64,000 nucleotides of DNA from Nocardiopsis algeriensis (GTDB lineage Bacteria > Actinomycetota > Actinomycetes > Streptosporangiales > Streptosporangiaceae), in NCBI RefSeq assembly GCF_014203695.1, contig NZ_JACHJO010000005.1:1-64000 (forward strand). The letters are read 5' to 3'. The notes below the pieces were generated by a model. That model worked only from the letters and a program-made list of their open reading frames with translations, did no database searches and had not been told where the DNA came from. This document shows positions 1 to 64,000 of the stretch, piece by piece. A program made the position numbers and the translations under genes. Position 1 is the first letter of the stretch. Every line of letters starts with the position of its first letter.

Positions 1-111
1 ATCGCCCAGCTCAAGCAGTGGGCCATCCTGCGCCGCCTGCGCTGCTGCCCCAACCGGGCCGGCCAGATCACCCGCGCTGTGCTGATCCTTCAGCTTCGAG
101 AAGCAAGATGA
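1..111 (+). mobile_element. 3' end of an insertion-sequence transposase (partial)
   Basis: The first reading frame is open from base 1 to the stop at 109-111 and encodes the last 36 residues of a DDE transposase, including QLKQWAILRRLRCCPNRA and then a hydrophobic AVLILQL. This tail (..QLK.W.ILR..RC.P.R...) is typical of IS5-like actinobacterial transposases. The rest of the element lies left of the window. Homology to the lanthionine synthetase begins only a few bases after the stop (about base 120), so the IS end should lie near 112-120. I could not define the terminal repeat or a target duplication because the other end is missing. The family call rests on a short tail. Confidence 0.6.
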
Positions 112-119
112 AAAGGGCT

Positions 120-473
120 CAGTACCTCGCCGTTACGGGAAGAGATGACCAGAGGCTTCAAGAGGCTCAATCCGGGATCGATCTCGCGGCCTCCTACGAG
201 TTTTACTACCTAGCCGGCTGCTTCAACGGAAGAGCCGGAATCCTGTCCTATCTTGCGCAGGCCATACGCCTGCGTCCTGATGGTGTGCTGGAAGCGACGG
301 CCCGGAGACTGGTGGAGAGCCTTTCCCTCTACGCGGGTGTGCACGAGGGGCGTGTGGTGTTTGCAGGCAACCATCTTCTGAGGCTTTCCGCGGACCTGGC
401 AACCGGTTCTGCCGGAGTCCTTTTGGCGCTCAATGCCTGGTCAGGCGGGCAAGGTCTTCCTTTCCTCAAGTAG
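120..473 (+). pseudogene. C-terminal fragment of a class III lanthionine synthetase (LanKC), truncated by an IS
   Basis: About 118 residues read in frame to a stop at 471-473. They match the end of the LanC-like cyclase domain of RamC/AmfT/LabKC-type enzymes: FYYLAGCFNGRAGILSYLAQ, then LLRLSADLATGSAGVLLAL and the terminal LPFLK. Class III enzymes phosphorylate, dehydrate and cyclise Ser/Thr residues of precursor peptides, and lack the zinc Cys-Cys-His of classical LanC. No such ligands are visible here. The lyase, kinase and most of the cyclase (roughly 700 residues in a normal protein) are missing, because sequence left of about base 120 is transposase. The remaining portion may lie beyond the window, left of the IS. 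The precursor and exporter genes downstream support the assignment. Confidence 0.8.
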
Positions 474-490
474 CAAGCACAAATAAAGCT

Positions 491-547
491 TCCGGGCACG
501 GTGCCCGGAGCGGGTCGAACGACCCGTGTCGAAGGCGCTTCGCCTTC
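491..547 (+). promoter_or_regulatory. Three consecutive hairpins between lanKC remnant and precursor gene
   Basis: Three perfect inverted repeats lie end to end. 491-509 has arms TCCGGGCAC/GTGCCCGGA around one base. 511-526 has 7-bp arms CGGGTCG/CGACCCG. 531-547 has 7-bp arms GAAGGCG/CGCCTTC. None is followed by a T-run. The array precedes the Shine-Dalgarno AAAGGAGA of the precursor by four bases. It could attenuate read-through from the synthetase gene, be an RNA processing site, or protect the precursor mRNA 5' end. Function is inferred. Confidence 0.55.
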
Positions 548-565
548 ACTAAAGGAGAAAGAAAA

Positions 566-697
566 ATGAGCAAGATCCTGCAGATGCAGATGCTCGAGGC
601 GGTCTCCTCCCCTGAGACCACGGGGCTCGTGAGCACGCTCAGCGTCGTTTCCCCCTGCCCCGGCTGGCCCTCCGCCCTCACTTGGGGAAACTGCTAA
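566..697 (+). CDS. Class III lanthipeptide precursor, 43 aa, two labionin-type motifs
   Basis: An ATG 8 bases after a strong Shine-Dalgarno (AAAGGAGA, 551-558) opens a 43-codon gene ending TAA at 695-697. The leader starts MSKILQMQMLEAV, matching the ILxLQxLE helix that class III synthetases recognise. After a Thr-Thr-Gly at residues 18-20 the likely core holds two repeats: STLSVVSPC (Ser23, Ser26, Cys31) and SALTWGNC (Ser36, Thr39, Cys43). Both fit the S-x2-S/T-x3-5-C pattern that becomes labionin or lanthionine in labyrinthopeptins, SapB and AmfS. The peptide ends on the second Cys. Order (LanKC remnant, precursor, two ABC exporters) equals that of ram/amf loci. With the adjacent synthetase truncated, the peptide may be unmodified unless an enzyme elsewhere acts. 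The exact leader/core boundary is inferred. Confidence 0.85.
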   Translation: MSKILQMQMLEAVSSPETTGLVSTLSVVSPCPGWPSALTWGNC

Positions 698-711
698 TTC
701 CTGTGTGACCG

Positions 712-741
712 GGGGCTGAAGGCGCAAGGGCCTTCAGCCCC
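712..741 (+). terminator. Strong hairpin after the precursor gene (attenuator or partial terminator)
   Basis: Perfect 12-bp arms (GGGGCTGAAGGC and GCCTTCAGCCCC) flank a 6-base loop. It begins 14 bases after the precursor stop and lies upstream of the exporter genes, with no T-run. Such a hairpin typically makes the precursor transcript more abundant or stable than the downstream transporter mRNA; that role is inferred. Confidence 0.6.
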
Positions 742-780
742 TTCGAGTGAGGCCGACCAGGCCGGGTGGGGGGAAAGACG

Positions 781-2517
781 ATGGCGCGAGAGGTGAGAGC
801 TGCGGACAAGTTGCTCTTGTCGTCGATCCGGGATTCCTATCTGCCGCTCACTTTGTATACGCTGGCCCGTTTGCTGGGTGCGGCGGCAGGGATCGCCCTG
901 CCGCTTTCGATGGCTGCTGCGGTCGATGCTGTTGTCGACAGGGAGAGCGTAGAAGCTGCGATCGGCTTACTTGCCGCGGTCTCGGCCCTGCTCGTCCTTT
1001 GTGAGATGGCTGCGCTCCTCAGCGGTGCGTACTGCTCCGCGAGGGCCACTGCCCGACTGAGACAGCTCACGGCCCGGCGTCTGATGGCTGCGCGCCCCTC
1101 GGAGATCGAAACGGCGGATCGTGGTGGCCTCGCCATGGCGATCATTTCGGGTGCCCCCGAAGCCTCTGGAGCGCCCGTTGCCCTCGTGCAATCTGCTATC
1201 GCCGTGTTGACCGGGGTGGGTGCGATTGCCGTGCTCGGTTTCCTCGACATCTGGAGTTTGGTCGCCTATCTGGCCGTCGCTCCGCTGGGACTGCTGGTGG
1301 TACACCGTTTCATGGTCAGGGGCACCGCTGCCTCGCATGACTATCAACGTGCTCAGGCTCGGCTCGCAGGACACCTGATCAACAGTCTCAACGGTGCTCG
1401 GACCATAGCTGTGTCGAAGACCGCGGACCGTGAGATCGACAGGATCCTGGGGGGACTGGCGGATTTGGGCAAGGCCGGCCGGGCCTTCTGGGAGTCGATG
1501 GGGCGTGCGTCGAAGGGCGGCGAATTTCTCGTCCCCCTGCTCCAGGCGGTGGTTCTGGCTGTGGCTGGAATCGGAGTCGCCGGGGGGAGACTGACCCCCG
1601 GAGTGTTGGCTGCAGTGGTGCTCTACGCCGCTCAGGGCCTCGCCGTCTTCGATCAGGTGGGTGTCATCTCTGCGATTGCCCGGGCCCGGGCCGGAGCACG
1701 ACAAGTCGCCTCGGTCGTCTCGCGCTCCCCCATCCGGTACGGGGACCTGGAACCGGGGGAGCATATGGGTGAACTGAGGTTGGAATCCGTCACAGTGTAC
1801 GGCAAGGACGGCCGACCCGTACTGGATAGCGCAAGTTTGGTCGTTCCGCGGGGCACTGTTGTCGCCGTTGTGGGGGACGCTGCGGCTACGCGGTGCATTT
1901 GCTGGCTGGCAGCACGTCTGACAGATCCCGACCACGGTCGGGTGTACCTGAGCGGAGTCGACCTGCGTGAGTTGAGCGAGAAGTACCTCAGGTCGGTTGT
2001 TGGATTTGCGCCCACCACTCCCCACCTCTTCGGTGAAACGCTTGCCGATGCCGTGAGTTCGGGAAGAAAAGGTGGGAGTGAACGACTCACCGAGGCTGCA
2101 AAGAGTGCAGGGATCGCTGAATACGTTTCTCACCTTCCCGGGGGGTGGCGAACCCCTCTAGAAGATGTGGCTCTCTCGGACGGTGAGAGACAGCGCCTGG
2201 GTATGGCCCGCGCATTCTACGGACGCCCCTGCCTGCTCGTCGCAGAGGACGTCACCTCGAACCTGGACACCGTGACCGAAAGGCTTGTACAGGGCGCGCT
2301 GACCACACCACTGGGAAGCGGATCCAGATTGCTCGCGACCAGGCGCAGAGCTGTGGCGGAGCGGTGTGACCTGGTGGTATGGGTCAGCGACGCGCGAATC
2401 CGTGCGGTTGGTACACACGCGGAACTGTGTGAGAGCCCTGGTTACCGCGCAGCCTTGGTGAGCACCGGCGGTGCGGAAGGAGAGAACACCGTCATGACGG
2501 CTGGAGAGCTGTGGTGA
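781..2517 (+). CDS. ABC exporter subunit with degenerate ATP site (lanthipeptide export)
   Basis: A 578-residue fused permease-ATPase of the RamA/RamB-AmfA/AmfB type. The N-terminal half carries membrane segments (for example ALLVLCEMAALLSGAY and VGAIAVLGFLDIWSLVAYLAV). The C-terminal half is the nucleotide-binding domain. The domain is decayed: the P-loop position reads GDAAATRC (365-372) without the Gly-Lys-Ser/Thr, and Walker B reads LLVAED (485-490) instead of hydrophobic-Asp-Glu. The signature LSDGERQ (465-471) is near-canonical. ATG 781 is chosen over GTG 766 because GGGGGAAAG sits just upstream. It overlaps the next gene by 4 bases, so the two are translationally coupled and should form a heterodimer in which the partner supplies the working P-loop. 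The substrate is inferred from the precursor next door. Confidence 0.8.
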   Translation: MAREVRAADKLLLSSIRDSYLPLTLYTLARLLGAAAGIALPLSMAAAVDAVVDRESVEAAIGLLAAVSALLVLCEMAALLSGAYCSARATARLRQLTARRLMAARPSEIETADRGGLAMAIISGAPEASGAPVALVQSAIAVLTGVGAIAVLGFLDIWSLVAYLAVAPLGLLVVHRFMVRGTAASHDYQRAQARLAGHLINSLNGARTIAVSKTADREIDRILGGLADLGKAGRAFWESMGRASKGGEFLVPLLQAVVLAVAGIGVAGGRLTPGVLAAVVLYAAQGLAVFDQVGVISAIARARAGARQVASVVSRSPIRYGDLEPGEHMGELRLESVTVYGKDGRPVLDSASLVVPRGTVVAVVGDAAATRCICWLAARLTDPDHGRVYLSGVDLRELSEKYLRSVVGFAPTTPHLFGETLADAVSSGRKGGSERLTEAAKSAGIAEYVSHLPGGWRTPLEDVALSDGERQRLGMARAFYGRPCLLVAEDVTSNLDTVTERLVQGALTTPLGSGSRLLATRRRAVAERCDLVVWVSDARIRAVGTHAELCESPGYRAALVSTGGAEGENTVMTAGELW

Positions 2518-4217
2518 ATCCCGTTGCGAATTACCTGGGTGACCTGCGATCGCACTGGCGGCGGATTCTCGTTCTCCTGGGATGGTCGACTCTGCAAGCC
2601 CTGCCGGTGTTCGCCACCGGCCGCCTGGTGACTATTGCTATTGACGAGGGCTTTCTCTCCGGTCGGCCTGTACTCGGGTTGCTGGTGGCCGCACTGATTC
2701 CTATATTCGCACTGGTGGGAGCGGCCGCCGCACATCTAGTTTTTCGGAGCCTGGCTGAGATCGTTGAGCCAATCAGAGACGCTATGGTCCGACGGATCGT
2801 CACCGAAGCGGTCGAAACTGTGGCAGCCGATCCCCGGACTGCGCGTGTGAGTCGTTCCTTGGCACGGATCACCAGGCAGACCGAAGCTGTGCGGGGGGTC
2901 ACGGCAGGAGTGCTGGTCGAGACCGCGTCCATGGCTGTCACCATCGTTGCTGTCGCGGCAGGGCTTGCCCTACTGGCCGGAGAAGTCTTTGCCCTGGTGG
3001 TGCTCCCAGTGGTGGCTTCCCTGGTATTGCTGGTCATGGCCCTGGGGAGGTTGATGAGGCGGCAGGACAGGGTGTATCGCCTGGAAGAGGAGCTCTCGGT
3101 CGAGGTCGATCACGGGGTCATGGCTTTTCGCGACATTGCAGCTCAGGGGCGTGGTACGCATACGGCGGACGAATTGGCTGCGCTTGCCTTTCGCCAAGCG
3201 GCGTTCGAAGTGGCGGTCGCCCGGGCGGGCACAATGAGAGGCCTGGTGGTCGGGGTCGGTGGATATTTCCCGTTGGTCCTCGTCCTGATATGTGCGGTTC
3301 CTCTGCTTGACCGAGGTTTGAGCCCCGGTGAACTGCTTGGGGCGTTGACCTATGTTTCGACGGGGCTGATTCCGGCCCTGAGATCCTTTGTCGGGGTCGC
3401 GGGCGATGCTCTGCCGCGTTTGGTCACCGCGCTCCGCCGTAGCGGAAGTACCCAGCTCACCCGCCCTGACATGATCGAGTTGCCGAGGGCGGCCCCCTGC
3501 GAACTGCTGCACGGACGTGCCGTTCTGTTCGAGTCGGTGACCTTCGCCTACGGTGAGGGCGCGCCGCTCTTCCGCGGCTTGGATCTGGCCTTTGCCGCAG
3601 GGGAACATATAGCGGTTGTGGGGCCCAGCGGTGCGGGCAAATCAACTCTTGTTGATCTCATGTGCGGAGTGCGGGAACCGACCGGAGGCCGGGTACTCGT
3701 CAGCGGAGTACCTCCAAGAGAAAACAGACATGTCGCTGTTCTCCCCCAGGAAGGCTATGTCTTCGATGCGACGCTGCGGGAGAACCTGGGATACCTCGCG
3801 AAAGGTACCGTCGACGACGACGAGGCGGCTCGAGTGATCGAAGCATTGGGAGCGGCCGCTCTCATTGACCCTGTGGAGGGTTTGGACGCACGAGTCGACC
3901 CGCGTTCATTGTCACCCGGGGAGCGCCAACTGATCTCACTGGTGCGACTGGCGTTGTCGGAAGCAAGTGTGGTGATTCTGGACGAGGCGACAAGCCATCT
4001 CAGCCCCGCGGTGGACGCGCGGATAGAGCGGCTCCTTCATAACCAGGGCCGCACATTGATTGTGGTGGCCCACCGTTTGGATGTGGTGCATCGAGCCGAT
4101 CGAGTGGTGCTGGTGGACACGGTGGGGACCAAAGCAGGTACACACGAGAAGTTATTGGCTTCCTCGCAGGTCTACCGAGACCTGTTGGGGGATTCAGCTT
4201 CTGCCCAGGACTGCTGA
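2514..4217 (+). CDS. ABC exporter subunit with intact ATP site (lanthipeptide export)
   Basis: 567 residues; fused membrane domain and ATPase. The P-loop GPSGAGKST (370-378), signature LSPGE (466-470) and Walker B VVILDEAT with catalytic Glu491 are all canonical. A Thr-Leu-Ile-Val-Val-Ala-His segment follows, with the H-loop His. GTG 2514 overlaps the upstream stop as GTGA; GTG 2511 is an alternative. The pairing of one intact and one degenerate ATPase is known for heterodimeric exporters. This is the last recognisable gene of the lanthipeptide locus; no ramR-like regulator follows within the window. Codons are visibly less G/C-biased than in the rest of the window, which is compatible with acquisition by transfer. 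Confidence 0.85.
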   Translation: MNPVANYLGDLRSHWRRILVLLGWSTLQALPVFATGRLVTIAIDEGFLSGRPVLGLLVAALIPIFALVGAAAAHLVFRSLAEIVEPIRDAMVRRIVTEAVETVAADPRTARVSRSLARITRQTEAVRGVTAGVLVETASMAVTIVAVAAGLALLAGEVFALVVLPVVASLVLLVMALGRLMRRQDRVYRLEEELSVEVDHGVMAFRDIAAQGRGTHTADELAALAFRQAAFEVAVARAGTMRGLVVGVGGYFPLVLVLICAVPLLDRGLSPGELLGALTYVSTGLIPALRSFVGVAGDALPRLVTALRRSGSTQLTRPDMIELPRAAPCELLHGRAVLFESVTFAYGEGAPLFRGLDLAFAAGEHIAVVGPSGAGKSTLVDLMCGVREPTGGRVLVSGVPPRENRHVAVLPQEGYVFDATLRENLGYLAKGTVDDDEAARVIEALGAAALIDPVEGLDARVDPRSLSPGERQLISLVRLALSEASVVILDEATSHLSPAVDARIERLLHNQGRTLIVVAHRLDVVHRADRVVLVDTVGTKAGTHEKLLASSQVYRDLLGDSASAQDC

Positions 4218-4540
4218 ATTCGCAGCTGGACTCTGGCACATGTGTTGTGACACAGCCAGAAAGGCTCGATAGGGCTGCCGCAGGCCGTTTTCCGGTGGGA
4301 CATTGCTTCGTTCACCGGGAAGTATTCGCTTCGATTGAAATCTACATGGTTCGCAACCTTCGCATCGCAGAGCTCCCTTTGTGCCTGAGGTGCCCAAAGC
4401 CAGCGTGCCCAAGGGCGGGCCTAGGTGTGATGACCGCAGAGGTGAAGAACAGCCCGGCAGTGGCTTGACAACAAGAGAGGGCCTCCGACATAGGTGTGGA
4501 TTGCTCAGATCAACACCTGAAGAAGGTCAGAAGGACCTCG
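4218..4540. other. Intergenic stretch with probable IS481 left flank
   Basis: No convincing gene. Short open frames here have no recognisable motif. From about 4465 the sequence resembles the untranslated leader before an IS481-type transposase; AGGTGT (4491-4496) and ACACCT (4513-4518) form a small inverted repeat close to its start. Confidence 0.4.
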
Positions 4541-4900
4541 ATGTCCCACACTACCCATGCCAATGCCTGCCTCGCACCCACCGGACGCCTGGCCCTGGCC
4601 CGCTGCGTGGTCGAGGACGGCTGGCCGCTCAGGCGTGCCGCCGAACGCTTCCAGGTAGCGGTCACCACCGCCAAACGCTGGGCCGACCGCTACCGCACCC
4701 CGGGCCAGGCCGGGATGAGCGATTGTTCCAGCCGCCCCCGCCCCGGCGAGCTGGTGCACGTCGACATCAAAAAACTCGGCAACATCCCCGACGGCGGCGG
4801 GCACCGGGTGGTGGGCCGACATGCGGGGATACGCAACAAACAGGCCAAACAGCAGCTTGGGCAGCTGCTGGACCACGACGGAGAAGGGACATGGAGGTAA
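4541..4900 (+). pseudogene. IS481-family transposase remnant with internal deletion
   Basis: 120 codons from ATG 4541. The first ~65 residues form the helix-turn-helix region (GRLALARCVVEDGWPLRRAA, then AERFQVAVTTAKRWADRY and the SSRP motif). The text then jumps straight to RPGELVHVDIKKLGNIPDGG, which in full-length IS481 proteins lies near the start of the DDE core. The intervening ~70 residues and the whole catalytic C-terminal part are missing, and the frame ends in unrelated residues. The element cannot transpose by itself. It marks the right edge of the damaged lanthipeptide locus. Confidence 0.8.
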
Positions 4901-5582
4901 CTCCCCAAGGCATGACGAGGGCACCGAACGGCGCGTGGACGGGACAGCACGGTCGGGTGCTGTCCGGCCAGTCTCGGCGGGGAGCCGCGTGATGAGAGAA
5001 GTGGAAAGCGGAAGGTCTGAGGCCTACCGCGCAGGCTCCTGGTACCAGACGGGCCGAGCGATCGGGCGCACGGCGGTGGTGTGCATCGAGGTCCTTTCGA
5101 GTGCTGGTCGTGCTTTGCGGGTGGACAGGGGGCCGGAGGTCCGGTGAGGAGCACGTTGCGGGGAAATCACTTGGGAAGCGATGGGTTTTCCAACAGCTGT
5201 CCGGGACGTGGTGTGTGGGAAGATTCTGCCTTGCCCAGGGAAGTGAGCACACACCGCGATCGCGCACCTGATCGATTGCGAAGGGACACCCCAGGGCCCA
5301 TACGAGCCGGAGGGCGACGTCAGCGTAGCCCGCAGGGTGGGGACCCATGCGGCTATTCCCAGCAGCCCACCATGCTCTGTTGGCCGACCCCGCTCCGCCC
5401 CAGAAGCGCTGGACCCACCGTGGTGTCCTGGTGCGGTGTCACGCCTTGTCGCCTGGGCCCTGCGGTGCCGGGCCGGGGGCCGGAGCCTCGTACAGTGGGA
5501 ATTTCACCCCGGGCACAGGAGATCCCTGGTGTCCCGGGACCACGTATGTCCCGCCTCGGCGGGGACGACCGGAGGGAAACCC
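4901..5582. other. Gene-free 680-bp stretch between IS remnant and cas6e-like gene
   Basis: I found no gene here with a plausible start, family match or normal codon bias. Open frames in this stretch are in poor coding context, and no CRISPR repeats, tRNA or strong inverted repeat is visible. It may be decayed DNA left by the IS event. A Shine-Dalgarno GGAGGGAAA occurs at its very end (5571-5579) for the next gene. Confidence 0.5.
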
Positions 5583-9413
<3,831 letters not shown>

Positions 9414-9439
9414 CTTCAGCCCTTCTGAAGTATCTGAAG
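9414..9439. promoter_or_regulatory. Candidate LysG binding region between lysG and lysE
   Basis: CTTCAG (9414-9419) and CTGAAG (9425-9430) form a perfect inverted repeat with a 5-base spacer. A further CTGAAG copy sits at 9434-9439. The region is AT-richer than its surroundings and lies directly at the lysG start, consistent with an autoregulated divergent promoter. Binding is inferred. Confidence 0.45.
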
Positions 9440-9487
9440 AAACTTTAGCTGTACTTATGGGTGCGCGGAGTTCTAACGTGCCCTCCT

Positions 9488-10102
9488 GTGAACGCAACGC
9501 TTGTCCCCGCTCTGCTCGGCCTCGGGACCGGGCTGGCCCTCATCGTGGCGATCGGTGCCCAGAACGCCTTCGTGCTGCGGCTGGGCATCGACGGCCGCTC
9601 GGGCACGGTCCTGTCCGTCGTGCTGGTCTGCGCGGTGTCCGACGCCCTGCTCATCACCGCCGGTGTCCTCGGAGTGGGCGCCGTGGTCGAGGCGGTGCCC
9701 CGGGCGGTCGCGGCGGTCCGCCTCCTGGGCGCCGCCTTCCTGCTCGTGTACGGTCTGGCGGCGGCGCGCCGCGTGCTGCGCCCGGGCACCTTGGAGGCCG
9801 CCGGGACCGCCGCGGGCGGGGCCGCCGCCGTGGCCACGGCGGCGGCGCTGACCTGGCTCAACCCGCACGTGTACCTCGACACCGTGGTCCTGCTGGGCTC
9901 CCTGGCCAACCAGCACGGCGATGTGCGCTGGTGGTGGGCCGCGGGGGCGGTCTGCGCCAGCTTCCTGTGGTTCTTCGCCCTGGGGTTCGGCGCCCGCCTG
10001 CTGCGCCCGCTCTTCGCCCGTCCGGGCTCCTGGCGGGTCCTCGACGCACTCGTCGCCGCCGTCATGCTCGCTCTGGGGGTGCGGCTGCTCCTGGGGACGT
10101 GA
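9488..10102 (+). CDS. lysE: LysE/ArgO-family amino acid exporter
   Basis: 204 residues from GTG 9488. The family hallmark GLALIVAIGAQNAFVLRLG lies in the first helix, followed by CAVSDALLITAGVLGVG and the second-half motif ALTWLNPHVYLDTVVLLGS. Five to six membrane helices can be drawn. LysE proteins export lysine and arginine to prevent toxic build-up during peptide uptake. The divergent lysG supports this substrate class over other LysE relatives. A strong terminator follows at 10181-10217. Confidence 0.9.
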   Translation: MNATLVPALLGLGTGLALIVAIGAQNAFVLRLGIDGRSGTVLSVVLVCAVSDALLITAGVLGVGAVVEAVPRAVAAVRLLGAAFLLVYGLAAARRVLRPGTLEAAGTAAGGAAAVATAAALTWLNPHVYLDTVVLLGSLANQHGDVRWWWAAGAVCASFLWFFALGFGARLLRPLFARPGSWRVLDALVAAVMLALGVRLLLGT

Positions 10103-10180
10103 GATACGGCGCGGCGGGGCCGGAGGCGGTCGGTGGCAGGGCGCGGGGAGAAGGCCGGCCCTTGCGCGGGCCGTACGGGC

Positions 10181-10217
10181 GAAGGGCCGCCCGGTGGGGA
10201 AGCCCGGGCGGCCCTTC
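10181..10217. terminator. Bidirectional terminator between lysE and the MFS gene
   Basis: A perfect 14-bp stem (GAAGGGCCGCCCGG / CCGGGCGGCCCTTC) with a 9-base loop sits between the convergent lysE (ends 10102) and the MFS exporter gene (ends 10233). It has no clear T-run, as is common in actinomycetes. Confidence 0.75.
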
Positions 10218-10232
10218 TGCGTACGGTGCGGA

Positions 10233-11804
10233 TCAGGTGCCCTTGGCGGCGGGTGCGGGCTCCTCGGCCGGGGCGGCGGGCATGTCGATGCTGTCGCGCA
10301 GCTGGACCCTGGGCAGGAAGAGGGCCACGACCGCGCCGACCACGGCGATGCCGACGGCGACCAGGAACAGGTCACCGGTGGCGGTTCCGTAGGAGGCCTC
10401 GACGATCTCGCGGGCGAAGGCCGGCATGGCCTCCAGGTTGAGGGTTCCCGTGTCGGCCGCCGCGGCGCCCGAGGGGTCCACGCCGGCGGCGGCCATACCG
10501 TCGGCGATCTCGGTCGAGACGCGGTTGGCCAGGAAGGCGCCCAGGACGGAGACGCCGATGGTGCCGCCCAGGGAGCGGAAGAAGGCCACCGCGCCGCTGG
10601 CCGCGCCGAGCTCGCGCAGCGGGACCGAGTTCTGCACCACCAGCACCAGGTTCTGCATGGACATGCCCACGCCGGTGCCCATCAGAAGCATGCCGATGGC
10701 CACGACCGGCAGCGGGGTCGCCTCGTCCAGGAAGGACAGGACGGCGAAGCCGGAGACCAGGACCGCCATCCCGGTGACGACGTAGGACTTGACCCGGCCC
10801 GAGCGCGAGACCATGCGTCCCGAGACGGTGGAGGAGACCAGCACGCCCAGCATGAGCGGTGTGGTCAGCAGGCCCGCGGCGGTGGGTGAGTAGCCGCGGG
10901 AGAGCTGGAAGTACTGGCCCAGGAACACGGCACCGCCGAACATCGCCATGCCCACCGCGGCGCTGGCGACAATGGCGATTGCGCTCTCACGGCGCATGAC
11001 CAGGTGCAGCGGGATGACGGGTTCGGACACCCGGGACTCCACCCACACGGCCAGGCCGAGCAGGACGACACTGGCGCCGACCATGGCGGCGCTCTGCCAG
11101 GAGACCCAGGCGAAGCTGCCCCCGACGAAGGTCACCCACAGCAGCAGGAGGCTGACGCCCGAGGCGATGAGTACGGCTCCGGGGTAGTCCACCTTGGTGC
11201 CGGGCCGGCGGACGTCCTCCAGGTGCAGGGTGCGGCTGAGCACGACGAAGGCCAGGAGCATGAACGGCACGCCGATGAGGAAGCACCAGCGCCAGCCGCC
11301 CCACGGGATCTCGGCGAGTGCACCGCCCACCAGAGGACCACCCACGGTGGCGATGCCCATGATGCCGCCGATGTAGCCGTTGAGGCGGCCGCGGTCCTTG
11401 GGACTGACGAGGGAGCCGATGATCACCTGGACCAGGACCTGCGAGGCGCCCATGCCCAGGCCCTGGATCGCACGGAAGGCGATGAGCTGGCCGGTGGTCT
11501 GGGCGAGGCCGCACAGCAGCGAGGCGACGATGAACAGCACGACCGACACCTGGAGCAGCAGCTTCTTGTCGAAGAGGTCGGCGAGCTTGCCCCAGATGGG
11601 TGTGGAGGCGGTCGAGGCCAGCAGGGCGGCGGTGACCACCCACGTGTACTGGGCCTGGGTGCCGTTCAACGAGCCCACGATCTGGGGCAGGGCGACCGAG
11701 ACGATCGTGCCGCTGAGCATGGTGACGCCCAGCACGGTGAAGAGCCCGACCAGCGAGCGTTTGACGGCGGGCCACTCGGGTGCTGGCGAAGGAGGTGCGC
11801 TCAA
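10233..11804 (-). CDS. MFS multidrug exporter, DHA2 (EmrB/QacA) family, 14 TM
   Basis: 523 residues from a TTG start preceded by purine-rich sequence. It shows the DHA2 pattern of 14 helices: SLVGLFTVLGVTMLSGTIVS with the VALPQIV motif, the A-loop GKLADLFDKKLLL, the antiporter motif C region GYIGGIMGIATVGGPLVGG and RWCFLIGVPFMLLA. Such proteins expel drugs and dyes by proton antiport. It is divergent from the TetR gene and shares a control region containing tandem palindromes, so it is presumably repressed by that TetR and induced by a ligand. The substrate cannot be read from the sequence. Confidence 0.88.
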   Translation of the reverse strand: MSAPPSPAPEWPAVKRSLVGLFTVLGVTMLSGTIVSVALPQIVGSLNGTQAQYTWVVTAALLASTASTPIWGKLADLFDKKLLLQVSVVLFIVASLLCGLAQTTGQLIAFRAIQGLGMGASQVLVQVIIGSLVSPKDRGRLNGYIGGIMGIATVGGPLVGGALAEIPWGGWRWCFLIGVPFMLLAFVVLSRTLHLEDVRRPGTKVDYPGAVLIASGVSLLLLWVTFVGGSFAWVSWQSAAMVGASVVLLGLAVWVESRVSEPVIPLHLVMRRESAIAIVASAAVGMAMFGGAVFLGQYFQLSRGYSPTAAGLLTTPLMLGVLVSSTVSGRMVSRSGRVKSYVVTGMAVLVSGFAVLSFLDEATPLPVVAIGMLLMGTGVGMSMQNLVLVVQNSVPLRELGAASGAVAFFRSLGGTIGVSVLGAFLANRVSTEIADGMAAAGVDPSGAAAADTGTLNLEAMPAFAREIVEASYGTATGDLFLVAVGIAVVGAVVALFLPRVQLRDSIDMPAAPAEEPAPAAKGT

Positions 11805-11863
11805 AGAAACCTCTGCGAAGGAAAGCCGGGAAAGGTAAACGTAGTTGACCTGTCGGCCAGTTT

Positions 11864-11897
11864 ACATGCCCGCCAGGCAAACATGCCCAGTGGGCAA
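11864..11897. promoter_or_regulatory. Tandem 17-bp TetR operator
   Basis: Two head-to-tail 17-bp units, ACATGCCCGCCAGGCAA and ACATGCCCAGTGGGCAA, each contain a palindrome TGCC-N5-GGCA. They lie between the divergent MFS (start 11804) and TetR (start 11924) genes, 26 bases before the TetR start. Spacing and symmetry fit cooperative binding of two TetR dimers. Binding is inferred. Confidence 0.7.
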
Positions 11898-11923
11898 ACT
11901 TGCACACTGTGTAGAATCCCACT

Positions 11924-12517
11924 GTGGACAGAACACCCGGGCTGCGCGAGCGCAAGAAGGAACAGACGAGGCGGGCGGTGCACGAGGCCGCCCTGCGTCT
12001 GGCCGTCGAGCGCGGCTTCGACAACGTGACCGTCGACGCGATCGCCGAGGCAGCCGACATCTCCCGACGCACCTTCTCCAACTACTTCGCCGGCAAGGAG
12101 GACGCCGTCCTCTACGCGGGGGAGCAGCGCATCGCCGACCTCGTCGGCGCCCTGCACGACCGGCCCGCCGACGAGCCCGCGTGGACCGCGCTGCGCGCCG
12201 CGGCCCGGGCCCTCTACGGCGCCGAGTCCCCCTCCTCCGACCGGGAGTGGGCCCAGCGCACCCGCATGGTCCACCAGCACCCTTCGCTGCTGGCCCGCCA
12301 GCTCGCCAACCAGCACACGCTCTCGCGCGACCTGGAGGCCGCCGTCAAGGGGCGCGCACTGCCGGCCGGGACGTCCCGGCCCGCGCTGCTGGTGGCCGCA
12401 TTCCTGTCGGGACTGCGCATCGCCCTGAGCGAGTGGACCGAGGCCCAGGACGACCGCCTGCTGATCGATGTGGTCGAGGAGGCCCTGGACGAGGTGGAGA
12501 AGCCCTTCGGCACATGA
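11924..12517 (+). CDS. TetR-family transcriptional repressor of the MFS exporter
   Basis: 197 residues from GTG 11924. The N-terminal helix-turn-helix reads TVDAIAEAADISRRTFSNYF, typical of TetR. The ligand domain (from about residue 60) is variable and gives no ligand hint. It is divergent from the DHA2 exporter over two 17-bp palindromic units, the standard layout of a repressor controlling an efflux pump and itself. The creatininase-family gene begins 51 bases downstream on the same strand and could be co-transcribed, but no functional link is evident. Confidence 0.88.
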   Translation: MDRTPGLRERKKEQTRRAVHEAALRLAVERGFDNVTVDAIAEAADISRRTFSNYFAGKEDAVLYAGEQRIADLVGALHDRPADEPAWTALRAAARALYGAESPSSDREWAQRTRMVHQHPSLLARQLANQHTLSRDLEAAVKGRALPAGTSRPALLVAAFLSGLRIALSEWTEAQDDRLLIDVVEEALDEVEKPFGT

Positions 12518-12567
12518 TGCGGGTCCGCCGCGGGTGAGGCGGGCGCCGGCGGGGCAGGACCGGAACC

Positions 12568-13278
12568 ATGGACGACCCAGCACTCTCCCTGCTGCCCCTG
12601 AGCACCGGCCCCGAGGAGGGCGAGCGCGCCGCCCGGGTGGCGCTGCTGCCCGTGGGCAGCCTCGAACAGCACGGACCCCACCTGCCCCTGGTCACCGACA
12701 CCGTCGTCGCCTGCGCCCTGGCCGCTGAACTGGCCCGCGCCCACTCCGCGCGGCTGCTGCCCCCGGTCGCGTTCGGCTGCTCCCACGAGCACGCCGCCTG
12801 GCCCGGCACGGTGAGCATCTCGGCGGGAACACTGGCGGCCGTGGTCGAGGACATCGCCGCCTCCCTCGGTGAGACCCGCCTCGTTCTCGTCAACGGCCAC
12901 GGCGGCAACCACGTTCTGGCCAACACCGTCCAGGCCTCCGGGGGGCGTATGGCCCTCTACCCCGGTCCGGCCGACTGGGAGGCGGCCCGCGTCGCGGCGG
13001 GGATGGCCACCGACAACGAGCGCGACATGCACGCCGGAGAGCTGGAGACCTCCGTGCTGCTGCACGTGCGGCCCGACCTGGTCCGACCCGGCCACGAGAA
13101 GGCCGATCACCTCACCGGCGAACGCGAGCACCTGCTCACCCTGGGGCTGGCCGCCTACACCGAGTCCGGGGTGGTGGGCCTGCCCTCCCTGGCCACGGCC
13201 GCCAAGGGGCGCGACCTCCTGGCCTTCCTCACCGAGCGCTTCGCCGGGCATCTCGCGGCACTGGACCGGGCCCGCTGA
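12568..13278 (+). CDS. Creatininase-family amidohydrolase (ArfB/MftE-like fold)
   Basis: 236 residues. The metal ligands are all visible: Glu33, His35 and Asp44 in GSLEQHGPHLPLVTD, His112 in VNGHGGN, and Glu159 in MHAGELETS. The family includes creatininase, the mycofactocin peptidase MftE and the archaeal formamide hydrolase ArfB, which deformylates the pyrimidine (FAPy) made by GTP cyclohydrolase III. There are no mft genes here. A GTP cyclohydrolase II with a residue change expected to yield FAPy lies 3.6 kb away, so an ArfB-like deformylase or related amide hydrolase is the best guess. It converges with the methyltransferase-glycosyltransferase-PTPS operon. Substrate is inferred. Confidence 0.8.
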   Translation: MDDPALSLLPLSTGPEEGERAARVALLPVGSLEQHGPHLPLVTDTVVACALAAELARAHSARLLPPVAFGCSHEHAAWPGTVSISAGTLAAVVEDIAASLGETRLVLVNGHGGNHVLANTVQASGGRMALYPGPADWEAARVAAGMATDNERDMHAGELETSVLLHVRPDLVRPGHEKADHLTGEREHLLTLGLAAYTESGVVGLPSLATAAKGRDLLAFLTERFAGHLAALDRAR

Positions 13279-13362
13279 GGGGCGTCCGGCTCCCGCCCGC
13301 CGCGAGCGGTGCTCCGGCGGGCGTCGCGCCCCGCCCCCGGTCGGACGCACCGGCCCGCGGGG

Positions 13363-14148
13363 TCACCGGGGCGGGGCGAAGCCGGGAGGCAGGAGCAGCA
13401 GGTCGTCGTGGTGGACGGCGGCCGACAGGCGGCCCGCGGCCAGATCGGCCAGGCGCCGCTCCAGATAGGCCTCCGCAGGCAGGAACGGGGCCTGGGCGGC
13501 CGCGGCGCCCACCCATCCGCGCAGCCAGGCCTCGGTCAGCTCCGCCCGGGTCGCGTCCAGCCGCCACGGGCTGGGAAAGGCCAGGCAGCGGTAGCCGCGG
13601 CCGGCGAAGGCGTCGGCCGCCGCCGCGACGGCGTCCGGCCCGAGGAGCCCGCCGCGCCGCTGGTGGCCGTTGAAGGCCTCGCCGAACACGTGGTCCAGCG
13701 GGTCGGAGGGCGAGAGCTCCACCCGGCCCGTCACCGAGAGCGTGAACAGTGCGGGGCAGCCGACCGCGGCGACCGAGTCGGCCACCGCTGCCACGGTGTC
13801 CCCGGTGAGCATGTCCAGCAGGGCCGAGGCCGCCACCAGCGTCGCCCCCTCCAGGTCCCGGGGGCGCAGGTCGGCCAGGTCGAGCAGCCGGGTCTCGACC
13901 GTGTCGGCCGGCACGCTCGTGCGGGCCGCCTCCAGCAGCACCGGGTCGTGGTCGAACAGGATCCAGTGCCGCGCCCCGGGCAGGCGAGGGGCCAGCCAGC
14001 GGCCCAGCGAGCCCGTGCCGCACCCCAGGTCGGCGACGGTCCGGCCGTGCCCGCGCAGCAGCGCGACCGGACGTGCGGCGCGGGCTCGGGCGTCGGCGCC
14101 CTCGCGCATCGCCAGCCATTCGGGAGTGAAGGCTCCGGCCCCGCTCAA
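13363..14148 (-). CDS. Class I SAM-dependent methyltransferase of the pterin-like cluster
   Basis: 261 residues from a TTG start whose TTGA overlaps the stop of the glycosyltransferase gene. SAM motif I is VADLGCGTGSLG near residue 40, followed by an acidic motif II region (WILFDHDPVLL). The C-terminal half (PSPWRLDATRAELTEAWLRG) is not one I can assign to a named subfamily. It is the last gene of a four-gene operon (dehydrogenase, PTPS-like, glycosyltransferase, methyltransferase). It probably methylates the product or an intermediate of that pathway; the acceptor is unknown. Confidence 0.75.
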   Translation of the reverse strand: MSGAGAFTPEWLAMREGADARARAARPVALLRGHGRTVADLGCGTGSLGRWLAPRLPGARHWILFDHDPVLLEAARTSVPADTVETRLLDLADLRPRDLEGATLVAASALLDMLTGDTVAAVADSVAAVGCPALFTLSVTGRVELSPSDPLDHVFGEAFNGHQRRGGLLGPDAVAAAADAFAGRGYRCLAFPSPWRLDATRAELTEAWLRGWVGAAAAQAPFLPAEAYLERRLADLAAGRLSAAVHHDDLLLLPPGFAPPR

Positions 14149-15215
14149 CGGGTCTCCTCCCGGTCGAGGAGGGCGGCCGTCTCCCGAGCCGCCTCCTCCC
14201 AGCCGGTCAGGTCCTCCCGGCGCAGCAGGGCCGACCGCCGGAGCCGGGCGCGCAGCCGTCCGTCGGTGAGCCAGCGGCGCAGCTCCCGCGCCAGGGCGGC
14301 GGGGTCGCCGGGAGGCACGAGCATTCCCGGGAGGGACCCCTCCCGGTCGCGGCCGAGGGCCTCGGGTACCCCGCCCACACGGGAGGTCAGGACGGGGAGG
14401 CCGCGGGCCAGCGCCTCGGTGATCACCATGCCGTAGGTCTCACCGTGGGTGGGGAGCACGAACAGGTCGGCGCCGGCGTAGGCGTCCTCCAGGGCTGCGG
14501 GGGTGAGCGTCCCGGGGAAGGAGACCCGTCCGCCGATGCCCAGGCGGCGGGCCTGTTCCCTCAGCAGCGAGGCTCGGGAACCGCCGCTTCCCGAGAGGGA
14601 GGCGGACAGGCCGCCGTCGGGTCCGGCGCACACGCAGCTCCAGGGCAGGTCGGCGGCCGAGGCGAGTGCCTCCAGCAGCACCTCGTGCCCCTTGTGGCGG
14701 CTCAGCGAGGCCACGCACAGCAATCGGGAGCCGTCGCCCGGTGCTGCGGCGGGGGCCGGGTCGGTGCCCGGGACGACCACCGCCGGGAGTTCCAGGCCGT
14801 GGCGGCGGGCCAGGTGGCGGGCCGCCCAGCCGCTGGTGGCCACCACGGTGCGCGCGCACTCCAGGGCCGCGCGCTCCAGCGTGTCCAGTTCGGCGGCCTC
14901 GGCGGGGTCGTGCGCCCCTTCGGCCAGGGGCAGGTGCACGATCACGGCCAGGTGCAGCCGGGCCGCGTGGGGGTGCAGTACCTGGGGGACGCCGCAGGCC
15001 ACGAGCCCGTCGAGCAGGACCGCTGCCCCGTCGGGCTGCGCGGCCAGCAGGTGCTGCAGTGCGGCGGTCCCTTCGGGGCCCGGTCGGGGCCAGGCCCCGG
15101 GCAGCTCTCTGCGGTGCACCGGTCGGCCCAGTTGCGTGAGCGCCTCGGCCAGGCGGCGGTCGTAGGTGTTGCCGCCGCTGGGCACGGTGTCCGGCGGGAC
15201 CGCGAAGACCGTCAC
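14145..15215 (-). CDS. GT4-type glycosyltransferase of the pterin-like cluster
   Basis: 356 residues from a GTG that overlaps the upstream stop as GTGA. N-terminal Gly-rich acceptor loop [16 protein letters not shown]-terminal donor domain with [40 protein letters not shown] and the retaining-GT4 motif [20 protein letters not shown], containing the E-x7-E signature. Retaining GT-B enzymes transfer sugars from nucleotide donors. Tight coupling with the PTPS-like gene suggests that a pterin- or pyrimidine-derived compound is glycosylated. Donor and acceptor are not readable. Confidence 0.82.
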
Positions 15216-15595
15216 AGGTCGCGTTCGTAGCTCGCCCACGCCACGTGGGACTCGTGCAGTGTCACCGCGACGGAGCACAGCCCGGCCGCGTGGTCGCCGA
15301 GCCGTTCCACCAGGCGGTCGGCCACCTCCTTTGCCAGGAACTCGGTGGTGGTGTTGACACCGGCGAAGTCGGGTTCCTCGTCCAGGTTGCGGTAGTTGAG
15401 TCCGGCCACCACCTCGCCCAGCGCGCCGGTGGCCATGCCGATGTCCACCACGACGCCGTTCTCGTCGAGTTCGCGGCGGCGCAGGGTCGCGTCCACCACG
15501 AACGTGGCGCCGTGCAGTTTCTGGGCGGGTCCGAAGACCTCGCCGCGGAAGCTGTGCGCCACCATCAGGTGGTCGCGGACGGTCACACTGAACAT
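15212..15595 (-). CDS. 6-pyruvoyltetrahydropterin synthase-like protein with incomplete zinc site
   Basis: 127 residues with the T-fold pattern of PTPS/QueD. True enzymes bind zinc through one His and a later His-x-His and use a Cys nucleophile. Here His14 (AHSF) and His28 are present, but the usual HGH reads HGA (Ala30), and there is no Cys between them. The pterin-anchoring Glu near the C-terminus ([14 protein letters not shown]) is kept. This is the state reported for S. coelicolor SCO6650, a PTPS homolog without zinc or PTPS activity but with a pterin-like pocket. It sits 10 bases after the dehydrogenase gene and overlaps the glycosyltransferase. Likely role: binding or converting a pterin-like or FAPy-derived substrate. 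Confidence 0.8.
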
Positions 15596-15605
15596 CTCGC
15601 TCCTC

Positions 15606-16580
15606 TCAGGGGTAGGTGATGCGGTGGCACAGCGCGGGCAGGGTGCCGTCGGAGAGCCGGGGCAGCACCTCGGGCAGCTCCTCGAAGAGACTCTCCCCGG
15701 TGAGGAGGGCGTCGAAGGCCGGGTCGGTGAGCAGCTCCAGCGCCAGTGCCAGTCGCTCGGCGTGGTCGTAGCGCGACCGGCGCGCGGGGGAGATCATCCC
15801 CACCTGGCTGGCCCGCACGGCCAGCCGGTGCGAGTGGAAGTCCTCGCCCAGGGGCAGTATCACCCTCCGGTCCCCGTACCAGCTCAGCTCCACGACCTCG
15901 CCCTCGGGGGCGAGCAGTTCCAGGGAGCGGGTCAGTCCCGCCTCGGTGGCGCTGGTGTGGAAGACCAGGTCGCAGTCGCCCTCGGCCTCGGAGGCGTGGG
16001 CGAACCGGGTGCCGATCCGCTCGGCGATCCGCGCGCGCTCGGGCACCACGTCCACCAGCTGCACCCGCACGCCGGGGATCTGCGAGACCAGCCGGGCCAC
16101 GCAGCAGCCCACCATCCCGGCGCCCACGACGGCGACCCGGTCGCCCACCATCGGCGAGGCGTCCCACATCGCGTTGACGGCGGTCTCGACGATGCCCGCG
16201 AGCACCGCGCGCTCGGGCGGGACCCCCTCGGGCACGACCGACACGGCCGAGGCCGGGACGGTGAACAGCGTCTGGTGCGGGTACAGCGTGAAGACCGTCC
16301 GCCCCTCCAGGTGCGGCGGCCCCTCCTCCACGGTGCCGACGTTGAGGTAGCCGTACTTGAGCGGGGCGGGGAAGTCGCCCTCCTGGAACGGCGCCCGCAT
16401 CACCTCGTACTGGTTGGGCGGCACCCCTCCGCCGAAGACGAGGGTCTCGGTGCCCCGGCTGATCCCCGAGTACAGCGTGCGCACCAGGACCTCGTCCGGC
16501 CCCGGGGCGGGCACACCGACCTCCCTGATCTCCCCCTCCCCGGGGGAGCGCACCCAGAACGCGCGTGCTGTTCGCTTCAT
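15606..16580 (-). CDS. MDR-family NAD(P)-dependent dehydrogenase of the pterin-like cluster
   Basis: 324 residues from ATG 16580. The medium-chain dehydrogenase layout is present: N-terminal catalytic domain ([20 protein letters not shown]), then a Rossmann fold [19 protein letters not shown]. In the position of the zinc-binding Cys-Gly-x-Asp of alcohol dehydrogenases the sequence reads ISRGTE, as in the BchC-like branch, so catalytic zinc may be absent. The gene leads the operon with PTPS-like, glycosyltransferase and methyltransferase genes. An oxidation or reduction of the cluster product's side chain is inferred. Confidence 0.78.
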
Positions 16581-16846
16581 CGTTCCCCTTTCCCGAGCGC
16601 GGTGCCCCGGCTCGGTGCCGCCGGGGAACCGCTCCCACCAGACTTGCAGACCTCGCGCGGGAAACCCCCGCAACCCCGCCGGTTCGCGACCGCCGCGGCG
16701 GGTCGGGAGCGGTGCCCGGAGCAAGGAGCGGCCGGCGTCGCTGCGCCGGGGGCGAGGAGGGAGGGTTCCGCGGCGACCGGTTCCTGGCCCGCCGGGGGCA
16801 GGGCGCGCGGTCCCTCCGGGCCCGCGCGCCGCCGGCCGGGGCCGGA

Positions 16847-17470
16847 TCAGCCGCCGCCGAGGTGGGGCAGGTCGTGGCCCAGCCTGTCGCGCTTGGCGGT
16901 GAGATAGGGGCGGTTCTCCGTGCGCACCGGGGCCAGCAGGGGTGTGCGGGCCGCCACCTTGACCCCGTGCTCCTCCAGGGTGCGCACCTTGTCGGGGTTG
17001 TTGGTGAGCAGTCGCACCGAGTGCACGCCCAGGTGGTGCAGTACCCTCGCGGCGGGCGCGTAGTCGCGCGTGTCCACGGGCAGGCCCAGCTCGGTCGCGG
17101 AGTCCACCGTGTCCAGTCCGTGCGCGTCCTGCAGGACGAGTGTGCGCACCTTGTCCAGCAGGCCGATACCGCGGCCCTCGTGGCCGCGCAGGTAGACCAG
17201 CACGCCCCGGCCCTCGGTGCGGATCTCCTCCAGGGCCGCCTCCAGCTGGTCCCCGCATTCGCAGCGCAGCGCGCCGAAGACGTCACCCGTCACGCATTCG
17301 GAGTGCAACCGGACGGGGACCTCCTCCTCGTCGCGGACATCTCCGAGCACCATGGCCAGGTGCTCGGAGCGGTCCGCCGGGTCGCGGAAGGCCACCGCGC
17401 GGAAGGGTCCCCCGCGGGTGGCGACCTCCGCCTCCGCCACGTCCTCGGCATCCATGCCCCGGTCGCTCAT
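16847..17470 (-). CDS. GTP cyclohydrolase II paralog with Tyr-to-Leu substitution
   Basis: 207 residues from ATG 17470, after a Shine-Dalgarno GAGGGGG. Zinc ligands Cys59, Cys70 and Cys72 (HSECVTGD, LRCECGDQ), the GHEGRGIGLLDK catalytic stretch and the LLTNNPDK loop are present. E. coli RibA has Tyr105 in KIRAYALQD; the aligned residue here is Leu111 (KVRTLVLQD). In the S. coelicolor paralog SCO6655 a Met at this position was reported to stop the reaction at the formylated pyrimidine FAPy rather than the riboflavin precursor. A Leu should act alike. The gene is not next to rib genes but heads the cluster with the PTPS-like protein, 266 bases upstream of the dehydrogenase. FAPy as product is inferred. 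Confidence 0.85.
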   Translation of the reverse strand: MSDRGMDAEDVAEAEVATRGGPFRAVAFRDPADRSEHLAMVLGDVRDEEEVPVRLHSECVTGDVFGALRCECGDQLEAALEEIRTEGRGVLVYLRGHEGRGIGLLDKVRTLVLQDAHGLDTVDSATELGLPVDTRDYAPAARVLHHLGVHSVRLLTNNPDKVRTLEEHGVKVAARTPLLAPVRTENRPYLTAKRDRLGHDLPHLGGG

Positions 17471-17643
17471 ACGCCCCCTCGGATCGGCTCTCGTCGTCGA
17501 CGGGACATGGGACGGATGTGACCGCTCATGTACGTACGGCCGCGGAGGTCCGCACGACCTCGCCGCGAGTACAAGACCGGCCACAGCCGGAAGTGTGCTT
17601 CTTCAGGGTTGTCCCATCGACGGTCTAAGTGCCCGTTGCCCGT

Positions 17644-17679
17644 CCGCCGGGGCCGGGAAACCTTCCCCGGCCCCGGCGG
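17644..17679 (-). terminator. Terminator hairpin downstream of the sugar operon
   Basis: Arms of 14 bp (CCGCCGGGGCCGGG / CCCGGCCCCGGCGG) with an 8-base loop, 73 bases beyond the stop of the GH3 gene on the minus strand and upstream of the GTP cyclohydrolase gene. Confidence 0.6.
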
Positions 17680-17751
17680 CACCCGGTCGCCCGGGTCCGC
17701 TCGGGTGGGACCGCCCCCGTGTCGCCGGTCCCTCCCGTGCGGGGGACCCGC

Positions 17752-20127
17752 TCACCCCGCGTCGGCGGATCCGTCGGCGGATCCGTCCACGCGGGCCCGA
17801 CTGAGCAGGTGGCGGGAGTGGTCCACGGTCCGCTCGGGCCCGCGCAGGCGGATCGGTACCCGCAGGCCCGGGTCGGCGCTGGAGGCGGCCAGGTACAGCT
17901 CCAGGTCGCCCGGCTCCACGATCCGCCTGCCGTCGGGGCCGGTGTAGGCGGACAGGTCGGCGTGCACGGTGAACTCCACGCGGCGCCCCGCCCTGGGCTC
18001 CAGGTCCACCCGCGCGTACCCCACCAGGCGGCGCACCGGCCGGGTCACCCTGGCCACCGGGTCGCTCAGGTACAGCTGCACGACCTCCGTGCCGGCGACC
18101 GCGCCCTCGTTGCGCACGGTGCATCCGACGGTCACCTCGCCGTCGGTGCCCACCTCGGCCGGTTCGGCGCCGGGTTCCACGGCCGCGCCGTCCAGGACCG
18201 GGTCGGACCAGCCGAAGCGGGTGTAGGACAGGCCGTGTCCGAACGGGAACAGCGGGGTGGGGTCCACCGAGCTGACCTCCCCGGGACCGGCCAGCGGCGG
18301 GCCGAGGTAGGTGGTGGGCTGGCCGCCGGGGTCGCCCGGCACCCCCAGGGGCAGCCGTCCGCTGGGGTTGACCCGCCCGGAGAGCACCCCAGCCACCGCG
18401 GGTGCGCCCTCCTGGCCGGGGAAGAAGGCCTGCACGACGGCGGCCGTGCGGTCGGCGAGCGCGCCCAACGCGTAGGGGCGTCCGGTGAGCAGCACCAGCA
18501 CCACCGGGGTGCCCGTGGCCGCCACCGCCTCCACCAGTTCCTGCTGGACGCCGGGGAGGCGCAGGTCGGTGACGTCGCACCCCTCGCCGGAGGTGCCCCG
18601 GCCGAACAGTCCCGCCCGGTCGCCGACCACGGCCACGCACACCTCGGCGCCGCGCGCGGCCTCGACGGCCTCGGCGATCGCGGAGGTGTCGTCGCCGTCC
18701 ACCGTGCAGCCGGGCACGTGCACCAGTTCGGCGCCGGGCAGCTCGGTGTGCAGGGCCTCCAGCAGCGTGGCCATCTCCAGACCCAGCGGCACGTCCGGGT
18801 GCTGGGCGCCCACGTGGCTGGGGAAGGAGTAGCAGCCCATGAGGGCCTCGGCCGTGTCGGCGTTGGGGCCCACGACCGCGATCCTTCCCCGGTCGGCCAG
18901 CGGCAGCACCCCGTCGTTGGCCAGCAGCACGACCGATTCCTCGGCCAGGCGCCGGGCCAGGGCGCGCTGGTCCCCGGTGTCCAGGGAGAGGTCGTCCTCC
19001 TGGGGTTCGGGGGCCCAGTCCTCGTCCAGGAGCCCCAGTTCGCACTTCTGGAGCAGCACCCGGCGCACCGCCCGGTCGACCAGCTCCTCGGGCACGCGCC
19101 CGGCGCGCACCTCCTCCAGCAGCGGTTCCCCGTAGCAGTGCAGCGTGGGCAGTTCGACGTCCACGCCCGCGGACAGGGCCAGCGCCGCGGCCTCGCCGGG
19201 CGAGCCGGCCACCCGGTGCAGGGTCTCCAGGAAGGCGATGCCGAAGTAGTCGGCCACGACCGTGCCCTCGAAGCCCCACTCCTCGCGCAGGAGCCCGGTG
19301 AGCAGCCCGGCGTCGGCCGCCGCGGGCAGCCCGTCGTTGTCGTTGTAGGCGTGCATCACCGATGCGGCGCCGCCGTGGCGCAGCGCCATCTCGAACGGCG
19401 GCAGCACGGTGTCGGCCAGCTCGCGCGGCCCCATCGACACGGGCGCCAGGTTGCGTCCGCCCCGGGAAGCGGCGTAGCCGACGAAGTGCTTGAGCGTGGC
19501 CACGATCCCGGCCGACTGCAGGCCGCGCACGTAGGCGCTGCCCACCGTTCCCACCAGGTAGGGGTCCTCGGAGACGGTCTCCTCCACCCGGCCCCACCGC
19601 AGGTCGCGGGCCACGTCCAGGACGGGGGCCAGCCCCTGGTGGACGCCGACCCGGCGCATGCGCTCGCCGATGGCGGCGGCCATCCGCTCCACCAGGTCGG
19701 GATCGAAGGCCGCACCCCAGGCGGGCGGGGACGGGAAGACGGTCGCGGTCCAGGCGGTGAAACCGGTCAGGCACTCCTCGTGCACCTGCGCCGGGATGCC
19801 GAAGCGGTTGGCTGCCGCGATCTCGCGCTGGGCGCGGGCCAGCGATCGGGCCCCCGCGGCCGGCGCCACCGGGGCGGTGCCGAAGGGCCGTGTCAGCTGG
19901 CCCAGCCCGTGGGCCACGGCCTCCTCCCAGGAGGGCGGCTCCTCCATGTCGTGCTGGTGGGGGGCGACCCCCTCGCCGGAGGTGTCGGCACCGACCCACA
20001 GGCCGCGCAGCTGGGCGGCCTTCTCCTCCAGCGTCATCTGCGCCAGCAGGAGGTCGACGCGTTCTTCGGAGGGCAGGGACGGGTCCTGCCAGGGGGCGGG
20101 GGCGCTCTGTGCGGTGGGGCGCGTCAT
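17752..20127 (-). CDS. Glycoside hydrolase family 3 beta-glycosidase
   Basis: 791 residues without signal peptide, so probably cytoplasmic. Three-part GH3 architecture: TIM barrel with the substrate-binding KHF (213-215) and nucleophile Asp293 in VVADYFGI; alpha/beta sandwich (VGPNADTAEALMGCYSF); C-terminal fibronectin-like domain (VTVGCTVRNEGAVAGTEVVQ). Such enzymes release beta-linked glucose or xylose from oligosaccharides. ATG 20127 is chosen because GGAAAG lies just before it; ATG 20142 is possible. It follows the two sugar permease genes on the same strand, so it probably hydrolyses the imported oligosaccharide. Glucosidase versus xylosidase cannot be decided. Confidence 0.9.
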   Translation of the reverse strand: MTRPTAQSAPAPWQDPSLPSEERVDLLLAQMTLEEKAAQLRGLWVGADTSGEGVAPHQHDMEEPPSWEEAVAHGLGQLTRPFGTAPVAPAAGARSLARAQREIAAANRFGIPAQVHEECLTGFTAWTATVFPSPPAWGAAFDPDLVERMAAAIGERMRRVGVHQGLAPVLDVARDLRWGRVEETVSEDPYLVGTVGSAYVRGLQSAGIVATLKHFVGYAASRGGRNLAPVSMGPRELADTVLPPFEMALRHGGAASVMHAYNDNDGLPAAADAGLLTGLLREEWGFEGTVVADYFGIAFLETLHRVAGSPGEAAALALSAGVDVELPTLHCYGEPLLEEVRAGRVPEELVDRAVRRVLLQKCELGLLDEDWAPEPQEDDLSLDTGDQRALARRLAEESVVLLANDGVLPLADRGRIAVVGPNADTAEALMGCYSFPSHVGAQHPDVPLGLEMATLLEALHTELPGAELVHVPGCTVDGDDTSAIAEAVEAARGAEVCVAVVGDRAGLFGRGTSGEGCDVTDLRLPGVQQELVEAVAATGTPVVLVLLTGRPYALGALADRTAAVVQAFFPGQEGAPAVAGVLSGRVNPSGRLPLGVPGDPGGQPTTYLGPPLAGPGEVSSVDPTPLFPFGHGLSYTRFGWSDPVLDGAAVEPGAEPAEVGTDGEVTVGCTVRNEGAVAGTEVVQLYLSDPVARVTRPVRRLVGYARVDLEPRAGRRVEFTVHADLSAYTGPDGRRIVEPGDLELYLAASSADPGLRVPIRLRGPERTVDHSRHLLSRARVDGSADGSADAG

Positions 20128-20149
20128 GTGCGTTCTTTCCAAAGTCGGG

Positions 20150-20165
20150 GGCTCCCCGGGGAGCC
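20150..20165. other. Perfect 16-bp palindrome between permease and GH3 genes
   Basis: GGCTCCCCGGGGAGCC is fully self-complementary and lies in the 60-base gap between the second permease gene and the GH3 gene. It may form a small intra-operon hairpin that tunes expression of the enzyme relative to the transporter. Confidence 0.4.
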
Positions 20166-20187
20166 GTCGGTCGCGGGCGGGGAGCGG

Positions 20188-21033
20188 CTACTTGCCGCCC
20201 ACCCCCATGAGCCCGTTGACCAGGGAGCGGCGTGCCAGCAGGTAGACGACAAAGAGGGGGACCGTCGACAGCACCACGGCGGTGAGCAGGCCGGGAACGT
20301 CGACCCGGTACTCGCCCTGGAACTCGAACAGGCCCATCGTGATCACCCGCTTGTCGGCGGACTGGGTGAGGATGAGGGGGAACAGGAAGCCGTTCCAGGC
20401 CTGCAGTGCGGCGTAGACGCCCACCGTGCTCAGGCCCGAACGCGACATCGGCAGCACCAGCTGGGTGAAGGTGCGCGCCACCCCGGCCCCGTCCAGGGCC
20501 ATGGCCTCGTACAGCTCCTCGGAGATGTCGCGCATCGTGCCCACGAGGATCAGTACGCACACCGGGAGCGCGAAGGCAGCCGTGGGCAGCACGATCGCGG
20601 TCAGGGAGTCGTAGAGCCCCAGGTTCACGATGATCAGGTAGACGGGGATGATGACCGCCTGGGAGGGGATCGCCAGCCCCAGCAGGAACACGCGGAACAC
20701 GTTCTGGGTCCAGCGGCTGCGCGAGCGCACCACGGCGAAGGCGGTCGTCGCCGACAGCACCATGACCAGCACCGCCACCGCCAGGGTCACCAGCGCGGTG
20801 TTGCCCACGAACACCAGCAGGCCGTTGTCGATCGCGGCGACGTAGTTGCGCAGGGTCGGTTCCGAGGGCAGCGCCAGCGGCCCCTCGGCGGTGTAGTTCT
20901 CCGACCGCTGCACGGTGGCGATCAGCAGCGTGTACAGCGGCACCGCCACGACCAGCAGCCACAGGAAGGCTCCCAGGCCCCCCAGGACGTTGGGCTTCTC
21001 CCGCACCGGGCGGACACGTCGTACGGTGGTCAC
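20188..21033 (-). CDS. Sugar ABC transporter permease (MalG/GanQ-like)
   Basis: 281 residues with about six helices (LGAFLWLLVVAVPLYTLLIA, ALVTLAVAVLVMVLSATTAF). The binding-protein-dependent transport loop EAMALDGAGVARTFTQLVLP fits the EAAxxDGAxxxxxF-x-IxLP consensus that contacts the ATPase. GTG 21033 overlaps the stop of the previous permease. The operon carries no ATPase gene, as is usual for actinomycete CUT1 sugar transporters that share an MsiK-type ATPase encoded elsewhere. Confidence 0.88.
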   Translation of the reverse strand: MTTVRRVRPVREKPNVLGGLGAFLWLLVVAVPLYTLLIATVQRSENYTAEGPLALPSEPTLRNYVAAIDNGLLVFVGNTALVTLAVAVLVMVLSATTAFAVVRSRSRWTQNVFRVFLLGLAIPSQAVIIPVYLIIVNLGLYDSLTAIVLPTAAFALPVCVLILVGTMRDISEELYEAMALDGAGVARTFTQLVLPMSRSGLSTVGVYAALQAWNGFLFPLILTQSADKRVITMGLFEFQGEYRVDVPGLLTAVVLSTVPLFVVYLLARRSLVNGLMGVGGK

Positions 21034-21938
21034 ATTCCCTCCCGGGTACTGCGCATCGAGCCGAACCCGGTGAAGCGCACCATGAGCAGCGCGACCACCG
21101 TTGCGGCGAGGACCAGGGTGAAGGCGATCGCGCTCGCGTACCCCAGCTCCCAGCTCTTGAAGCCCACCCGGTACATCAGGAACGGGACGATGCTGGTGTC
21201 GGTGCCCGGACCGCCGCCGGTCAGGATGAGCACCGTGTCGAAGTAGGTCAGTGCACCCACCACCATCAGCACGGAGGAGGTGGTGATGGTGTGCCGCAGC
21301 TGCGGCAGGGTGATGTGCCAGAACATGCTCAGTCGGCCGGCGCCGTCGATGCGGGCCGCCTGGTAGAGGGACTCGGGGATCTGGCGGGCCCCTCCTTGGT
21401 AGAGGAGCATGTGCAGCGGGATGAACTGCCAGGCGCTGACGAACACGATCACCCAGAAGGCGCTGCCCGAGCCGCCGAGCAGGTCCAGGGACCCCAGGCC
21501 CAGCGCGGGCCCCAGCCAGGCCGCCGGCCCGAAGTTGGGGTCCAGCAGGGCGCGCCAGATGATCGCGACGGCGGCCGAGGACAGCAGCAGCGGCAGGAAG
21601 AAGATCGCCGAGAGCACGGCGCGCGTGCGCTGGCGTCCGGCCGCCCAGACGCCCAGCAGCAGGGCGATCGGGGTCTGCACCGCCCACGAGGCTGCGGTGA
21701 GCAGCAGGCTCAGCCACACGGCCTTGCCCATCAGCGGGTCGTCGAACAGCCGGGCCCAGTTGTCCAGGCCCACGAACCGGGGCGCGCCCAGGCCGCCCCA
21801 CTCGGTCAGCGACAGATAGGCCACCAGGGCCATCGGCAGCGCCGCGAAGACCGCGAAGTAGACGAGGCCGGGCACCGCCCACAGGGCGCCGGGCCGCCCC
21901 GTGCGAGGGGCGGACCCGGCGGGGGACTTCCTGGTCAC
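21030..21938 (-). CDS. Sugar ABC transporter permease (MalF/GanP-like)
   Basis: 302 residues from GTG 21938, overlapping the lipoprotein gene stop by GTGA. Six helices (ALWAVPGLVYFAVFAALPMALV first) and the EAA loop YQAARIDGAGRLSMFWHITLP are visible, with the family block TGGGPGTDTSIVPFLMY after it. It pairs with the following permease to form the membrane channel for the sugar bound by the adjacent lipoprotein. Confidence 0.88.
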   Translation of the reverse strand: MTRKSPAGSAPRTGRPGALWAVPGLVYFAVFAALPMALVAYLSLTEWGGLGAPRFVGLDNWARLFDDPLMGKAVWLSLLLTAASWAVQTPIALLLGVWAAGRQRTRAVLSAIFFLPLLLSSAAVAIIWRALLDPNFGPAAWLGPALGLGSLDLLGGSGSAFWVIVFVSAWQFIPLHMLLYQGGARQIPESLYQAARIDGAGRLSMFWHITLPQLRHTITTSSVLMVVGALTYFDTVLILTGGGPGTDTSIVPFLMYRVGFKSWELGYASAIAFTLVLAATVVALLMVRFTGFGSMRSTREGM

Positions 21939-23209
21939 AGCGCCGCCAGCGCGTCGACGAACTGCTCGGGCGTGCTCTGCCCGTTGAACAGGGACTCGAT
22001 CTCGGTGACCATCGGGGTGGCCACGTCCGGGGGCAGGGCCTGGTCCCAGGAGAGCTGGAAGTGGGGCGCGTCGCGCACCATCTCGTACTGGAAGGTCGCG
22101 AAGTCGGGGCTGGGGCTGTCGGCCAGCAGCTCCTCGGCGCCGGTGGTCGTGGGCACCTCGCCGTTGGCGACCATGTCGGCCACGTACTCCTCCTGGGAGG
22201 TGTACGTGAGGAACTCCAGGGCCGAGTCCAGGTGGGGGCTGTCGGAGGTCACGGAGAAGAAGTTGGTCGGGTTGCCCACGACGTTGGCGGGGTCGCCCTC
22301 GCCCCCGTCGATGGGCGGGAAGGCGGTGTAGCCCAGGTCCTCCTTGGCGAAGTCCTCGGCCTGGTCCAGGTGGGTCGAGTACTCCCACGAGCCCATGAGG
22401 TGCATCGCGGCCCGGCCCTCGGAGAGCAGCGTGGAGGCGCCGCCCTCGGTGTAGCTGACCGAGGCGTAGGCGTCGCCGAACGCGCCCCGGTCCACCAGCT
22501 CGGCCACCATCTCGGCGGCCTCCAGCACGGCCGGGTCGCGCCAGCCCTCGGAGTCGCCGCCCACGATGCGCTCGAACACCTCGGGGCCGCCGATGCGGTC
22601 CACCAGGTACTGCAGCCACATCTGCTCGGTCCAGGGGTCGGCCCCGGCCAGGGCGAAGGGGGTGACGCCCTCCTCGTTGAAGGTGTCGACCAGGTCCAGG
22701 ATGTCGTCCCAGGTCTCGGGCGGTTCGGCGCCGGCCTCCTCGAACACGGCCTCGTTGTAGAAGAGGATGACCGGCTGGGTGCCGCGCAGGGGGATCCCGT
22801 ACTGGACGCCGTCGATCTTGCCCGACTCCAGGACGGAGGGGATGAAGGACCCGGCGAACTCGGGGTTCTCGGCGAGCATGTCGTCCAGGGGCTCGAGCAT
22901 GCCCTGCTCGACGTAGGGCTCGATGCTGCCGCCACCCCAGTTGAAGAACACGTCGGGCTTCTTGCTGGAGCCCATCGCGGTGCGCAGCCGCTCGACGTAG
23001 CTGTCCCCGGGGACCTCGTCGATGACGGCCTCCGCGTCGGAGTCCGCGTTGAAGCGCTCGACCGCGCCCTCCTGCACGACCACCAGGGTGTCCTGGTACA
23101 TCCACACGTGCATCTCGTCGCTGCCCGCACCGCCGCCACCGCCGCAGGCGGTGGTGCCCAGCAGGGCGAGTGCCGCGACCGCGGCCGCGCTGACTCTGGG
23201 GGTAGTCAT
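21935..23209 (-). CDS. Sugar-binding lipoprotein of a CUT1 ABC transporter
   Basis: 424 residues. The signal peptide VSAAAVAALALLGTTAC ends in a lipobox with acylated Cys22, followed by a glycine linker. The mature protein is a family 1 solute-binding protein (VWMYQDTLVVVQEGAVERFN, PVILFYNEAVFEEAG, GRAAMHLMGSWEYS). It captures an oligosaccharide outside the membrane for the two downstream permeases. GTTTC/GAAAC palindromic sequence lies just upstream. The GH3 enzyme in the operon suggests a beta-linked oligosaccharide, though the ligand cannot be read directly. Confidence 0.88.
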   Translation of the reverse strand: MTTPRVSAAAVAALALLGTTACGGGGGAGSDEMHVWMYQDTLVVVQEGAVERFNADSDAEAVIDEVPGDSYVERLRTAMGSSKKPDVFFNWGGGSIEPYVEQGMLEPLDDMLAENPEFAGSFIPSVLESGKIDGVQYGIPLRGTQPVILFYNEAVFEEAGAEPPETWDDILDLVDTFNEEGVTPFALAGADPWTEQMWLQYLVDRIGGPEVFERIVGGDSEGWRDPAVLEAAEMVAELVDRGAFGDAYASVSYTEGGASTLLSEGRAAMHLMGSWEYSTHLDQAEDFAKEDLGYTAFPPIDGGEGDPANVVGNPTNFFSVTSDSPHLDSALEFLTYTSQEEYVADMVANGEVPTTTGAEELLADSPSPDFATFQYEMVRDAPHFQLSWDQALPPDVATPMVTEIESLFNGQSTPEQFVDALAAL

Positions 23210-23238
23210 GGCCCACCTTCTTCGAAACTATCGGGAAT

Positions 23239-23249
23239 GTTTCCGAAAC
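23239..23249. promoter_or_regulatory. Candidate LacI-family operator
   Basis: GTTTCCGAAAC is a perfect 5-1-5 palindrome 30 bases upstream of the sugar lipoprotein start and between it and the divergent LacI regulator gene. A further half site (TTCGAAAC) lies at 23221-23228. It has the symmetric core expected for a LacI-family dimer. Confidence 0.6.
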
Positions 23250-23367
23250 TGTGTCGTCAGAATGTACGGGTGTCCTGTGCGATCGTCAATAGCCCCCTGA
23301 GATCCACATCACCCTGGGGTGGGGCGGGGCGTGCCCGAGCGGCGGGAAGAGCGTAGTATCAGGCGGC

Positions 23368-24411
23368 GTGAGTGCAGAACCCCTACCTTCCGCCCGCTCC
23401 GACACAGGTTCGCAACCGATAACGATCTCGAAAATTGCGGAGGCCGCCGGTGTCTCGGTGCCGACGGTCTCCAAGGTGCTCAACGGCCGCGCCGACGTGG
23501 CGGCCGACACCCGGGCGCGGGTGGAGGAGCTGATCCGCCGCCACGGCTACCGGCGCCGGCGCGGCTCCGGGGCGGCGCGCTCGTCGCTGATCGACCTGGT
23601 CTTCCACGAACTCGACAGCGCCTGGGCCGTCGAGGTGATCCGCGGGGTGGAGAACGTCGCCCGCAGCGAGGGCCTGAGCGTCGTCCTGACCGAGACCGGC
23701 GGGGAGAAGACCCCGCGCGACGACTGGGTCGACTCCGTGCTCGCCCGCCACACCACGGCCGTGGTCCTGGTCTTCTCCGACCTTGCCCCCGAGCAGCGGG
23801 GCAGGCTCACCGCCCGCGGCATCCCCTGCGTCGTGGTCGACCCGGCGGGGGATCCGGCACCGGACATGCCCGCGGTCGGATCGGCCAACTGGAGCGGCGG
23901 CCTGGCGGCCACCCGCCATCTCCTGGAACTGGGGCACCGGCGCATCGGCGTGATCGGCGGGCCCCGGAGCGTGCTGTGCAGCCGCGCCCGCATCGACGGC
24001 TACGCCTCGGCCCTGGACTCGGCGGGTATCGAGGTGGACCCCGAGCTGGTCCGCCACGGCGACTTCCACGTCGAGTCGGGACGCGACCGCGGGCGCGAGC
24101 TGCTGCTGCTCGACGAGCCGCCCACCGCGGTCTTCGCCGGCAGCGACCTGCACGCCATGGGCCTGTACGAGGCCGCCCGCGAACTGGGGGTGCGCATCCC
24201 CGAGGACCTCAGCGTCGTCGGCTACGACGACCTGCCGGTGGCCCGCTGGGTGGGGCCGCCCCTGACCACGGTGCGCCAGCCGCTGACCGAGATGGCCGAG
24301 GAGGCGACCCGCATGGCGCTCACCCTCGCACGCGGGGAGAGCCCGCCCAACCCGCGCCTGGACCTGGCCACCGACCTGGTCGTGCGCGGGAGCACCGCGC
24401 CGCCGCGGTGA
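23368..24411 (+). CDS. LacI-family repressor of the sugar operon
   Basis: 347 residues from GTG 23368. The helix-turn-helix starts near residue 19 (TISKIAEAAGVSVPTVSKVL) with hinge NGRADVAADTRARVEELI. The rest is the periplasmic-binding-like effector domain (LGHRRIGVIGGPRSVLCSRA, TAVFAGSDLHAMGLYEAARE, SVVGYDDLPVARW). Divergent from the lipoprotein-permeases-GH3 operon with a palindrome between them, so it presumably represses the operon until the transported sugar or its product binds. Confidence 0.9.
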   Translation: MSAEPLPSARSDTGSQPITISKIAEAAGVSVPTVSKVLNGRADVAADTRARVEELIRRHGYRRRRGSGAARSSLIDLVFHELDSAWAVEVIRGVENVARSEGLSVVLTETGGEKTPRDDWVDSVLARHTTAVVLVFSDLAPEQRGRLTARGIPCVVVDPAGDPAPDMPAVGSANWSGGLAATRHLLELGHRRIGVIGGPRSVLCSRARIDGYASALDSAGIEVDPELVRHGDFHVESGRDRGRELLLLDEPPTAVFAGSDLHAMGLYEAARELGVRIPEDLSVVGYDDLPVARWVGPPLTTVRQPLTEMAEEATRMALTLARGESPPNPRLDLATDLVVRGSTAPPR

Positions 24412-24474
24412 CGCGGCGGCCCGGCCGTCGATCCGGCCGTCGATCCGGCCGCCGGCCGGTCGGCGGCGGTGAGG

Positions 24475-25527
24475 TCAGAGGGAGCCGCCCGCGCGGTTGG
24501 TCCGGACGATCAGGTACACGAGGTAGGGCGCACCGAGCACCCCGGTGACGACCCCTACCGGGTAGCGGGTGCCGAAGGCGAACTGCGCGCACAGATCCGC
24601 CGTCAGGACCAGGAGGGCCCCCACCAGTGCGGAGGGGATGAGCAGGGAACCGCCGGGGCCGGTGAGGCGCGCCGCGATCGGTCCCGAGAGGAAGGCGACG
24701 AAGGCGATCGGCCCGGATGCGGCCGTGGCGAAGGCGATGAGCCCCACCGCGCCCACGACCGCGAGGAGCCGGGTGCGGTCCACGCGCACGCCCAGGGCCG
24801 CGGCGGTGTCGTCGCCGAGCTGGAGCGCCGACAGGCTGTTCGCCTGGGACAGCAGCACGGGGGTGAACACGAGGAGTGCGAGCAGGACCGGGACGGTCCC
24901 GTCCCAGCTCGCGCCGTTGAGGCTGCCCGTCAGCCACCGCATCGCCTCCTGGAGGTCCCAGGCCGGCGCCCGGTCCAGGATGTAGTCGGTGATACCGGTG
25001 AGCACGGCGGCCACACCGATGCCGATGAGGATGAAGCGGGTTCCCGAGACCCCGTCGCGAAACGCCAGCCCGTACACGAGCAGGGCCACCAGCAGGCCGG
25101 CGGTGATCGCGAAGACCGACACCCCGGTCGCGTCCAGCGAGAGCACCACGATCGCGAACGTGGCCGCCGCTCCGGCACCCGCACTGATGCCGATGACGTC
25201 CGGGCTGGCCAGGGGGTTGCGGAGCATGGTCTGGAACGTGACCCCTCCCAGGCCGAAGCACAACCCGGCCGCCACCGCCAGCACCGCCCGGGGCAGGCGC
25301 AGGCGCCCCACGGTGAACGAGGCGCCCGGGACGTCCTGGCCCAGGGCCACCCGCACGACGTCGCCGAGGGGATAGAAGGTCTGCCCGACCATCAGGGACA
25401 CGGTGAACACGGCGGCGACCAGGACGGCCAGGACGGCGATCACCGTGCCCCGCCGACGGGCGCGGCGCGCTCTGGCGCGGGCGACGGCGGCGACGGTGGA
25501 GGCACTCGGGGCAGCGGGGGCGGTCAA
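24475..25527 (-). CDS. FecCD-family iron-siderophore ABC permease
   Basis: 350 residues from a TTG that overlaps the preceding stop (TTGA). About nine to ten helices (VIAVLAVLVAAVFTVSLMVG first), with the FecCD block LRLPRAVLAVAAGLCFGLGG then TMLRNPLASPDVIGISAGAG and late GPIAFVAFLSGPIAARLTGP. These permeases import ferric siderophores or haem. Last of three genes controlled by an iron box; the ATPase subunit is absent and must be encoded elsewhere. Confidence 0.9.
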   Translation of the reverse strand: MTAPAAPSASTVAAVARARARRARRRGTVIAVLAVLVAAVFTVSLMVGQTFYPLGDVVRVALGQDVPGASFTVGRLRLPRAVLAVAAGLCFGLGGVTFQTMLRNPLASPDVIGISAGAGAAATFAIVVLSLDATGVSVFAITAGLLVALLVYGLAFRDGVSGTRFILIGIGVAAVLTGITDYILDRAPAWDLQEAMRWLTGSLNGASWDGTVPVLLALLVFTPVLLSQANSLSALQLGDDTAAALGVRVDRTRLLAVVGAVGLIAFATAASGPIAFVAFLSGPIAARLTGPGGSLLIPSALVGALLVLTADLCAQFAFGTRYPVGVVTGVLGAPYLVYLIVRTNRAGGSL

Positions 25528-26570
25528 AGCGCACGTACCTTCTGGCGGCGGACGATGTGGATGAAGAACGGGGCCCCGACCAGCGCGGTCACGATGCCCA
25601 CGTCGATCTCGGCGGGGCGTGCCGCGATGCGGCCGACCACGTCCGCCGCGGTCAGCAGGGCCGCGCCGCCGAGGGCGGAGAACGGCAGCAGCCACCGGTG
25701 CCCGGAACCGACCAGCAGCCGGCACGCGTGCGGCACGACGAGGCCGACGAAGCCGATCGGCCCGGTGACGGCGGTGGTGGCGCCGCACAGCACGACGGCG
25801 CCTAGGGAGGCGGTCGCCCGCGCGAGCGCCACGCGCTGCCCCAGGCCGGCGGCCGTCTCGTCGCCCAGGGCGAGGAGGTCGAGCCCTCGCGCGGACAGGA
25901 GGCAGACGGCGGCCCCGACCGCGATGAAGGGCAGCAGCTGCGCGAGCGAGTCGAACGTGCCGCCGCCCACGCCGCCGACCTGCCAGGAGCGGACACCGTC
26001 GGCGATGTCGTTGCGCGGGAGCACCACGGCGCTGACGAGCGAGGCCAGGGCGGCGGAGACCGCGGCCCCGGCGAGGGCGAGCTTGAGGGGTGTGGCTCCG
26101 CCCCGGCCCAGGGCCCCGATCGCGTACACGAACACCGCGGTGGCGCCCGCCCCGGCGATCGCGACCCAGACGAAGCTGGAGGCGGAGGCCAGCCCGAAGA
26201 AGGCGATGCCGGTGACCACGGCCAGCGAGGCGCCCATGTTCACGCCCAGGATCCCGGGGTCGGCCAGCGGGTTGCGGGTCACGCCCTGCATGACCGCGCC
26301 CGACAGCGCCAGGGCAGCCCCCGCCAGGGCCGCGAGCAGGGTCCGGGGGACCCGTTTGGCCACCGCCGCCTGGTCGAAGCCCTCGGTGGAGCCCCCCAGT
26401 GCGGCCGTGACGGCGGACCAGGGCACGGTACGGGACCCGACCGCGACCGAGACGAGCAGGAGGGCGGCCAGGACGCACAGGAGGGCGACCAGCCACAGGG
26501 CCCGGGCGCGCCTCGGGCGCCGCACGGCGGCGGCGCCCGGGACGGGGGGCGAGAGGGTGTGCGCGGCCAC
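25524..26570 (-). CDS. FecCD-family iron-siderophore ABC permease
   Basis: 348 residues from GTG 26570, whose first base coincides with the end of the lipoprotein gene. FecCD blocks KRVPRTLLAALAGAALALSG, GVTRNPLADPGILGVNMGAS and GPIGFVGLVVPHACRLLVG are clear. Partner of the next permease in a heterodimeric channel. Translational overlap on both sides shows a single operon with the lipoprotein and second permease. Confidence 0.9.
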   Translation of the reverse strand: MAAHTLSPPVPGAAAVRRPRRARALWLVALLCVLAALLLVSVAVGSRTVPWSAVTAALGGSTEGFDQAAVAKRVPRTLLAALAGAALALSGAVMQGVTRNPLADPGILGVNMGASLAVVTGIAFFGLASASSFVWVAIAGAGATAVFVYAIGALGRGGATPLKLALAGAAVSAALASLVSAVVLPRNDIADGVRSWQVGGVGGGTFDSLAQLLPFIAVGAAVCLLSARGLDLLALGDETAAGLGQRVALARATASLGAVVLCGATTAVTGPIGFVGLVVPHACRLLVGSGHRWLLPFSALGGAALLTAADVVGRIAARPAEIDVGIVTALVGAPFFIHIVRRQKVRAL

Positions 26571-27598
26571 TACGCCCCGCCGGCTGCTTCCGAGAGGAGC
26601 GACAGGTACTCGTCGAGGACCCACGAGATCGCCAGCGGGGTCGGGTTGGCGGCCGTGCCCAGAGGGCTGTCACCGGGCAGGCTGACGACCGCGCCGTTCT
26701 CGACCGCGGGCATCTGCGACAGGAGGGGGTCGCCCTCCAGGGCCTCCACGAGCTCGTCGCCGCCGTAGGTGACGATGATCTCCACGTCGTCGAAGGCGTC
26801 CGCCTGTTCGGCGCTGTGGGTCAGCGAGAACAGGTCGGTCTCGGCCGAGGCGGTCGCGACGCTCTCGGGGGTGGACATCCCCAGGTCCTCGAAGAACAGG
26901 GCGCGCGTGTCGTGCGTCGTGTAGAAGCTGACCTCGCTGAGGTCCGTGGTGTCCACGTGGGTCAGGAACATCGCCGACCGGCCCTCGATCTGCGGATGCC
27001 CGGCGGCCGACTCCGCGATCTCCTCCTCGAGGCCGGCGATGAGCTCCTCGCCCTCCTCGGCCAGGCCCAGGGCCTGGCTGTTGAGCCGGATCATGTCCCG
27101 CCACGGCGTTCCCCATGCGGTCTCGGGGTAGGCCACGACGGGGGCGATCTCGCTGAGCGTGTCGTAGTCCTCCTGGGTCAGACCGGAGTAGGCGGCGAGG
27201 ATCACGTCGGGCCGGGTGTCGGCGACGGCCTCGAAGTCGATGCCGTCGGTCTCGTCGAACAGCACCGGCGTCTCCGCGCCCAGCTCGGTGAGTTTCTCCT
27301 CGACCCAGGGGAGCACGCCGTCGCCGTCGTCGTCGCCGAAGTTGGCGGATGCCATGCCGACGGGGACGACGCCCAGGGCGAGCGGAACCTCGTGGTTGGC
27401 CCAGTTCACCGTGGCGACCCGCTCGGGTGCGGACTCGACGGTCGTGGTGCCGAGGGCGTGCTCGATGGTGACGGGGGTCCAGTCGCCCGAGCCGCCCTCC
27501 CCGCCGGAGGAGTCGGAGGAGGGCGAGGAGCAGGCGGTGAGCCCGGCGGCGAGCAGTGCGGCTGCGGAGAGCACGGCCGGCCTTGAGACGCGGAGCAT
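26570..27598 (-). CDS. Iron-siderophore-binding lipoprotein
   Basis: 342 residues. Lipobox AGLTAC with acylated Cys23 and a Ser/Gly linker, then a FecB/TroA-type binding fold: TIEHALGTTTVESAPERVAT, VPLALGVVPVGMASANFG, RPDVILAAYSGLTQEDYDTL and ending AISWVLDEYL. It delivers a ferric siderophore to the two FecCD permeases. A 19-bp IdeR/DmdR-type iron box lies 67 bases upstream, so transcription should rise under iron starvation. The siderophore is not identifiable. Confidence 0.9.
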   Translation of the reverse strand: MLRVSRPAVLSAAALLAAGLTACSSPSSDSSGGEGGSGDWTPVTIEHALGTTTVESAPERVATVNWANHEVPLALGVVPVGMASANFGDDDGDGVLPWVEEKLTELGAETPVLFDETDGIDFEAVADTRPDVILAAYSGLTQEDYDTLSEIAPVVAYPETAWGTPWRDMIRLNSQALGLAEEGEELIAGLEEEIAESAAGHPQIEGRSAMFLTHVDTTDLSEVSFYTTHDTRALFFEDLGMSTPESVATASAETDLFSLTHSAEQADAFDDVEIIVTYGGDELVEALEGDPLLSQMPAVENGAVVSLPGDSPLGTAANPTPLAISWVLDEYLSLLSEAAGGA

Positions 27599-27665
27599 GG
27601 GTTCCTTCCCGTTGCGGCCGGGCGGGGAGGGTGCACGCACGGCCAACCGCGGCGAGAGCGCGAGT

Positions 27666-27684
27666 TTAGGTTTGCCTAACCGAA
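27666..27684 (-). promoter_or_regulatory. IdeR/DmdR-type iron box
   Basis: TTAGGTTTGCCTAACCGAA closely follows the consensus TTAGGTTAGGCTAACCTAA bound by Fe-loaded DtxR-family repressors in actinobacteria. It sits just upstream of the siderophore lipoprotein gene. A partial repeat TTTAGG follows at 27685-27690. Confidence 0.8.
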
Positions 27685-27769
27685 TTTAGGGTGTCCTTGG
27701 CTGGTGTGCAATCACGCAGATGCGACACCTTTTGTAGCGAAACGGACAGGCGTGGTCGGCCAGGAGGTC

Positions 27770-28609
27770 CTACAGTGAGCGGAACCGTCCCGGGCTCAGC
27801 CCCGTGATCCGCCGGAAGGCCGCCCCGAAGGCGCTCGCCGAGTGGTAGCCCACGCGCAGGGCGACGTCGTCGATCTCCTCCCCCCGCGCCAGCATCGTGA
27901 TCGCGTGTTGCACGCGCGCGGTGGCCAGCCACCGGCTGAACCCCAGACCGGTCTCGGCGCGGAAGGCCCGCGTGATGGTGCGGGTGCTCACACCGAGCCG
28001 CGCCGCCCACACGGCCAGGGTGGTGGTGTCGGCGGGGTTCTCGCGCACGGCGGCGACGACGGGGGCCAGCAGCGGCGACTCGGGTATCTGCAGGATCAGC
28101 TCGTTCCGGGCGGGCGCGAGGAGGTCGAGCACCATCGCCTCCGTCCTCGAACGCGCCTCCGGGGCGAGCTCCTCGGTGTCGAGCCGGTCGAGCAGGAGCC
28201 GCAGGAGCGGTGTCACCTCCATCGCCACGGGCCCGTCCGAGAGCTGCGGCACGGCGTGCACGCCGAACTGCGCGGCGCGGTGCCACGTGCCCGCGGGGGT
28301 CCAGCCCGAGTGGCGCGTGCCGGCCGGGATCCACAGGCCGAGCGTCGGGGTGATCGTCCAGACCCGCCTGCCGACCGTCGCCGAGGAGGCGCCCCGCCGG
28401 TTCCAGAGCAGCTCGTGCGTCGGATGCGAGTGCTCCTCCCAGAACGTGTCCCGGGGGATGACCTCGGCACTGCCCATGACGACGAACGGCACGTCGATCT
28501 CGCCGGGGGCGTAGAGGGGGAGCCTGCGGCTGTCGACCGCGCCGCGCGACGAGGAGCCGGTGGGGCGCGGAGGAGCTGCCGGAGTCGAACGGATGTCGCG
28601 TGTGACCAC
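27770..28609 (-). CDS. AraC-family transcriptional regulator
   Basis: 279 residues from a probable GTG at 28609; the frame stays open upstream so the start is uncertain. N-terminal cupin-like sensor (EEHSHPTHELLWNRRGASSA, GLWIPAGTRHSGW) and C-terminal double helix-turn-helix (LAVWAARLGVSTRTITRAFR, ALRVGYHSASAFGAAFRRIT, SPGRF). It is upstream of and codirectional with the iron-siderophore uptake operon; AraC proteins often activate siderophore genes using the siderophore as co-inducer. That link is inferred from position only. Confidence 0.8.
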   Translation of the reverse strand: MVTRDIRSTPAAPPRPTGSSSRGAVDSRRLPLYAPGEIDVPFVVMGSAEVIPRDTFWEEHSHPTHELLWNRRGASSATVGRRVWTITPTLGLWIPAGTRHSGWTPAGTWHRAAQFGVHAVPQLSDGPVAMEVTPLLRLLLDRLDTEELAPEARSRTEAMVLDLLAPARNELILQIPESPLLAPVVAAVRENPADTTTLAVWAARLGVSTRTITRAFRAETGLGFSRWLATARVQHAITMLARGEEIDDVALRVGYHSASAFGAAFRRITGLSPGRFRSL

Positions 28610-28692
28610 GACGTCCAGGCTACGGGCGGCGTCTCCCCGGGTGGAGGCGGTGCCCCCTGCCCCGGCCGGGGGACTCCGGCGCGGTCCCCGGG

Positions 28693-29337
28693 TCAATCGG
28701 GGAGGTCCACCCGGATCTCCCCGCCGAGGGAGGCGCCTCCCTCGAGTTCCAGGTCGTCGCCGCTCCAGAACCGCCCCGGGTCGTAGTAGCCGGGGCGGCG
28801 GCCCTTGGGCAGCAGGCCCATGGCCTCGTAGGTCAGGGCGATGACCTCCGCGCAGTAGGCGGTCTCCAGGGCGCGCCCGCCCTGCTCGCGCCTGCGGCCG
28901 GGGCGCAGCGGCAGGCGTCCGCGCGCCCAGCGCCCGGCCAGCTGCGCGCTGGAGGGGAAGGGGGTGCCGTCCAGCCTCGCGATCGTGCGCAGCACGGCGT
29001 CCTCCATCGCACGGTCGGCCACCGGCTCCAGTTGGCGCATCCAGCCCTGCTGGCCGTACTTCTCGCCCCAGACCAGGACCGCGTCGCGCAGGTCGTGGAG
29101 CTGTACGCCGCGCTGGTGCCTGCCGGTCCACATGTCGGGCAGGGAGCGGCCGAGCTCGGCGTGCCACATCAGCGGCGGGAGGTCGTCGAGGACCACCGAC
29201 ATGCCGACGTGGTTGACGGGGCTGTTCGTGGTGAGTTGGATGGCGCGGTCGGCCGCACTCCGGCCCCGGAAGACCCAGATGTCGCCGGTCCGGGTGATCT
29301 CCACCGCCTGGCTCAGGGACATGCTCGTATCAGACAC
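28693..29337 (-). CDS. Permuted papain-like (YiiX/C92-type) cysteine hydrolase
   Basis: 214 residues. Pattern of the circularly permuted NlpC/P60 family: an early Gly-Asp-Ile (TGDIWVFRGRSAADRAIQL), the His block SPVNHVGMSVVLDD near residue 42, and a late Cys block TAYCAEVIALTYEAMGLL. The order His before Cys is characteristic of the permuted branch. Members hydrolyse amide or thioester bonds; substrates are mostly unknown. No signal peptide, so probably cytoplasmic. Divergent from the small membrane protein gene with 17 bases between starts. Confidence 0.7.
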   Translation of the reverse strand: MSDTSMSLSQAVEITRTGDIWVFRGRSAADRAIQLTTNSPVNHVGMSVVLDDLPPLMWHAELGRSLPDMWTGRHQRGVQLHDLRDAVLVWGEKYGQQGWMRQLEPVADRAMEDAVLRTIARLDGTPFPSSAQLAGRWARGRLPLRPGRRREQGGRALETAYCAEVIALTYEAMGLLPKGRRPGYYDPGRFWSGDDLELEGGASLGGEIRVDLPD

Positions 29338-29354
29338 ATCGCTAGCCTAGGCAC

Positions 29355-29621
29355 ATGCGATGGTGGAAGGCCCTCGGAGTGGCCGCTTTCGTGGGTGTGG
29401 CAGCGACCGGCGTGGCGATCGCCCGCGCCGAGCGCAAGCGCCGCGCCTACACGCCCGAACAGATCAGGGAGCGCCTGCGCGAGCGCCATGCGCAGGCCGA
29501 GGCCGCGGCGGTCGATCCGCCCGCTGCGGTGGCCGCGGTGCAGGAGGGACCGGTGCGAAGAGCGCTGTCCTTCGTCAGGGCCCTCCCGTCCGCGGCGGCC
29601 CGGCGCCTGCGCCGTCCTTGA
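29355..29621 (+). CDS. Small single-helix membrane-anchored protein, unknown function
   Basis: 88 residues. A short N-terminal helix (WWKALGVAAFVGVAATGVAIA) is followed by a charged, Arg/Glu-rich helical tail (RKRRAYTPEQIRERLRERHA). Codon bias is normal for the genome and the gene is divergent from the C92-type hydrolase, which supports it as real. I do not recognise the family. Confidence 0.6.
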   Translation: MRWWKALGVAAFVGVAATGVAIARAERKRRAYTPEQIRERLRERHAQAEAAAVDPPAAVAAVQEGPVRRALSFVRALPSAAARRLRRP

Positions 29622-29825
29622 GTTCGCCTCGTCCGGGATCTCGGTGGCCTGTTCCTGTACCCATGCCGGAACGGCTGGTGTCGGACCCGGCGAGACATCC
29701 TGCGCAACCTCCTCGCCCGTCCGGACCATGAGCGGTTCGCGCCGGCCCCCGCCCTTGCCCCACTCGGTGGTGGCGGCCCCGAAGGGGAACAGGCCCGGGT
29801 GTGGACGCAGCCAACGTCCTTTCTT
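29622..29825. other. Intergenic, no gene seen
   Basis: No reading frame here has both normal codon bias and a family match. It precedes the inverted-repeat element and may be part of a decayed insertion. Confidence 0.4.
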
Positions 29826-29914
29826 CCCGTGATCTTGTATCTGCGGTCACTTTGGCTGGATATCAGGACGGCAGTAAAAGGGGGTGAAGTTGACTCCAGG
29901 TACAAGATCACGGG
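29826..29914. repeat. Inverted repeat of 89 bp, MITE- or IS-end-like
   Basis: CCCGTGATCTTGTA (29826-29839) is repeated in perfect inverse as TACAAGATCACGGG (29901-29914). The arms continue imperfectly inward (CTG..GTCA.CTT) to about 30 bp each. The spacer is AT-richer than the genome. No reading frame fills it. It sits beside an ISAs1-type transposase remnant and could be two IS ends brought together by deletion, or a miniature element. Confidence 0.65.
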
Positions 29915-29939
29915 AAATAGGGGCGTAGGGAGAGAAGGG

Positions 29940-30304
29940 CCCCGGAGTTCTGCGTCCAACGTTTGGCGGACGATATCGGTCAGGAATCCCCGTACGATCG
30001 GCGCGGGTGGTTGCGGGGTGGGGCGTGCGTCCTTTTTGAAGGTCGCGTCTCGCACGTCATGCACCCGATTCCCGATGGCCCAGTCTTTGCAGCATACGCG
30101 GGCGCCGTTCTGGGTCTTGCCGTCCACGCTGCGGGCGATGTGGCGGGGCTTCTCGGAAGGATGCGTTGCTGCTGCACGGCCAGCAAGTGGTGTGGGTCCC
30201 GGTGCGGGCCGGGGTGTCGATGCGGCGGCGTTCGCTGCCAGGAGAGCGGAAGCGTGCCGAACGGTGGCCTGGTCCACGTCGAGAGTGGCGGTACAAGGAA
30301 CCAC
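29940..30304 (-). pseudogene. ISAs1-family-like transposase remnant, internally deleted
   Basis: Minus-strand frame from GTG/ATG near 30304. LDVDQATVRHASALLAANAA is followed by a linker, then IARSVDGKTQNGARV, matching the VDGKxxxG(A/S)R of ISAs1-type DDE transposases. After this the text jumps to IGNRVHDVRDATFKKDAR, which in full-length proteins is near the C-terminus (..ENxxHWVRDVxxxEDxxR..). Most of the catalytic core is therefore missing. The ~120 recognisable residues compare with about 380 in an intact protein. Family call is from motif memory. Confidence 0.55.
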
Positions 30305-30970
30305 GTGGAGCCTTTCAGGTGGACCGGCATGGTTTCGTCACCTCGCCTTTCACGTGGGGCTCCACGCCCATTGAAAAAGAACAGGGAAGGGCGGAGGCCT
30401 TCAGTGGTGAGCGCACGTGCCAGGATGCTCTCGTCTTTCCGCGGTGATCACCTCGGCACTTCTCGACGGCCCTCGTCTCCAGAAGCGGTGAACCGGGCAG
30501 GGTGGCAAGAGAGAGGAAGGCAGGAACCGGGAACAAGGCTCTCCACCATCGGACTCGGGTTCCTGGGACAGGTTGTTCCTGTCAGCACCTGCGCGCCCAC
30601 CGGTGCTGCCGGTCCGCCCCCGCACCGGTCGGCGGATCGCACGGTGGAGGCGTTGTCGGGGCGAGCGCCGCTCGGCCTGCGCCGCCGACGCGGATCTCCC
30701 GGTCGGCCGTCGGCGTTGCGAGCGGTCGATGCGCTGGAGGCGCCGACGGGAGGACCCCGGCTGCTTGTCGGGCCATCGCCGGTTCGGTTGCCGGCCGGAC
30801 CGCGAACATCCGACGGGTATCGCGAGCGGGCCACCACCTCCCGTTCGCCACCGCGGGCCAACCCGTCGGAGCCGCCCCGCGTTCCAGGTGCGGGGCTCTT
30901 TGTTACTCGTAAGTTCTACCGACTGGTAATTTTGTCGATCGGCAGAGCGGGAGAACGTGCGAGGAGAGCC
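30305..30970. other. Gene-free stretch upstream of the thioesterase
   Basis: No coding region is convincing. Frames that run through this stretch into the thioesterase are low in family-like sequence before GTG 30971. An AT-rich patch at about 30896-30940 may contain the thioesterase promoter. No repeats, tRNA or CRISPR are visible. Confidence 0.45.
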
Positions 30971-31717
30971 GTGCGGCAGGGAGTACTGACCCGGATCAGG
31001 CCCGTCCAGGAAGGGTTCCGCCTGTTCCTGCTGCACCACGCCGGGGGCTCCCCCGCCAACTACCGGCCCTGGGTACGGCATTTCCCCGCCGACTGGGACG
31101 TGTGCCTGGTGGGTGCTCCCGGCCGCGACGCCGGTACCGAGCCCCTGCGCGAGGCCCGCGAGCTCGCCCGCCACCTGTACGAGCACATCGCCCCCGGGAC
31201 CGATCGCCCCCACGGCCTGTTCGGGCACAGCATGGGCGCCCTCCTGGCCTACGAGATGGCGCTCCTGGCCGCCGAGAGGGGCGCGCCCGGCCCCGACTGG
31301 CTCGGGGTGTCCGCCTGGAGCCCGGCGCCGGGGCCCGAGTGGGACCGGCCGCGCCACCTGCTGCCCTCCGAGCAGCTGTGCGAGAGCGTCGCGCGCTCGG
31401 GCGCCCCCGCCGGAGCCCTGGACGACCCCGACCGGTGGCGGCGGACCGAACCCCTCGTCCGCGCCGACCTGGAGGTGGTCGACACCTGGCGCCCCCACCC
31501 CGGCACGCCGCCGCTGCGGACACCGCTGTCGGTCCTGGGCGGAGCGGCCGACCCCGGCATGCCGCCCGAGCGCATGGACGCCTGGCACGGATACACCGAG
31601 GGTCCGGTTCTCAGGCACACCTTTCCCGGCGGCCATTTCTACTTCATGGGCCGTGTCGGCGAGGTCGTCGCGCACGTCACCGCCGACGTGGCCGCCGCTC
31701 TGGGCACGGCCCGGTGA
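30971..31717 (+). CDS. Type II thioesterase (TesA/GrsT-like)
   Basis: 248 residues from GTG 30971 with GAGGAG 6 bases upstream. Alpha/beta-hydrolase of the RifR/GrsT kind: LFLLHHAGGSPANYRPW, nucleophile Ser87 in GLFGHSMGALLAYEMAL, acidic residue in GAADPGMPPERM, and catalytic His in FPGGHFYFMG. Such enzymes free stalled acyl carriers in NRPS/PKS assembly lines. No NRPS or PKS lies within the window; it may serve an assembly line elsewhere, perhaps for the siderophore whose uptake genes lie 3.4 kb to the left. That link is speculative. Confidence 0.85.
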   Translation: MRQGVLTRIRPVQEGFRLFLLHHAGGSPANYRPWVRHFPADWDVCLVGAPGRDAGTEPLREARELARHLYEHIAPGTDRPHGLFGHSMGALLAYEMALLAAERGAPGPDWLGVSAWSPAPGPEWDRPRHLLPSEQLCESVARSGAPAGALDDPDRWRRTEPLVRADLEVVDTWRPHPGTPPLRTPLSVLGGAADPGMPPERMDAWHGYTEGPVLRHTFPGGHFYFMGRVGEVVAHVTADVAAALGTAR

Positions 31718-31770
31718 TCCGCGCCCTACGGCCCCTGTCGCGATGGTGAAGCAGGGGCTACGGTGGATAC

Positions 31771-32292
31771 ATGAGCCTTGAGCTGCAGACCGACCGACTC
31801 CTCATCCGGGAGTGGAAGACGGACGACGCCGAGGCGGCCCTGCGGGTGTACGGGACCGACGAGGTGACGAGCCGGCTGACGCCGGAGTTGCGCCCGCTGA
31901 GCGATGCCGAGGCGATGCGCTCGGTGCTGCACGCCTGGATCGAGGCGGGGCCCAACCTGATGCCGCCGGCGGGACGCTGGGCGATCGTCCGCAAGGACGA
32001 CGGGGAGGTGGTGGGAGGACTGTCCCTCAAGCTGCTGCCCCCCTACGAGGAGGACTTCGAACTCACCTGGGCCCTGAGCCCCGACGTGTGGGGCCAGGGC
32101 TATGCCACCGAGGCCGGCCGCGCCATCATCTCCTGGGCCTTCGAGCAGGGGATCGAGGAGGTCTTCGCGGTCGCCCGTTCGAGCAACGAGCGCGCCGTCG
32201 CGGTGGCCCGCAGACTCGGCATGGAATGGGTCGGCGAGACGGAGAAGTACTACGACACGAGGTTGCAGGTCTTCCGTCTGCGTCCCGCCTGA
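31771..32292 (+). CDS. GNAT N-acetyltransferase (RimJ/RimL-like)
   Basis: 173 residues. N-terminal LQTDRLLIREWKTDDAEAAL is typical of the RimJ/RimL branch. The acetyl-CoA loop lies in WGQGYATEAGRAIISWAFEQ and the AVARSSNERAVAVARRLGME block closes the fold. The enzyme should transfer an acetyl group from acetyl-CoA to an amine on a protein or small molecule. Substrate unknown. It ends 8 bases before the convergent aldo/keto reductase gene. Confidence 0.85.
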   Translation: MSLELQTDRLLIREWKTDDAEAALRVYGTDEVTSRLTPELRPLSDAEAMRSVLHAWIEAGPNLMPPAGRWAIVRKDDGEVVGGLSLKLLPPYEEDFELTWALSPDVWGQGYATEAGRAIISWAFEQGIEEVFAVARSSNERAVAVARRLGMEWVGETEKYYDTRLQVFRLRPA

Positions 32293-32300
32293 TCCGGCCC

Positions 32301-33179
32301 TCAGTCGCCGAGGTACCGGCTGATCCGCTCGGTCTCCTCCTCGGTCAGGCGCACGGCGGCAGCGGCGACGTTCTCCTCCAGGTGCGCCACCCGCGAGGTG
32401 CCCGGGATGGGCACCATGACGGGGGAGCGGTGCAGCAGCCAGGACAGCGAGAGCTGCACCGGGGAGACCCCGTGCTCACGGGCCGCGGCGGCCAGCGGTG
32501 AGTCCGGTCCGGCCAGTGCGCCCCGGTCCACCGGGGCCCAGGGCAGGAACGCGATCCCGTCCTTCTCGCACTGCTCCAGGACCTCCTCGGAACGCCGGAA
32601 CGAGGGGGCGTACTGGTTCTGCACCGAAGCCACCGGTGTGATCGCCCGGGCGGCCGACAGCTCGTCCACGCCCACCTCGCTCAGCCCGATGTGCCGGATC
32701 TTGCCCTCCTCGCGCAGCTCCACCAGGGCGCCCAGCTGGTCGGCCAGCGGCACCTCGGGGTCGATGCGGTGCAGCTGCATCAGATCGATCCGCTCCAGCC
32801 CCAGGTTGCGCAGGCTCAGCTCCACCTGCTGCCTGAGGTACTCGGGGCGGCCCAGCCGGTGCCACTGGGAGGGCCCGGTGCGCACGAAGCCCGCCTTGGT
32901 GGCCACGACCAGGTCCTTCGGATAGGGATAGAGGGCCTCGCGGATGATCTGCTCGCCGATCTGGGGGCCGTAGGAGTCGGCGGTGTCGATGAAGGTGACG
33001 CCGAGTTCGACCGCGCGCCGCAGCACCGCCAGGGCCTCGTCCCGGTCCCGGGGCGGTCCCCACGCCCCCTCGCCCACCAGGCGCATGGCACCGAAGCCCA
33101 TCCGGTGGACCGGCAGGTCGCCGCCGATGGCGAGGGTGCCCGCGAGGGCGGCCGAGGGTGCGGTGTTCGGCTCGGTCAA
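32301..33179 (-). CDS. Aldo/keto reductase
   Basis: 292 residues from a TTG start with GGAAGGA upstream. AKR tetrad: Asp and Tyr in FIDTADSYG, Lys in VVATKAGF, His in LMQLHRIDPE; the NADPH site includes the late VPIPGTSRVAHLEENV. Cytosolic NADPH-dependent carbonyl reductase; natural substrate unknown. Not obviously linked to the adjacent pca genes. Confidence 0.88.
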   Translation of the reverse strand: MTEPNTAPSAALAGTLAIGGDLPVHRMGFGAMRLVGEGAWGPPRDRDEALAVLRRAVELGVTFIDTADSYGPQIGEQIIREALYPYPKDLVVATKAGFVRTGPSQWHRLGRPEYLRQQVELSLRNLGLERIDLMQLHRIDPEVPLADQLGALVELREEGKIRHIGLSEVGVDELSAARAITPVASVQNQYAPSFRRSEEVLEQCEKDGIAFLPWAPVDRGALAGPDSPLAAAAREHGVSPVQLSLSWLLHRSPVMVPIPGTSRVAHLEENVAAAAVRLTEEETERISRYLGD

Positions 33180-33311
33180 GCTGCTTCCTTCCGAGCGGCA
33201 CGGTGGCCGCGCTGGTGCCGGGTCGGGGCCGCTCCGGCGGTTCGCGGAGACGGCCCCGGTGCTGCGGGCAGCATCTCAGGAGGAGGTCACCTCGGCAAGG
33301 AACCGCGGCGC

Positions 33312-34109
33312 TCAGACGCCCGCGCCGCGTCGCGTCACCGACGCCAGATCGGCCTCGATGCGCGCGGCGGTCTCCCTCAGGGCGGGGAGCAGGCGGCGGC
33401 CCATCTCCTCCAGAGGAGTGCGGCCCGCGTGGGTGGAGACGTTGGCGGCGGCGACCACGCTCCCCGAGGCGTCGTGCAGCGGCACGGCCAGCGACCGCAG
33501 GCCCTCCTCCAGCTCCTGGTCGACGACGGCGAAGCCCTGGGCGCGGACGCGCTCGACCTCGGCGCGCAGCTTGCCGGGGTCGGTGACGGTGAAGCGGGTC
33601 AGCGGCCGGGCCCGCGCGAGACGGGCGGCGAGTCCGTCGGAGGTGATCCCCGCCAGCAGTACCCGGCCCATCGACGTGGCGGCGGCGGGGAACCGGGTGC
33701 CCACGGTGACGGTCGCCGTCATGATGCGGGTGGTCGCCACGCGGGCGACGTAGAGGATGTCGTCGCCCTCCAGCACCGAGACCGAGGCCGACTCCCCGAC
33801 CTGTGCCGACAGTTCCTCCAGGTGCGGCTGGACCACGTCGGGCAGCCCCGCCGAGGCGACGTAGGCGTACCCGAGGTCCAGGACACGCGGTGTGGGCGAG
33901 AACAGGCGGCCGTCGGTGCGCATGTAACCGAGGTCGGCCAGGGTGAGCAGGAAGCGGCGCGTGGCGGCGCGTGTCAGGCCGGCGGTGCGCGCGACCTCGC
34001 TCAGGGTCATCGCGGGCCGCTCGGCGGAGAAGGCCCGGATGACGGCCAGGCCGCGCTCCAGGGACTGCACGAAGTGCGCGCCGCGCTCCGGCGCTTCTTC
34101 TGTGGGCAT
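33312..34109 (-). CDS. pcaR: IclR-family regulator of beta-ketoadipate genes
   Basis: 265 residues from ATG 34109. N-terminal winged helix FVQSLERGLAVIRAFSAERP with LSEVARTAGLTRAATRRFLL; C-terminal IclR effector domain (TSMGRVLLAG, EELEEGLRSLAVPL, NVSTHAGRTPLEEMG). The sequence follows the PcaR/PobR/CatR subgroup. Divergent from pcaF with a perfect 10-3-10 palindrome between, so it should control pcaF-pcaD in response to a pathway intermediate such as beta-ketoadipate. Confidence 0.85.
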   Translation of the reverse strand: MPTEEAPERGAHFVQSLERGLAVIRAFSAERPAMTLSEVARTAGLTRAATRRFLLTLADLGYMRTDGRLFSPTPRVLDLGYAYVASAGLPDVVQPHLEELSAQVGESASVSVLEGDDILYVARVATTRIMTATVTVGTRFPAAATSMGRVLLAGITSDGLAARLARARPLTRFTVTDPGKLRAEVERVRAQGFAVVDQELEEGLRSLAVPLHDASGSVVAAANVSTHAGRTPLEEMGRRLLPALRETAARIEADLASVTRRGAGV

Positions 34110-34237
34110 GGGGTCTCTCCGCGGTCGGGGGGTGGGGAGGGGCGGACGGGTCGTCGCCTCCGCGATGTTCTCACACCGCACATCCCGATCCTGGTGCTCC
34201 GAGTGCGGAGGCGGCCGCGGAACGTACCGACCCCTAT

Positions 34238-34260
34238 TTAACCTAACGCCGTTAGGTTAA
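34238..34260. promoter_or_regulatory. Perfect 10-3-10 palindrome, probable PcaR operator
   Basis: Arms TTAACCTAAC and GTTAGGTTAA flank GCC, 39 bases upstream of the pcaF start and in the divergent pcaR-pcaF region. The AT-rich arms stand out from the local composition. IclR proteins bind palindromes of this size near -10/-35. Confidence 0.8.
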
Positions 34261-34299
34261 GGTTGGAGCCGCACATCCCGCCCCGACACAGGAGGCCCC

Positions 34300-35475
34300 G
34301 TGACCGACGTCTACGTCCTGGATGCCGTCCGCACCCCCTTCGGAAGGTACGGCGGAGCCCTCTCCGGTGTCCGCCCCGACGACCTGGCCGCCCGCGTCGT
34401 CGGCGCCCTCGTCGAACGCGCGCCCGGCCTGGAGGAGACCGTCGACGAGGTCGTCCTTGGCAACGCCAACGGTGCCGGTGAGGAGAACCGCAACGTCGCG
34501 CGCATGGCCGCCCTCCTGGCGGGCCTGCCCACCTCCGTCCCCGGTGTCACCGTCAACAGGCTCTGCGGGTCGGGCCTGGAAGCCGTCATCCAGGCCTCCC
34601 GCGCCATCCAGACCGGCGACGCCTCCCTGGTGATCGCCGGGGGAGTGGAGTCGATGAGCCGGGCCCCGTGGGTGATGCCCAAGCCCGCCAAGGGCTTCCC
34701 CGCCACCGACACCGCCCTGTACTCCACCACACTGGGCTGGCGCATGGTCAACCCGCGCATGCCCGAACGGTGGACGCGCTCCCTGGGGGAAAGCACCGAG
34801 GCCCTCGCCGCCGACCGCGGCATCGGCCGGGCCGAGCAGGACGCCTTCGCCCTGGCCAGCCACACCAGAGCGGCCGACGCCTGGGCCAGAGGGGTCTTCG
34901 ACGACGAGGTCGTCCAGGTCGAGGGCGCCGCCCTGGACCGCGACGAGTGCATCCGCCAGACCTCCGCCGACAAGCTCGCCGCCCTCGCCCCCGCCTTCCG
35001 CGACGGAGGCACCATCACCGCCGGCAACGCCTCGCCCCTCAACGACGGCGCCGCCGCGGTCCTGATGGGCGACCGCGCCGCGGCCGACACCCTCGGCCTG
35101 GAACCCCTGGCCCGCATCGCCGGACGCGGCGCGGCCGGAGTCGATCCCGACGTGTTCGGCATCGGCCCCGTGCGCGCCGCCGAGATCGCCCTCGAACGTG
35201 CCGGGATCGGTTGGCAGGACCTGTCCGTGGTCGAGCTCAACGAGGCCTTCGCCGCCCAGTCCCTGGCCTGTGTGCGCAGCTGGAAGGAGCTCGACCCCGG
35301 CATCGTCAACCCCAACGGCGGGGCCATCGCCATCGGACACCCCCTGGGTGCCTCGGGCGCCCGCATCCTCGGCACCCTCGCACACGAGCTGCGCCGCCGC
35401 GGCGGCGGCTGGGGACTGGCCACCCTGTGCATCGGGGTGGGGCAGGGACTGGCCGCGGTCCTGCACGCCGGCTGA
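34300..35475 (+). CDS. pcaF: Beta-ketoadipyl-CoA thiolase
   Basis: 391 residues from GTG 34300. Thiolase with all active-site blocks: acylated Cys in VNRLCGSGLEAV, ELNEAFAAQS, HPLGASGAR and the second Cys in ATLCIGVGQG. The segment YSTTLGWRMVNPRMPERW is characteristic of the PcaF branch. It cleaves beta-ketoadipyl-CoA to succinyl-CoA and acetyl-CoA in aromatic catabolism. Divergent PcaR and downstream PcaD support this over a general acetyl-CoA acetyltransferase. pcaIJ, pcaHG and pcaB are not in the window. Confidence 0.9.
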   Translation: MTDVYVLDAVRTPFGRYGGALSGVRPDDLAARVVGALVERAPGLEETVDEVVLGNANGAGEENRNVARMAALLAGLPTSVPGVTVNRLCGSGLEAVIQASRAIQTGDASLVIAGGVESMSRAPWVMPKPAKGFPATDTALYSTTLGWRMVNPRMPERWTRSLGESTEALAADRGIGRAEQDAFALASHTRAADAWARGVFDDEVVQVEGAALDRDECIRQTSADKLAALAPAFRDGGTITAGNASPLNDGAAAVLMGDRAAADTLGLEPLARIAGRGAAGVDPDVFGIGPVRAAEIALERAGIGWQDLSVVELNEAFAAQSLACVRSWKELDPGIVNPNGGAIAIGHPLGASGARILGTLAHELRRRGGGWGLATLCIGVGQGLAAVLHAG

Positions 35476-35552
35476 CGCCGTCCGCACGAATCCGGCCGCG
35501 TCCCCGTGCCGGGACCGGCATCCGGACCCGCCGGCCGTTAACGTGGGCGGGA

Positions 35553-36368
35553 GTGCCGGCACCGGCACGACGAGGTACAGACCCAGGAAGGCGGGGGAGA
35601 ACGATCGACGTCGACCTGCACCACGTCGCGAGCGGACCCGAGGACGCACCGGTGCTCCTGCTCGGCGGCTCGCTCGGCAGCACCGTCGCCATGTGGGACC
35701 CCCAGGTCCGGGCCCTGTCCGAGACCTTGCGCGTGGTCTGCTTCGACCACCGCGGCCACGGCGGGTCCCCCGTTCCCGCGGGCCCCTACTCCATGGAGGG
35801 CCTGGCCGGGGACGTGATCGCCCTGATGGACCGGCTCGGCGTCGAGCGCGCCCACTACGCCGGCCTGTCCCTGGGCGGCATGGTCGGGCAGTGGCTGGCA
35901 CTCCACCACCCCGAGCGGATCGACCGCCTCGCCCTGCTGGGCGCCACCCCCTTCAGCGGACCCCCCGAACCGTGGCGGGAGCGGGCCGCGACCGTGCGCG
36001 ACCAGGGCCCTGGTGCGCTCGCCGACACACTGCTCGGGCGCTGGTTCACCCCGGAGTTCGCCGAGAGGCACCCGCAGGACATGGAGCTCTTCCGCGACCA
36101 GATCACCCACACCCCGGCCGAGGGCTACGCCGGGTGCTGCGCGGCGATCGAGGGGTTCGACGTGCGCGAGGACCTGGCGCGGGTCCGGGCGCCCACTTTG
36201 GTGGTCGCGGGGGCCGATGACCCCGCCGCACCCGTGGCGGGTGCGCGGACGATCGCCGAACGCATTCCCGGCGCCCGACTGGAGGTGCTGGAGGACGCCG
36301 CCCACCTGCTGTCGTGGCAGCAGGCGGACAAGGTCAACGCCCTCCTCGCCGAACACCTGGCCGCCTGA
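35553..36368 (+). CDS. pcaD: Beta-ketoadipate enol-lactone hydrolase
   Basis: Alpha/beta-hydrolase. Homology begins at VDLHHVASGPEDAPVLLLGG, the normal PcaD start; then RVVCFDHRGHGGSP, nucleophile Ser in YAGLSLGGMVGQWLAL, Asp in VVAGADDPAAP and His in DAAHLLSW. It hydrolyses the enol-lactone to beta-ketoadipate. The start is odd: directly before the homology there is no ATG, GTG or TTG, only ACG-ATC (35601-35606) behind a good Shine-Dalgarno GGGGGAGA. I give the nearest in-frame GTG (35553), which adds about 17 non-homologous residues. It lies 77 bases after pcaF, so likely the same operon. Confidence 0.82.
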   Translation: MPAPARRGTDPGRRGRTIDVDLHHVASGPEDAPVLLLGGSLGSTVAMWDPQVRALSETLRVVCFDHRGHGGSPVPAGPYSMEGLAGDVIALMDRLGVERAHYAGLSLGGMVGQWLALHHPERIDRLALLGATPFSGPPEPWRERAATVRDQGPGALADTLLGRWFTPEFAERHPQDMELFRDQITHTPAEGYAGCCAAIEGFDVREDLARVRAPTLVVAGADDPAAPVAGARTIAERIPGARLEVLEDAAHLLSWQQADKVNALLAEHLAA

Positions 36369-36538
36369 GCCCTGTTCTCCGGACCGTCTCGGGCTGCACG
36401 GCCGCCAGGCGCCCCTTGCCGCGCCGGAGGAGCCGGTGAGGGCGACCGGGCCGAGCTGCGCTCCCCGCCGTGCGAGGGAGCGCCTGCCCGACGGTTCGCC
36501 GATGCGGCGGGAGCACCTCCACGACACGGCCCGGTGCC

Positions 36539-36571
36539 GCGGGGCGCCCGCCGCCTGGGCGGGCGCCCCGC
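36539..36571. terminator. Bidirectional terminator between pcaD and the DUF574 gene
   Basis: Perfect 14-bp stem (GCGGGGCGCCCGCC / GGCGGGCGCCCCGC) with a 5-base loop lies between convergent genes, four bases from the stop of the methyltransferase. Confidence 0.75.
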
Positions 36572-36574
36572 GCC

Positions 36575-37417
36575 TCAGGGCTTGAACGCGACCCCGGCGT
36601 GCTCCCACAGCCGCACCGACGGGTCGGCGGGCCGGGCACGGGGCTCGGTGCCGGGGCGGCGCCAGCCGGCGCAGTCGACGGCCCGCGGCCCCTCCTCGCG
36701 GCCGTCGCTCCAGGCACTGACCAGTTCGAGGCCCTCGAAGGCGGCCTCGGCCTCCTGCGGGCTGCGCACCCGGCCCCACGGGGTGCCGAACGACAGGATC
36801 CGCTCGGTGGTCAGCCGCGCGGTCTCGGGGTCGTCGGAGACCACGTGCGAGTAGACCAGGCACGACCCCGACGGCAGCCGCGCGAACAGGCGCTCGAGCA
36901 GGCCGAAGGGGTCGTCGCTGTCGGGGAGGCAGTGCAGCAGCGACACCGTCATCACGCAGACCGGGCGGCCTCCCTCCAGCAGACTGCGGGTCTCGGGGGC
37001 GTCGAGGAGCGCGTCCGCGCCGTTCCTGATGTCGGCGTTCAGGAAGGCCGTACGCCCCTGGCCGCCGGCGAGGAGGGCGCGGCCGTGCGCGAGCACGATG
37101 GGGTCGTTGTCGACGTAGAGCACCCTGGCCTCGGGGTTGACCTTCTGGGCCACCTGGTGGGTGTTGTCGGAGGTGGGCAGCCCCGCCCCCAGGTCCAGGA
37201 ACCGGTCGACCCCGCGGGCCGCGACGTAGGACACCGCGCGGGAGAGGAAGGCGTGGTTGTCGTTGGCGTAGGCAAGGGTCTCGGGAAACTCCTCCAGGAG
37301 CATGTCGCAGGCCCGGCGGTCCACCTCGAAGTTGTCCTTGCCGCCCAGCAGGTAGTCGTACATGCGGGCGATGCTGGGCGTCTCCATGTCGATGTCGGGG
37401 GGGAAGCGGTTGGCCAT
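36575..37417 (-). CDS. DUF574-type SAM-dependent methyltransferase
   Basis: 280 residues. The N-terminal hallmark PSIARMYDYLLGGKDNFEVDR and the motif I FLDLGAGLPTSDNTHQVAQ identify the DUF574 (Methyltransf_19) family that is greatly expanded in streptomycetes and relatives. VLYVDNDPIVLAHGRALL is the acidic SAM-ribose block. Physiological substrates are not established. The gene stands alone. Confidence 0.88.
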   Translation of the reverse strand: MANRFPPDIDMETPSIARMYDYLLGGKDNFEVDRRACDMLLEEFPETLAYANDNHAFLSRAVSYVAARGVDRFLDLGAGLPTSDNTHQVAQKVNPEARVLYVDNDPIVLAHGRALLAGGQGRTAFLNADIRNGADALLDAPETRSLLEGGRPVCVMTVSLLHCLPDSDDPFGLLERLFARLPSGSCLVYSHVVSDDPETARLTTERILSFGTPWGRVRSPQEAEAAFEGLELVSAWSDGREEGPRAVDCAGWRRPGTEPRARPADPSVRLWEHAGVAFKP

Positions 37418-37632
37418 GAGCGGTCCGGGGCGCCACCCGGCGCGCGACCGGATGGAGGGGGCCCCTGCCTCCTTACTCGTGTGCGCCGCGGGCGGGGCCG
37501 CAGGCTGCCGTACGGGGTGGTGTCACCGTGTCGGGGGGAAGTGATCTTCCGCCGAATCGTAACGGTGTTTCCCAGCTCTTACCGTGGTTTTCCCAAGGAA
37601 ATCCGAAAGCGCGTATTCGGCGGTGCTCGGGA

Positions 37633-38337
37633 TCATGTTCCCGGTTCGGAGAAACGGGGCAGTTCGTCGGCGAGGGCACCCGGCGCCGCTGCCCGGATGC
37701 GCTCTCCCGCGCTGCGCGGCAGGACAGGAGGGGCGGGGAGGGCGGGCGCCGACCAGAATGCCGCCGCCGAACCCGGTTCGGCCGGGGTTTCGGTTCCGGA
37801 AGAAACCGACGAATCTTCCTCCATTGCCGTTCCAGAAGAATTGTTCCCGGTTGTCTCTTCTGGCATTGTAGGGATGTTTATGGCGCCCAGTGTCCTGACC
37901 TGCGCCTGTAGTGCTCGCCGCTCCCTGCCCAGCCACCGTGTCAGGACGAACGGATCCCTTTCCGCCTCGTCCGCCAGCGCCGCCGCGGCGGCAGCCAGAT
38001 GCACGCAGACGCCCTCCCAGCGGTCGCACGAGCACGTCGCCACGAGGGAGTCCCAGCCGCGCGGCACCAGGTCCACCCCCAGCAGCGCGAACACCTCCGC
38101 CACCGCGACCGGGAGCTCACCGGCCAGCACCCGGGAGCCGAACAGCGGCTGCGAGGCCAGCGCCGCGCACACGCGCTCCCAGTCGGCCTCGCCGGGCACC
38201 GCGCGGATCAGGCTCACCTCCTGGCCTCCCACCAGCGCCGACACCTCGCCCGGCCGCACCGAGAGCCGGACAGCGCCGGGCACGCCCTTGCCGGGCAGCG
38301 CCCGGCCGACGAGTTCGGACCACTCCCGTCCGCTCAT
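37633..38337 (-). CDS. SWIM zinc-finger protein paired with a SNF2 ATPase
   Basis: 234 residues from ATG 38337, overlapping the helicase stop as ATGA. SWIM motif CxC-x(n)-CxH is seen in ATCSCDRWEGVCVHLAAAAA near residue 120, where it should bind zinc and nucleic acid or protein. The C-terminal 70 residues are low-complexity (Pro/Ala/Ser/Glu) and locally less GC-rich. The fixed pairing with a large SNF2 protein is common in actinobacteria; the process served (repair, transcription or defence) is not established. Confidence 0.82.
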   Translation of the reverse strand: MSGREWSELVGRALPGKGVPGAVRLSVRPGEVSALVGGQEVSLIRAVPGEADWERVCAALASQPLFGSRVLAGELPVAVAEVFALLGVDLVPRGWDSLVATCSCDRWEGVCVHLAAAAAALADEAERDPFVLTRWLGRERRALQAQVRTLGAINIPTMPEETTGNNSSGTAMEEDSSVSSGTETPAEPGSAAAFWSAPALPAPPVLPRSAGERIRAAAPGALADELPRFSEPGT

Positions 38338-41294
38338 CCGGCCACCGCCTCGGGGGACAGGCGCACGACCTCCCGCAGGTCCTCCACCGACAACCCCGCC
38401 AGCCACTCCTCACCGGTGGCCACCGCCCCGTCGGCCAGCACGCTCTTGCGCTCGATCATCTCGTCCACCCGCTCCTCGACCGTCCCCACGCACACCATCT
38501 TGCGCACCTGCACGTCGCGCCGCTGCCCGATCCGGAACGCCCGGTCGGTGGCCTGGTTCTCCACCGCCGGGTTCCACCACCGGTCCACGTGCACCACGTG
38601 GTTGGCCGCGGTCAGGTTCAGTCCCGTCCCCGCAGCCTTGAGCGAGAGCAGGAAGACCGCCGGTCCCGCCATCTCCTGGAAGCGCCGTGTCATCTCCTCC
38701 CGATCGGCGCGCGGCGTGCCCCCGTGCAGCCACAGCACCGGCACGCCCAGGCGCGAACGCAGGTAGGGCGCCAACCGGTCGCCGAAGCGCGCGTACTGCG
38801 TGAAGCACAGGGCCTTGTCGCCCTCGGCCGCGGCCTCGCCCAGGATCGACTCCAGCCGGTCGAGCTTGCCCGAGCGCCCCGCCAGCGCCGAACCGTCCCC
38901 GAGGAACTGGGCCGGGTGGTTGCAGATCTGCTTGAGCCGCGACATCGTCGCCAGCACCAGCCCCTTCTTCTCCTTCTCGTCCGCCTCCCGCAGGCGCTCG
39001 GTCATCTCCTCCACCACCGCCTTGTACAGCGACGCCTGCTCGGGGGTGAGCGTGCACCACGTGCGCATCTCCACCTTCTCCGGAAGGTCGGCGATGATCG
39101 ACCGGTCGGTCTTGAGCCGGCGCAGCACGAACGGCCCCGTCATCCGCCGCACACGGGCGGTGTCGGGGCCGCTCTCGCCCGCCACCGCCTGCTCGAAGGC
39201 CGCGGCGGTGCCCAGCAGGCCGGGGTTGGCGAAGTCCATGACCGACCACAGTTCACCCAGGTTGTTCTCCACCGGCGTCCCGGTGAGTGCGATCCGGGTG
39301 CGGGCGGGCAGGGAGCGCACCGCGCGGGCCTGCCGGGTGCCGTGGTTCTTCAGCGCCTGCGCCTCGTCGCACACCACCCGGTGCCAGGGCAGCCCGGCCA
39401 GTTCTGCCGAGTCGCGGGCGACCACGCCGTAGGTGGTCACCACCAGGTCGCAGGCGCCCACGAGACGGGCCAGGTCATTGCCCTGGGGACGTTCGGGGCC
39501 GTGCTGGACGTGCACCCGCAGGCCGGGCGCGAAGCGCTCGGCCTCGCGCCTCCAGTTGCCCACCAGTGACACCGGGCACACCAGCAGCGTGGGCCCCGGA
39601 GCCGGGCCGTCGCGGCGCTCGTCGGCCAGCAGCGCCAGCAGCTGCACGGTCTTGCCCAGGCCCATGTCGTCGGCCAGGACCGCACCCAGCCCCAGCTCAC
39701 CGAGGAAGCGCAGCCAGGAGGCGCCCCTCTCCTGGTAGGGCCGCAGGACGGCGCCGAATCCGGGCGGGGTCTCCAGGGGCCGCAGGGACGACTCGGCCCC
39801 GCCGCCGAGCAGGGCGCCCAGCGGGCCCGAGGCCCGGACCTCCTCCACCGGCAGGGGCGCGGTGCCCGCCGCGCCCACGGCGGTGCGCAGCGCCTCCTCG
39901 GTGCGCATCCGGCGGGCGCCGTGCCGGACGACCATCTCCAGGGCCGCGGCCACACGGTCGGGGTCCATCTCCATCCACCGCCCGCGCACGCGCACCAGGG
40001 AGCGCTTGAGCCGGGCCAGTTCGGCGAGCTCGGCGAGCTCCTCCTCGGTGAGGGGTTCCGCGCCCTCCTCCCCGCCGCGCAGGAGCACCTCGAACGAGAC
40101 GTCGACCAGGTCGGAGGGGCCCACACCGCCGCGACGCCGGGCGGGCGGCTCCTGCGCGTCCATGCGCAGCCCCAGGGAGGACCTTCCGTGCCACTCGGGC
40201 AGGACCACGGAGAACCCGGCGGCACTCAGCCCGGGCGCCGCCTCGGAGACGAACCGCTGGGCGTCCTCGGTGCCCAGCAGCAGCCGGGAGGGCGCCAGGT
40301 CGCGCAGGCAGCGGCGCAGCAGCGGATGGTGGCGGGCGGCCCGGCGCAGATCGGACAGCGCGGTGGCACCCACGTCCGAGGGCAGCCAGGCGGCGCCCTC
40401 GCCCAGCCAGACCTGCTCCAGGGGCAGGCGCAGGCCCGGCTCGGCGGACGAGCGCACCCAGAACTCCACCGTCCACGGACCGTTCCGGTCGGGTTCGCGC
40501 AGCAGGAACAGCAGCGCCGCCCGGCCCTGACCGCGCACCCGGGAGCGCCAGTCCCGCAGCGGTCCGCGCAGCCGCTCGACGGTTCCGGGGTCCGGCGGGG
40601 GGCCGCCGGTGGAGAGGGCGGCGGCCAGGGCAGGGCCGGACCCCTCCGCCGCGGTGCCGGACCGGGGCGGGGCCAGGCGGCGGGCCACGGCGTCGGTGAG
40701 CAGCTCCAAGGGTTCCAGGACGCAGACCCGCCCCGCCTCGCCGGGGGAGCGGCCGGGCAGGTGCGCGCGGGCCGAGGCGGGCAGTGCCGCGGTCAGCGCC
40801 GCCAGGTGTTCCCGGACCGGGTCCAGCGGGGCCGGGCGCCAGCGGGCCCGGCCGCCCGCCAGGCCGGGCAGGACGCAGTCGGAGCGCACGAGCAGTTCGG
40901 CGAACCCGCGCACCGCGCACAGGTGCCCCAGCGAGGGCCCGACGGCGGCTCCGGCGACCTCTGCCCGGCCCTCCAGCGCGGACAGGAGGCGCTCTGCGGC
41001 GGCCGGGGCCAGACGCAGGGCCGGGACGCTCCAGGAATGGAACGCGGCCGGATGCGCCGACGCCCGGGCGGAGTGCTCGGGCGCGTCGGGGGTGCCCGGC
41101 AGGAGCAGTTCCAGCGGGGCGACCCGCAGGGACTCACCCTCCAGAGGAGCGGCCAGCAGGTCGCGCAGGGCCCGCGGGACCAGGGCGAAGGGGTGCGGCG
41201 GGGACGCCGAGTCCCGGCCGCCGCTCCGCGCGGGGCGGCCCTCGCCCCACACCGCCAGCGCGTCCCCGTCCCAGGCGCCGTGCAGTACCCGCAT
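38334..41294 (-). CDS. SNF2/Rad54-family DNA-dependent ATPase
   Basis: 986 residues from ATG 41294, preceded by GGGGGACGGGG; GTG 41318 is possible. The first ~480 residues are the actinobacterial N-terminal region with no motif I can name. The motor follows: motif I LADDMGLGKTVQLLALLADE, motif II VCDEAQALKN, motif III ALTGTPVENN, then the second RecA lobe with LWLHGGTPRADREEM, SLKAAGTGLNLTAANHVVH and motif VI DRAFRIGQRR. These proteins translocate along DNA to remodel protein-DNA complexes. Translationally coupled to the SWIM protein, so the two probably work together. Confidence 0.9.
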   Translation of the reverse strand: MRVLHGAWDGDALAVWGEGRPARSGGRDSASPPHPFALVPRALRDLLAAPLEGESLRVAPLELLLPGTPDAPEHSARASAHPAAFHSWSVPALRLAPAAAERLLSALEGRAEVAGAAVGPSLGHLCAVRGFAELLVRSDCVLPGLAGGRARWRPAPLDPVREHLAALTAALPASARAHLPGRSPGEAGRVCVLEPLELLTDAVARRLAPPRSGTAAEGSGPALAAALSTGGPPPDPGTVERLRGPLRDWRSRVRGQGRAALLFLLREPDRNGPWTVEFWVRSSAEPGLRLPLEQVWLGEGAAWLPSDVGATALSDLRRAARHHPLLRRCLRDLAPSRLLLGTEDAQRFVSEAAPGLSAAGFSVVLPEWHGRSSLGLRMDAQEPPARRRGGVGPSDLVDVSFEVLLRGGEEGAEPLTEEELAELAELARLKRSLVRVRGRWMEMDPDRVAAALEMVVRHGARRMRTEEALRTAVGAAGTAPLPVEEVRASGPLGALLGGGAESSLRPLETPPGFGAVLRPYQERGASWLRFLGELGLGAVLADDMGLGKTVQLLALLADERRDGPAPGPTLLVCPVSLVGNWRREAERFAPGLRVHVQHGPERPQGNDLARLVGACDLVVTTYGVVARDSAELAGLPWHRVVCDEAQALKNHGTRQARAVRSLPARTRIALTGTPVENNLGELWSVMDFANPGLLGTAAAFEQAVAGESGPDTARVRRMTGPFVLRRLKTDRSIIADLPEKVEMRTWCTLTPEQASLYKAVVEEMTERLREADEKEKKGLVLATMSRLKQICNHPAQFLGDGSALAGRSGKLDRLESILGEAAAEGDKALCFTQYARFGDRLAPYLRSRLGVPVLWLHGGTPRADREEMTRRFQEMAGPAVFLLSLKAAGTGLNLTAANHVVHVDRWWNPAVENQATDRAFRIGQRRDVQVRKMVCVGTVEERVDEMIERKSVLADGAVATGEEWLAGLSVEDLREVVRLSPEAVAG

Positions 41295-41360
41295 CCCCGT
41301 CCCCCGGTCAGTCGTCACCGGCCCAGTATGGGGGGAGCCGGGGACAGGACCGCCAGGAGG

Positions 41361-42761
41361 TCAGAGCCTCTCGGGCACCTCGTTGCCCACGGCGAGGATG
41401 CCCCGGCGCATGCGCACCCGCCAGAGCAGGACGCCGCCCAGGACGAAGAAGGCGATGAGGGAGACCACCGCCATCCGGTAGCCGCCGGTGAGGGAGACCA
41501 CGACCGTGACGGTCAGCGAGCCCAGGAAGGTGGAGCCCTTGTCCGAGATCTGGAACAGGCTGAAGTACTCGGCCTCCCTGCCCCTGGGGATGAGCAGGGA
41601 GAACATCGACCGGGCCAGTGACTGGGTGCCGCCCAGCACCAGGCCGATGCCCACACCCAGTGCGATGAACATCCCGACGTTCCCGGCGGGCAGGAACCAG
41701 GCCGTGCCCACCAGGCCGATCCACACGGCGATGCTCGCCAGCACGGTCCGCTTCGTTCCCAGGCGGCGGGCCACCGCCCCGGTGGCGAACGCCCCGGCGA
41801 AGGCCACGAACTGGATGACCAGGATGGTGGTGATCAGCGCGCCCTGCTCCAGCCCGAGGTCCTGTGTGGCGAAGGGCGCCGCGTAGCGGATCGTGGCCTG
41901 GATGCCGTCGTTGAAGAAGATGAAGGCGAGCAGGAACATCAAGCTGTCGGGGTGGTGGCGCATGTCCTTGACCGTGCGGCCGAACTGGCGCATCGCCGCC
42001 CCCGGCCCGCTCCTGCCGCGCGCGGCCAGCGCTCCGTAGCGGTCGCGCAGCGGCCGGACGGCCAGGACGGTGAACCCCGCCCACCACACCGCGCAGGAGG
42101 CGAACGCGATGCGTACGGCCTCGCCGGTGGTCAGCCCCAGCGAGTCGGCGCTCGTCACGAGGACCAGGTGCGCGGCCAGCAGCAGGGCACCGCCCAGGTA
42201 CCCCAGGCCCCAGCCGGTGACCGACACCCGGTCGCGCTCGTCGGCCGTGGAGATCTCGGGGAGGAAGGCGTTGTAGACCACGATCGAGAAGCCGTACAGC
42301 AGGTTCGCCAGCACGAACAGCACCGAGGCGGCCAGGTAGCCGTCGGAGGCGAGGTACAGGCCCGCCGTGCACAGCGACCCGCCCAGCGCGAACGCCAGCA
42401 GCCACCGCTTCTTGTGCCGGGAGTGGTCGGCCATCGCACCCACGACCGGGAGGCCGATGATCTGCAGCAGGATCGCCGCCGTGGTCAGCGCCGGGTACAG
42501 GGAGTTGGGGTGCAGGTTCAGGAAGCCCAGGCCCGGGACGTCCAGGACCAGGGACGGGTCCAGGCACGACGCGGCATCGGGAGCGCCGGCCGACGCGCAG
42601 GCCAGACCGCTCAGGTAGGGGCCGATGAGCACGGTGACCACCGAGGTCATGAACACCGAGTTGGCCCAGTCGTAGACGTACCAGCCGCGCTGTTCGCGGC
42701 GGCGCTCGGCCGGGTCGGCCGAGGGGGCGCCGCCTGCGGCGGGCCCTGCGGAACTCTCCAT
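41361..42761 (-). CDS. UMF1-family MFS transporter (Atg22-like)
   Basis: 466 residues, 11-12 helices. The UMF1 family signature GWYVYDWANSVFMTSVVTV is at the start, followed by PVVGAMADHSRHKKRWLLAF and LFVLANLLYGFSIVVYNAFL, and the late FFNDGIQATIRYAAPF and IPRGREAEYFSLFQISDKG. Related eukaryotic Atg22 exports amino acids from the vacuole. Bacterial substrates are unknown. It follows the glycerophosphodiesterase gene by 6 bases, suggesting co-transcription and possibly uptake of a glycerophosphodiester product. Confidence 0.85.
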   Translation of the reverse strand: MESSAGPAAGGAPSADPAERRREQRGWYVYDWANSVFMTSVVTVLIGPYLSGLACASAGAPDAASCLDPSLVLDVPGLGFLNLHPNSLYPALTTAAILLQIIGLPVVGAMADHSRHKKRWLLAFALGGSLCTAGLYLASDGYLAASVLFVLANLLYGFSIVVYNAFLPEISTADERDRVSVTGWGLGYLGGALLLAAHLVLVTSADSLGLTTGEAVRIAFASCAVWWAGFTVLAVRPLRDRYGALAARGRSGPGAAMRQFGRTVKDMRHHPDSLMFLLAFIFFNDGIQATIRYAAPFATQDLGLEQGALITTILVIQFVAFAGAFATGAVARRLGTKRTVLASIAVWIGLVGTAWFLPAGNVGMFIALGVGIGLVLGGTQSLARSMFSLLIPRGREAEYFSLFQISDKGSTFLGSLTVTVVVSLTGGYRMAVVSLIAFFVLGGVLLWRVRMRRGILAVGNEVPERL

Positions 42762-42767
42762 GGCGGA

Positions 42768-43601
42768 CTATCCGTTCTGTGGGGGAAGGCCGGCTCCGGG
42801 TCCGGAGCCGGCGGGGCCCGCCCACTGCCCGCGCCGGACCAGCAGGTCCCGCAGGCCGGCGGTGTTGTCGGTGACGATGCCGTCCACACCCGCGTCGAGC
42901 AGGCGTTCCATCACCGCGGTCTCGTTGACCGTCCACACGTGCACCTGCATGCCGAGGCGGTGCGCGGTGCGGATCAGGTCGCGGCTCAGCACGGGGAAGG
43001 AGCCCCGCCGCATCGGGATCTGCGCGCACACCGGTGCACGGGAGGCCAGCGGACGCAGCGCGGGGGAGAGCGAGGCGGCCCGCAGGCGGGCCACCTCCAC
43101 GGGCCCGCACGAGGTGGCGACGGGACGGGGGAACAGGCGCCGTGCCCGGTCCAGGCGCCGCTGGTCGAAGGAGCCCACGCACACCCGGTCCCAGGCGCCG
43201 GTGCGGCGCAGCACCTCGACCAGGGGCTCGACGGCGCCGTCCGACTTCAGGTCGATGTTGAACCGCGCGCGGGGCCAGGTGCCGAGCAGGTCCTCCAGCA
43301 GCGGCACCGGTTCCAGCCCGCCCACGCGGGCCTGCGCCACCTCGGCGCGGGTCAGGTCGGCGATGGCCCCGGACCTGTCGGTGGCGCGGTCCAGGGTGTC
43401 GTCGTGGAAGGCCATGAGCACGCCGTCCTTGGTGGCGTGCACGTCCGTCTCCAGGTACGTGTAGCCCAGATCGAGGGCGTGCTGGAAGGCCGGTGCGGTG
43501 TTCTCCAGCTCGGTGCGGCGCACTCCCCGGTCGTCGGTGAGCCATCCACCCCGGTGGGCGAGGGCCAGCGGTACGGGGGAGGAAAGGTAGGCATCGGTCA
43601 C
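42768..43601 (-). CDS. Glycerophosphodiester phosphodiesterase
   Basis: 277 residues from GTG 43601. Catalytic residues of the GDPD TIM barrel: HRG in LALAHRGGW, Glu and Asp in YTYLETDVHATKDG, and His in MAFHDDTLDRATDRSG; later NIDLKSDGAVEPLVEV and VHVWTVNETAVMERLLDAGV. No signal peptide, so cytosolic. It hydrolyses deacylated phospholipid head groups to glycerol-3-phosphate and an alcohol. Forms a two-gene unit with the UMF1 transporter. Confidence 0.9.
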   Translation of the reverse strand: MTDAYLSSPVPLALAHRGGWLTDDRGVRRTELENTAPAFQHALDLGYTYLETDVHATKDGVLMAFHDDTLDRATDRSGAIADLTRAEVAQARVGGLEPVPLLEDLLGTWPRARFNIDLKSDGAVEPLVEVLRRTGAWDRVCVGSFDQRRLDRARRLFPRPVATSCGPVEVARLRAASLSPALRPLASRAPVCAQIPMRRGSFPVLSRDLIRTAHRLGMQVHVWTVNETAVMERLLDAGVDGIVTDNTAGLRDLLVRRGQWAGPAGSGPGAGLPPQNG

Positions 43602-43757
43602 AAGGGCAGTATGCCCTCGTGCGGGGAACGGGGAAATGTCCGCCGCCGGGAGCCGGCCCTGACCCGAAAACCTGGAATTCCAGGTGGCACGGAGGGGTCG
43701 GGGCGGCCTCTGTGTGGAGGTGACGGCGAACGTCGTCCTCTCGGAAGGGAACTGTTC

Positions 43758-44213
43758 ATGTCGCACACCTCTCCCCTTCACTCCTGCCCCCGCCCCGCCT
43801 GCGGAGGCCACACCGCCCTGCACCGCCCTGTCGCCACCCCCGCGCGCACCCCCGAGCGCCGCGTGCTCCCCCGGCCGTGTCGGGCGGTGCTGCACGGCCA
43901 CCGCACCCCCGCCGACGTGTACCTGCTCGCCCAGCAGGTCGCGGAGGTCCTCGTGGGCCGCCGCGCCCCCGAGGCGCTGCGCGACCGCGTGACCGTCCAG
44001 GTCCGGGAGGAGCTGCGCCGCCTGCGCGGCGCCGTGCCCTGCCGGCTCGCGCCCCGCCTCGTCCGGGTCTTCCACCAGCCCAGCGGCGACTCCGTCGAGG
44101 CCAGCGCCGTGATCGGCTGCGGCATGCGTTCGCGCGCCTTCGCCTTCCGGGCCCACCGCGAGGAGGGCCGCTGGGTGTGCACCAGCCTGGAGACCGACGG
44201 GCTGCGCCGCTGA
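43758..44213 (+). CDS. Rv3235-family protein, unknown function
   Basis: 151 residues from ATG 43758 behind GGAAGGGA. After a Pro/Arg-rich N-terminus with CPRPACGG, the conserved part (VYLLAQQVAEVLVGRRAPEA, RLVRVFHQPSGDSVEASAVI, then GRWVCTSLE) matches the actinobacterial Rv3235 family usually encoded near secA. secA is not in the window. Function unknown. Confidence 0.7.
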   Translation: MSHTSPLHSCPRPACGGHTALHRPVATPARTPERRVLPRPCRAVLHGHRTPADVYLLAQQVAEVLVGRRAPEALRDRVTVQVREELRRLRGAVPCRLAPRLVRVFHQPSGDSVEASAVIGCGMRSRAFAFRAHREEGRWVCTSLETDGLRR

Positions 44214-44427
44214 CCTCCCGCCGGGGGCGCGGGCCCGCGCCCCCGGCACCCCGCACCCCCAGCGCCCCGCGCCGTGGATTCCCGGGCGGCGCGCCGATAG
44301 TGTCCCGGTGGCGCACCCCCGATCCGGCTGCGGACGCGCCGCGCCCCCGCTCGTACGGCGTGCCCAGGACCGGGTACGCCGTCGGAAGAGAAGGAGAGGG
44401 CGGCCCCACCGGGACCGCCACCCGTGT

Positions 44428-46326
44428 ATGAGACCTGACGACATCACCCGCCTGCACAGCATCGGCGCCCCGACCCTGTCTCCCGACGGGAGCCGGGCCG
44501 TGTTCTCCGTCTCCCGCCCCGACCTGGAGGAGGACGCCTACCTCGGCTCCCTGTGGTCGGTGCCCACCGACGGCTCCGCGCCGCCCTCGCGGCTCACCCG
44601 CGGGGACAGGGACCGCGCCCCGGTGTTCTCCCCGGACGGCAGGTGGATCGCCTTCCTGCGCCCCGACGCCGACAAGCGGCCCCAGATCCACGTACTGCCC
44701 GCCGACGGCGGCGAACCGTGGGCCCTCACCGCGCACCCCCTGGGTGCGGACGCCCCGGTGTGGAGCCCCGACTCCACCCGCCTGGCCTACACCGCCCGCG
44801 TTCCCGAACCCGACAGGTACACCGGCGGCGAGCCGGCCAAGGAGCCGCCCCGGCGCATCACCGCGCTCAAGTACCGGGTGGACGGCCTGGGATTCACCAA
44901 CGACCGCCGCTCCCACGTGTTCGTCTCCGCGCCTGTGGACCCTTCCGGGGAGGCCGGTGAGCCCGTCCGGGTGACCGACGGGGACCACGACCACCAGGAC
45001 GTGGCCTGGAGCCCCGACGGCGGTGAGCTGATCTTCTCCGCCTCCCGGCACGGGAGCCGCGACACCGACCTGGTCGTCGACCTCTGGGCCTGCGAGCCCC
45101 GGGAGGGCGCGCCTCTGCGACGGGTCACCGCCGGAGAGCTGAGCGCCGGGAAGCCGGAGTACTCCGACGACGGCGCCACCGTGTACTTCCTCGGCGACGA
45201 GCTCGGAGAGGACCTGCGCGACTTCGTGGGGCAGACCACCGCCCTGTGGTCGGTGCCCGCCGACGGTTCGTCGGCGCCGGTCCGGCTCACCCCCGCCGAG
45301 GACCCGCGGATGATCGGCGGCCCCAGAGCCACCGCGGAGGGCCTGCTGGGGCTGGCCGAGCGGCGCGGCGCCGTGGACCTGGTCCTGGTGCCCCTCGGCG
45401 GCGGTCGGCCCCGGGACGTGCTGAGCGGCAAGGCGCAGGTGCAGTCCTTCGACAGCCGGGGCGGTACGGTCGTGGCCGTCGTCTCCGACGGCCGCAGCAG
45501 CGGTGAGCTGTTCGCGGTCGGGGAGGACGGCGCCCGGGCGCTCACCTCCTTCACGGAGGGCCCCGAGCCGCTGCCGATGACCGAACTGACGGCGCACGCC
45601 CCCGACGGACACCCCGTGCACGGCTGGGTGACCCTGCCCGAGGGAGAGGGCCCGCACCCCGTGGTGCTGATGATCCACGGCGGTCCCTTCGCCGCCTACG
45701 GGCACCAGCTCTTCGACGAGACCCAGGTCTACGCGGGAGCCGGGTACGCGGTGGTCATGTGCAACCCGCGCGGCTCCTCCGGCTACGGGCGCGAGCACGG
45801 CAGGGCGATCATCGGCTCGGTGGGGGCGGTCACCGCCGCCGACGTGCTGGCGTTCCTGGACGCGGCACTGGAGGACGAGCGGCTGGACTCCTCCCGGGTG
45901 GGTGTCATGGGCGGCTCACACGGCGGATTCATGACCACCTGGATCAGCGCCCACCACGGCGAGCGCTTCCGGGCGGCGATCAGCGAGCGCGCCGTGAACG
46001 CGATCGACAGTTTCAGGGGATCCTCCGACATCGGGTCGTTCTTTCCCGAGCCGCTGTACGGCCCGGAGGAGACCTGGGAGCGGGAGAGCCCGCTCACCCA
46101 TGCCGACAAGATCGATGTCCCGATGCTGATCATCCACTCGGAGGAGGACTGGCGCTGCCCGCTGGAGCAGGCCCAGCGCCTGTTCGTCTCGCTGAAGCTG
46201 CGCGGGCACGAGACCGAGATGCTGGTCTTCCCCGGTGAGGGGCACGAGCTGACCCGCTCGGGCCTGCCCAGCCACCGCGCGGCCCGCTTCGAGGCGGTCC
46301 TGGACTGGTGGCAGCGCCACCTCTAG
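44428..46326 (+). CDS. Family S9 (prolyl oligopeptidase-type) serine peptidase
   Basis: 632 residues from ATG 44428. The N-terminal ~370 residues form a beta-propeller (repeats such as TLSPDGSRAVFSVSRPD, VFSPDGRWIAFLRPDAD and VWSPDSTRLAYTAR). The C-terminal alpha/beta-hydrolase has PVVLMIHGGPFAAYGHQLF, nucleophile Ser in GVMGGSHGGFMTTW, Asp in IIHSEEDWRCPLEQA and His in FPGEGHELTR. It cleaves short peptides, acyl-amino acids or dipeptides in the cytosol. No leader peptide is seen. Confidence 0.9.
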   Translation: MRPDDITRLHSIGAPTLSPDGSRAVFSVSRPDLEEDAYLGSLWSVPTDGSAPPSRLTRGDRDRAPVFSPDGRWIAFLRPDADKRPQIHVLPADGGEPWALTAHPLGADAPVWSPDSTRLAYTARVPEPDRYTGGEPAKEPPRRITALKYRVDGLGFTNDRRSHVFVSAPVDPSGEAGEPVRVTDGDHDHQDVAWSPDGGELIFSASRHGSRDTDLVVDLWACEPREGAPLRRVTAGELSAGKPEYSDDGATVYFLGDELGEDLRDFVGQTTALWSVPADGSSAPVRLTPAEDPRMIGGPRATAEGLLGLAERRGAVDLVLVPLGGGRPRDVLSGKAQVQSFDSRGGTVVAVVSDGRSSGELFAVGEDGARALTSFTEGPEPLPMTELTAHAPDGHPVHGWVTLPEGEGPHPVVLMIHGGPFAAYGHQLFDETQVYAGAGYAVVMCNPRGSSGYGREHGRAIIGSVGAVTAADVLAFLDAALEDERLDSSRVGVMGGSHGGFMTTWISAHHGERFRAAISERAVNAIDSFRGSSDIGSFFPEPLYGPEETWERESPLTHADKIDVPMLIIHSEEDWRCPLEQAQRLFVSLKLRGHETEMLVFPGEGHELTRSGLPSHRAARFEAVLDWWQRHL

Positions 46327-46489
46327 GAGGCGGTGCGGTGGATGCCGCCCAGGGGGAGTGACGTGCCGGGGCGCCGCGCCCCGGCACGGGCATCCGCCGG
46401 ACGCGCCCCGGCCGCGGGGGCCCTCCCGGCCTTGCCGTGCCGACCGGGCTCCTCGGACGCCCGCTCCCTCCTTTCATGGAAAACAGGAC

Positions 46490-46495
46490 TATAGT
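46490..46495 (+). promoter_or_regulatory. -10 element TATAGT placing transcription start at the GTG (leaderless)
   Basis: TATAGT ends six bases before GTG 46502, so transcription is expected to begin at or next to the start codon. No Shine-Dalgarno precedes the GTG. A -35 is weak or absent at the expected distance. An inverted repeat GACTCTG (46496-46502) / CAGAGTC (46521-46527) spans the start codon. Confidence 0.5.
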
Positions 46496-46501
46496 GACTC
46501 T

Positions 46502-48169
46502 GTGTCACAGAATAAGTACGCAGAGTCTCATGTCGACGGAGTCTCGCACCGGGGGAAGGTCGAACGCGTCCTCACCCGCGTCTCCCACAACGACTGGAGC
46601 GCGCTGGAACCCCCCGGCATCGGGCGATGGCGGCCCTACCGGAGCGTCAGCGTGATCATCCCCGCACGCGGCGGACAGGAGCGCCTCGACCTCACCCTGG
46701 CCTGCCTGGCCGGGCAGACCTACCCCGAGGACCTCCTGGAGGTCGTGGTCGTCGACGACCACTCCTCCCCGCCGCTGCGCCTGCCCCGGCTGCGCCCCGG
46801 CCGCTGCCGCCTCCTGCCCGCCCCCGAGGGCGGCCGGGGCGCAGGATACGCACGCGCCTACGGGGCCCACGCCAGCACCGGGGACATCCTCCTGTGGCTC
46901 GACGCCGACATGGTCGTGGACCGCGACTTCGTCGAGGCCCAGGTCCGCTGGCACCACGTGCACGCCGAGACCGTCACCCTGGGCCGCGTCCGCTTCGCCG
47001 ACACAGCCCCCGGAAGCCCCGCCGAGGTCCTGTCCCGGATCCGCGCCGGCACCCTGCACGAGCAGTTCGGCCCCTGCGGCGAACACGACTGGGTGGAGAG
47101 GCTGCTCCGCGTCAGCAACGACCTGCGCGAGTCCGACCACCTGGGCTTCCACGCCTACATCGGCGCCGCGGCGGCACTGCGGCGCAGCCTCTACGAGGCG
47201 GCCGGCGGCGTCGACCCCGACCTGGACCTGGGCCAGGACACCGAGTTCGGCTACCGGCTCTGGCAGGCGGGGGCCGTCATGGTGCCCGAACCCGCCGCCA
47301 CCGCCTGGCACATCGGCGGAGCGGGCACCGCCCGCACCCGCCTGCCCTCCGCGCGCTACCGCACCGAGGTGCTCGCCGAACTCATGCCCCATCCCCACGC
47401 CTACCGGGAGAGGGTCCCCGTCCACCGCAGGCGCGTGCCCCTCGTACGCGCGGTCGTCGACGTGTCCGGAGCGCCCTACGACCTGGTCCGCGACTGCGTC
47501 GACCGGCTGCTGGCCGGCGCCGAGAGCGACCTCGTCCTCACCCTGGTCGCCGACTGGGAGGGCACCGGGAGCGGAGCCCCCGGCGGACCCCGACTCGATC
47601 TGCGTCTGATCCAGGCCAACTACCTGCGCGAACCCCGGGTCGGCTTCGCCTCCGCCATGCCGCGCACCGGCTTCCCCTCGCCCTTCCTGCTCCAGGTGCC
47701 GGTCACCTGGGGCCTGGGCCAGGTGGCCCTGTCCCGGATGCTGGCCGGTGCCGAGCGCTCCCGCGCCGGACTCACCGAGCTCCTCCCCGCCGGCCCGGCC
47801 CTCCCCGGCTCCGGCGTACGGCTGTGGCGCACCCGCGCACTGGCCCGCGCCCTGCGGGTGCGCCGCGCCGGAGAGGATCTGGGCGACGTCGTCACCGAGG
47901 TCCACGGCCGCTACCGCATCCACGCGGGGGCGGAGACGCTCACCGACCTGTCGCTGTACCGGCCGGTGCCGCCGCTGCCGCGCACCGAACCCGACCCCGA
48001 CGGACTCGTCCTCCCCCCAGCCCCCGAGGGCGAGGAGGACGGGCCCCCGCCCCGGCAGGAGAACCGCCGGGGGCCCGGAGGCCGGGCCCGCGCGGCGCGC
48101 GGATGGCTGCGCTCCCGGCTGGGGCGCACCCTCCGGAGGGTGCGCGGACCGGGGCGCACGCGCGACTGA
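46502..48169 (+). CDS. Family 2 glycosyltransferase
   Basis: 555 residues from GTG 46502. The GT-A fold begins at VSVIIPARGGQERLDLTLAC, then VVVVDDHSSPP, the metal-binding DxD-type ILLWLDADMVVDRDF, and the acceptor block ESDHLGFHAYIGAAAALRRS with DLDLGQDTEFGYRLWQAGAV, including an ED-like acidic pair. No transmembrane helix is evident, so it is probably cytosolic or peripheral. The C-terminal ~60 residues are Arg/Pro/Glu-rich. It transfers a sugar from a nucleotide donor in cell-surface glycan or metabolite synthesis; there are no neighbours that point to the pathway. Confidence 0.85.
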   Translation: MSQNKYAESHVDGVSHRGKVERVLTRVSHNDWSALEPPGIGRWRPYRSVSVIIPARGGQERLDLTLACLAGQTYPEDLLEVVVVDDHSSPPLRLPRLRPGRCRLLPAPEGGRGAGYARAYGAHASTGDILLWLDADMVVDRDFVEAQVRWHHVHAETVTLGRVRFADTAPGSPAEVLSRIRAGTLHEQFGPCGEHDWVERLLRVSNDLRESDHLGFHAYIGAAAALRRSLYEAAGGVDPDLDLGQDTEFGYRLWQAGAVMVPEPAATAWHIGGAGTARTRLPSARYRTEVLAELMPHPHAYRERVPVHRRRVPLVRAVVDVSGAPYDLVRDCVDRLLAGAESDLVLTLVADWEGTGSGAPGGPRLDLRLIQANYLREPRVGFASAMPRTGFPSPFLLQVPVTWGLGQVALSRMLAGAERSRAGLTELLPAGPALPGSGVRLWRTRALARALRVRRAGEDLGDVVTEVHGRYRIHAGAETLTDLSLYRPVPPLPRTEPDPDGLVLPPAPEGEEDGPPPRQENRRGPGGRARAARGWLRSRLGRTLRRVRGPGRTRD

Positions 48170-48176
48170 ACCGGCC

Positions 48177-49325
48177 TCAGGCGGTACCGATGGAGTCGAT
48201 CGACGCCAGCAGCTGCTCGCGCAGGCTGTCGTTGACCGGGGTCGACCCGGTCTCGTCCGACGCGGCCTCCTGGCCCTCCGGGCTGACCACGTAGCGCAGG
48301 AACGCCTGGACGCGCTCGGCCACGCCCTCCTCCGGGTACTCCTGGCACACGACCTCGTAGCTGACCAGGACCAGCGGGTAGCTGCCCGGCTCGGTGGTGC
48401 CGTGGTCCAGATCCAGAGCCAGGTCGTTCTCGCCGGAGCTGTCCTCCCGGCGGGGGGAGTCGGCGACCACCTGGGCGGCGGCCTCCGGGGAGATCTCCAC
48501 GAACTCGTCTCCCACGCCCACGTCCACGGTCGACATGCCGTGCACGTGCGACATCTCCACGTACCCGATCGCGCCCTCGGCGCGCTTGACCGTGTCGGCG
48601 ATACCGCTGTTGCCCTGCGCCGACTCGCGCGGCGTGAGCGGCCACTGCCCGTCCGCCTCGTGGGGCCAGGCGTCCGGCGCCGCGGTCTCCAGGTAGCGGG
48701 TGAAGTTCTCCGTGGTCCCGGAGTCGTCCGAGCGGTTGACCGGCGTGATCGCCATGTCCGGCAGGTCCACGCCCGGGTTGTCCTCGGCGATCTCCGGGTC
48801 GTCCCAGCGCGTGATCTCCTGGTCGAAGATCTTCGCGATGGTCGCGGGGCGCAGGTTCAGCGAGTCGATGCCGTCCAGGTTGAACACCACCGCGATCGCC
48901 ACCACGTAGGCGGGCAGGTTGAGGGTGCCGGTACCGCCGCAGCGTTCCAGGGCGTCCTCGCTCTCGGCGGGGTCCATCGCCGCGTCGCTCCCGGCGAAGT
49001 CCACCGCGCCGTCGATGAACTGGTTGCGGCCGCCACCCGATCCGATGGAGTCGTAGTAGACCCGGGCGTCGGAGCACGCCGACTGGTATCCGGCGATCCA
49101 GGTCGTCATCGCGTTCTCCTGGGCGCTGGAGCCCGCACCCGAGAGGCTTCCGGAGAAGCACTCCAGGTCGTCGGGCACCGGCGGCGGGGCCGCATCCCGG
49201 ACGGCGTCGTCACTGCCGCAGGCGGTGACCGCCAGCAGCAGGCCGGCCAGCGCGGCCGACGCCGCCCCCGCATTGCGTCGGCGGCGCCGGGCGCCTGTCC
49301 TGGTGCGCTTGTTGGACGCGAGCAC
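48177..49325 (-). CDS. pstS: Phosphate-binding lipoprotein PstS
   Basis: 382 residues from GTG 49325 behind GGAAGG. An Arg-rich N-terminus precedes a signal segment ALAGLLLAVTAC with lipid-anchored Cys36. The mature part matches PstS: FSGSLSGAGSSAQENAMTTW, YDSIGSGGGRNQFIDGAVDF, FAGSDAAMDPAE and VNRSDDSGTTENFTRYLE, whose Ser/Thr/Asp residues bind phosphate. pstC, pstA and pstB do not follow, and the gene converges with the glycosyltransferase, so it is solitary here. A PHO box could not be recognised upstream. Confidence 0.9.
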   Translation of the reverse strand: MLASNKRTRTGARRRRRNAGAASAALAGLLLAVTACGSDDAVRDAAPPPVPDDLECFSGSLSGAGSSAQENAMTTWIAGYQSACSDARVYYDSIGSGGGRNQFIDGAVDFAGSDAAMDPAESEDALERCGGTGTLNLPAYVVAIAVVFNLDGIDSLNLRPATIAKIFDQEITRWDDPEIAEDNPGVDLPDMAITPVNRSDDSGTTENFTRYLETAAPDAWPHEADGQWPLTPRESAQGNSGIADTVKRAEGAIGYVEMSHVHGMSTVDVGVGDEFVEISPEAAAQVVADSPRREDSSGENDLALDLDHGTTEPGSYPLVLVSYEVVCQEYPEEGVAERVQAFLRYVVSPEGQEAASDETGSTPVNDSLREQLLASIDSIGTA

Positions 49326-49526
49326 GTCTGCCTTCCACTCCTTCGTCGGTGCCTCGGTTGTCACCGCCTGCCCCACGGCCGCGGCGGCGCGTCGTGGCTG
49401 GTGGCGGAGCACCGCCGAAGAATTTAACCATTGGCGGGCAGACGCCCCGAAACCGCCCCGCACGAGGGCGCCACCCGCACGCGCAGGCGTGCATGACACG
49501 CGGAGGGCCTGGGCACGGGTACCTGC

Positions 49527-51917
49527 GTGAGAAGCACGCGCAGCACGCCCACGGCCGTTCCGACGTCAACCTACCGCCTGCAACTGCACCCCGGGTTCAC
49601 CCTGGAGGACGCCGCGGACCTGCTCGGCCACCTGGACCGGCTCGGAGTGGGTGCGGTCTACCTCTCGCCGGTTCTGACCGCCGCGCCCGGCTCCGGGCAC
49701 GGCTACGACGTCGTCGACCCCACCCGCGTCTCCGAGGCCCTGGGCGGCCGGGCCGCGCTGGAGACCCTGTCGGCCAAGGCACGGGAACTGGGGATGGGGG
49801 TGGTCGCCGACATCGTCCCCAACCACATGTCGGTGGCCTGCCCCGACGCCAACCCCTGGTGGTGGGACGTCCTGCGCCTGGGCCGCGACTCGCCCCGCGC
49901 GCGCTTCTTCGACATCGACTTCGACGCCGGCCCGATCCTGATCCCCGTGCTCGCCGACGACGGCGACGGCGGCCGGGCGGCCCTGGCCGACCTCACCCTC
50001 TCCGGCGGATGCCTGGCCTACCACGACAAGCGCTACCCGATCGCCCCGGGCACCCTCGACCCCGGCGACACCGCAGAGCAGGTGCACCGGCGCCAGCACT
50101 ACCGCCTCGTGTCCTGGCGGCGCGGAGACCGCGAGCTCACCTACCGGCGCTTTTTCGACGTCAGCGACCTGGCCGCCGTGCGCGTGGAGGACCCCGACGT
50201 GTTCGACGCCACCCACGCCGAGATCCTGAGCTGGGCCGACGAGGGGCGCATCGACGGCCTGCGCGTCGACCACGTCGACGGCCTCACCGACCCCGGAGGC
50301 TACCTGCGCGCACTCGCCGCACGCTTTCCCGGGTGGATCGTCGTCGAGAAGATCCTCGCCCCCGGCGAGGAGATCCCGCAGTCCTGGCCCGTGGCCGGAA
50401 CCACCGGCTACGACGCGATGCGCGTGCTCGGCGGTGTCCTCGTCGACCCCTCCGGGGAGGCCGACCTCACCACCCTGGCACTCGACCAGGGAGTGGAGGC
50501 CGACATCGGAGAGGTCGACATCCTCGCCCGCCGCCACGCCGTCGAACACCTGCTGGCGGCCGAGGTGCACCGCATCGCCGCCCTGCTGCCGCCCCGGCCG
50601 CCCCGCGGCGGCGGTGACCCCTCCGAGGCGGCGCTGCGCCGGCGCCGGGAGGCCGTCGCCGAACTGCTGTGCTCCTTCGACGTCTACCGCTCCTACCTCC
50701 CCGAGGCCGAGGCCGCCTGGGAACGCGCCGTGGCGGCCGCCGCCCGGCACCGCCCCGACCTGGCCGCCGACCTGGACGCGATCGACCACCGCGTCCGCAC
50801 CGACCCCCGCGGCGAGGCGGCCGTGCGCATCCAGCAGACCAGCGGCATGGTCGCGGGCATGGGCACCGAGAACACCGCCTTCTACCGCGCCACCCGCTTC
50901 GCCGCGCTCAACGAGGTCGGAGGCGACCCCGGCGACTTCGCCGTCACCCCTGAGGAGTTCCACGACGACGCCGCCCGCCGCCAGGCACACCGCCCGCACA
51001 CCATGACCGCCCTGTCCACCCACGACACCAAGCGCTCGGAGGACGTGCGCGCCCGCATGGCCGCCCTGTCCGAGACGGCCGAGGCCTTCTCCGAGGCGGT
51101 CCGCCGCTGGACCGAGCGGTGCGCCCTGCCCGAACCCGCACTCAACCTGCTGGGCTGGCAGACCCTCGTGGGCGCCTGGCCCATCGGTGAGGAACGTCTC
51201 GCCGACTACCTGATCAAGGCCGCCCGGGAAGCCCGGCTGGGCACCTCCTGGACCGACCCCGACCCCGAGTTCGAGGACCGCGTCCGCGCCTGGCCGGGCC
51301 GTGTCCTGGCCGACCGCACCCTGCTCGGCGAGGTGCTGTCGGTCGTGGAATCGGTCCGCGGCGCCGGATGGAGCAACTCCCTGGCCCAGAAGGCCCTCCA
51401 GCTCCTGGGGCCCGGTGTGCCCGATATCTACCAGGGCACCGAGCTGTGGGACCTCTCACTGGTCGACCCCGACAACCGGCGCCCCGTCGACCACGCCCTC
51501 CGCGCCGACCACCTCTCCCGCCTGGAGGAGGGGTGGCTGCCACCCGTCGACGACACCGGCGCCGCCAAGCTCCACCTGGTCCGCACCTGCCTGCTCCTGC
51601 GCCGCGAACTGCGCCCCTCCGGCTACCTGCCGCTGCACGCCGAGGGTCCGGCCCGCCGCCACGCCCTCGCCTTCGCCCGCACCTCCGAGGAATCCGCCTC
51701 CCCCGACCTGGCCGTCGTCACCACCCGGCTGCCGCTGGGCCTGGCCGACGCCGGAGGCTGGTCCGGCACCACCCTGCCCCTGCCCTCGGGCCCGGGCACC
51801 TGGACCGACCGCCTCACCGGCCGGGCCCTGGCCCCCGACACCGCCGGCGGCCCCGTCCTCGCCCGCCTGGAGGAGGTGCTCGACCGCTACCCTGTCGCGG
51901 TCCTGGTCCGCCGCTGA
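49527..51917 (+). CDS. treY: Maltooligosyltrehalose synthase
   Basis: 796 residues from GTG 49527. GH13 TreY pattern: PTSTYRLQLHPGFTLEDAAD, LGVGAVYLSPVLTAAPGSGH, VVADIVPNHMSV; nucleophile Asp in IDGLRVDHVDGL, acid Glu in WIVVEKIL, and the late LSTHDTKRSEDVRARM. It isomerises the reducing-end alpha-1,4 link of maltodextrins to alpha,alpha-1,1. TreZ, two genes downstream, then releases trehalose. Together they form a trehalose pathway drawing on glycogen or maltodextrin, used in osmotic and drying stress. Confidence 0.95.
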   Translation: MRSTRSTPTAVPTSTYRLQLHPGFTLEDAADLLGHLDRLGVGAVYLSPVLTAAPGSGHGYDVVDPTRVSEALGGRAALETLSAKARELGMGVVADIVPNHMSVACPDANPWWWDVLRLGRDSPRARFFDIDFDAGPILIPVLADDGDGGRAALADLTLSGGCLAYHDKRYPIAPGTLDPGDTAEQVHRRQHYRLVSWRRGDRELTYRRFFDVSDLAAVRVEDPDVFDATHAEILSWADEGRIDGLRVDHVDGLTDPGGYLRALAARFPGWIVVEKILAPGEEIPQSWPVAGTTGYDAMRVLGGVLVDPSGEADLTTLALDQGVEADIGEVDILARRHAVEHLLAAEVHRIAALLPPRPPRGGGDPSEAALRRRREAVAELLCSFDVYRSYLPEAEAAWERAVAAAARHRPDLAADLDAIDHRVRTDPRGEAAVRIQQTSGMVAGMGTENTAFYRATRFAALNEVGGDPGDFAVTPEEFHDDAARRQAHRPHTMTALSTHDTKRSEDVRARMAALSETAEAFSEAVRRWTERCALPEPALNLLGWQTLVGAWPIGEERLADYLIKAAREARLGTSWTDPDPEFEDRVRAWPGRVLADRTLLGEVLSVVESVRGAGWSNSLAQKALQLLGPGVPDIYQGTELWDLSLVDPDNRRPVDHALRADHLSRLEEGWLPPVDDTGAAKLHLVRTCLLLRRELRPSGYLPLHAEGPARRHALAFARTSEESASPDLAVVTTRLPLGLADAGGWSGTTLPLPSGPGTWTDRLTGRALAPDTAGGPVLARLEEVLDRYPVAVLVRR

Positions 51918-51945
51918 CCGCGCCGCAGGTAGGCTGGCGGCGATC

Positions 51946-52830
51946 ATGGCGAGCACCGACACCACACACCGCGCGGGACCTCGACTGCGCATGCCCGGCG
52001 CCGTCGCCGCGGCCCTGGCCTGCCCCGTCTGCACGAGCGGGCTCGAACCCCGGGAGCGCGGACTCTCCTGCGACGCGGGGCACAGCTTCGACGTCGCCCG
52101 CGAGGGCTACGCCGCCCTGCTCACCGGCGCCACGCCGCCCGGCAGCGGCGACACCAAGGAGATGGTCGCCGACCGCCTGCGCTTCCAGCAGGCCGGACAC
52201 TACGAGCCCCTCGCCGGCGCCCTCGCCGACACCCTGGCGCGAGAACTCACCGTGCCCGCCCCGCTCGTCGCCGACATCGGCGGCGGCACCGGCCACTACC
52301 TGGCCCGCGTGCTCGACGCCCTGCCCGACGCGGTCGGGCTCACCGTCGACGTGTCCAAGTTCGCCGCCCGCAAGGCGGCCCGGGCCCACGAACGCGGCGG
52401 CGCCGTCACCGCCGACGCCTGGCGCGCCCTGCCGCTGCGCCAGGACTGCGCCGACGCCCTGCTCAACGTGTTCGCCCCGCGCGGCGCCGACGAGTTCCAC
52501 CGCGTCCTGCGTCCCGGCGGCGTCCTGCTCGTCGTCACCCCCGCCGCCGACCACCTCGCCGAACTCCGCGGCCCCCTGGGACTGCTGGAGGTCGACCCCC
52601 GCAAGGACGAGCGCCTCGCCGACACACTGCACGGCCGCTTCGCACCCGACGGCACCCGCGAGCTGCGCTTCCCGCTGGAGCTGACCCGCGCCGACACCGC
52701 CACCGTCGTGGGTATGGGCCCCAGCGCCCGCCACATCGACCCCGCAGCCCTGCACGCACGCATCGCGGCACTGCCCGAACCCGTCGCCGCCACCGCCTCG
52801 GTCCGACTGCACACCTACCGGCCCCGCTGA
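51946..52830 (+). CDS. RlmA-type 23S rRNA guanine-N1 methyltransferase-like protein
   Basis: 294 residues from ATG 51946. N-terminal zinc finger CPVCTSGLEPRERGLSCDAG then HSFDVAREGYAALL, with ligands Cys-x2-Cys...Cys-x3-His; SAM motif I is VADIGGGTGHYLARVL. This is the architecture of RlmA(I)/RlmA(II) (RrmA/TlrB) enzymes, which methylate G745 or G748 of 23S rRNA; the G748 type gives resistance to tylosin-like macrolides. Which base is targeted cannot be told. It lies between treY and treZ, an arrangement I cannot explain functionally. Confidence 0.82.
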   Translation: MASTDTTHRAGPRLRMPGAVAAALACPVCTSGLEPRERGLSCDAGHSFDVAREGYAALLTGATPPGSGDTKEMVADRLRFQQAGHYEPLAGALADTLARELTVPAPLVADIGGGTGHYLARVLDALPDAVGLTVDVSKFAARKAARAHERGGAVTADAWRALPLRQDCADALLNVFAPRGADEFHRVLRPGGVLLVVTPAADHLAELRGPLGLLEVDPRKDERLADTLHGRFAPDGTRELRFPLELTRADTATVVGMGPSARHIDPAALHARIAALPEPVAATASVRLHTYRPR

Positions 52831-52892
52831 CACCCCCTCCGCGGAGCGCCAACCGCGCGTGAGTGCACTGCGACCTGGGTAGACCACCCTGC

Positions 52893-54725
52893 GTGAACGA
52901 GACCACCACGGCCGGTCCCCAGGTGCCCGGGACCGGTGTCGACGGCCACTTCGCCGTGTGGGCACCCCATCTCGGACGGGTCCGCCTGCGCCTGGGCGGC
53001 GCCGACGACCCTCACCCGCGCCTCCTGCCCATGGAGCGCGACCGCGACGGCTGGTGGCACACCCACGCGGACGGCGCAGGCCCCGGGACCGACTACGCCT
53101 ACCTCCTCGACGACGACCCCACCCCGCTGCCCGATCCCCGCTCCCAGCGCCAGCCCCACGGCGTCCACGCACCCGGCCGCGTCCACGACCACACCGCCTT
53201 CACCTGGACCGACACCGCCTGGACCGGCCGCGCCCTGCCCGGTGCGGTCGTCTACGAACTCCACGTGGGCACCTTCACCCCCGAGGGCACACTCACCGCC
53301 GCCGCCGAGCGGATCGACCACCTCGTCTCCCTCGGCGTCACCCACGTCCAGCTCATGCCCGTCAACGCCTTCGACGGCACCCACGGCTGGGGCTACGACG
53401 GCGTCCTGTGGTACGCCGTCCACGAGCCCTACGGAGGCCCCGACGCCCTCAAGGCCTTCGTCGACGCCTGCCACGGCCGCGGCCTGGCCGTCCTGCTCGA
53501 CGTGGTCCACAACCACCTCGGCCCCTCCGGCGCCTACCTGCCCCGCTTCGGCCCCTACTTCTCCGGCGAGAACGACTGGGGCCCCGCCCTCAACCTCGAC
53601 GGCCCCGACTCCGACCCCGTCCGCCGCCACGTCCTCGACAACGCCCTGGGCTGGCTGCGCCACTACCACCTCGACGGGCTGCGCCTGGACGCCGTGCACG
53701 CCCTGCGCGACGACCGCGCCACACCGATCCTCGCCGAGCTCTCCGCCGAGACCGATGCCCTGGCAACCGCCCTGGGCCGTCCGCTCTCCCTCATCGCCGA
53801 GTCCGACCGCAACGACCCGCGCACCGTCACCCCGATCGAGGCCGGAGGACTGGGCATGACCGCCCAGTGGGCCGACGACATCCACCATGCCCTGCACACC
53901 GCCCTCACCGGTGAGACCCACGGCTACTACGCCGACTTCGCCGGCCCCGACGCGCTGGCCGGCACCCTCACCCGCGTCTTTCGACACGAGGGCACCTACT
54001 CCACCTTCCGCCGCCGCACCCACGGTGCGCCCGTGGACACCGCGCGCACCCCCGGACACCGCTTTCTGGCCTACCTGAGCACCCACGACCAGATCGGCAA
54101 CCGCGCCCGCGGAGACCGCATGGCCGAGCACGCCTCCCCGGACCTGCTCGCCTGCGGAGCCGCACTGGTGCTCTGCTCGCCCTACACGCCGATGATCTTC
54201 ATGGGGGAGGAGTGGGCGGCGACCACCCCTTGGCCCTTCTTCGCCTCCTTCCCCGACCCCGACCTCGCCGAAGGGGTGCGGCGCGGACGCCGCCGCGAGT
54301 TCGCCGCCCTGGGTTGGAACGAGGAGGACATCCCCGATCCCATGGACCCCGCCACCCGCGACAGCGCCGTGCTCGACTGGTCCCAGCCCGCCCGCGAACC
54401 GCACGCCGAGGTACTGGAGACCTACCGCGCCCTCACCGCCCTGCGCCGCACCGAACCCGAGCTCGCCGACCCGCGCCTGGACCGCTTCGCCGCCGAGGCC
54501 GACGGCGGCCGCGTCGTCCTGACCCGCGGCACCCTGCGCCTGGCCTGCAACCTCACCGCCGAGGACACCGAGATCACCCTCGACGCGCCCGTCCGCACCA
54601 CCGTGTTCGCCTCGGGCAAGCACGACGCCGACGGCACCCGGCTGCACCTGGCAGGCGAATCCTTCGCCCTCGTGCGCGTGGACGGCTCGGCCGTGCGGCA
54701 CCCCGGACCGCCACCGACCGGATGA
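52893..54725 (+). CDS. treZ: Maltooligosyltrehalose trehalohydrolase
   Basis: 610 residues from GTG 52893; an upstream GTG at 52863 is possible. N-terminal CBM48-type domain (HFAVWAPHLGRVRLRLGGAD) then GH13: AVVYELHVGTFTPEGTLTAA, GWGYDGVLWYAVHEPYGGPD, nucleophile in DGLRLDAVHAL, acid in SLIAESDRNDPR, and the TreZ-specific LSTHDQIGNRARGDR and FMGEEWAATTPWPFF. It cuts the maltooligosyltrehalose made by TreY to give free trehalose. Confidence 0.95.
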   Translation: MNETTTAGPQVPGTGVDGHFAVWAPHLGRVRLRLGGADDPHPRLLPMERDRDGWWHTHADGAGPGTDYAYLLDDDPTPLPDPRSQRQPHGVHAPGRVHDHTAFTWTDTAWTGRALPGAVVYELHVGTFTPEGTLTAAAERIDHLVSLGVTHVQLMPVNAFDGTHGWGYDGVLWYAVHEPYGGPDALKAFVDACHGRGLAVLLDVVHNHLGPSGAYLPRFGPYFSGENDWGPALNLDGPDSDPVRRHVLDNALGWLRHYHLDGLRLDAVHALRDDRATPILAELSAETDALATALGRPLSLIAESDRNDPRTVTPIEAGGLGMTAQWADDIHHALHTALTGETHGYYADFAGPDALAGTLTRVFRHEGTYSTFRRRTHGAPVDTARTPGHRFLAYLSTHDQIGNRARGDRMAEHASPDLLACGAALVLCSPYTPMIFMGEEWAATTPWPFFASFPDPDLAEGVRRGRRREFAALGWNEEDIPDPMDPATRDSAVLDWSQPAREPHAEVLETYRALTALRRTEPELADPRLDRFAAEADGGRVVLTRGTLRLACNLTAEDTEITLDAPVRTTVFASGKHDADGTRLHLAGESFALVRVDGSAVRHPGPPPTG

Positions 54726-54824
54726 GAGGTACCCGCCGGGCGCGAGCGCGGGGAAGCGGGACGGTCCTCTTCCCCCGGAGAAAATCGTTGGCGCACCTCC
54801 TGCTCCGAGAGCGACACTGGGGCC

Positions 54825-55514
54825 ATGGGCGACTTCGCGCAGTTCGACACCCGCCGCTACCGCACCGTCGGCATCGCCGCCGGCTACGACGGCTGGTCGG
54901 CCACCTACGAGGACTCGGTGCTCGACGCCATGGACATCGCGCTCCTCGACGGCCTCACGCTTCCCCGGAAGGCACTGGACCGCGTCGCCGACCTGGGCTG
55001 CGGCACCGGCCGGACCGCCACCTGGCTGCGCGGCAGGGGCGCGGCACACATCGACGGTGTCGACCTCAGCCCCGGGATGCTCGCCCTGGCAGAGAGGCGC
55101 GGCGCCCACGACAGCCTCACCGAGGGGGACGTGCGCCGGACCGGTCTGCCCGGCGCCTCCTACGGCCTGGTCGCCGCCTCCCTGATCGACGAGCACCTGC
55201 CCGACCTCACCCCCCTGTACGCCGAGGCCCGCCGCCTGGCCCGCCCCGGCGGCCTGTTCGTGCTCGCCTCCTACCACCCGCACTTCGCGATGCTCACCGG
55301 CATGCCCACCCACTACACCGACGCCTCCGGTGAGAACGTGGCCATCGCGACCCACGTCCACCTGGTCAGCGACCACGTACGCGCCGCCGCGGCGGCCGGA
55401 TGGACCCTGGCCGAGATGCGCGAGGGGCTGGTCGACGACACCTGGGTGGCGGCCAAGCCCAGGTGGGAGAGGTACCGGGGCCACCCGGTCTCGGCCGCCT
55501 ACACCTGGCGCTGA
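54825..55514 (+). CDS. Class I SAM-dependent methyltransferase
   Basis: 229 residues from ATG 54825. Motif I VADLGCGTGRTATWLRGRGA, followed by DGVDLSPGMLALAERRGAHD and the post-III block YAEARRLARPGGLFVLASYH. This is the general small-molecule (UbiE/SmtA-like) methyltransferase fold. No feature defines the acceptor. It ends one base before the convergent kinase gene's stop. Confidence 0.82.
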   Translation: MGDFAQFDTRRYRTVGIAAGYDGWSATYEDSVLDAMDIALLDGLTLPRKALDRVADLGCGTGRTATWLRGRGAAHIDGVDLSPGMLALAERRGAHDSLTEGDVRRTGLPGASYGLVAASLIDEHLPDLTPLYAEARRLARPGGLFVLASYHPHFAMLTGMPTHYTDASGENVAIATHVHLVSDHVRAAAAAGWTLAEMREGLVDDTWVAAKPRWERYRGHPVSAAYTWR

Positions 55515-55515
55515 C

Positions 55516-56301
55516 TCAGCTCAGCAGGGCGGCCGACCACACGCCGCGATGGCGCTCGACGTGGTCGGCTGCCGGCCCCCAGTGCTCGGCGTGGCCCTCG
55601 GCGTGCAGGCGCGCCCACGGCTGCCGGCCCGTTCCGGCACCCTCCACCAGCAGTTCGTACATGCCGCGCACCCGGCGCGCGATCGCCCCGGGCAGTTCCT
55701 CGCGCTGGGCGCGGTCGCAGCCGTAGCCGTCGGCCAGCGCCCGCAGCCTGCGGGCGCTCCGTTCCGGATCGCCGCCCTGGTGCAGCGGCACGAACCCGTG
55801 CGCCGCGTAACCCAGATCCCCCATCCGGGTTCCGGGGCCGGCGCCGTCCCAGTCGACGAACACCCACCGCTCACCGTTGCGCACCAGGTTCCAGGGCGCC
55901 AGGTCGTGGTGGCAGATGATCTCCTCGCGTTCGTCGGGGATCACCACGTCCCACACGGGGGTCCAGGTGCTCGGTGGCCGGTAGACGGCGGCCAGGTCGT
56001 GCAGGCGGCGGATCATCCCGCCCAGCCGCCGCAGCTCTTCCTCCGTCATCGGCGGCATCCGGTCGGCGAGGGTCCCCGGGACGTACTCCAGCATCTGATC
56101 ACCGCGCAGCGACCGGCCGAACGCGCGGGGCGCACCCTCGTATCCCTGCCGGTTCAGGTGGTGCAGGAAATGGGTGACCGCCGGGGCGCCGCGGTGCCAT
56201 TGCTTGCGCACGGTGTCGCCCACGCGCACCACCGGCCCCGAGGTGTTGCCGCCCTCCAGCACCTCTCCGCCGGCACATACCTGTTCCATGGCCGCCATCA
56301 T
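55516..56301 (-). CDS. Aminoglycoside phosphotransferase-fold kinase
   Basis: About 261 residues; the start among ATG 56301, 56298 and 56289 is uncertain. Kinase motifs: catalytic ICHHDLAPWNLVRNGE (His-x-Asp-x4-Asn) and metal-binding WVFVDWDGAGPGTRMGDLGY. N-lobe Lys in VRVGDTVRKQWHRG. The APH family phosphorylates small molecules such as aminoglycosides, choline or sugars. It does not match named resistance enzymes, so a resistance role is not supported. Confidence 0.78.
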   Translation of the reverse strand: MMAAMEQVCAGGEVLEGGNTSGPVVRVGDTVRKQWHRGAPAVTHFLHHLNRQGYEGAPRAFGRSLRGDQMLEYVPGTLADRMPPMTEEELRRLGGMIRRLHDLAAVYRPPSTWTPVWDVVIPDEREEIICHHDLAPWNLVRNGERWVFVDWDGAGPGTRMGDLGYAAHGFVPLHQGGDPERSARRLRALADGYGCDRAQREELPGAIARRVRGMYELLVEGAGTGRQPWARLHAEGHAEHWGPAADHVERHRGVWSAALLS

Positions 56302-56464
56302 CACGGTCGGCGGGCGGTGCCGTCCACCTCTTTTCCCCTCCGCGCCGGACCCGCGCTGCTTCCGGGCCCGGCCCCTTCCCCGGGCCTCCGGCCCGCAGGA
56401 CGTGAGAACGGCCCCGTCCCACCGAGGGGACGGAGCCGTCGCGAGAGGTGAGGGGTACGGCCGA

Positions 56465-56494
56465 TGTCCGGTCCGCCCCGCAGCGGACCGGACA
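56465..56494 (-). terminator. Terminator hairpin after the PPOX-fold gene
   Basis: Perfect 12-bp stem TGTCCGGTCCGC / GCGGACCGGACA with a 6-base loop, 43 bases past the stop of the PPOX-like gene. A second shorter hairpin (CCGTCCC/GGGACGG) lies further downstream. Confidence 0.65.
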
Positions 56495-56537
56495 CCGGAC
56501 CGGTCGCGGCGCCGCACTGCGCTTGCGGCGCCGGTTC

Positions 56538-57092
56538 TCAGGTCCTGCTGATCCTGCGCCCGGTCACCCTGCCCGGCGTGATCTTCAGAACCTGGTCACG
56601 GCTGCCTTCGGCCCATGGCTGGGGGAGGCGGCCTTGTGGAATGCGGGCCAGTTCGTTGGCGTCGCGGACCCAGCGGCAGTGGCCCGTCGCGAGCACGCTC
56701 CACCCCTCGCGGCGCTCGTCGTCGAACAGGTCGACCTGGAAGGCGGCGTGGCCGCGTGCGTAGCGCATGATGGTGCCCGCCAGGGTGGACCGGAACACGA
56801 TCACGTCGTTGAGCAGCGCGTAGTTGACCGGGAGCACGGTCGGAGCCGCGTCGCCGTCGATCGTGAAGGCCACCCGGCCGATGTCGCGCGAGCCGAGAAG
56901 CTCGAAGCATGCGCTCCGATCGAGGACGCTGAAGTTGGCCTTTCGGTCCCCGCCGATGACGTCGGTCCCCATCTGTGCCTCCTCGTCCTCGCTGAGCCGG
57001 CGCGTGCCGGCGAAGTCGTCGTCCCCCGCGCGCTGCTCCGGAGCTCTCCCCGCGGCAGTGCCCTGCGCGCCGGCACCTCTTGCCTGGAACAT
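56538..57092 (-). CDS. Pyridoxamine 5'-phosphate oxidase-fold flavin/F420-binding protein
   Basis: 184 residues from ATG 57092; ATG 56972 would give 144 residues, nearer to the usual length. The conserved part is the split beta-barrel: SVLDRSACFELLGSRDIGRV, AFTIDGDAAPTVLPVNYALL, IVFRSTLAGTIMRYARGHAA and WSVLATGHCRWVRDANE. This fold binds FMN or F420 and acts as an oxidoreductase or stress protein. Divergent from the DevR-like response regulator with a candidate DosR box between, so it is probably a member of the hypoxia regulon, as PPOX-fold proteins are in mycobacteria. Confidence 0.82.
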   Translation of the reverse strand: MFQARGAGAQGTAAGRAPEQRAGDDDFAGTRRLSEDEEAQMGTDVIGGDRKANFSVLDRSACFELLGSRDIGRVAFTIDGDAAPTVLPVNYALLNDVIVFRSTLAGTIMRYARGHAAFQVDLFDDERREGWSVLATGHCRWVRDANELARIPQGRLPQPWAEGSRDQVLKITPGRVTGRRISRT

Positions 57093-57234
57093 CACAACGC
57101 CCCCCGAATCCTGGTGCCTTCGCCACCATTCTCGCTGTTCACCCGGGGTGGGCGTAGGGTACGGCCGCCCCCGGGCGCGCGACGAAGGTCCCTGCCCCGC
57201 GACTACCCACGGGGCCGCCCGGCCCAAACTGGAA

Positions 57235-57249
57235 GGGACCTATGGCCCC
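57235..57249. promoter_or_regulatory. Candidate DosR/DevR box
   Basis: GGGACCTATGGCCCC fits GGGACTTNNGGCCCT at 13 of 15 positions counting the two free ones. It lies 143 bases upstream of the PPOX-like gene and 182 upstream of the response regulator. A related GGGACCATGGCC follows at 57286. Binding is inferred. Confidence 0.5.
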
Positions 57250-57430
57250 TACGGCGGCGGTTTCCGCTGCATAGGGTGGTTGTGCGGGGACCATGGCCTC
57301 GGTCCCGGCCCGACCTCGCGGCGCGGACCGGCCCTCCGGTGAACGACAATGGGCACGGCGACCGGGTATCCCACAACCGAGGCGGCCAGTGCCGCCGGCA
57401 GGTCACCAGCGCTGAGGAGGTGCGCACCTG

Positions 57431-58090
57431 ATGGGCGGCGACACAACGATCCGGGTGTTCCTGGTGGACGACCACGAGATCGTCCGGCGGGGCGTCGGTT
57501 CCCTGCTCGACGACGAGGAGGGCATCGAGGTGGTCGGCGAGGCGGGAACCGCCGCGCAGGCCATGGCGAGGATTCCCGCACTCGAGCCCGACGTGGTCGT
57601 GCTCGACGTCCGGCTTCCCGACGGGGACGGCGTCACCGTCTGCCGGGACATCCGCTCGATGCTCCCCGACACCCGCATGCTCATGCTCACGTCCTACTCC
57701 GACGACGAGGCCCTCTACGGCGCCGTCATGGCCGGGGCCTCGGGCTACATCCTCAAGCAGATCCACGGCACCGACCTGGTGGGCGCGGTCCGCACCGTGG
57801 CCCAGGGACGCTCGCTGCTCGACCCCGAGTCGACGGCCCGCATGCTCAACCGGCTGCGTGAGGAGGCCGGGCGCAAGGACCCGCTGAGCGAGCTGACCGA
57901 GCAGGAGCGCCGCGTCCTGGAGCTCATCGGCGAGGGCCTGACCAACCGGGAGATCGGCGCCCGCATGTACCTGGCGGAGAAGACGGTCAAGAACTACGTC
58001 TCCCGTGTGCTGGCCAAGCTCGGTATGGCCCGCCGCACCCAGGCCGCGGCCTACGCCGTCCGCCTGTCCATGGACCAGCAGAGTTCCTGA
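57431..58090 (+). CDS. NarL-type response regulator, DevR/DosR-like
   Basis: 219 residues from ATG 57431 with GAGGAGG upstream. Receiver domain with acidic DD at 13-14, phosphoacceptor Asp59 ([12 protein letters not shown]) and Lys in [11 protein letters not shown]-terminal LuxR-type helix-turn-helix [20 protein letters not shown] then [20 protein letters not shown] is nearly the same as mycobacterial DevR. It should be phosphorylated by the GAF histidine kinase encoded convergently and activate dormancy/hypoxia genes such as the PPOX-fold protein. Confidence 0.9.
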
Positions 58091-58098
58091 ACCGACAT

Positions 58099-58138
58099 GT
58101 GCGGGGGGCCGCACCCGAACGGGTGCGGCCCCCCGCAC
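58099..58138. terminator. Bidirectional terminator between response regulator and kinase
   Basis: A perfect 19-bp stem (GTGCGGGGGGCCGCACCCG and its complement) with a two-base AA loop separates the convergent devR- and devS-like genes. Confidence 0.85.
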
Positions 58139-58155
58139 GTGCGCGGAGCGCGGGG

Positions 58156-59982
58156 TCAGTCGCCGAGGGCGGGGGCGGGCATGTCTCCGGCGGCTGCCTC
58201 GGGAAGCCGCACCGGAGCGGACCACTCGACGACGGTCCCCTCGCCGGGGCCGGTGGCCACCGCCATCGACCCGCCCAGCTCCTCGGCGCGCGAGGCCATG
58301 TTGCGCAGGCCGCTGCGCGCCACGCCCTCGGGGATGCCGCAGCCGTTGTCGGAGACCCGCAGGACCACCTCGTCGTCGCTCACCGACAGCTCCACGTCCA
58401 CCGACGTGGCCTTGGCGTGGCGGGCGGCGTTGGACAGCAGCTCGCGCAGTACCGCCGACAGGTGGGCGCCCACGGTCTCGTCGACCGTGTTGTCCACCGG
58501 CCCCTGGGTGAGCAGTCTCGGCGCGAACCCCAGCGTGTCGGAGGCGGAGTTGACCAGGTCCAGCACCTGTGAGCGCAGCGTCGAGGCCTCGTCCCCCGAG
58601 TGCTGCAGCGCGAAGATCGTGGAGCGGATCTGGCGGATCGTGTCGTCCAGGTCGTTGACGGCGCGCTGCACCCGGTCGGCCGAGGCGCTGTCGTCGATCC
58701 TGCGGACGGTGCCCATCAGGGTGATCGCGGTGGCGTAGAGCCGCTGGATCACCGTGTCGTGCAGGTCGCGCGCGATGCGGTCGCGGTCCTCCAGAACGCT
58801 GAGCCGCTCGGAGTCCAGGCGCGCCTCGGCCAGCTCCAGCGCGACCGCGGCCTGGTTGGCGAACGACGACAGCATGCCCATCCAGCTGTTCTGGAACTCC
58901 TCCTGCTCGGCGGTGCGGGCCAGGAACAGCACGCCCCGCGCGCCGTCGGGCGGGCCGAAGGGCAGCACGAGGACCGGGCCCAGACCGAGCCGGGCCAGGA
59001 ACTCCACGTCCCGGTCGCAGTACTCGGAGATGTTGGTCTGGACGTGCCTGCCGCTGAGGTAGACCCGTCCCAGGAGGGTGTCGGGCGCACAGGTCAGGGA
59101 GGCGCCCCGGATCCCGGTGGCGACGGTGGAGCGGGGGCCGAGGACGTTCCTGTGCCCGGGCGGGGCGTCCTCGTCCGGGCCGTCCCACACCCGCACGGTC
59201 AGGGTCCCCGGTTCCTCCCCCGGCATGGCGATGACGGCGACGTCGGCGTGCGCCATGAGCCGTGCGCGCCGTGCCACCAGGCGCAGCACCTCCTCGGGCG
59301 GCGCACCCGACAGCAGCCGGGTGGTGATCTGTCCCGAGGCGTCCAGCCAGGTCTCCCTGCTCTGGGTCTGGGCGAACAGCTGTGCGTTCTCGATGGCGGT
59401 GCCCGCCGCGGTGGCCAGAGCGCGCAGGAGCAGTTCGTCGTCGACGGTGAACTGCGTGCCGTCCTGCTTGTCGGTCATGTACAGGTTGCCGAACACCCGG
59501 TCCCGGATGCGGATCGGGACCCCCAGGAAGGACCGCATCACCGGGTGGCCCTCGGGGAAGCCGCGCGACTCGGGGTGCTCGGAGACATCGCCCAGCCGCA
59601 GCGGCTCGGGCTCCTTGATGAGCAGGCCGAGGATGCCTTCGCCCCGGGGCCAGTGGTCGATGGAGGAGATCTCGTGCGGCTCCAGACCGACCGGGATGAA
59701 CTGGCTCATCTCGCCGTCCTCCCCGATCACGCCGAGCGCGCCGTAGCGAGCGTTGACCAGGCTGGTCGCGGTCTCGGCGATGCGCAGCAGAAGCGGGTCG
59801 AGGTCGAGCCCCTCGCCGATGGAGACGACGGCCTCCAGCAGTGTCCGCAGCCGCTCGTGCGCGGTGGAGATCTCGCTCATCCGCGAACGGACCTCGTCGA
59901 GCAGATCGTCCAGCCGTACCTGCGGCAGGGACAGCCGCTCCTGCCCTCGAAGCGCGTGCGCGCCGCCGACCGTGTCACTCAT
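58156..59982 (-). CDS. GAF-domain histidine kinase, DevS/DosS/DosT-like gas or redox sensor
   Basis: 608 residues from ATG 59982. Two GAF domains (about 60-205 and 225-380), then a HisKA_3 dimerisation domain with phosphoacceptor His408 in DRIARDLHDTVIQRLYATAI, and an ATPase domain (ELLSNAARHAKATSV, VSDNGCGIPEG, RNMASRAEELGG). GAF-A contains RGFPEGHPVMRSFLGVPIRI; His146 aligns with the haem-ligand His149 of M. tuberculosis DevS, so haem binding and sensing of O2, NO or CO is likely. It should phosphorylate the DevR-like regulator. Convergent with it and separated by a strong terminator, so the two are transcribed separately. Confidence 0.88.
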   Translation of the reverse strand: MSDTVGGAHALRGQERLSLPQVRLDDLLDEVRSRMSEISTAHERLRTLLEAVVSIGEGLDLDPLLLRIAETATSLVNARYGALGVIGEDGEMSQFIPVGLEPHEISSIDHWPRGEGILGLLIKEPEPLRLGDVSEHPESRGFPEGHPVMRSFLGVPIRIRDRVFGNLYMTDKQDGTQFTVDDELLLRALATAAGTAIENAQLFAQTQSRETWLDASGQITTRLLSGAPPEEVLRLVARRARLMAHADVAVIAMPGEEPGTLTVRVWDGPDEDAPPGHRNVLGPRSTVATGIRGASLTCAPDTLLGRVYLSGRHVQTNISEYCDRDVEFLARLGLGPVLVLPFGPPDGARGVLFLARTAEQEEFQNSWMGMLSSFANQAAVALELAEARLDSERLSVLEDRDRIARDLHDTVIQRLYATAITLMGTVRRIDDSASADRVQRAVNDLDDTIRQIRSTIFALQHSGDEASTLRSQVLDLVNSASDTLGFAPRLLTQGPVDNTVDETVGAHLSAVLRELLSNAARHAKATSVDVELSVSDDEVVLRVSDNGCGIPEGVARSGLRNMASRAEELGGSMAVATGPGEGTVVEWSAPVRLPEAAAGDMPAPALGD

Positions 59983-60194
59983 CTGGGGCTCTTTTCGACA
60001 GCTGCCAAGGTCTGGAACCGAGTCTAGGTCCACCATCCGGACACCCGCAGCCGGGCTGTCACAAGCTTTTCGTGCCCTCCCTCACACGCGGTGATCGGGC
60101 GTGTCCGCACCCGCTGCGGGGCCTTCCGGAGGTGCGGGGGCCCTCTCCGGGTACTGATGGAGGGAGCCGCATCCGCAGCCGCGAGGAGGAACCT

Positions 60195-60803
60195 GTGACC
60201 GAGACGCACCGGGGCGCCGTGCTCTTCGACCTGTTCGGTGTCATCGCCCTTCCCCAGGACGATGCGGGCAAGGGCCGCCTCGTCCGGACGGCGGGCGTGC
60301 CCAACGAGCCGTTCTGGAAGGCCTACTGGGACCTGCGCCGGCGCTACGACCGCGGCGATCTGGACGGGTACGCCTACTGGAAGGGCGTGGGGGAGCGGCT
60401 GGGCACCGAGTTCGACGACGCCAAGATCATCGAGCTGCTCAAGTTCGACGTCGAGAGCTGGCGCGGCGTCGACTCCGAGATGGTCGACCTCGTGCAGGGG
60501 CTCGCCGCCTCCGGGCGCACCATCGGACTGCTGTCCAACATCCCCACCGAGCTCGCCGACCGCTTCGAGAACGAGAACCGCTGGCTGGAGGCGTTCGGGG
60601 TGGTGGCCTTCTCCTGCCGCATCAACATGGCCAAGCCCGAGGCCGGCGCCTACCTGTGGTGCGCCGAGCGCATGGGCGTCGATCCCCGGGACATCCTGTT
60701 CACCGACGACCGCCTCGACAACGTCGAGGCCGCCCGGGGCGTGGGCATGCGGGGCCACGTGTTCACCAACGCCGGGACGCTGCGCCGGCTGCTGGGGGAG
60801 TGA
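60195..60803 (+). CDS. HAD-family hydrolase
   Basis: 202 residues from GTG 60195 behind GAGGAGG. HAD motif I reads VLFDLFGVIALP; the family norm is DxDxT/V, so the second Asp is replaced by Phe-Gly as in the YihX/epoxide-hydrolase-N branch. Motif II IGLLSNIPTE, Lys in INMAKPEAGAYL, motif IV ILFTDDRLDNVEAARGVGMR. Cap type C1 helical. Likely phosphatase of a sugar phosphate or similar; substrate unknown. Confidence 0.85.
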   Translation: MTETHRGAVLFDLFGVIALPQDDAGKGRLVRTAGVPNEPFWKAYWDLRRRYDRGDLDGYAYWKGVGERLGTEFDDAKIIELLKFDVESWRGVDSEMVDLVQGLAASGRTIGLLSNIPTELADRFENENRWLEAFGVVAFSCRINMAKPEAGAYLWCAERMGVDPRDILFTDDRLDNVEAARGVGMRGHVFTNAGTLRRLLGE

Positions 60804-60895
60804 GCGCCCCCGCGCCGGGCCTGCCGCGGGCGGGGCCTTCCGGGATCCGCCGACCGGACCGCCTTCTGCGGCAGTGCTCCCGCGGGGGCGGGGTC

Positions 60896-61555
60896 TCAGT
60901 CCTCGGGGAGGCCGGGAACGCCTCCGGTGCGCACGACGCGGGTGCAGCGGTCCCGGAAGCGCTTGACCAGCTCGCCGTTGGGGCGGTCGCTGCGCTCGAC
61001 CCACGCGCGGGCGGCCTCGTCGGTGGCGCCGCCCGCGAGCTGCCTGCGGTGCAGGCGGCGCTCGCGCAGGGCGTCGTCGGCCTCCACGTACCACAGCTCG
61101 GCGAACAGCTCCCGCAGCCCGGCCCACGGTTCCTCGTCCCAGGCCAGGTAGTTGCCCTCGGTCACCACCAGGGCGGTGCGGGGCGCGATCACGTGCCGGG
61201 CGGCGACGGGCTCGTGCAGATCGCGGTCGTAGTCGGGCACGTAGACGGGGTTTCCCGTCTCGGTGAGCAGGCGGCGCACCAGGGCCGCGTACCCGTGGGC
61301 GTCGAAGGTGTCGGGGGCTCCCTTGCGGTCGAGCCGGCCCAGGCGGGAGAGCTGGGCGTTGGACAGGTGGAAGCCGTCCATCGGCACATATCCGGCCGTG
61401 CCCTCCCCCAGGCGCGCGTCGACCTGCTCGACCAGGTGGCGGGCGAGCGTGGACTTGCCGGCGCCCGGAGCGCCGGTCAGCCCCAGGAGGGCGCGGTGCC
61501 CGGAGGCGGAGGCCTCCTCGGCCAGTGCGAGGACGTCGTCGAGAGGTACGGGCAT
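60896..61555 (-). CDS. P-loop nucleoside/fructoside kinase-like protein (uridine kinase fold)
   Basis: 219 residues. P-loop GLTGAPGAGKSTLARHLVEQ near residue 25-44, then VPMDGFHLSNAQLSRLGRLD and GAPDTFDAHGYAALVRRLL as in the uridine kinase/pantothenate kinase superfamily; ALVVTEGNYLAWDEEPWAGL is the product-binding strand and RRLHRRQLAGG the lid. It phosphorylates a nucleoside, sugar or pantothenate-like compound; the exact substrate is not clear. Clustered with a NUDIX-like gene upstream. Confidence 0.82.
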   Translation of the reverse strand: MPVPLDDVLALAEEASASGHRALLGLTGAPGAGKSTLARHLVEQVDARLGEGTAGYVPMDGFHLSNAQLSRLGRLDRKGAPDTFDAHGYAALVRRLLTETGNPVYVPDYDRDLHEPVAARHVIAPRTALVVTEGNYLAWDEEPWAGLRELFAELWYVEADDALRERRLHRRQLAGGATDEAARAWVERSDRPNGELVKRFRDRCTRVVRTGGVPGLPED

Positions 61556-61574
61556 GTTCCGAGCCTACGTGTCG

Positions 61575-61611
61575 CGGTGCCGGCGGGCGGGTCGCCCGCC
61601 CGCCGGCACCG
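61575..61611 (-). terminator. Terminator after the NUDIX-like gene
   Basis: Perfect 17-bp stem CGGTGCCGGCGGGCGGG / CCCGCCCGCCGGCACCG with loop TCG, 3 bases past the NUDIX-like stop and before the kinase start, so the kinase probably has its own promoter. Confidence 0.8.
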
Positions 61612-61613
61612 GG

Positions 61614-62150
61614 TCAGGGGATGTGGCCGACGTGGGCCAGGGCCTGCCGCAGCAGCACGTCCTCGCCGCCGGCCATCTCGGCGTGCAGTTGCGGGCCAGC
61701 CGCCTCCTGCACGGTGAACCACACCAGGTCCAGTGCGTCCTGGCGGGGCTGGCAGTCACCCGCCACGGGGACGATGTAGGCCATCGCGACCGCGTGCTGG
61801 CGGGAGTCGTGGAAGGGCGTCACACCCCGGGTGGGGAAGTACTCGGCGACGGTGAAGGGCTGGGGAGAGGCGGGGACGCGCGGCAGCGCCACCGGGCCCA
61901 GGTCCTTCTCCAGGTGGCGCAGCAGTGCGTCACGCACGCGCTCGTGGTAGAGCACCCGGCCCGAGACCACCGACCGGTGGAAGCTCCCGTCCGGCGTCGC
62001 CCGCAGGAGCAGGCCCACGTGGGTCACCTGCCCGGCCTCGTCCACCCGCACCGGCACGGCCTGTACGTACAGGATGGGCATACGGGCGCGGATACTCTCC
62101 AGTTCCTGGGATGTCAGCCACCCGGGCCGGGTGTCGGCGGTCTCGGTCAT
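61614..62150 (-). CDS. NUDIX-like (DUF4916) protein
   Basis: 178 residues from ATG 62150. WLTSQELESIRARMPILYVQ at the start and PVRVDEAGQVTHVGLLLRAT, then a region RVLYHERVRDALLRHLEKDL in place of the NUDIX box, and YFPTRGVTPFHDSRQHAVAM. It matches the actinobacterial DUF4916 group that is NUDIX-related but has a degenerate box (no clear GX5EX7REUXEEXGU). It may not be a pyrophosphohydrolase. Function unknown. Confidence 0.7.
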   Translation of the reverse strand: MTETADTRPGWLTSQELESIRARMPILYVQAVPVRVDEAGQVTHVGLLLRATPDGSFHRSVVSGRVLYHERVRDALLRHLEKDLGPVALPRVPASPQPFTVAEYFPTRGVTPFHDSRQHAVAMAYIVPVAGDCQPRQDALDLVWFTVQEAAGPQLHAEMAGGEDVLLRQALAHVGHIP

Positions 62151-62320
62151 AGGGGTGTGCGGCGGTCCCCGCCGCGCAGGCCGGGAGTGGTCGCCGCTCC
62201 CTCCCTTCTGTCGCTGTCCGTCGCCCGCGGCCCCCGCGGGGGCCGCGGAGGCCACGATCTCGTACGCGGTCAAGCAGTGGAAAGGCTACATGCGGCGGCA
62301 GCGGAGCCGGGTGACGCGGC

Positions 62321-64000
62321 TCACGTCGGACGTGGCTCCTCCTCGGAGGGGCCGACGCGGACCAGGAAGGGCGACAGCAGGCCGGGTACCGCCTCGTGGG
62401 CCCAGGCCAGGCCCTGACCCAGACCGACGTCCGCCGCCGTGTACACACCCTCGCCCGCGGCGGTCGTGGCCGAGACGTGGGCCAGGCCTGCCCGGCGCTG
62501 CAGCGGGGACCGGGTGATCCGCCAGCCGATCACCGCCGACCGCTCCAGGGCCACGGTGTCGCGCGAGGCCATCCCCTTGCGCACCACCAGGTAGCGCGGG
62601 TGCAGGCCGTGCCCCAGGCCCCGGTAGGAGCCCACCGCGTACCACAGAGCCGCCGCACCCAGCAGCACGGCCGCCACCGCCCACACCCACAGCGGGGCCG
62701 CCGCCACCGAGCGCGCCGCCACCGGCACCGGTGAGAGCCGCTCCTCGATCCTGTACACCGCCTCCCAGAACGCCTCGTTGGCCAGGGTGTGCAGCCAGGC
62801 CGCCCCGGCCGCCGCCACCGCGCCCAGCACGGTGACGATTCCGGCGCGGGTGAAGCGGCGCCGCAGCGCGGCCCGCGGGTGCGCGGCCAGCGAGACCTCC
62901 AGAGGGGAGTTCCGCGTGCGCGTCAGGTCGGCGGACAGCTCGAGCGCCCTCGCCCGGGGCATGGCCGGGGACAGGCGGCTCTTGGCGCTGGTCCTCCTGT
63001 CGTCGCCCGCGGACAGGCCGGTGGCCACCGCCCGCACGTCCGCGCCGCCCGCCGTGCGCAGTACGAACGGCTCGTGCAGCACCACGCCGTTGAGGCGGCG
63101 CCCCTCCACCGACAGCGACACGCTGGTCAGCAGGCCCCGGCGCAGCCGCACGGTTCCGTCGGCGGACCGGGTGAGCCGGTAGTTCCACCAGGTCTCCACC
63201 GCCACGGCGAGCAGCACCACCACGCCTGACAGCAGCAGGCCCGCCAGGAACGTCGGGACGACGAGCAGCAGGCGCGCCATCACGTAGGAGGCGATCTCCG
63301 CCGAATCGGGCAGCCCTGCGCGCTCGGACAGCCACAGCCACATCCGGCCCTCGCTCTGGGCGTTGGCGCCGAGCAGGGTGGCGATGGCACCGATGCCGAT
63401 GCCCGCGGTGGCGGTCGTCGCCGGGGCGTAGGCGAACCAGCGCGGGTCCAGCCGCGCCAGCTCCACCTCGACCTCCTCGCCGGCCTCCGCCGCGCCGCCC
63501 GCGCGGTCCTCCGGGGTCGCTCCCGCCGCCCCGCCGGAGGCGGCGGGCCTGCGGTACAGGAGCTCCCGGCGCAGCCGCTCGCCCTGCTCGGCGGTCACGA
63601 ACTGGAGCTGGAGCTGGTCCGACCCCGACCCCACGGCCTCGCCCGTGCCGACCGTGACCGCGCACAGGCCGAAGAGCCGGGCGTGGATCGGCGCGGCCAC
63701 GTCCACGCTGCGCACCCGGTCCCGGGGGATGGAGCGGTGTGCCGTGGCGAGGATCCCCGAGCGCATCTCCATGCGCTCGGAGGTGACCCGGTAGCGGGTC
63801 GCGCGCAGGCGCACCAGCTCGATCCAGGTCATGAGGGCGGTGAGTGCCAGCCCGGCAGGAACGGGGGCCAGGGCCCACGCCCCCTGGCCCGCGGCGATCA
63901 GGGCGACGGTGCCGATCACGGCGGTCACCATCGTGGGGACGCCCCCGGCCGCGGTGTTGGCCCACACGCTGAGAGTGCTCAGCCCCTGCCAGTCCCCGAG
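62321..64000 (-). CDS. PH-domain (bPH2/YdbT-like) membrane protein, 5' end beyond window
   Basis: The frame is open from the stop at 62321 to the right edge, so the N-terminus is probably outside; GTG 63967 would be an internal start. Paired helices at the N-terminus (VPTMVTAVIGTVALIAAGQ, then APVPAGLALTALMTWIELV) are followed by bPH2 domains: TRYRVTSERMEMRSGILATA with IPRDRVRSVDVAAP, YRLTRSADGTVRLRRGLLTS, and RYLVVRKGMASRDTVALERS. YdbT-type proteins come in pairs with a smaller PH protein, which would be encoded to the right. Function is not established; B. subtilis YdbST gives resistance to some peptides. Confidence 0.85.
   Translation of the reverse strand, partial: LGDWQGLSTLSVWANTAAGGVPTMVTAVIGTVALIAAGQGAWALAPVPAGLALTALMTWIELVRLRATRYRVTSERMEMRSGILATAHRSIPRDRVRSVDVAAPIHARLFGLCAVTVGTGEAVGSGSDQLQLQFVTAEQGERLRRELLYRRPAASGGAAGATPEDRAGGAAEAGEEVEVELARLDPRWFAYAPATTATAGIGIGAIATLLGANAQSEGRMWLWLSERAGLPDSAEIASYVMARLLLVVPTFLAGLLLSGVVVLLAVAVETWWNYRLTRSADGTVRLRRGLLTSVSLSVEGRRLNGVVLHEPFVLRTAGGADVRAVATGLSAGDDRRTSAKSRLSPAMPRARALELSADLTRTRNSPLEVSLAAHPRAALRRRFTRAGIVTVLGAVAAAGAAWLHTLANEAFWEAVYRIEERLSPVPVAARSVAAAPLWVWAVAAVLLGAAALWYAVGSYRGLGHGLHPRYLVVRKGMASRDTVALERSAVIGWRITRSPLQRRAGLAHVSATTAAGEGVYTAADVGLGQGLAWAHEAVPGLLSPFLVRVGPSEEEPRPT

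Follow-up and report, generated by a model that had tools for sequence, protein, structure and literature searches.

Cyanobacterial pterin glycosides are made with GTP cyclohydrolase (GCH) I, PTPS, a sepiapterin-type reductase and a glycosyltransferase. In Streptomyces coelicolor, the GTP cyclohydrolase II (GCHII) homolog SCO6655, which carries Met at the Tyr105 position, reportedly yields FAPy (2-amino-5-formylamino-6-ribosylaminopyrimidinone 5'-phosphate). The archaeal enzyme ArfA is a GCH III and is unrelated to GCHII. ArfA and ArfB divide between two enzymes the job that RibA performs as a single enzyme, and BrbF (SMc02977) of Sinorhizobium meliloti is a creatininase-family FAPy formamidase, as stated in one study (PMC9478397).

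The locus analysed here lies in a 64,000-nucleotide stretch of Nocardiopsis algeriensis DNA (contig NZ_JACHJO010000005.1; hereafter the window). By enzyme type, its T-fold protein, reductase and glycosyltransferase resemble those of the cyanobacterial pathway; however, window-type loci start with GCHII rather than GCH I, and many contain RibD_C and a creatininase. The GTP step would be split in two, as with ArfA and ArfB. The window creatininase is likened to BrbF by family and by the activity described for BrbF on FAPy, whereas BrbF serves riboflavin rather than a locus of this kind, and its FAPy-making partner was not found in that study (PMC9478397). We consider it slightly better than an even chance that the window holds a cut-down version of a GTP-based locus that is widespread and apparently uncharacterised, with a split first step and, as its product, a pteridine or ribityl-pyrimidine bearing sugar and methyl groups.

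Gene content of the window locus

The features of the locus and its flank are as follows.

11924..12517, plus strand: TetR-type regulator (TetR_N, 47.5 bits; MftR-like, 80.7 bits, under the cut-off)
12568..13278, plus strand: creatininase-family amidohydrolase, candidate FAPy formamidase and cyclohydrolase partner (PF02633, 197 bits); motifs EQHGPHLPLVTD, NGHGGN and HAGELE read in the translation
13363..14148, minus strand: class I SAM-dependent methyltransferase with a TTG start (PF13649, 34 bits)
14145..15215, minus strand: GT4 glycosyltransferase (PF00534, 106 bits; E-x7-E motif)
15212..15595, minus strand: PTPS/QueD-like T-fold protein with HGA for HGH and without the catalytic Cys (PTPS profile, 85 bits)
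15606..16580, minus strand: MDR oxidoreductase without zinc motif, BchC-like, ATG at 16580
16581..16846, minus strand: 266-base gap without the CDP-alcohol phosphotransferase gene that Nocardiopsis relatives have here
16847..17470, minus strand: GCHII paralog with Leu at the Tyr105 position (PF00925, 209 bits)

The six frames from the creatininase to GCHII are all open at these positions, and their Pfam families agree with a preliminary description made from the sequence. The TetR gene ends 50 bases upstream of the creatininase gene on the same strand, and its product is a possible regulator of the cluster. For the GT4 gene we chose the likely GTG start at 15215, which overlaps the stop codon of the PTPS gene (GTGA); a methyltransferase homolog follows GT4 in relatives (e.g., L034, L125 and L158). 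The dehydrogenase of the preliminary description held as an MDR-like protein, although its Pfam score (23.5) was below the cut-off of 31.8, and it scored 51 bits against the BchC profile (cut-off 291). GHExxG is the catalytic zinc motif of MDR alcohol dehydrogenases; it was absent from the window protein and from every other locus MDR (0/145), so these proteins do not qualify as zinc-dependent MDR alcohol dehydrogenases.

The gene order of the Nocardiopsis locus L125 is GCHII–CDP-alcohol phosphotransferase–MDR. No remnant of the phosphotransferase gene was found at 16581..16846, and a search of the window's own genome with the L125 protein gave only two weak matches, on other contigs. The window copy could be read as a decaying remnant that has lost the CDP-alcohol phosphotransferase, the flippase and RibD_C and no longer makes its product. 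Consistent with such decay, the Nocardiopsis loci L121 and L125 have the CDP-alcohol and flippase genes that the window lacks, RibD_C is missing (though also from L121 and L125), and the PF03706 and RibD_C genes of the window genome sit on other contigs. However, the remaining six frames are intact and the inspected motifs are kept, and CDP-alcohol phosphotransferase and flippase genes occur in 0/32 loci of the Rubrobacter and Chloroflexota type, whose PTPS has HGH; since these loci do without both genes, the core can stand without them. We regard decay as quite unlikely.

Conservation and partner genes

We compared 155 loci, comprising the window, 20 of 50 matched genomes, the best 80 of 542 relatives, selected with patterns from our own alignment that favour this protein type, and 54 regions, a set that leaves out three of 65 matched genomes. 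Two pairs were duplicates (L045/L058 and L049/L054), giving 153 distinct PTPS sequences. MDR and GT4 genes were both near the PTPS gene in 142/155 loci, and the order was MDR–PTPS–GT4 in 139 of the 141 with both on the PTPS strand, an arrangement beyond what chance would give. The loci belonged to Actinomycetota, Chloroflexota, Pseudomonadota, Acidobacteriota and Gemmatimonadota. The cluster is thus conserved in related genomes across five phyla, which rules out the lack of conservation, one of the two refutations that the preliminary description had named.

Frequent further partners were the methyltransferase, a RibD_C reductase, GCHII, the creatininase, CDP-alcohol phosphotransferase and the flippase, all undercounted in loci cut by contig ends. 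RibD_C, CDP-alcohol phosphotransferase and the flippase are missing from the window; what had been presented as an actinobacterial six-gene set is therefore better seen as a trimmed form of a larger, multi-phylum locus. RibD_C was present in 48/50 loci whose GCHII has Tyr105 (Tyr loci) and missing from 35/40 non-Tyr loci, so lineages may make different products. Mutual exclusion of creatininase and RibD_C was considered and rejected, both being present in 23 Tyr and five Met loci. The open-access literature searched yielded no paper describing the locus.

PTPS-like protein and its relatives

In PTPS and QueD, the HGH motif contributes to a set of three zinc His, and the Cys before it is catalytic. 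The window protein belongs to their T-fold family by profile and keeps, at E115, what we take to be the pterin-anchoring Glu; unlike them, it has Ala for the last His of HGH and lacks the Cys, as the preliminary description had stated. FGPA replaces the region of the catalytic Cys and is kept in both branches of the family. HGA was found in 120/155 locus PTPS sequences, including that of the window, and HGH in 32/155; the pattern missed three, among them L053, a canonical-looking homolog with HGH. The label "zinc-less" therefore suits one branch, including the window, and not the Rubrobacter/Chloroflexota branch, which retains HGH.

A phmmer comparison matched the window protein over its full length to SCO6650 of S. 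coelicolor (PDB 3d7j; 201 bits, 126 residues, E 5e-59), the only PDB sequence to match at E 0.01; by this similarity it is the SCO6650 ortholog. A motif of the type [HND]YR[ND]L[DN] stands in place of the DHGYLN of L053. The Streptomyces fungicidicus plasmid locus L295 and Streptomyces-like loci share this gene content, and their GCHII has Met at position 105 where the window has Leu; they also have the CDP-alcohol phosphotransferase gene that is missing from the window, and those other than L295 have the flippase gene that it likewise lacks. A metabolic-model table, taken from KEGG and by its own statement not manually curated, places SCO6655 under riboflavin metabolism (PMC2853524), a point against the pathway favoured here.

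The window genes could also be ordinary duplicates of riboflavin or queuosine genes beside unrelated sugar genes, as the RefSeq label "6-carboxytetrahydropterin synthase" on the PTPS homologs would imply. This is highly improbable, given the loss of the catalytic Cys and of the second His of HGH, the low QueD score (37.5, cut-off 89.25), the same partner genes recurring across phyla, and a separate GCHII elsewhere in the window genome, on a RibBA-length protein with Tyr and Glu intact. Residues and gene context led us to reject QueD/preQ0 synthesis as well as plain riboflavin duplication. This separate GCHII and the conserved cluster support the earlier proposal of a GTP branch beside riboflavin.

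GTP cyclohydrolase II and its pairing with a creatininase

Alignment to E. coli RibA (PDB 2bz0) confirmed that Leu stands opposite Tyr105 in the window GCHII (residue 149 of the longest frame, 111 with the start at 17470); Glu53 is retained, and the protein thus departs from RibA at the first of these two residues. It passed the family profiles (PF00925, 208.5 against 23.3; TIGR00505, 208.9 against 205.85) and, like the non-Tyr group, reads RGHEGR and CECG. Among 89 loci with a readable GCHII, MDR and PTPS (the GCHII fragment of L159 and locus L042, which lacks the MDR, being left out), GCHII was altered at residue 105 or 53 in 67 and intact in 22. Loss of Tyr105 (to M, L, H or Q) occurred in 40 actinobacterial loci, and Glu53 was replaced by Ala or Ser in 27, mostly Proteobacterial. 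Copies outside the loci in the same genomes (29 of 47 matches read; L285 and L286 gave no residues, and low-scoring Proteobacteria copies were left out) included 15 GCHII, all with Tyr105, with Glu53 in 13, Gln in one and one not read.

A creatininase gene was present in 61 of the 67 altered-GCHII loci, or 64 including three cut or nearby cases, and in none of the 22 intact ones, a two-residue pattern spotted after looking at the data. The simpler rule that creatininase tracks Tyr105 loss was dropped, since 23 Proteobacterial-type loci pair a creatininase with a GCHII that keeps Tyr105; creatininase is thus not bound to Tyr105 loss alone. In the exceptions without a locus creatininase, L129 had no creatininase match in the whole genome, L084 had nine genome matches (three were scored, none of them cluster-type), and L088 had a cluster-type creatininase elsewhere; L107, with intact GCHII, also had one elsewhere. 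On a quick tree with flagged long branches, the altered GCHII state changed four times and creatininase five times, giving two independent contrasts on starred branches and four on all, none opposed, although in some pairings creatininase does not differ; with only two to four contrasts, the pairing cannot reach significance on the tree.

The creatininases of the Tyr105-loss and Glu53-loss groups formed separate clades, with the window protein in the actinobacterial cluster clade (L247, filled to 16%, was poorly represented). A tree forced to hold both in one clade was worse by 9.4 log-likelihood units (p-AU 0.054) or, with a broader choice of rows, by 12.5 (p-AU 0.025); the groups had been named after the tree was seen, and L222, inside the actinobacterial clade, was counted in. 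Two separate recruitments are favoured by these trees, not securely. The window protein is a creatininase-family member by Pfam, as described earlier; its likeness to ArfB (28.8 bits, cut-off 180) was weaker than to MftE (TIGR03964, 143.8, cut-off 172), and it also fell under the creatininase profile cut-off. Membership of ArfB was rejected on this score. Membership of MftE, which the MftR-like TetR and MftE-like scores had suggested, was rejected as both lie under their cut-offs. A strict NGHGG pattern matched 38/69 creatininases; because such patterns failed in many rows, no claim here uses strict creatininase motifs.

The scores against the ArfB and creatininase profiles, and the 23 loci with Tyr105 and a creatininase, speak for a different role, in which GCHII makes FAPy, FAPy keeps its formyl group as the scaffold, and the creatininase acts further along the pathway, on an intermediate with a cyclic amide or acylguanidine, as creatininase opens creatinine. 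Against it, the GCHII of all 23 loci carries Ala or Ser at Glu53, and the 22 intact-GCHII loci have MDR and PTPS without creatininase, so the later steps there seem able to run without it. BrbF, moreover, is a creatininase-family member able to deformylate FAPy (PMC9478397). We judge this alternative role unlikely.

Discussion

Because altered GCHII is associated with a creatininase and BrbF offers a precedent (PMC9478397), we infer that GCHII may stop at FAPy and that the creatininase may deformylate it, as the preliminary description had suspected of the creatininase. In the favoured pathway, loss of Tyr105 (here Leu) would impair deformylation by the paralogous GCHII, which would open GTP to FAPy; the creatininase would then deformylate this to DARPP, which normally serves as the precursor of riboflavin. 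From this pool, the PTPS-like protein, the MDR without zinc motif, GT4 and the methyltransferase, in a presumed order, could form the product. This is probably a pteridine or ribityl-pyrimidine that carries a sugar and a methyl group, and in full loci it may be linked to a lipid.

A broader proposal, which we rate as rather unlikely, is that the full nine-gene locus, in at least five phyla, makes a molecule of the cell envelope. This would be a pteridine or ribityl-pyrimidine phosphate with a sugar attached; the CDP-alcohol phosphotransferase would couple it to phospholipid, the LPG_synthase_TM flippase would carry it across the membrane and, in some lineages, a sulfatase-family enzyme would hand it on. 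Where the phosphotransferase and flippase genes are lacking (window, Rubrobacter, Chloroflexota), the core would make a soluble version, and the Glu53-less GCHII may be the FAPy-making partner of BrbF in rhizobia.

The analysis suggests that RefSeq misnames the locus genes (as QueD-like and as zinc alcohol dehydrogenase). Two different GCHII residue losses, each paired with creatininases, may help to locate the enzyme that opens GTP in the riboflavin branch served by BrbF. The locus is common to soil actinobacteria, halomonads, Chloroflexota phototrophs and Rubrobacter, with no product described in the literature searched, and probably yields a cofactor, pigment or envelope lipid that is new.

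The locus in the window

Open frames were found for all six genes that the preliminary description had read as a pterin/FAPy-type pathway (12568..17470), and Pfam returned the families named for them, namely creatininase, SAM methyltransferase, GT4 glycosyltransferase, PTPS-like T-fold protein and GTP cyclohydrolase II (GCHII), with the MDR-like oxidoreductase below the Pfam cut-off.

Genes of the window locus and its surroundings
10233-11804, minus strand: DHA2-type MFS efflux gene
11924-12517, plus strand: TetR regulator gene, divergent from the efflux gene; the pair directly adjoins the creatininase gene
Plus strand, opposite to the other five: creatininase gene
16580-13363, minus strand: MDR, PTPS, GT4 and methyltransferase genes in a single run
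Immediately upstream of this run, minus strand: GCHII gene
17752-24411, upstream of GCHII: beta-glucosidase-like gene, sugar ABC transporter genes and LacI-type regulator gene, read from frames alone

Alignment to E. coli RibA (PDB 2bz0) bore out the Leu in place of Tyr105 in the window GCHII, which retains Glu53, Cys54, Cys65 and Cys67. The claimed absence of the second zinc His and of the catalytic Cys from the PTPS-like protein also held, as HGA replaces HGH with no preceding Cys; the only PDB match of this protein was SCO6650 (3d7j, 201 bits). Genome searches revealed a second GCHII with Tyr105 and Glu53 (a 443-residue frame on another contig) and no further PTPS-family match. Similarity scoring detected no CDP-alcohol phosphotransferase, flippase or RibD_C gene at the window locus, nor did a Nocardiopsis CDP-alcohol protein used as query match there; the PF03706 and RibD_C genes of this genome sit on other contigs, away from the locus. 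The MFS/TetR pair may export the product or may have no relation to it. GC content was 0.63 at positions 1-4000 and about 0.69–0.75 in the rest of the window.

Composition and distribution of the locus

A PTPS match was present in 50 genomes of a 396-genome sample of the phylum (E 1e-10), in 57 of 394 genomes of the class (E 1e-15), in 14 of 61 genomes of the window's family, and in 11 of the 13 genomes of its genus listed in the class search, window included. A scan of named genomes with alignment of two tiers retained the best 80 of 542 relatives, which include Rubrobacter, Chloroploca, Oscillochloris, Roseiflexaceae, Sphaerobacter, Halomonas, Vreelandella, Thioalkalivibrio, Thauera, Methyloversatilis, alphaproteobacteria, Acidobacteria, Gemmatimonadetes, Arthrobacter, Nocardioides and Nocardiopsis; the closest of these 80 to the window set by score were Nocardiopsis loci (L121, L125, L128). 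Copies in Methylosinus trichosporium OB3b, Rhizobium, Thiodictyon and Streptomyces are plasmid-borne. The earlier observation holds, and its interpretation pointed in the right direction but was too narrow, since the locus is broader than a six-gene actinobacterial set.

Partners matching at more than 40 bits were counted in 155 loci, made up of the window, the 80 relatives, 20 loci from the phylum sample and 54 further regions. MDR was found in 147, GT4 in 148, methyltransferase in 112, CDP-alcohol phosphotransferase in 96, LPG_synthase_TM flippase in 91, GCHII in 91, RibD_C in 88, creatininase in 69 and FkbM methyltransferase in 24; Pfam confirmed examples of the last six types, from the CDP-alcohol phosphotransferase onward. 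MDR and GT4 occurred together in 142 loci, and the order MDR-PTPS-GT4 was kept in 139 of the 141 loci with both on the PTPS strand. PTPS and all eight other types, FkbM excluded, were combined in 15 of the 155 loci, 11 from named bacteria (Proteobacteria, in one case an acidobacterium) and 4 from group f3, Streptomyces-like by similarity. The CDP-alcohol enzyme kept D..DG..AR...G...D...D, which we take to be the CDP-alcohol phosphotransferase motif, in 95 of 96 loci.

Several other genes were observed in these regions. A sulfatase-family domain shares one long frame with the CDP-alcohol phosphotransferase (L122:6742-9012; 25.8 bits, cut-off 25), and similar stretches occur in 28 of 155 loci. 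A long gene (median 750 residues), whose example starts with a CDP-alcohol-like stretch, was present in 11 of 23 actinobacterial loci examined (L040, L108, L165, L166, L168-L174). Some of the stretches also carry osmoregulated periplasmic glucan genes, with an MdoH-like gene in 14 of the 155 loci (L076, L080, L082, L083, L085, L089, L094, L100, L104, L105, L109, L110, L112, L132) and putative MdoG in 15 of 155, its example having no NCBIfam match; on the Methylosinus plasmid mdoH adjoins the MDR gene (L293:5079-6881). In the Streptomyces-like loci L034, L036 and L038, genes for an FAD oxidoreductase, an AlaDh_PNT_N protein and a saccharopine-dehydrogenase-like protein directly follow GCHII (L038:1024-4455) and are probably unrelated amino-acid genes.

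Altered GCHII is usually accompanied by creatininase

Residues 105 and 53 (E. coli RibA numbering) were readable in the GCHII of 90 loci, and all but one of these, 89, also had MDR and PTPS. Residue 105 was not Tyr in 40 of the 90 (Met 22, Leu 9, His 8, Gln 1), all actinobacterial; SCO6655, with Met at this position, reportedly yields FAPy. Nearly all of these 40 have CECG instead of CDCG and RGHEGR instead of RxQEGR, although RGHEGR is not diagnostic, since the RibBA of 4i14 combines it with Tyr. Among the 50 with Tyr105, 27 carry Ala or Ser for Glu53.

GCHII altered at either residue was thus found in 67 of 89 loci, and creatininase lay within 61 of these 67; none of the 22 loci with intact GCHII contained creatininase, the class including L067, whose residue 53 is Gln. 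In three more altered loci creatininase was cut off or lay outside, and four loci were further particular cases.

Loci with creatininase outside or absent
L133: altered; contig ends inside a creatininase adjoining GCHII
L142: altered; creatininase about 13 kb off
L128: altered; creatininase on another contig of the same genome
L129: altered; no creatininase match anywhere in the genome
L084: altered; nine creatininase matches in the genome, three scored, none of the three cluster-type
L088: altered; cluster-type creatininase elsewhere in the genome, not in the locus
L107: intact; cluster-type creatininase elsewhere in the genome

Of 47 GCHII matches in a genome search, 29 were read, two of these yielding no residues; 15 copies outside the loci but in the same genomes all had Tyr105, with Glu53 in 13, Gln in one (L277) and one not read at this position.

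Origins of the creatininases

Two trees placed the actinobacterial creatininases in one clade on a long stem, L222 included, and the Proteobacterial ones in another, which includes members from genomes carrying them outside such loci; the branch parting the two had support of 97/89 in the second tree. Forcing a single clade cost 9.4 log-likelihood units (p-AU 0.054), and 12.5 units (p-AU 0.025) with more relatives. These sequence comparisons favour two separate origins without proving them. The Tyr/Glu-intact actinobacterial loci L040, L122, L162-L166, L168, L171 and L172, all lacking creatininase, nest among altered loci that bear one, on moderately supported branches (SH-aLRT 90–91); in this group the exchange of GCHII type and the removal of creatininase seem to have coincided. 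Mapping on the tree gave four changes of GCHII state and five of creatininase; independent pairs numbered two on starred branches and four on all branches with none contrary, numbers that limit the statistics.

Two kinds of PTPS-like protein

HGA was present in 120 of 155 loci and HGH was retained in 32, of Rubrobacter and Chloroflexota type, the pattern missing the remaining 3. Glu115 was invariant in both kinds (120 HGA and 30 HGH rows). A canonical-looking PTPS homolog with none of the locus partners (L053) reads GKC...HGH and DHGYLN, whereas the family has FGPA and [HND]YR[ND]L[DN] at the GKC and DHGYLN sites; the latter varies, with N70 in 98% and D72 in 100% of HGA rows, and D70 in 63% and D72 in 60% of HGH rows. 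Because FGPA, where the Cys region would be, is common to both kinds and HGH is kept in one, we infer that the Cys was lost with the locus and the second His later in one branch. RefSeq names the PTPS-like and MDR proteins in L293-L296 6-carboxytetrahydropterin synthase (queuosine) and zinc-binding alcohol dehydrogenase; the family lacks the residues underlying either name.

Proposed pathway

GCHII normally opens GTP to a formylamino compound and then deformylates it, steps that archaea split between two enzymes, and in Sinorhizobium the annotated creatinine amidohydrolase BrbF (SMc02977) deformylates the same compound; the FAPy-making partner, which the authors call BrbG, was not found by them (PMC9478397). 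By analogy, the altered GCHII would stop at FAPy and the locus creatininase may act as its deformylase. The GCHII on the Rhizobium sp. SL42 plasmid (L294:5717-6823) reads HSSC with Ser at 53 and passes the PRK08815 cut-off (469.1 vs 464), and no creatininase was among the 15 annotated features listed for L294, in a gene table that may be incomplete; this type is a candidate for BrbG, as a lead only.

The later steps are proposed as follows. RibD_C, alongside 48 of 50 Tyr-type GCHII, could reduce the ribose chain or be a pterin reductase; that of L050 scores above the cut-off of the general RibD C-terminal profile (187 vs 150) and, below cut-off, is closest to archaeal diaminopyrimidine reductase (152.7 vs 186.45; L130, 112). 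The PTPS-like protein, which keeps a pterin-type anchor without PTPS chemistry, may therefore catalyse rearrangement or ring closure. The BchC-like MDR protein, lacking the zinc motif, would reduce or oxidize a side chain, GT4 would add a sugar and the methyltransferase would act as the capping enzyme. The presence of the CDP-alcohol enzyme and the flippase in full loci suggests that the product is linked to a phospholipid and exported there. What is new is the breadth of this locus and the pattern linking GCHII to creatininase.
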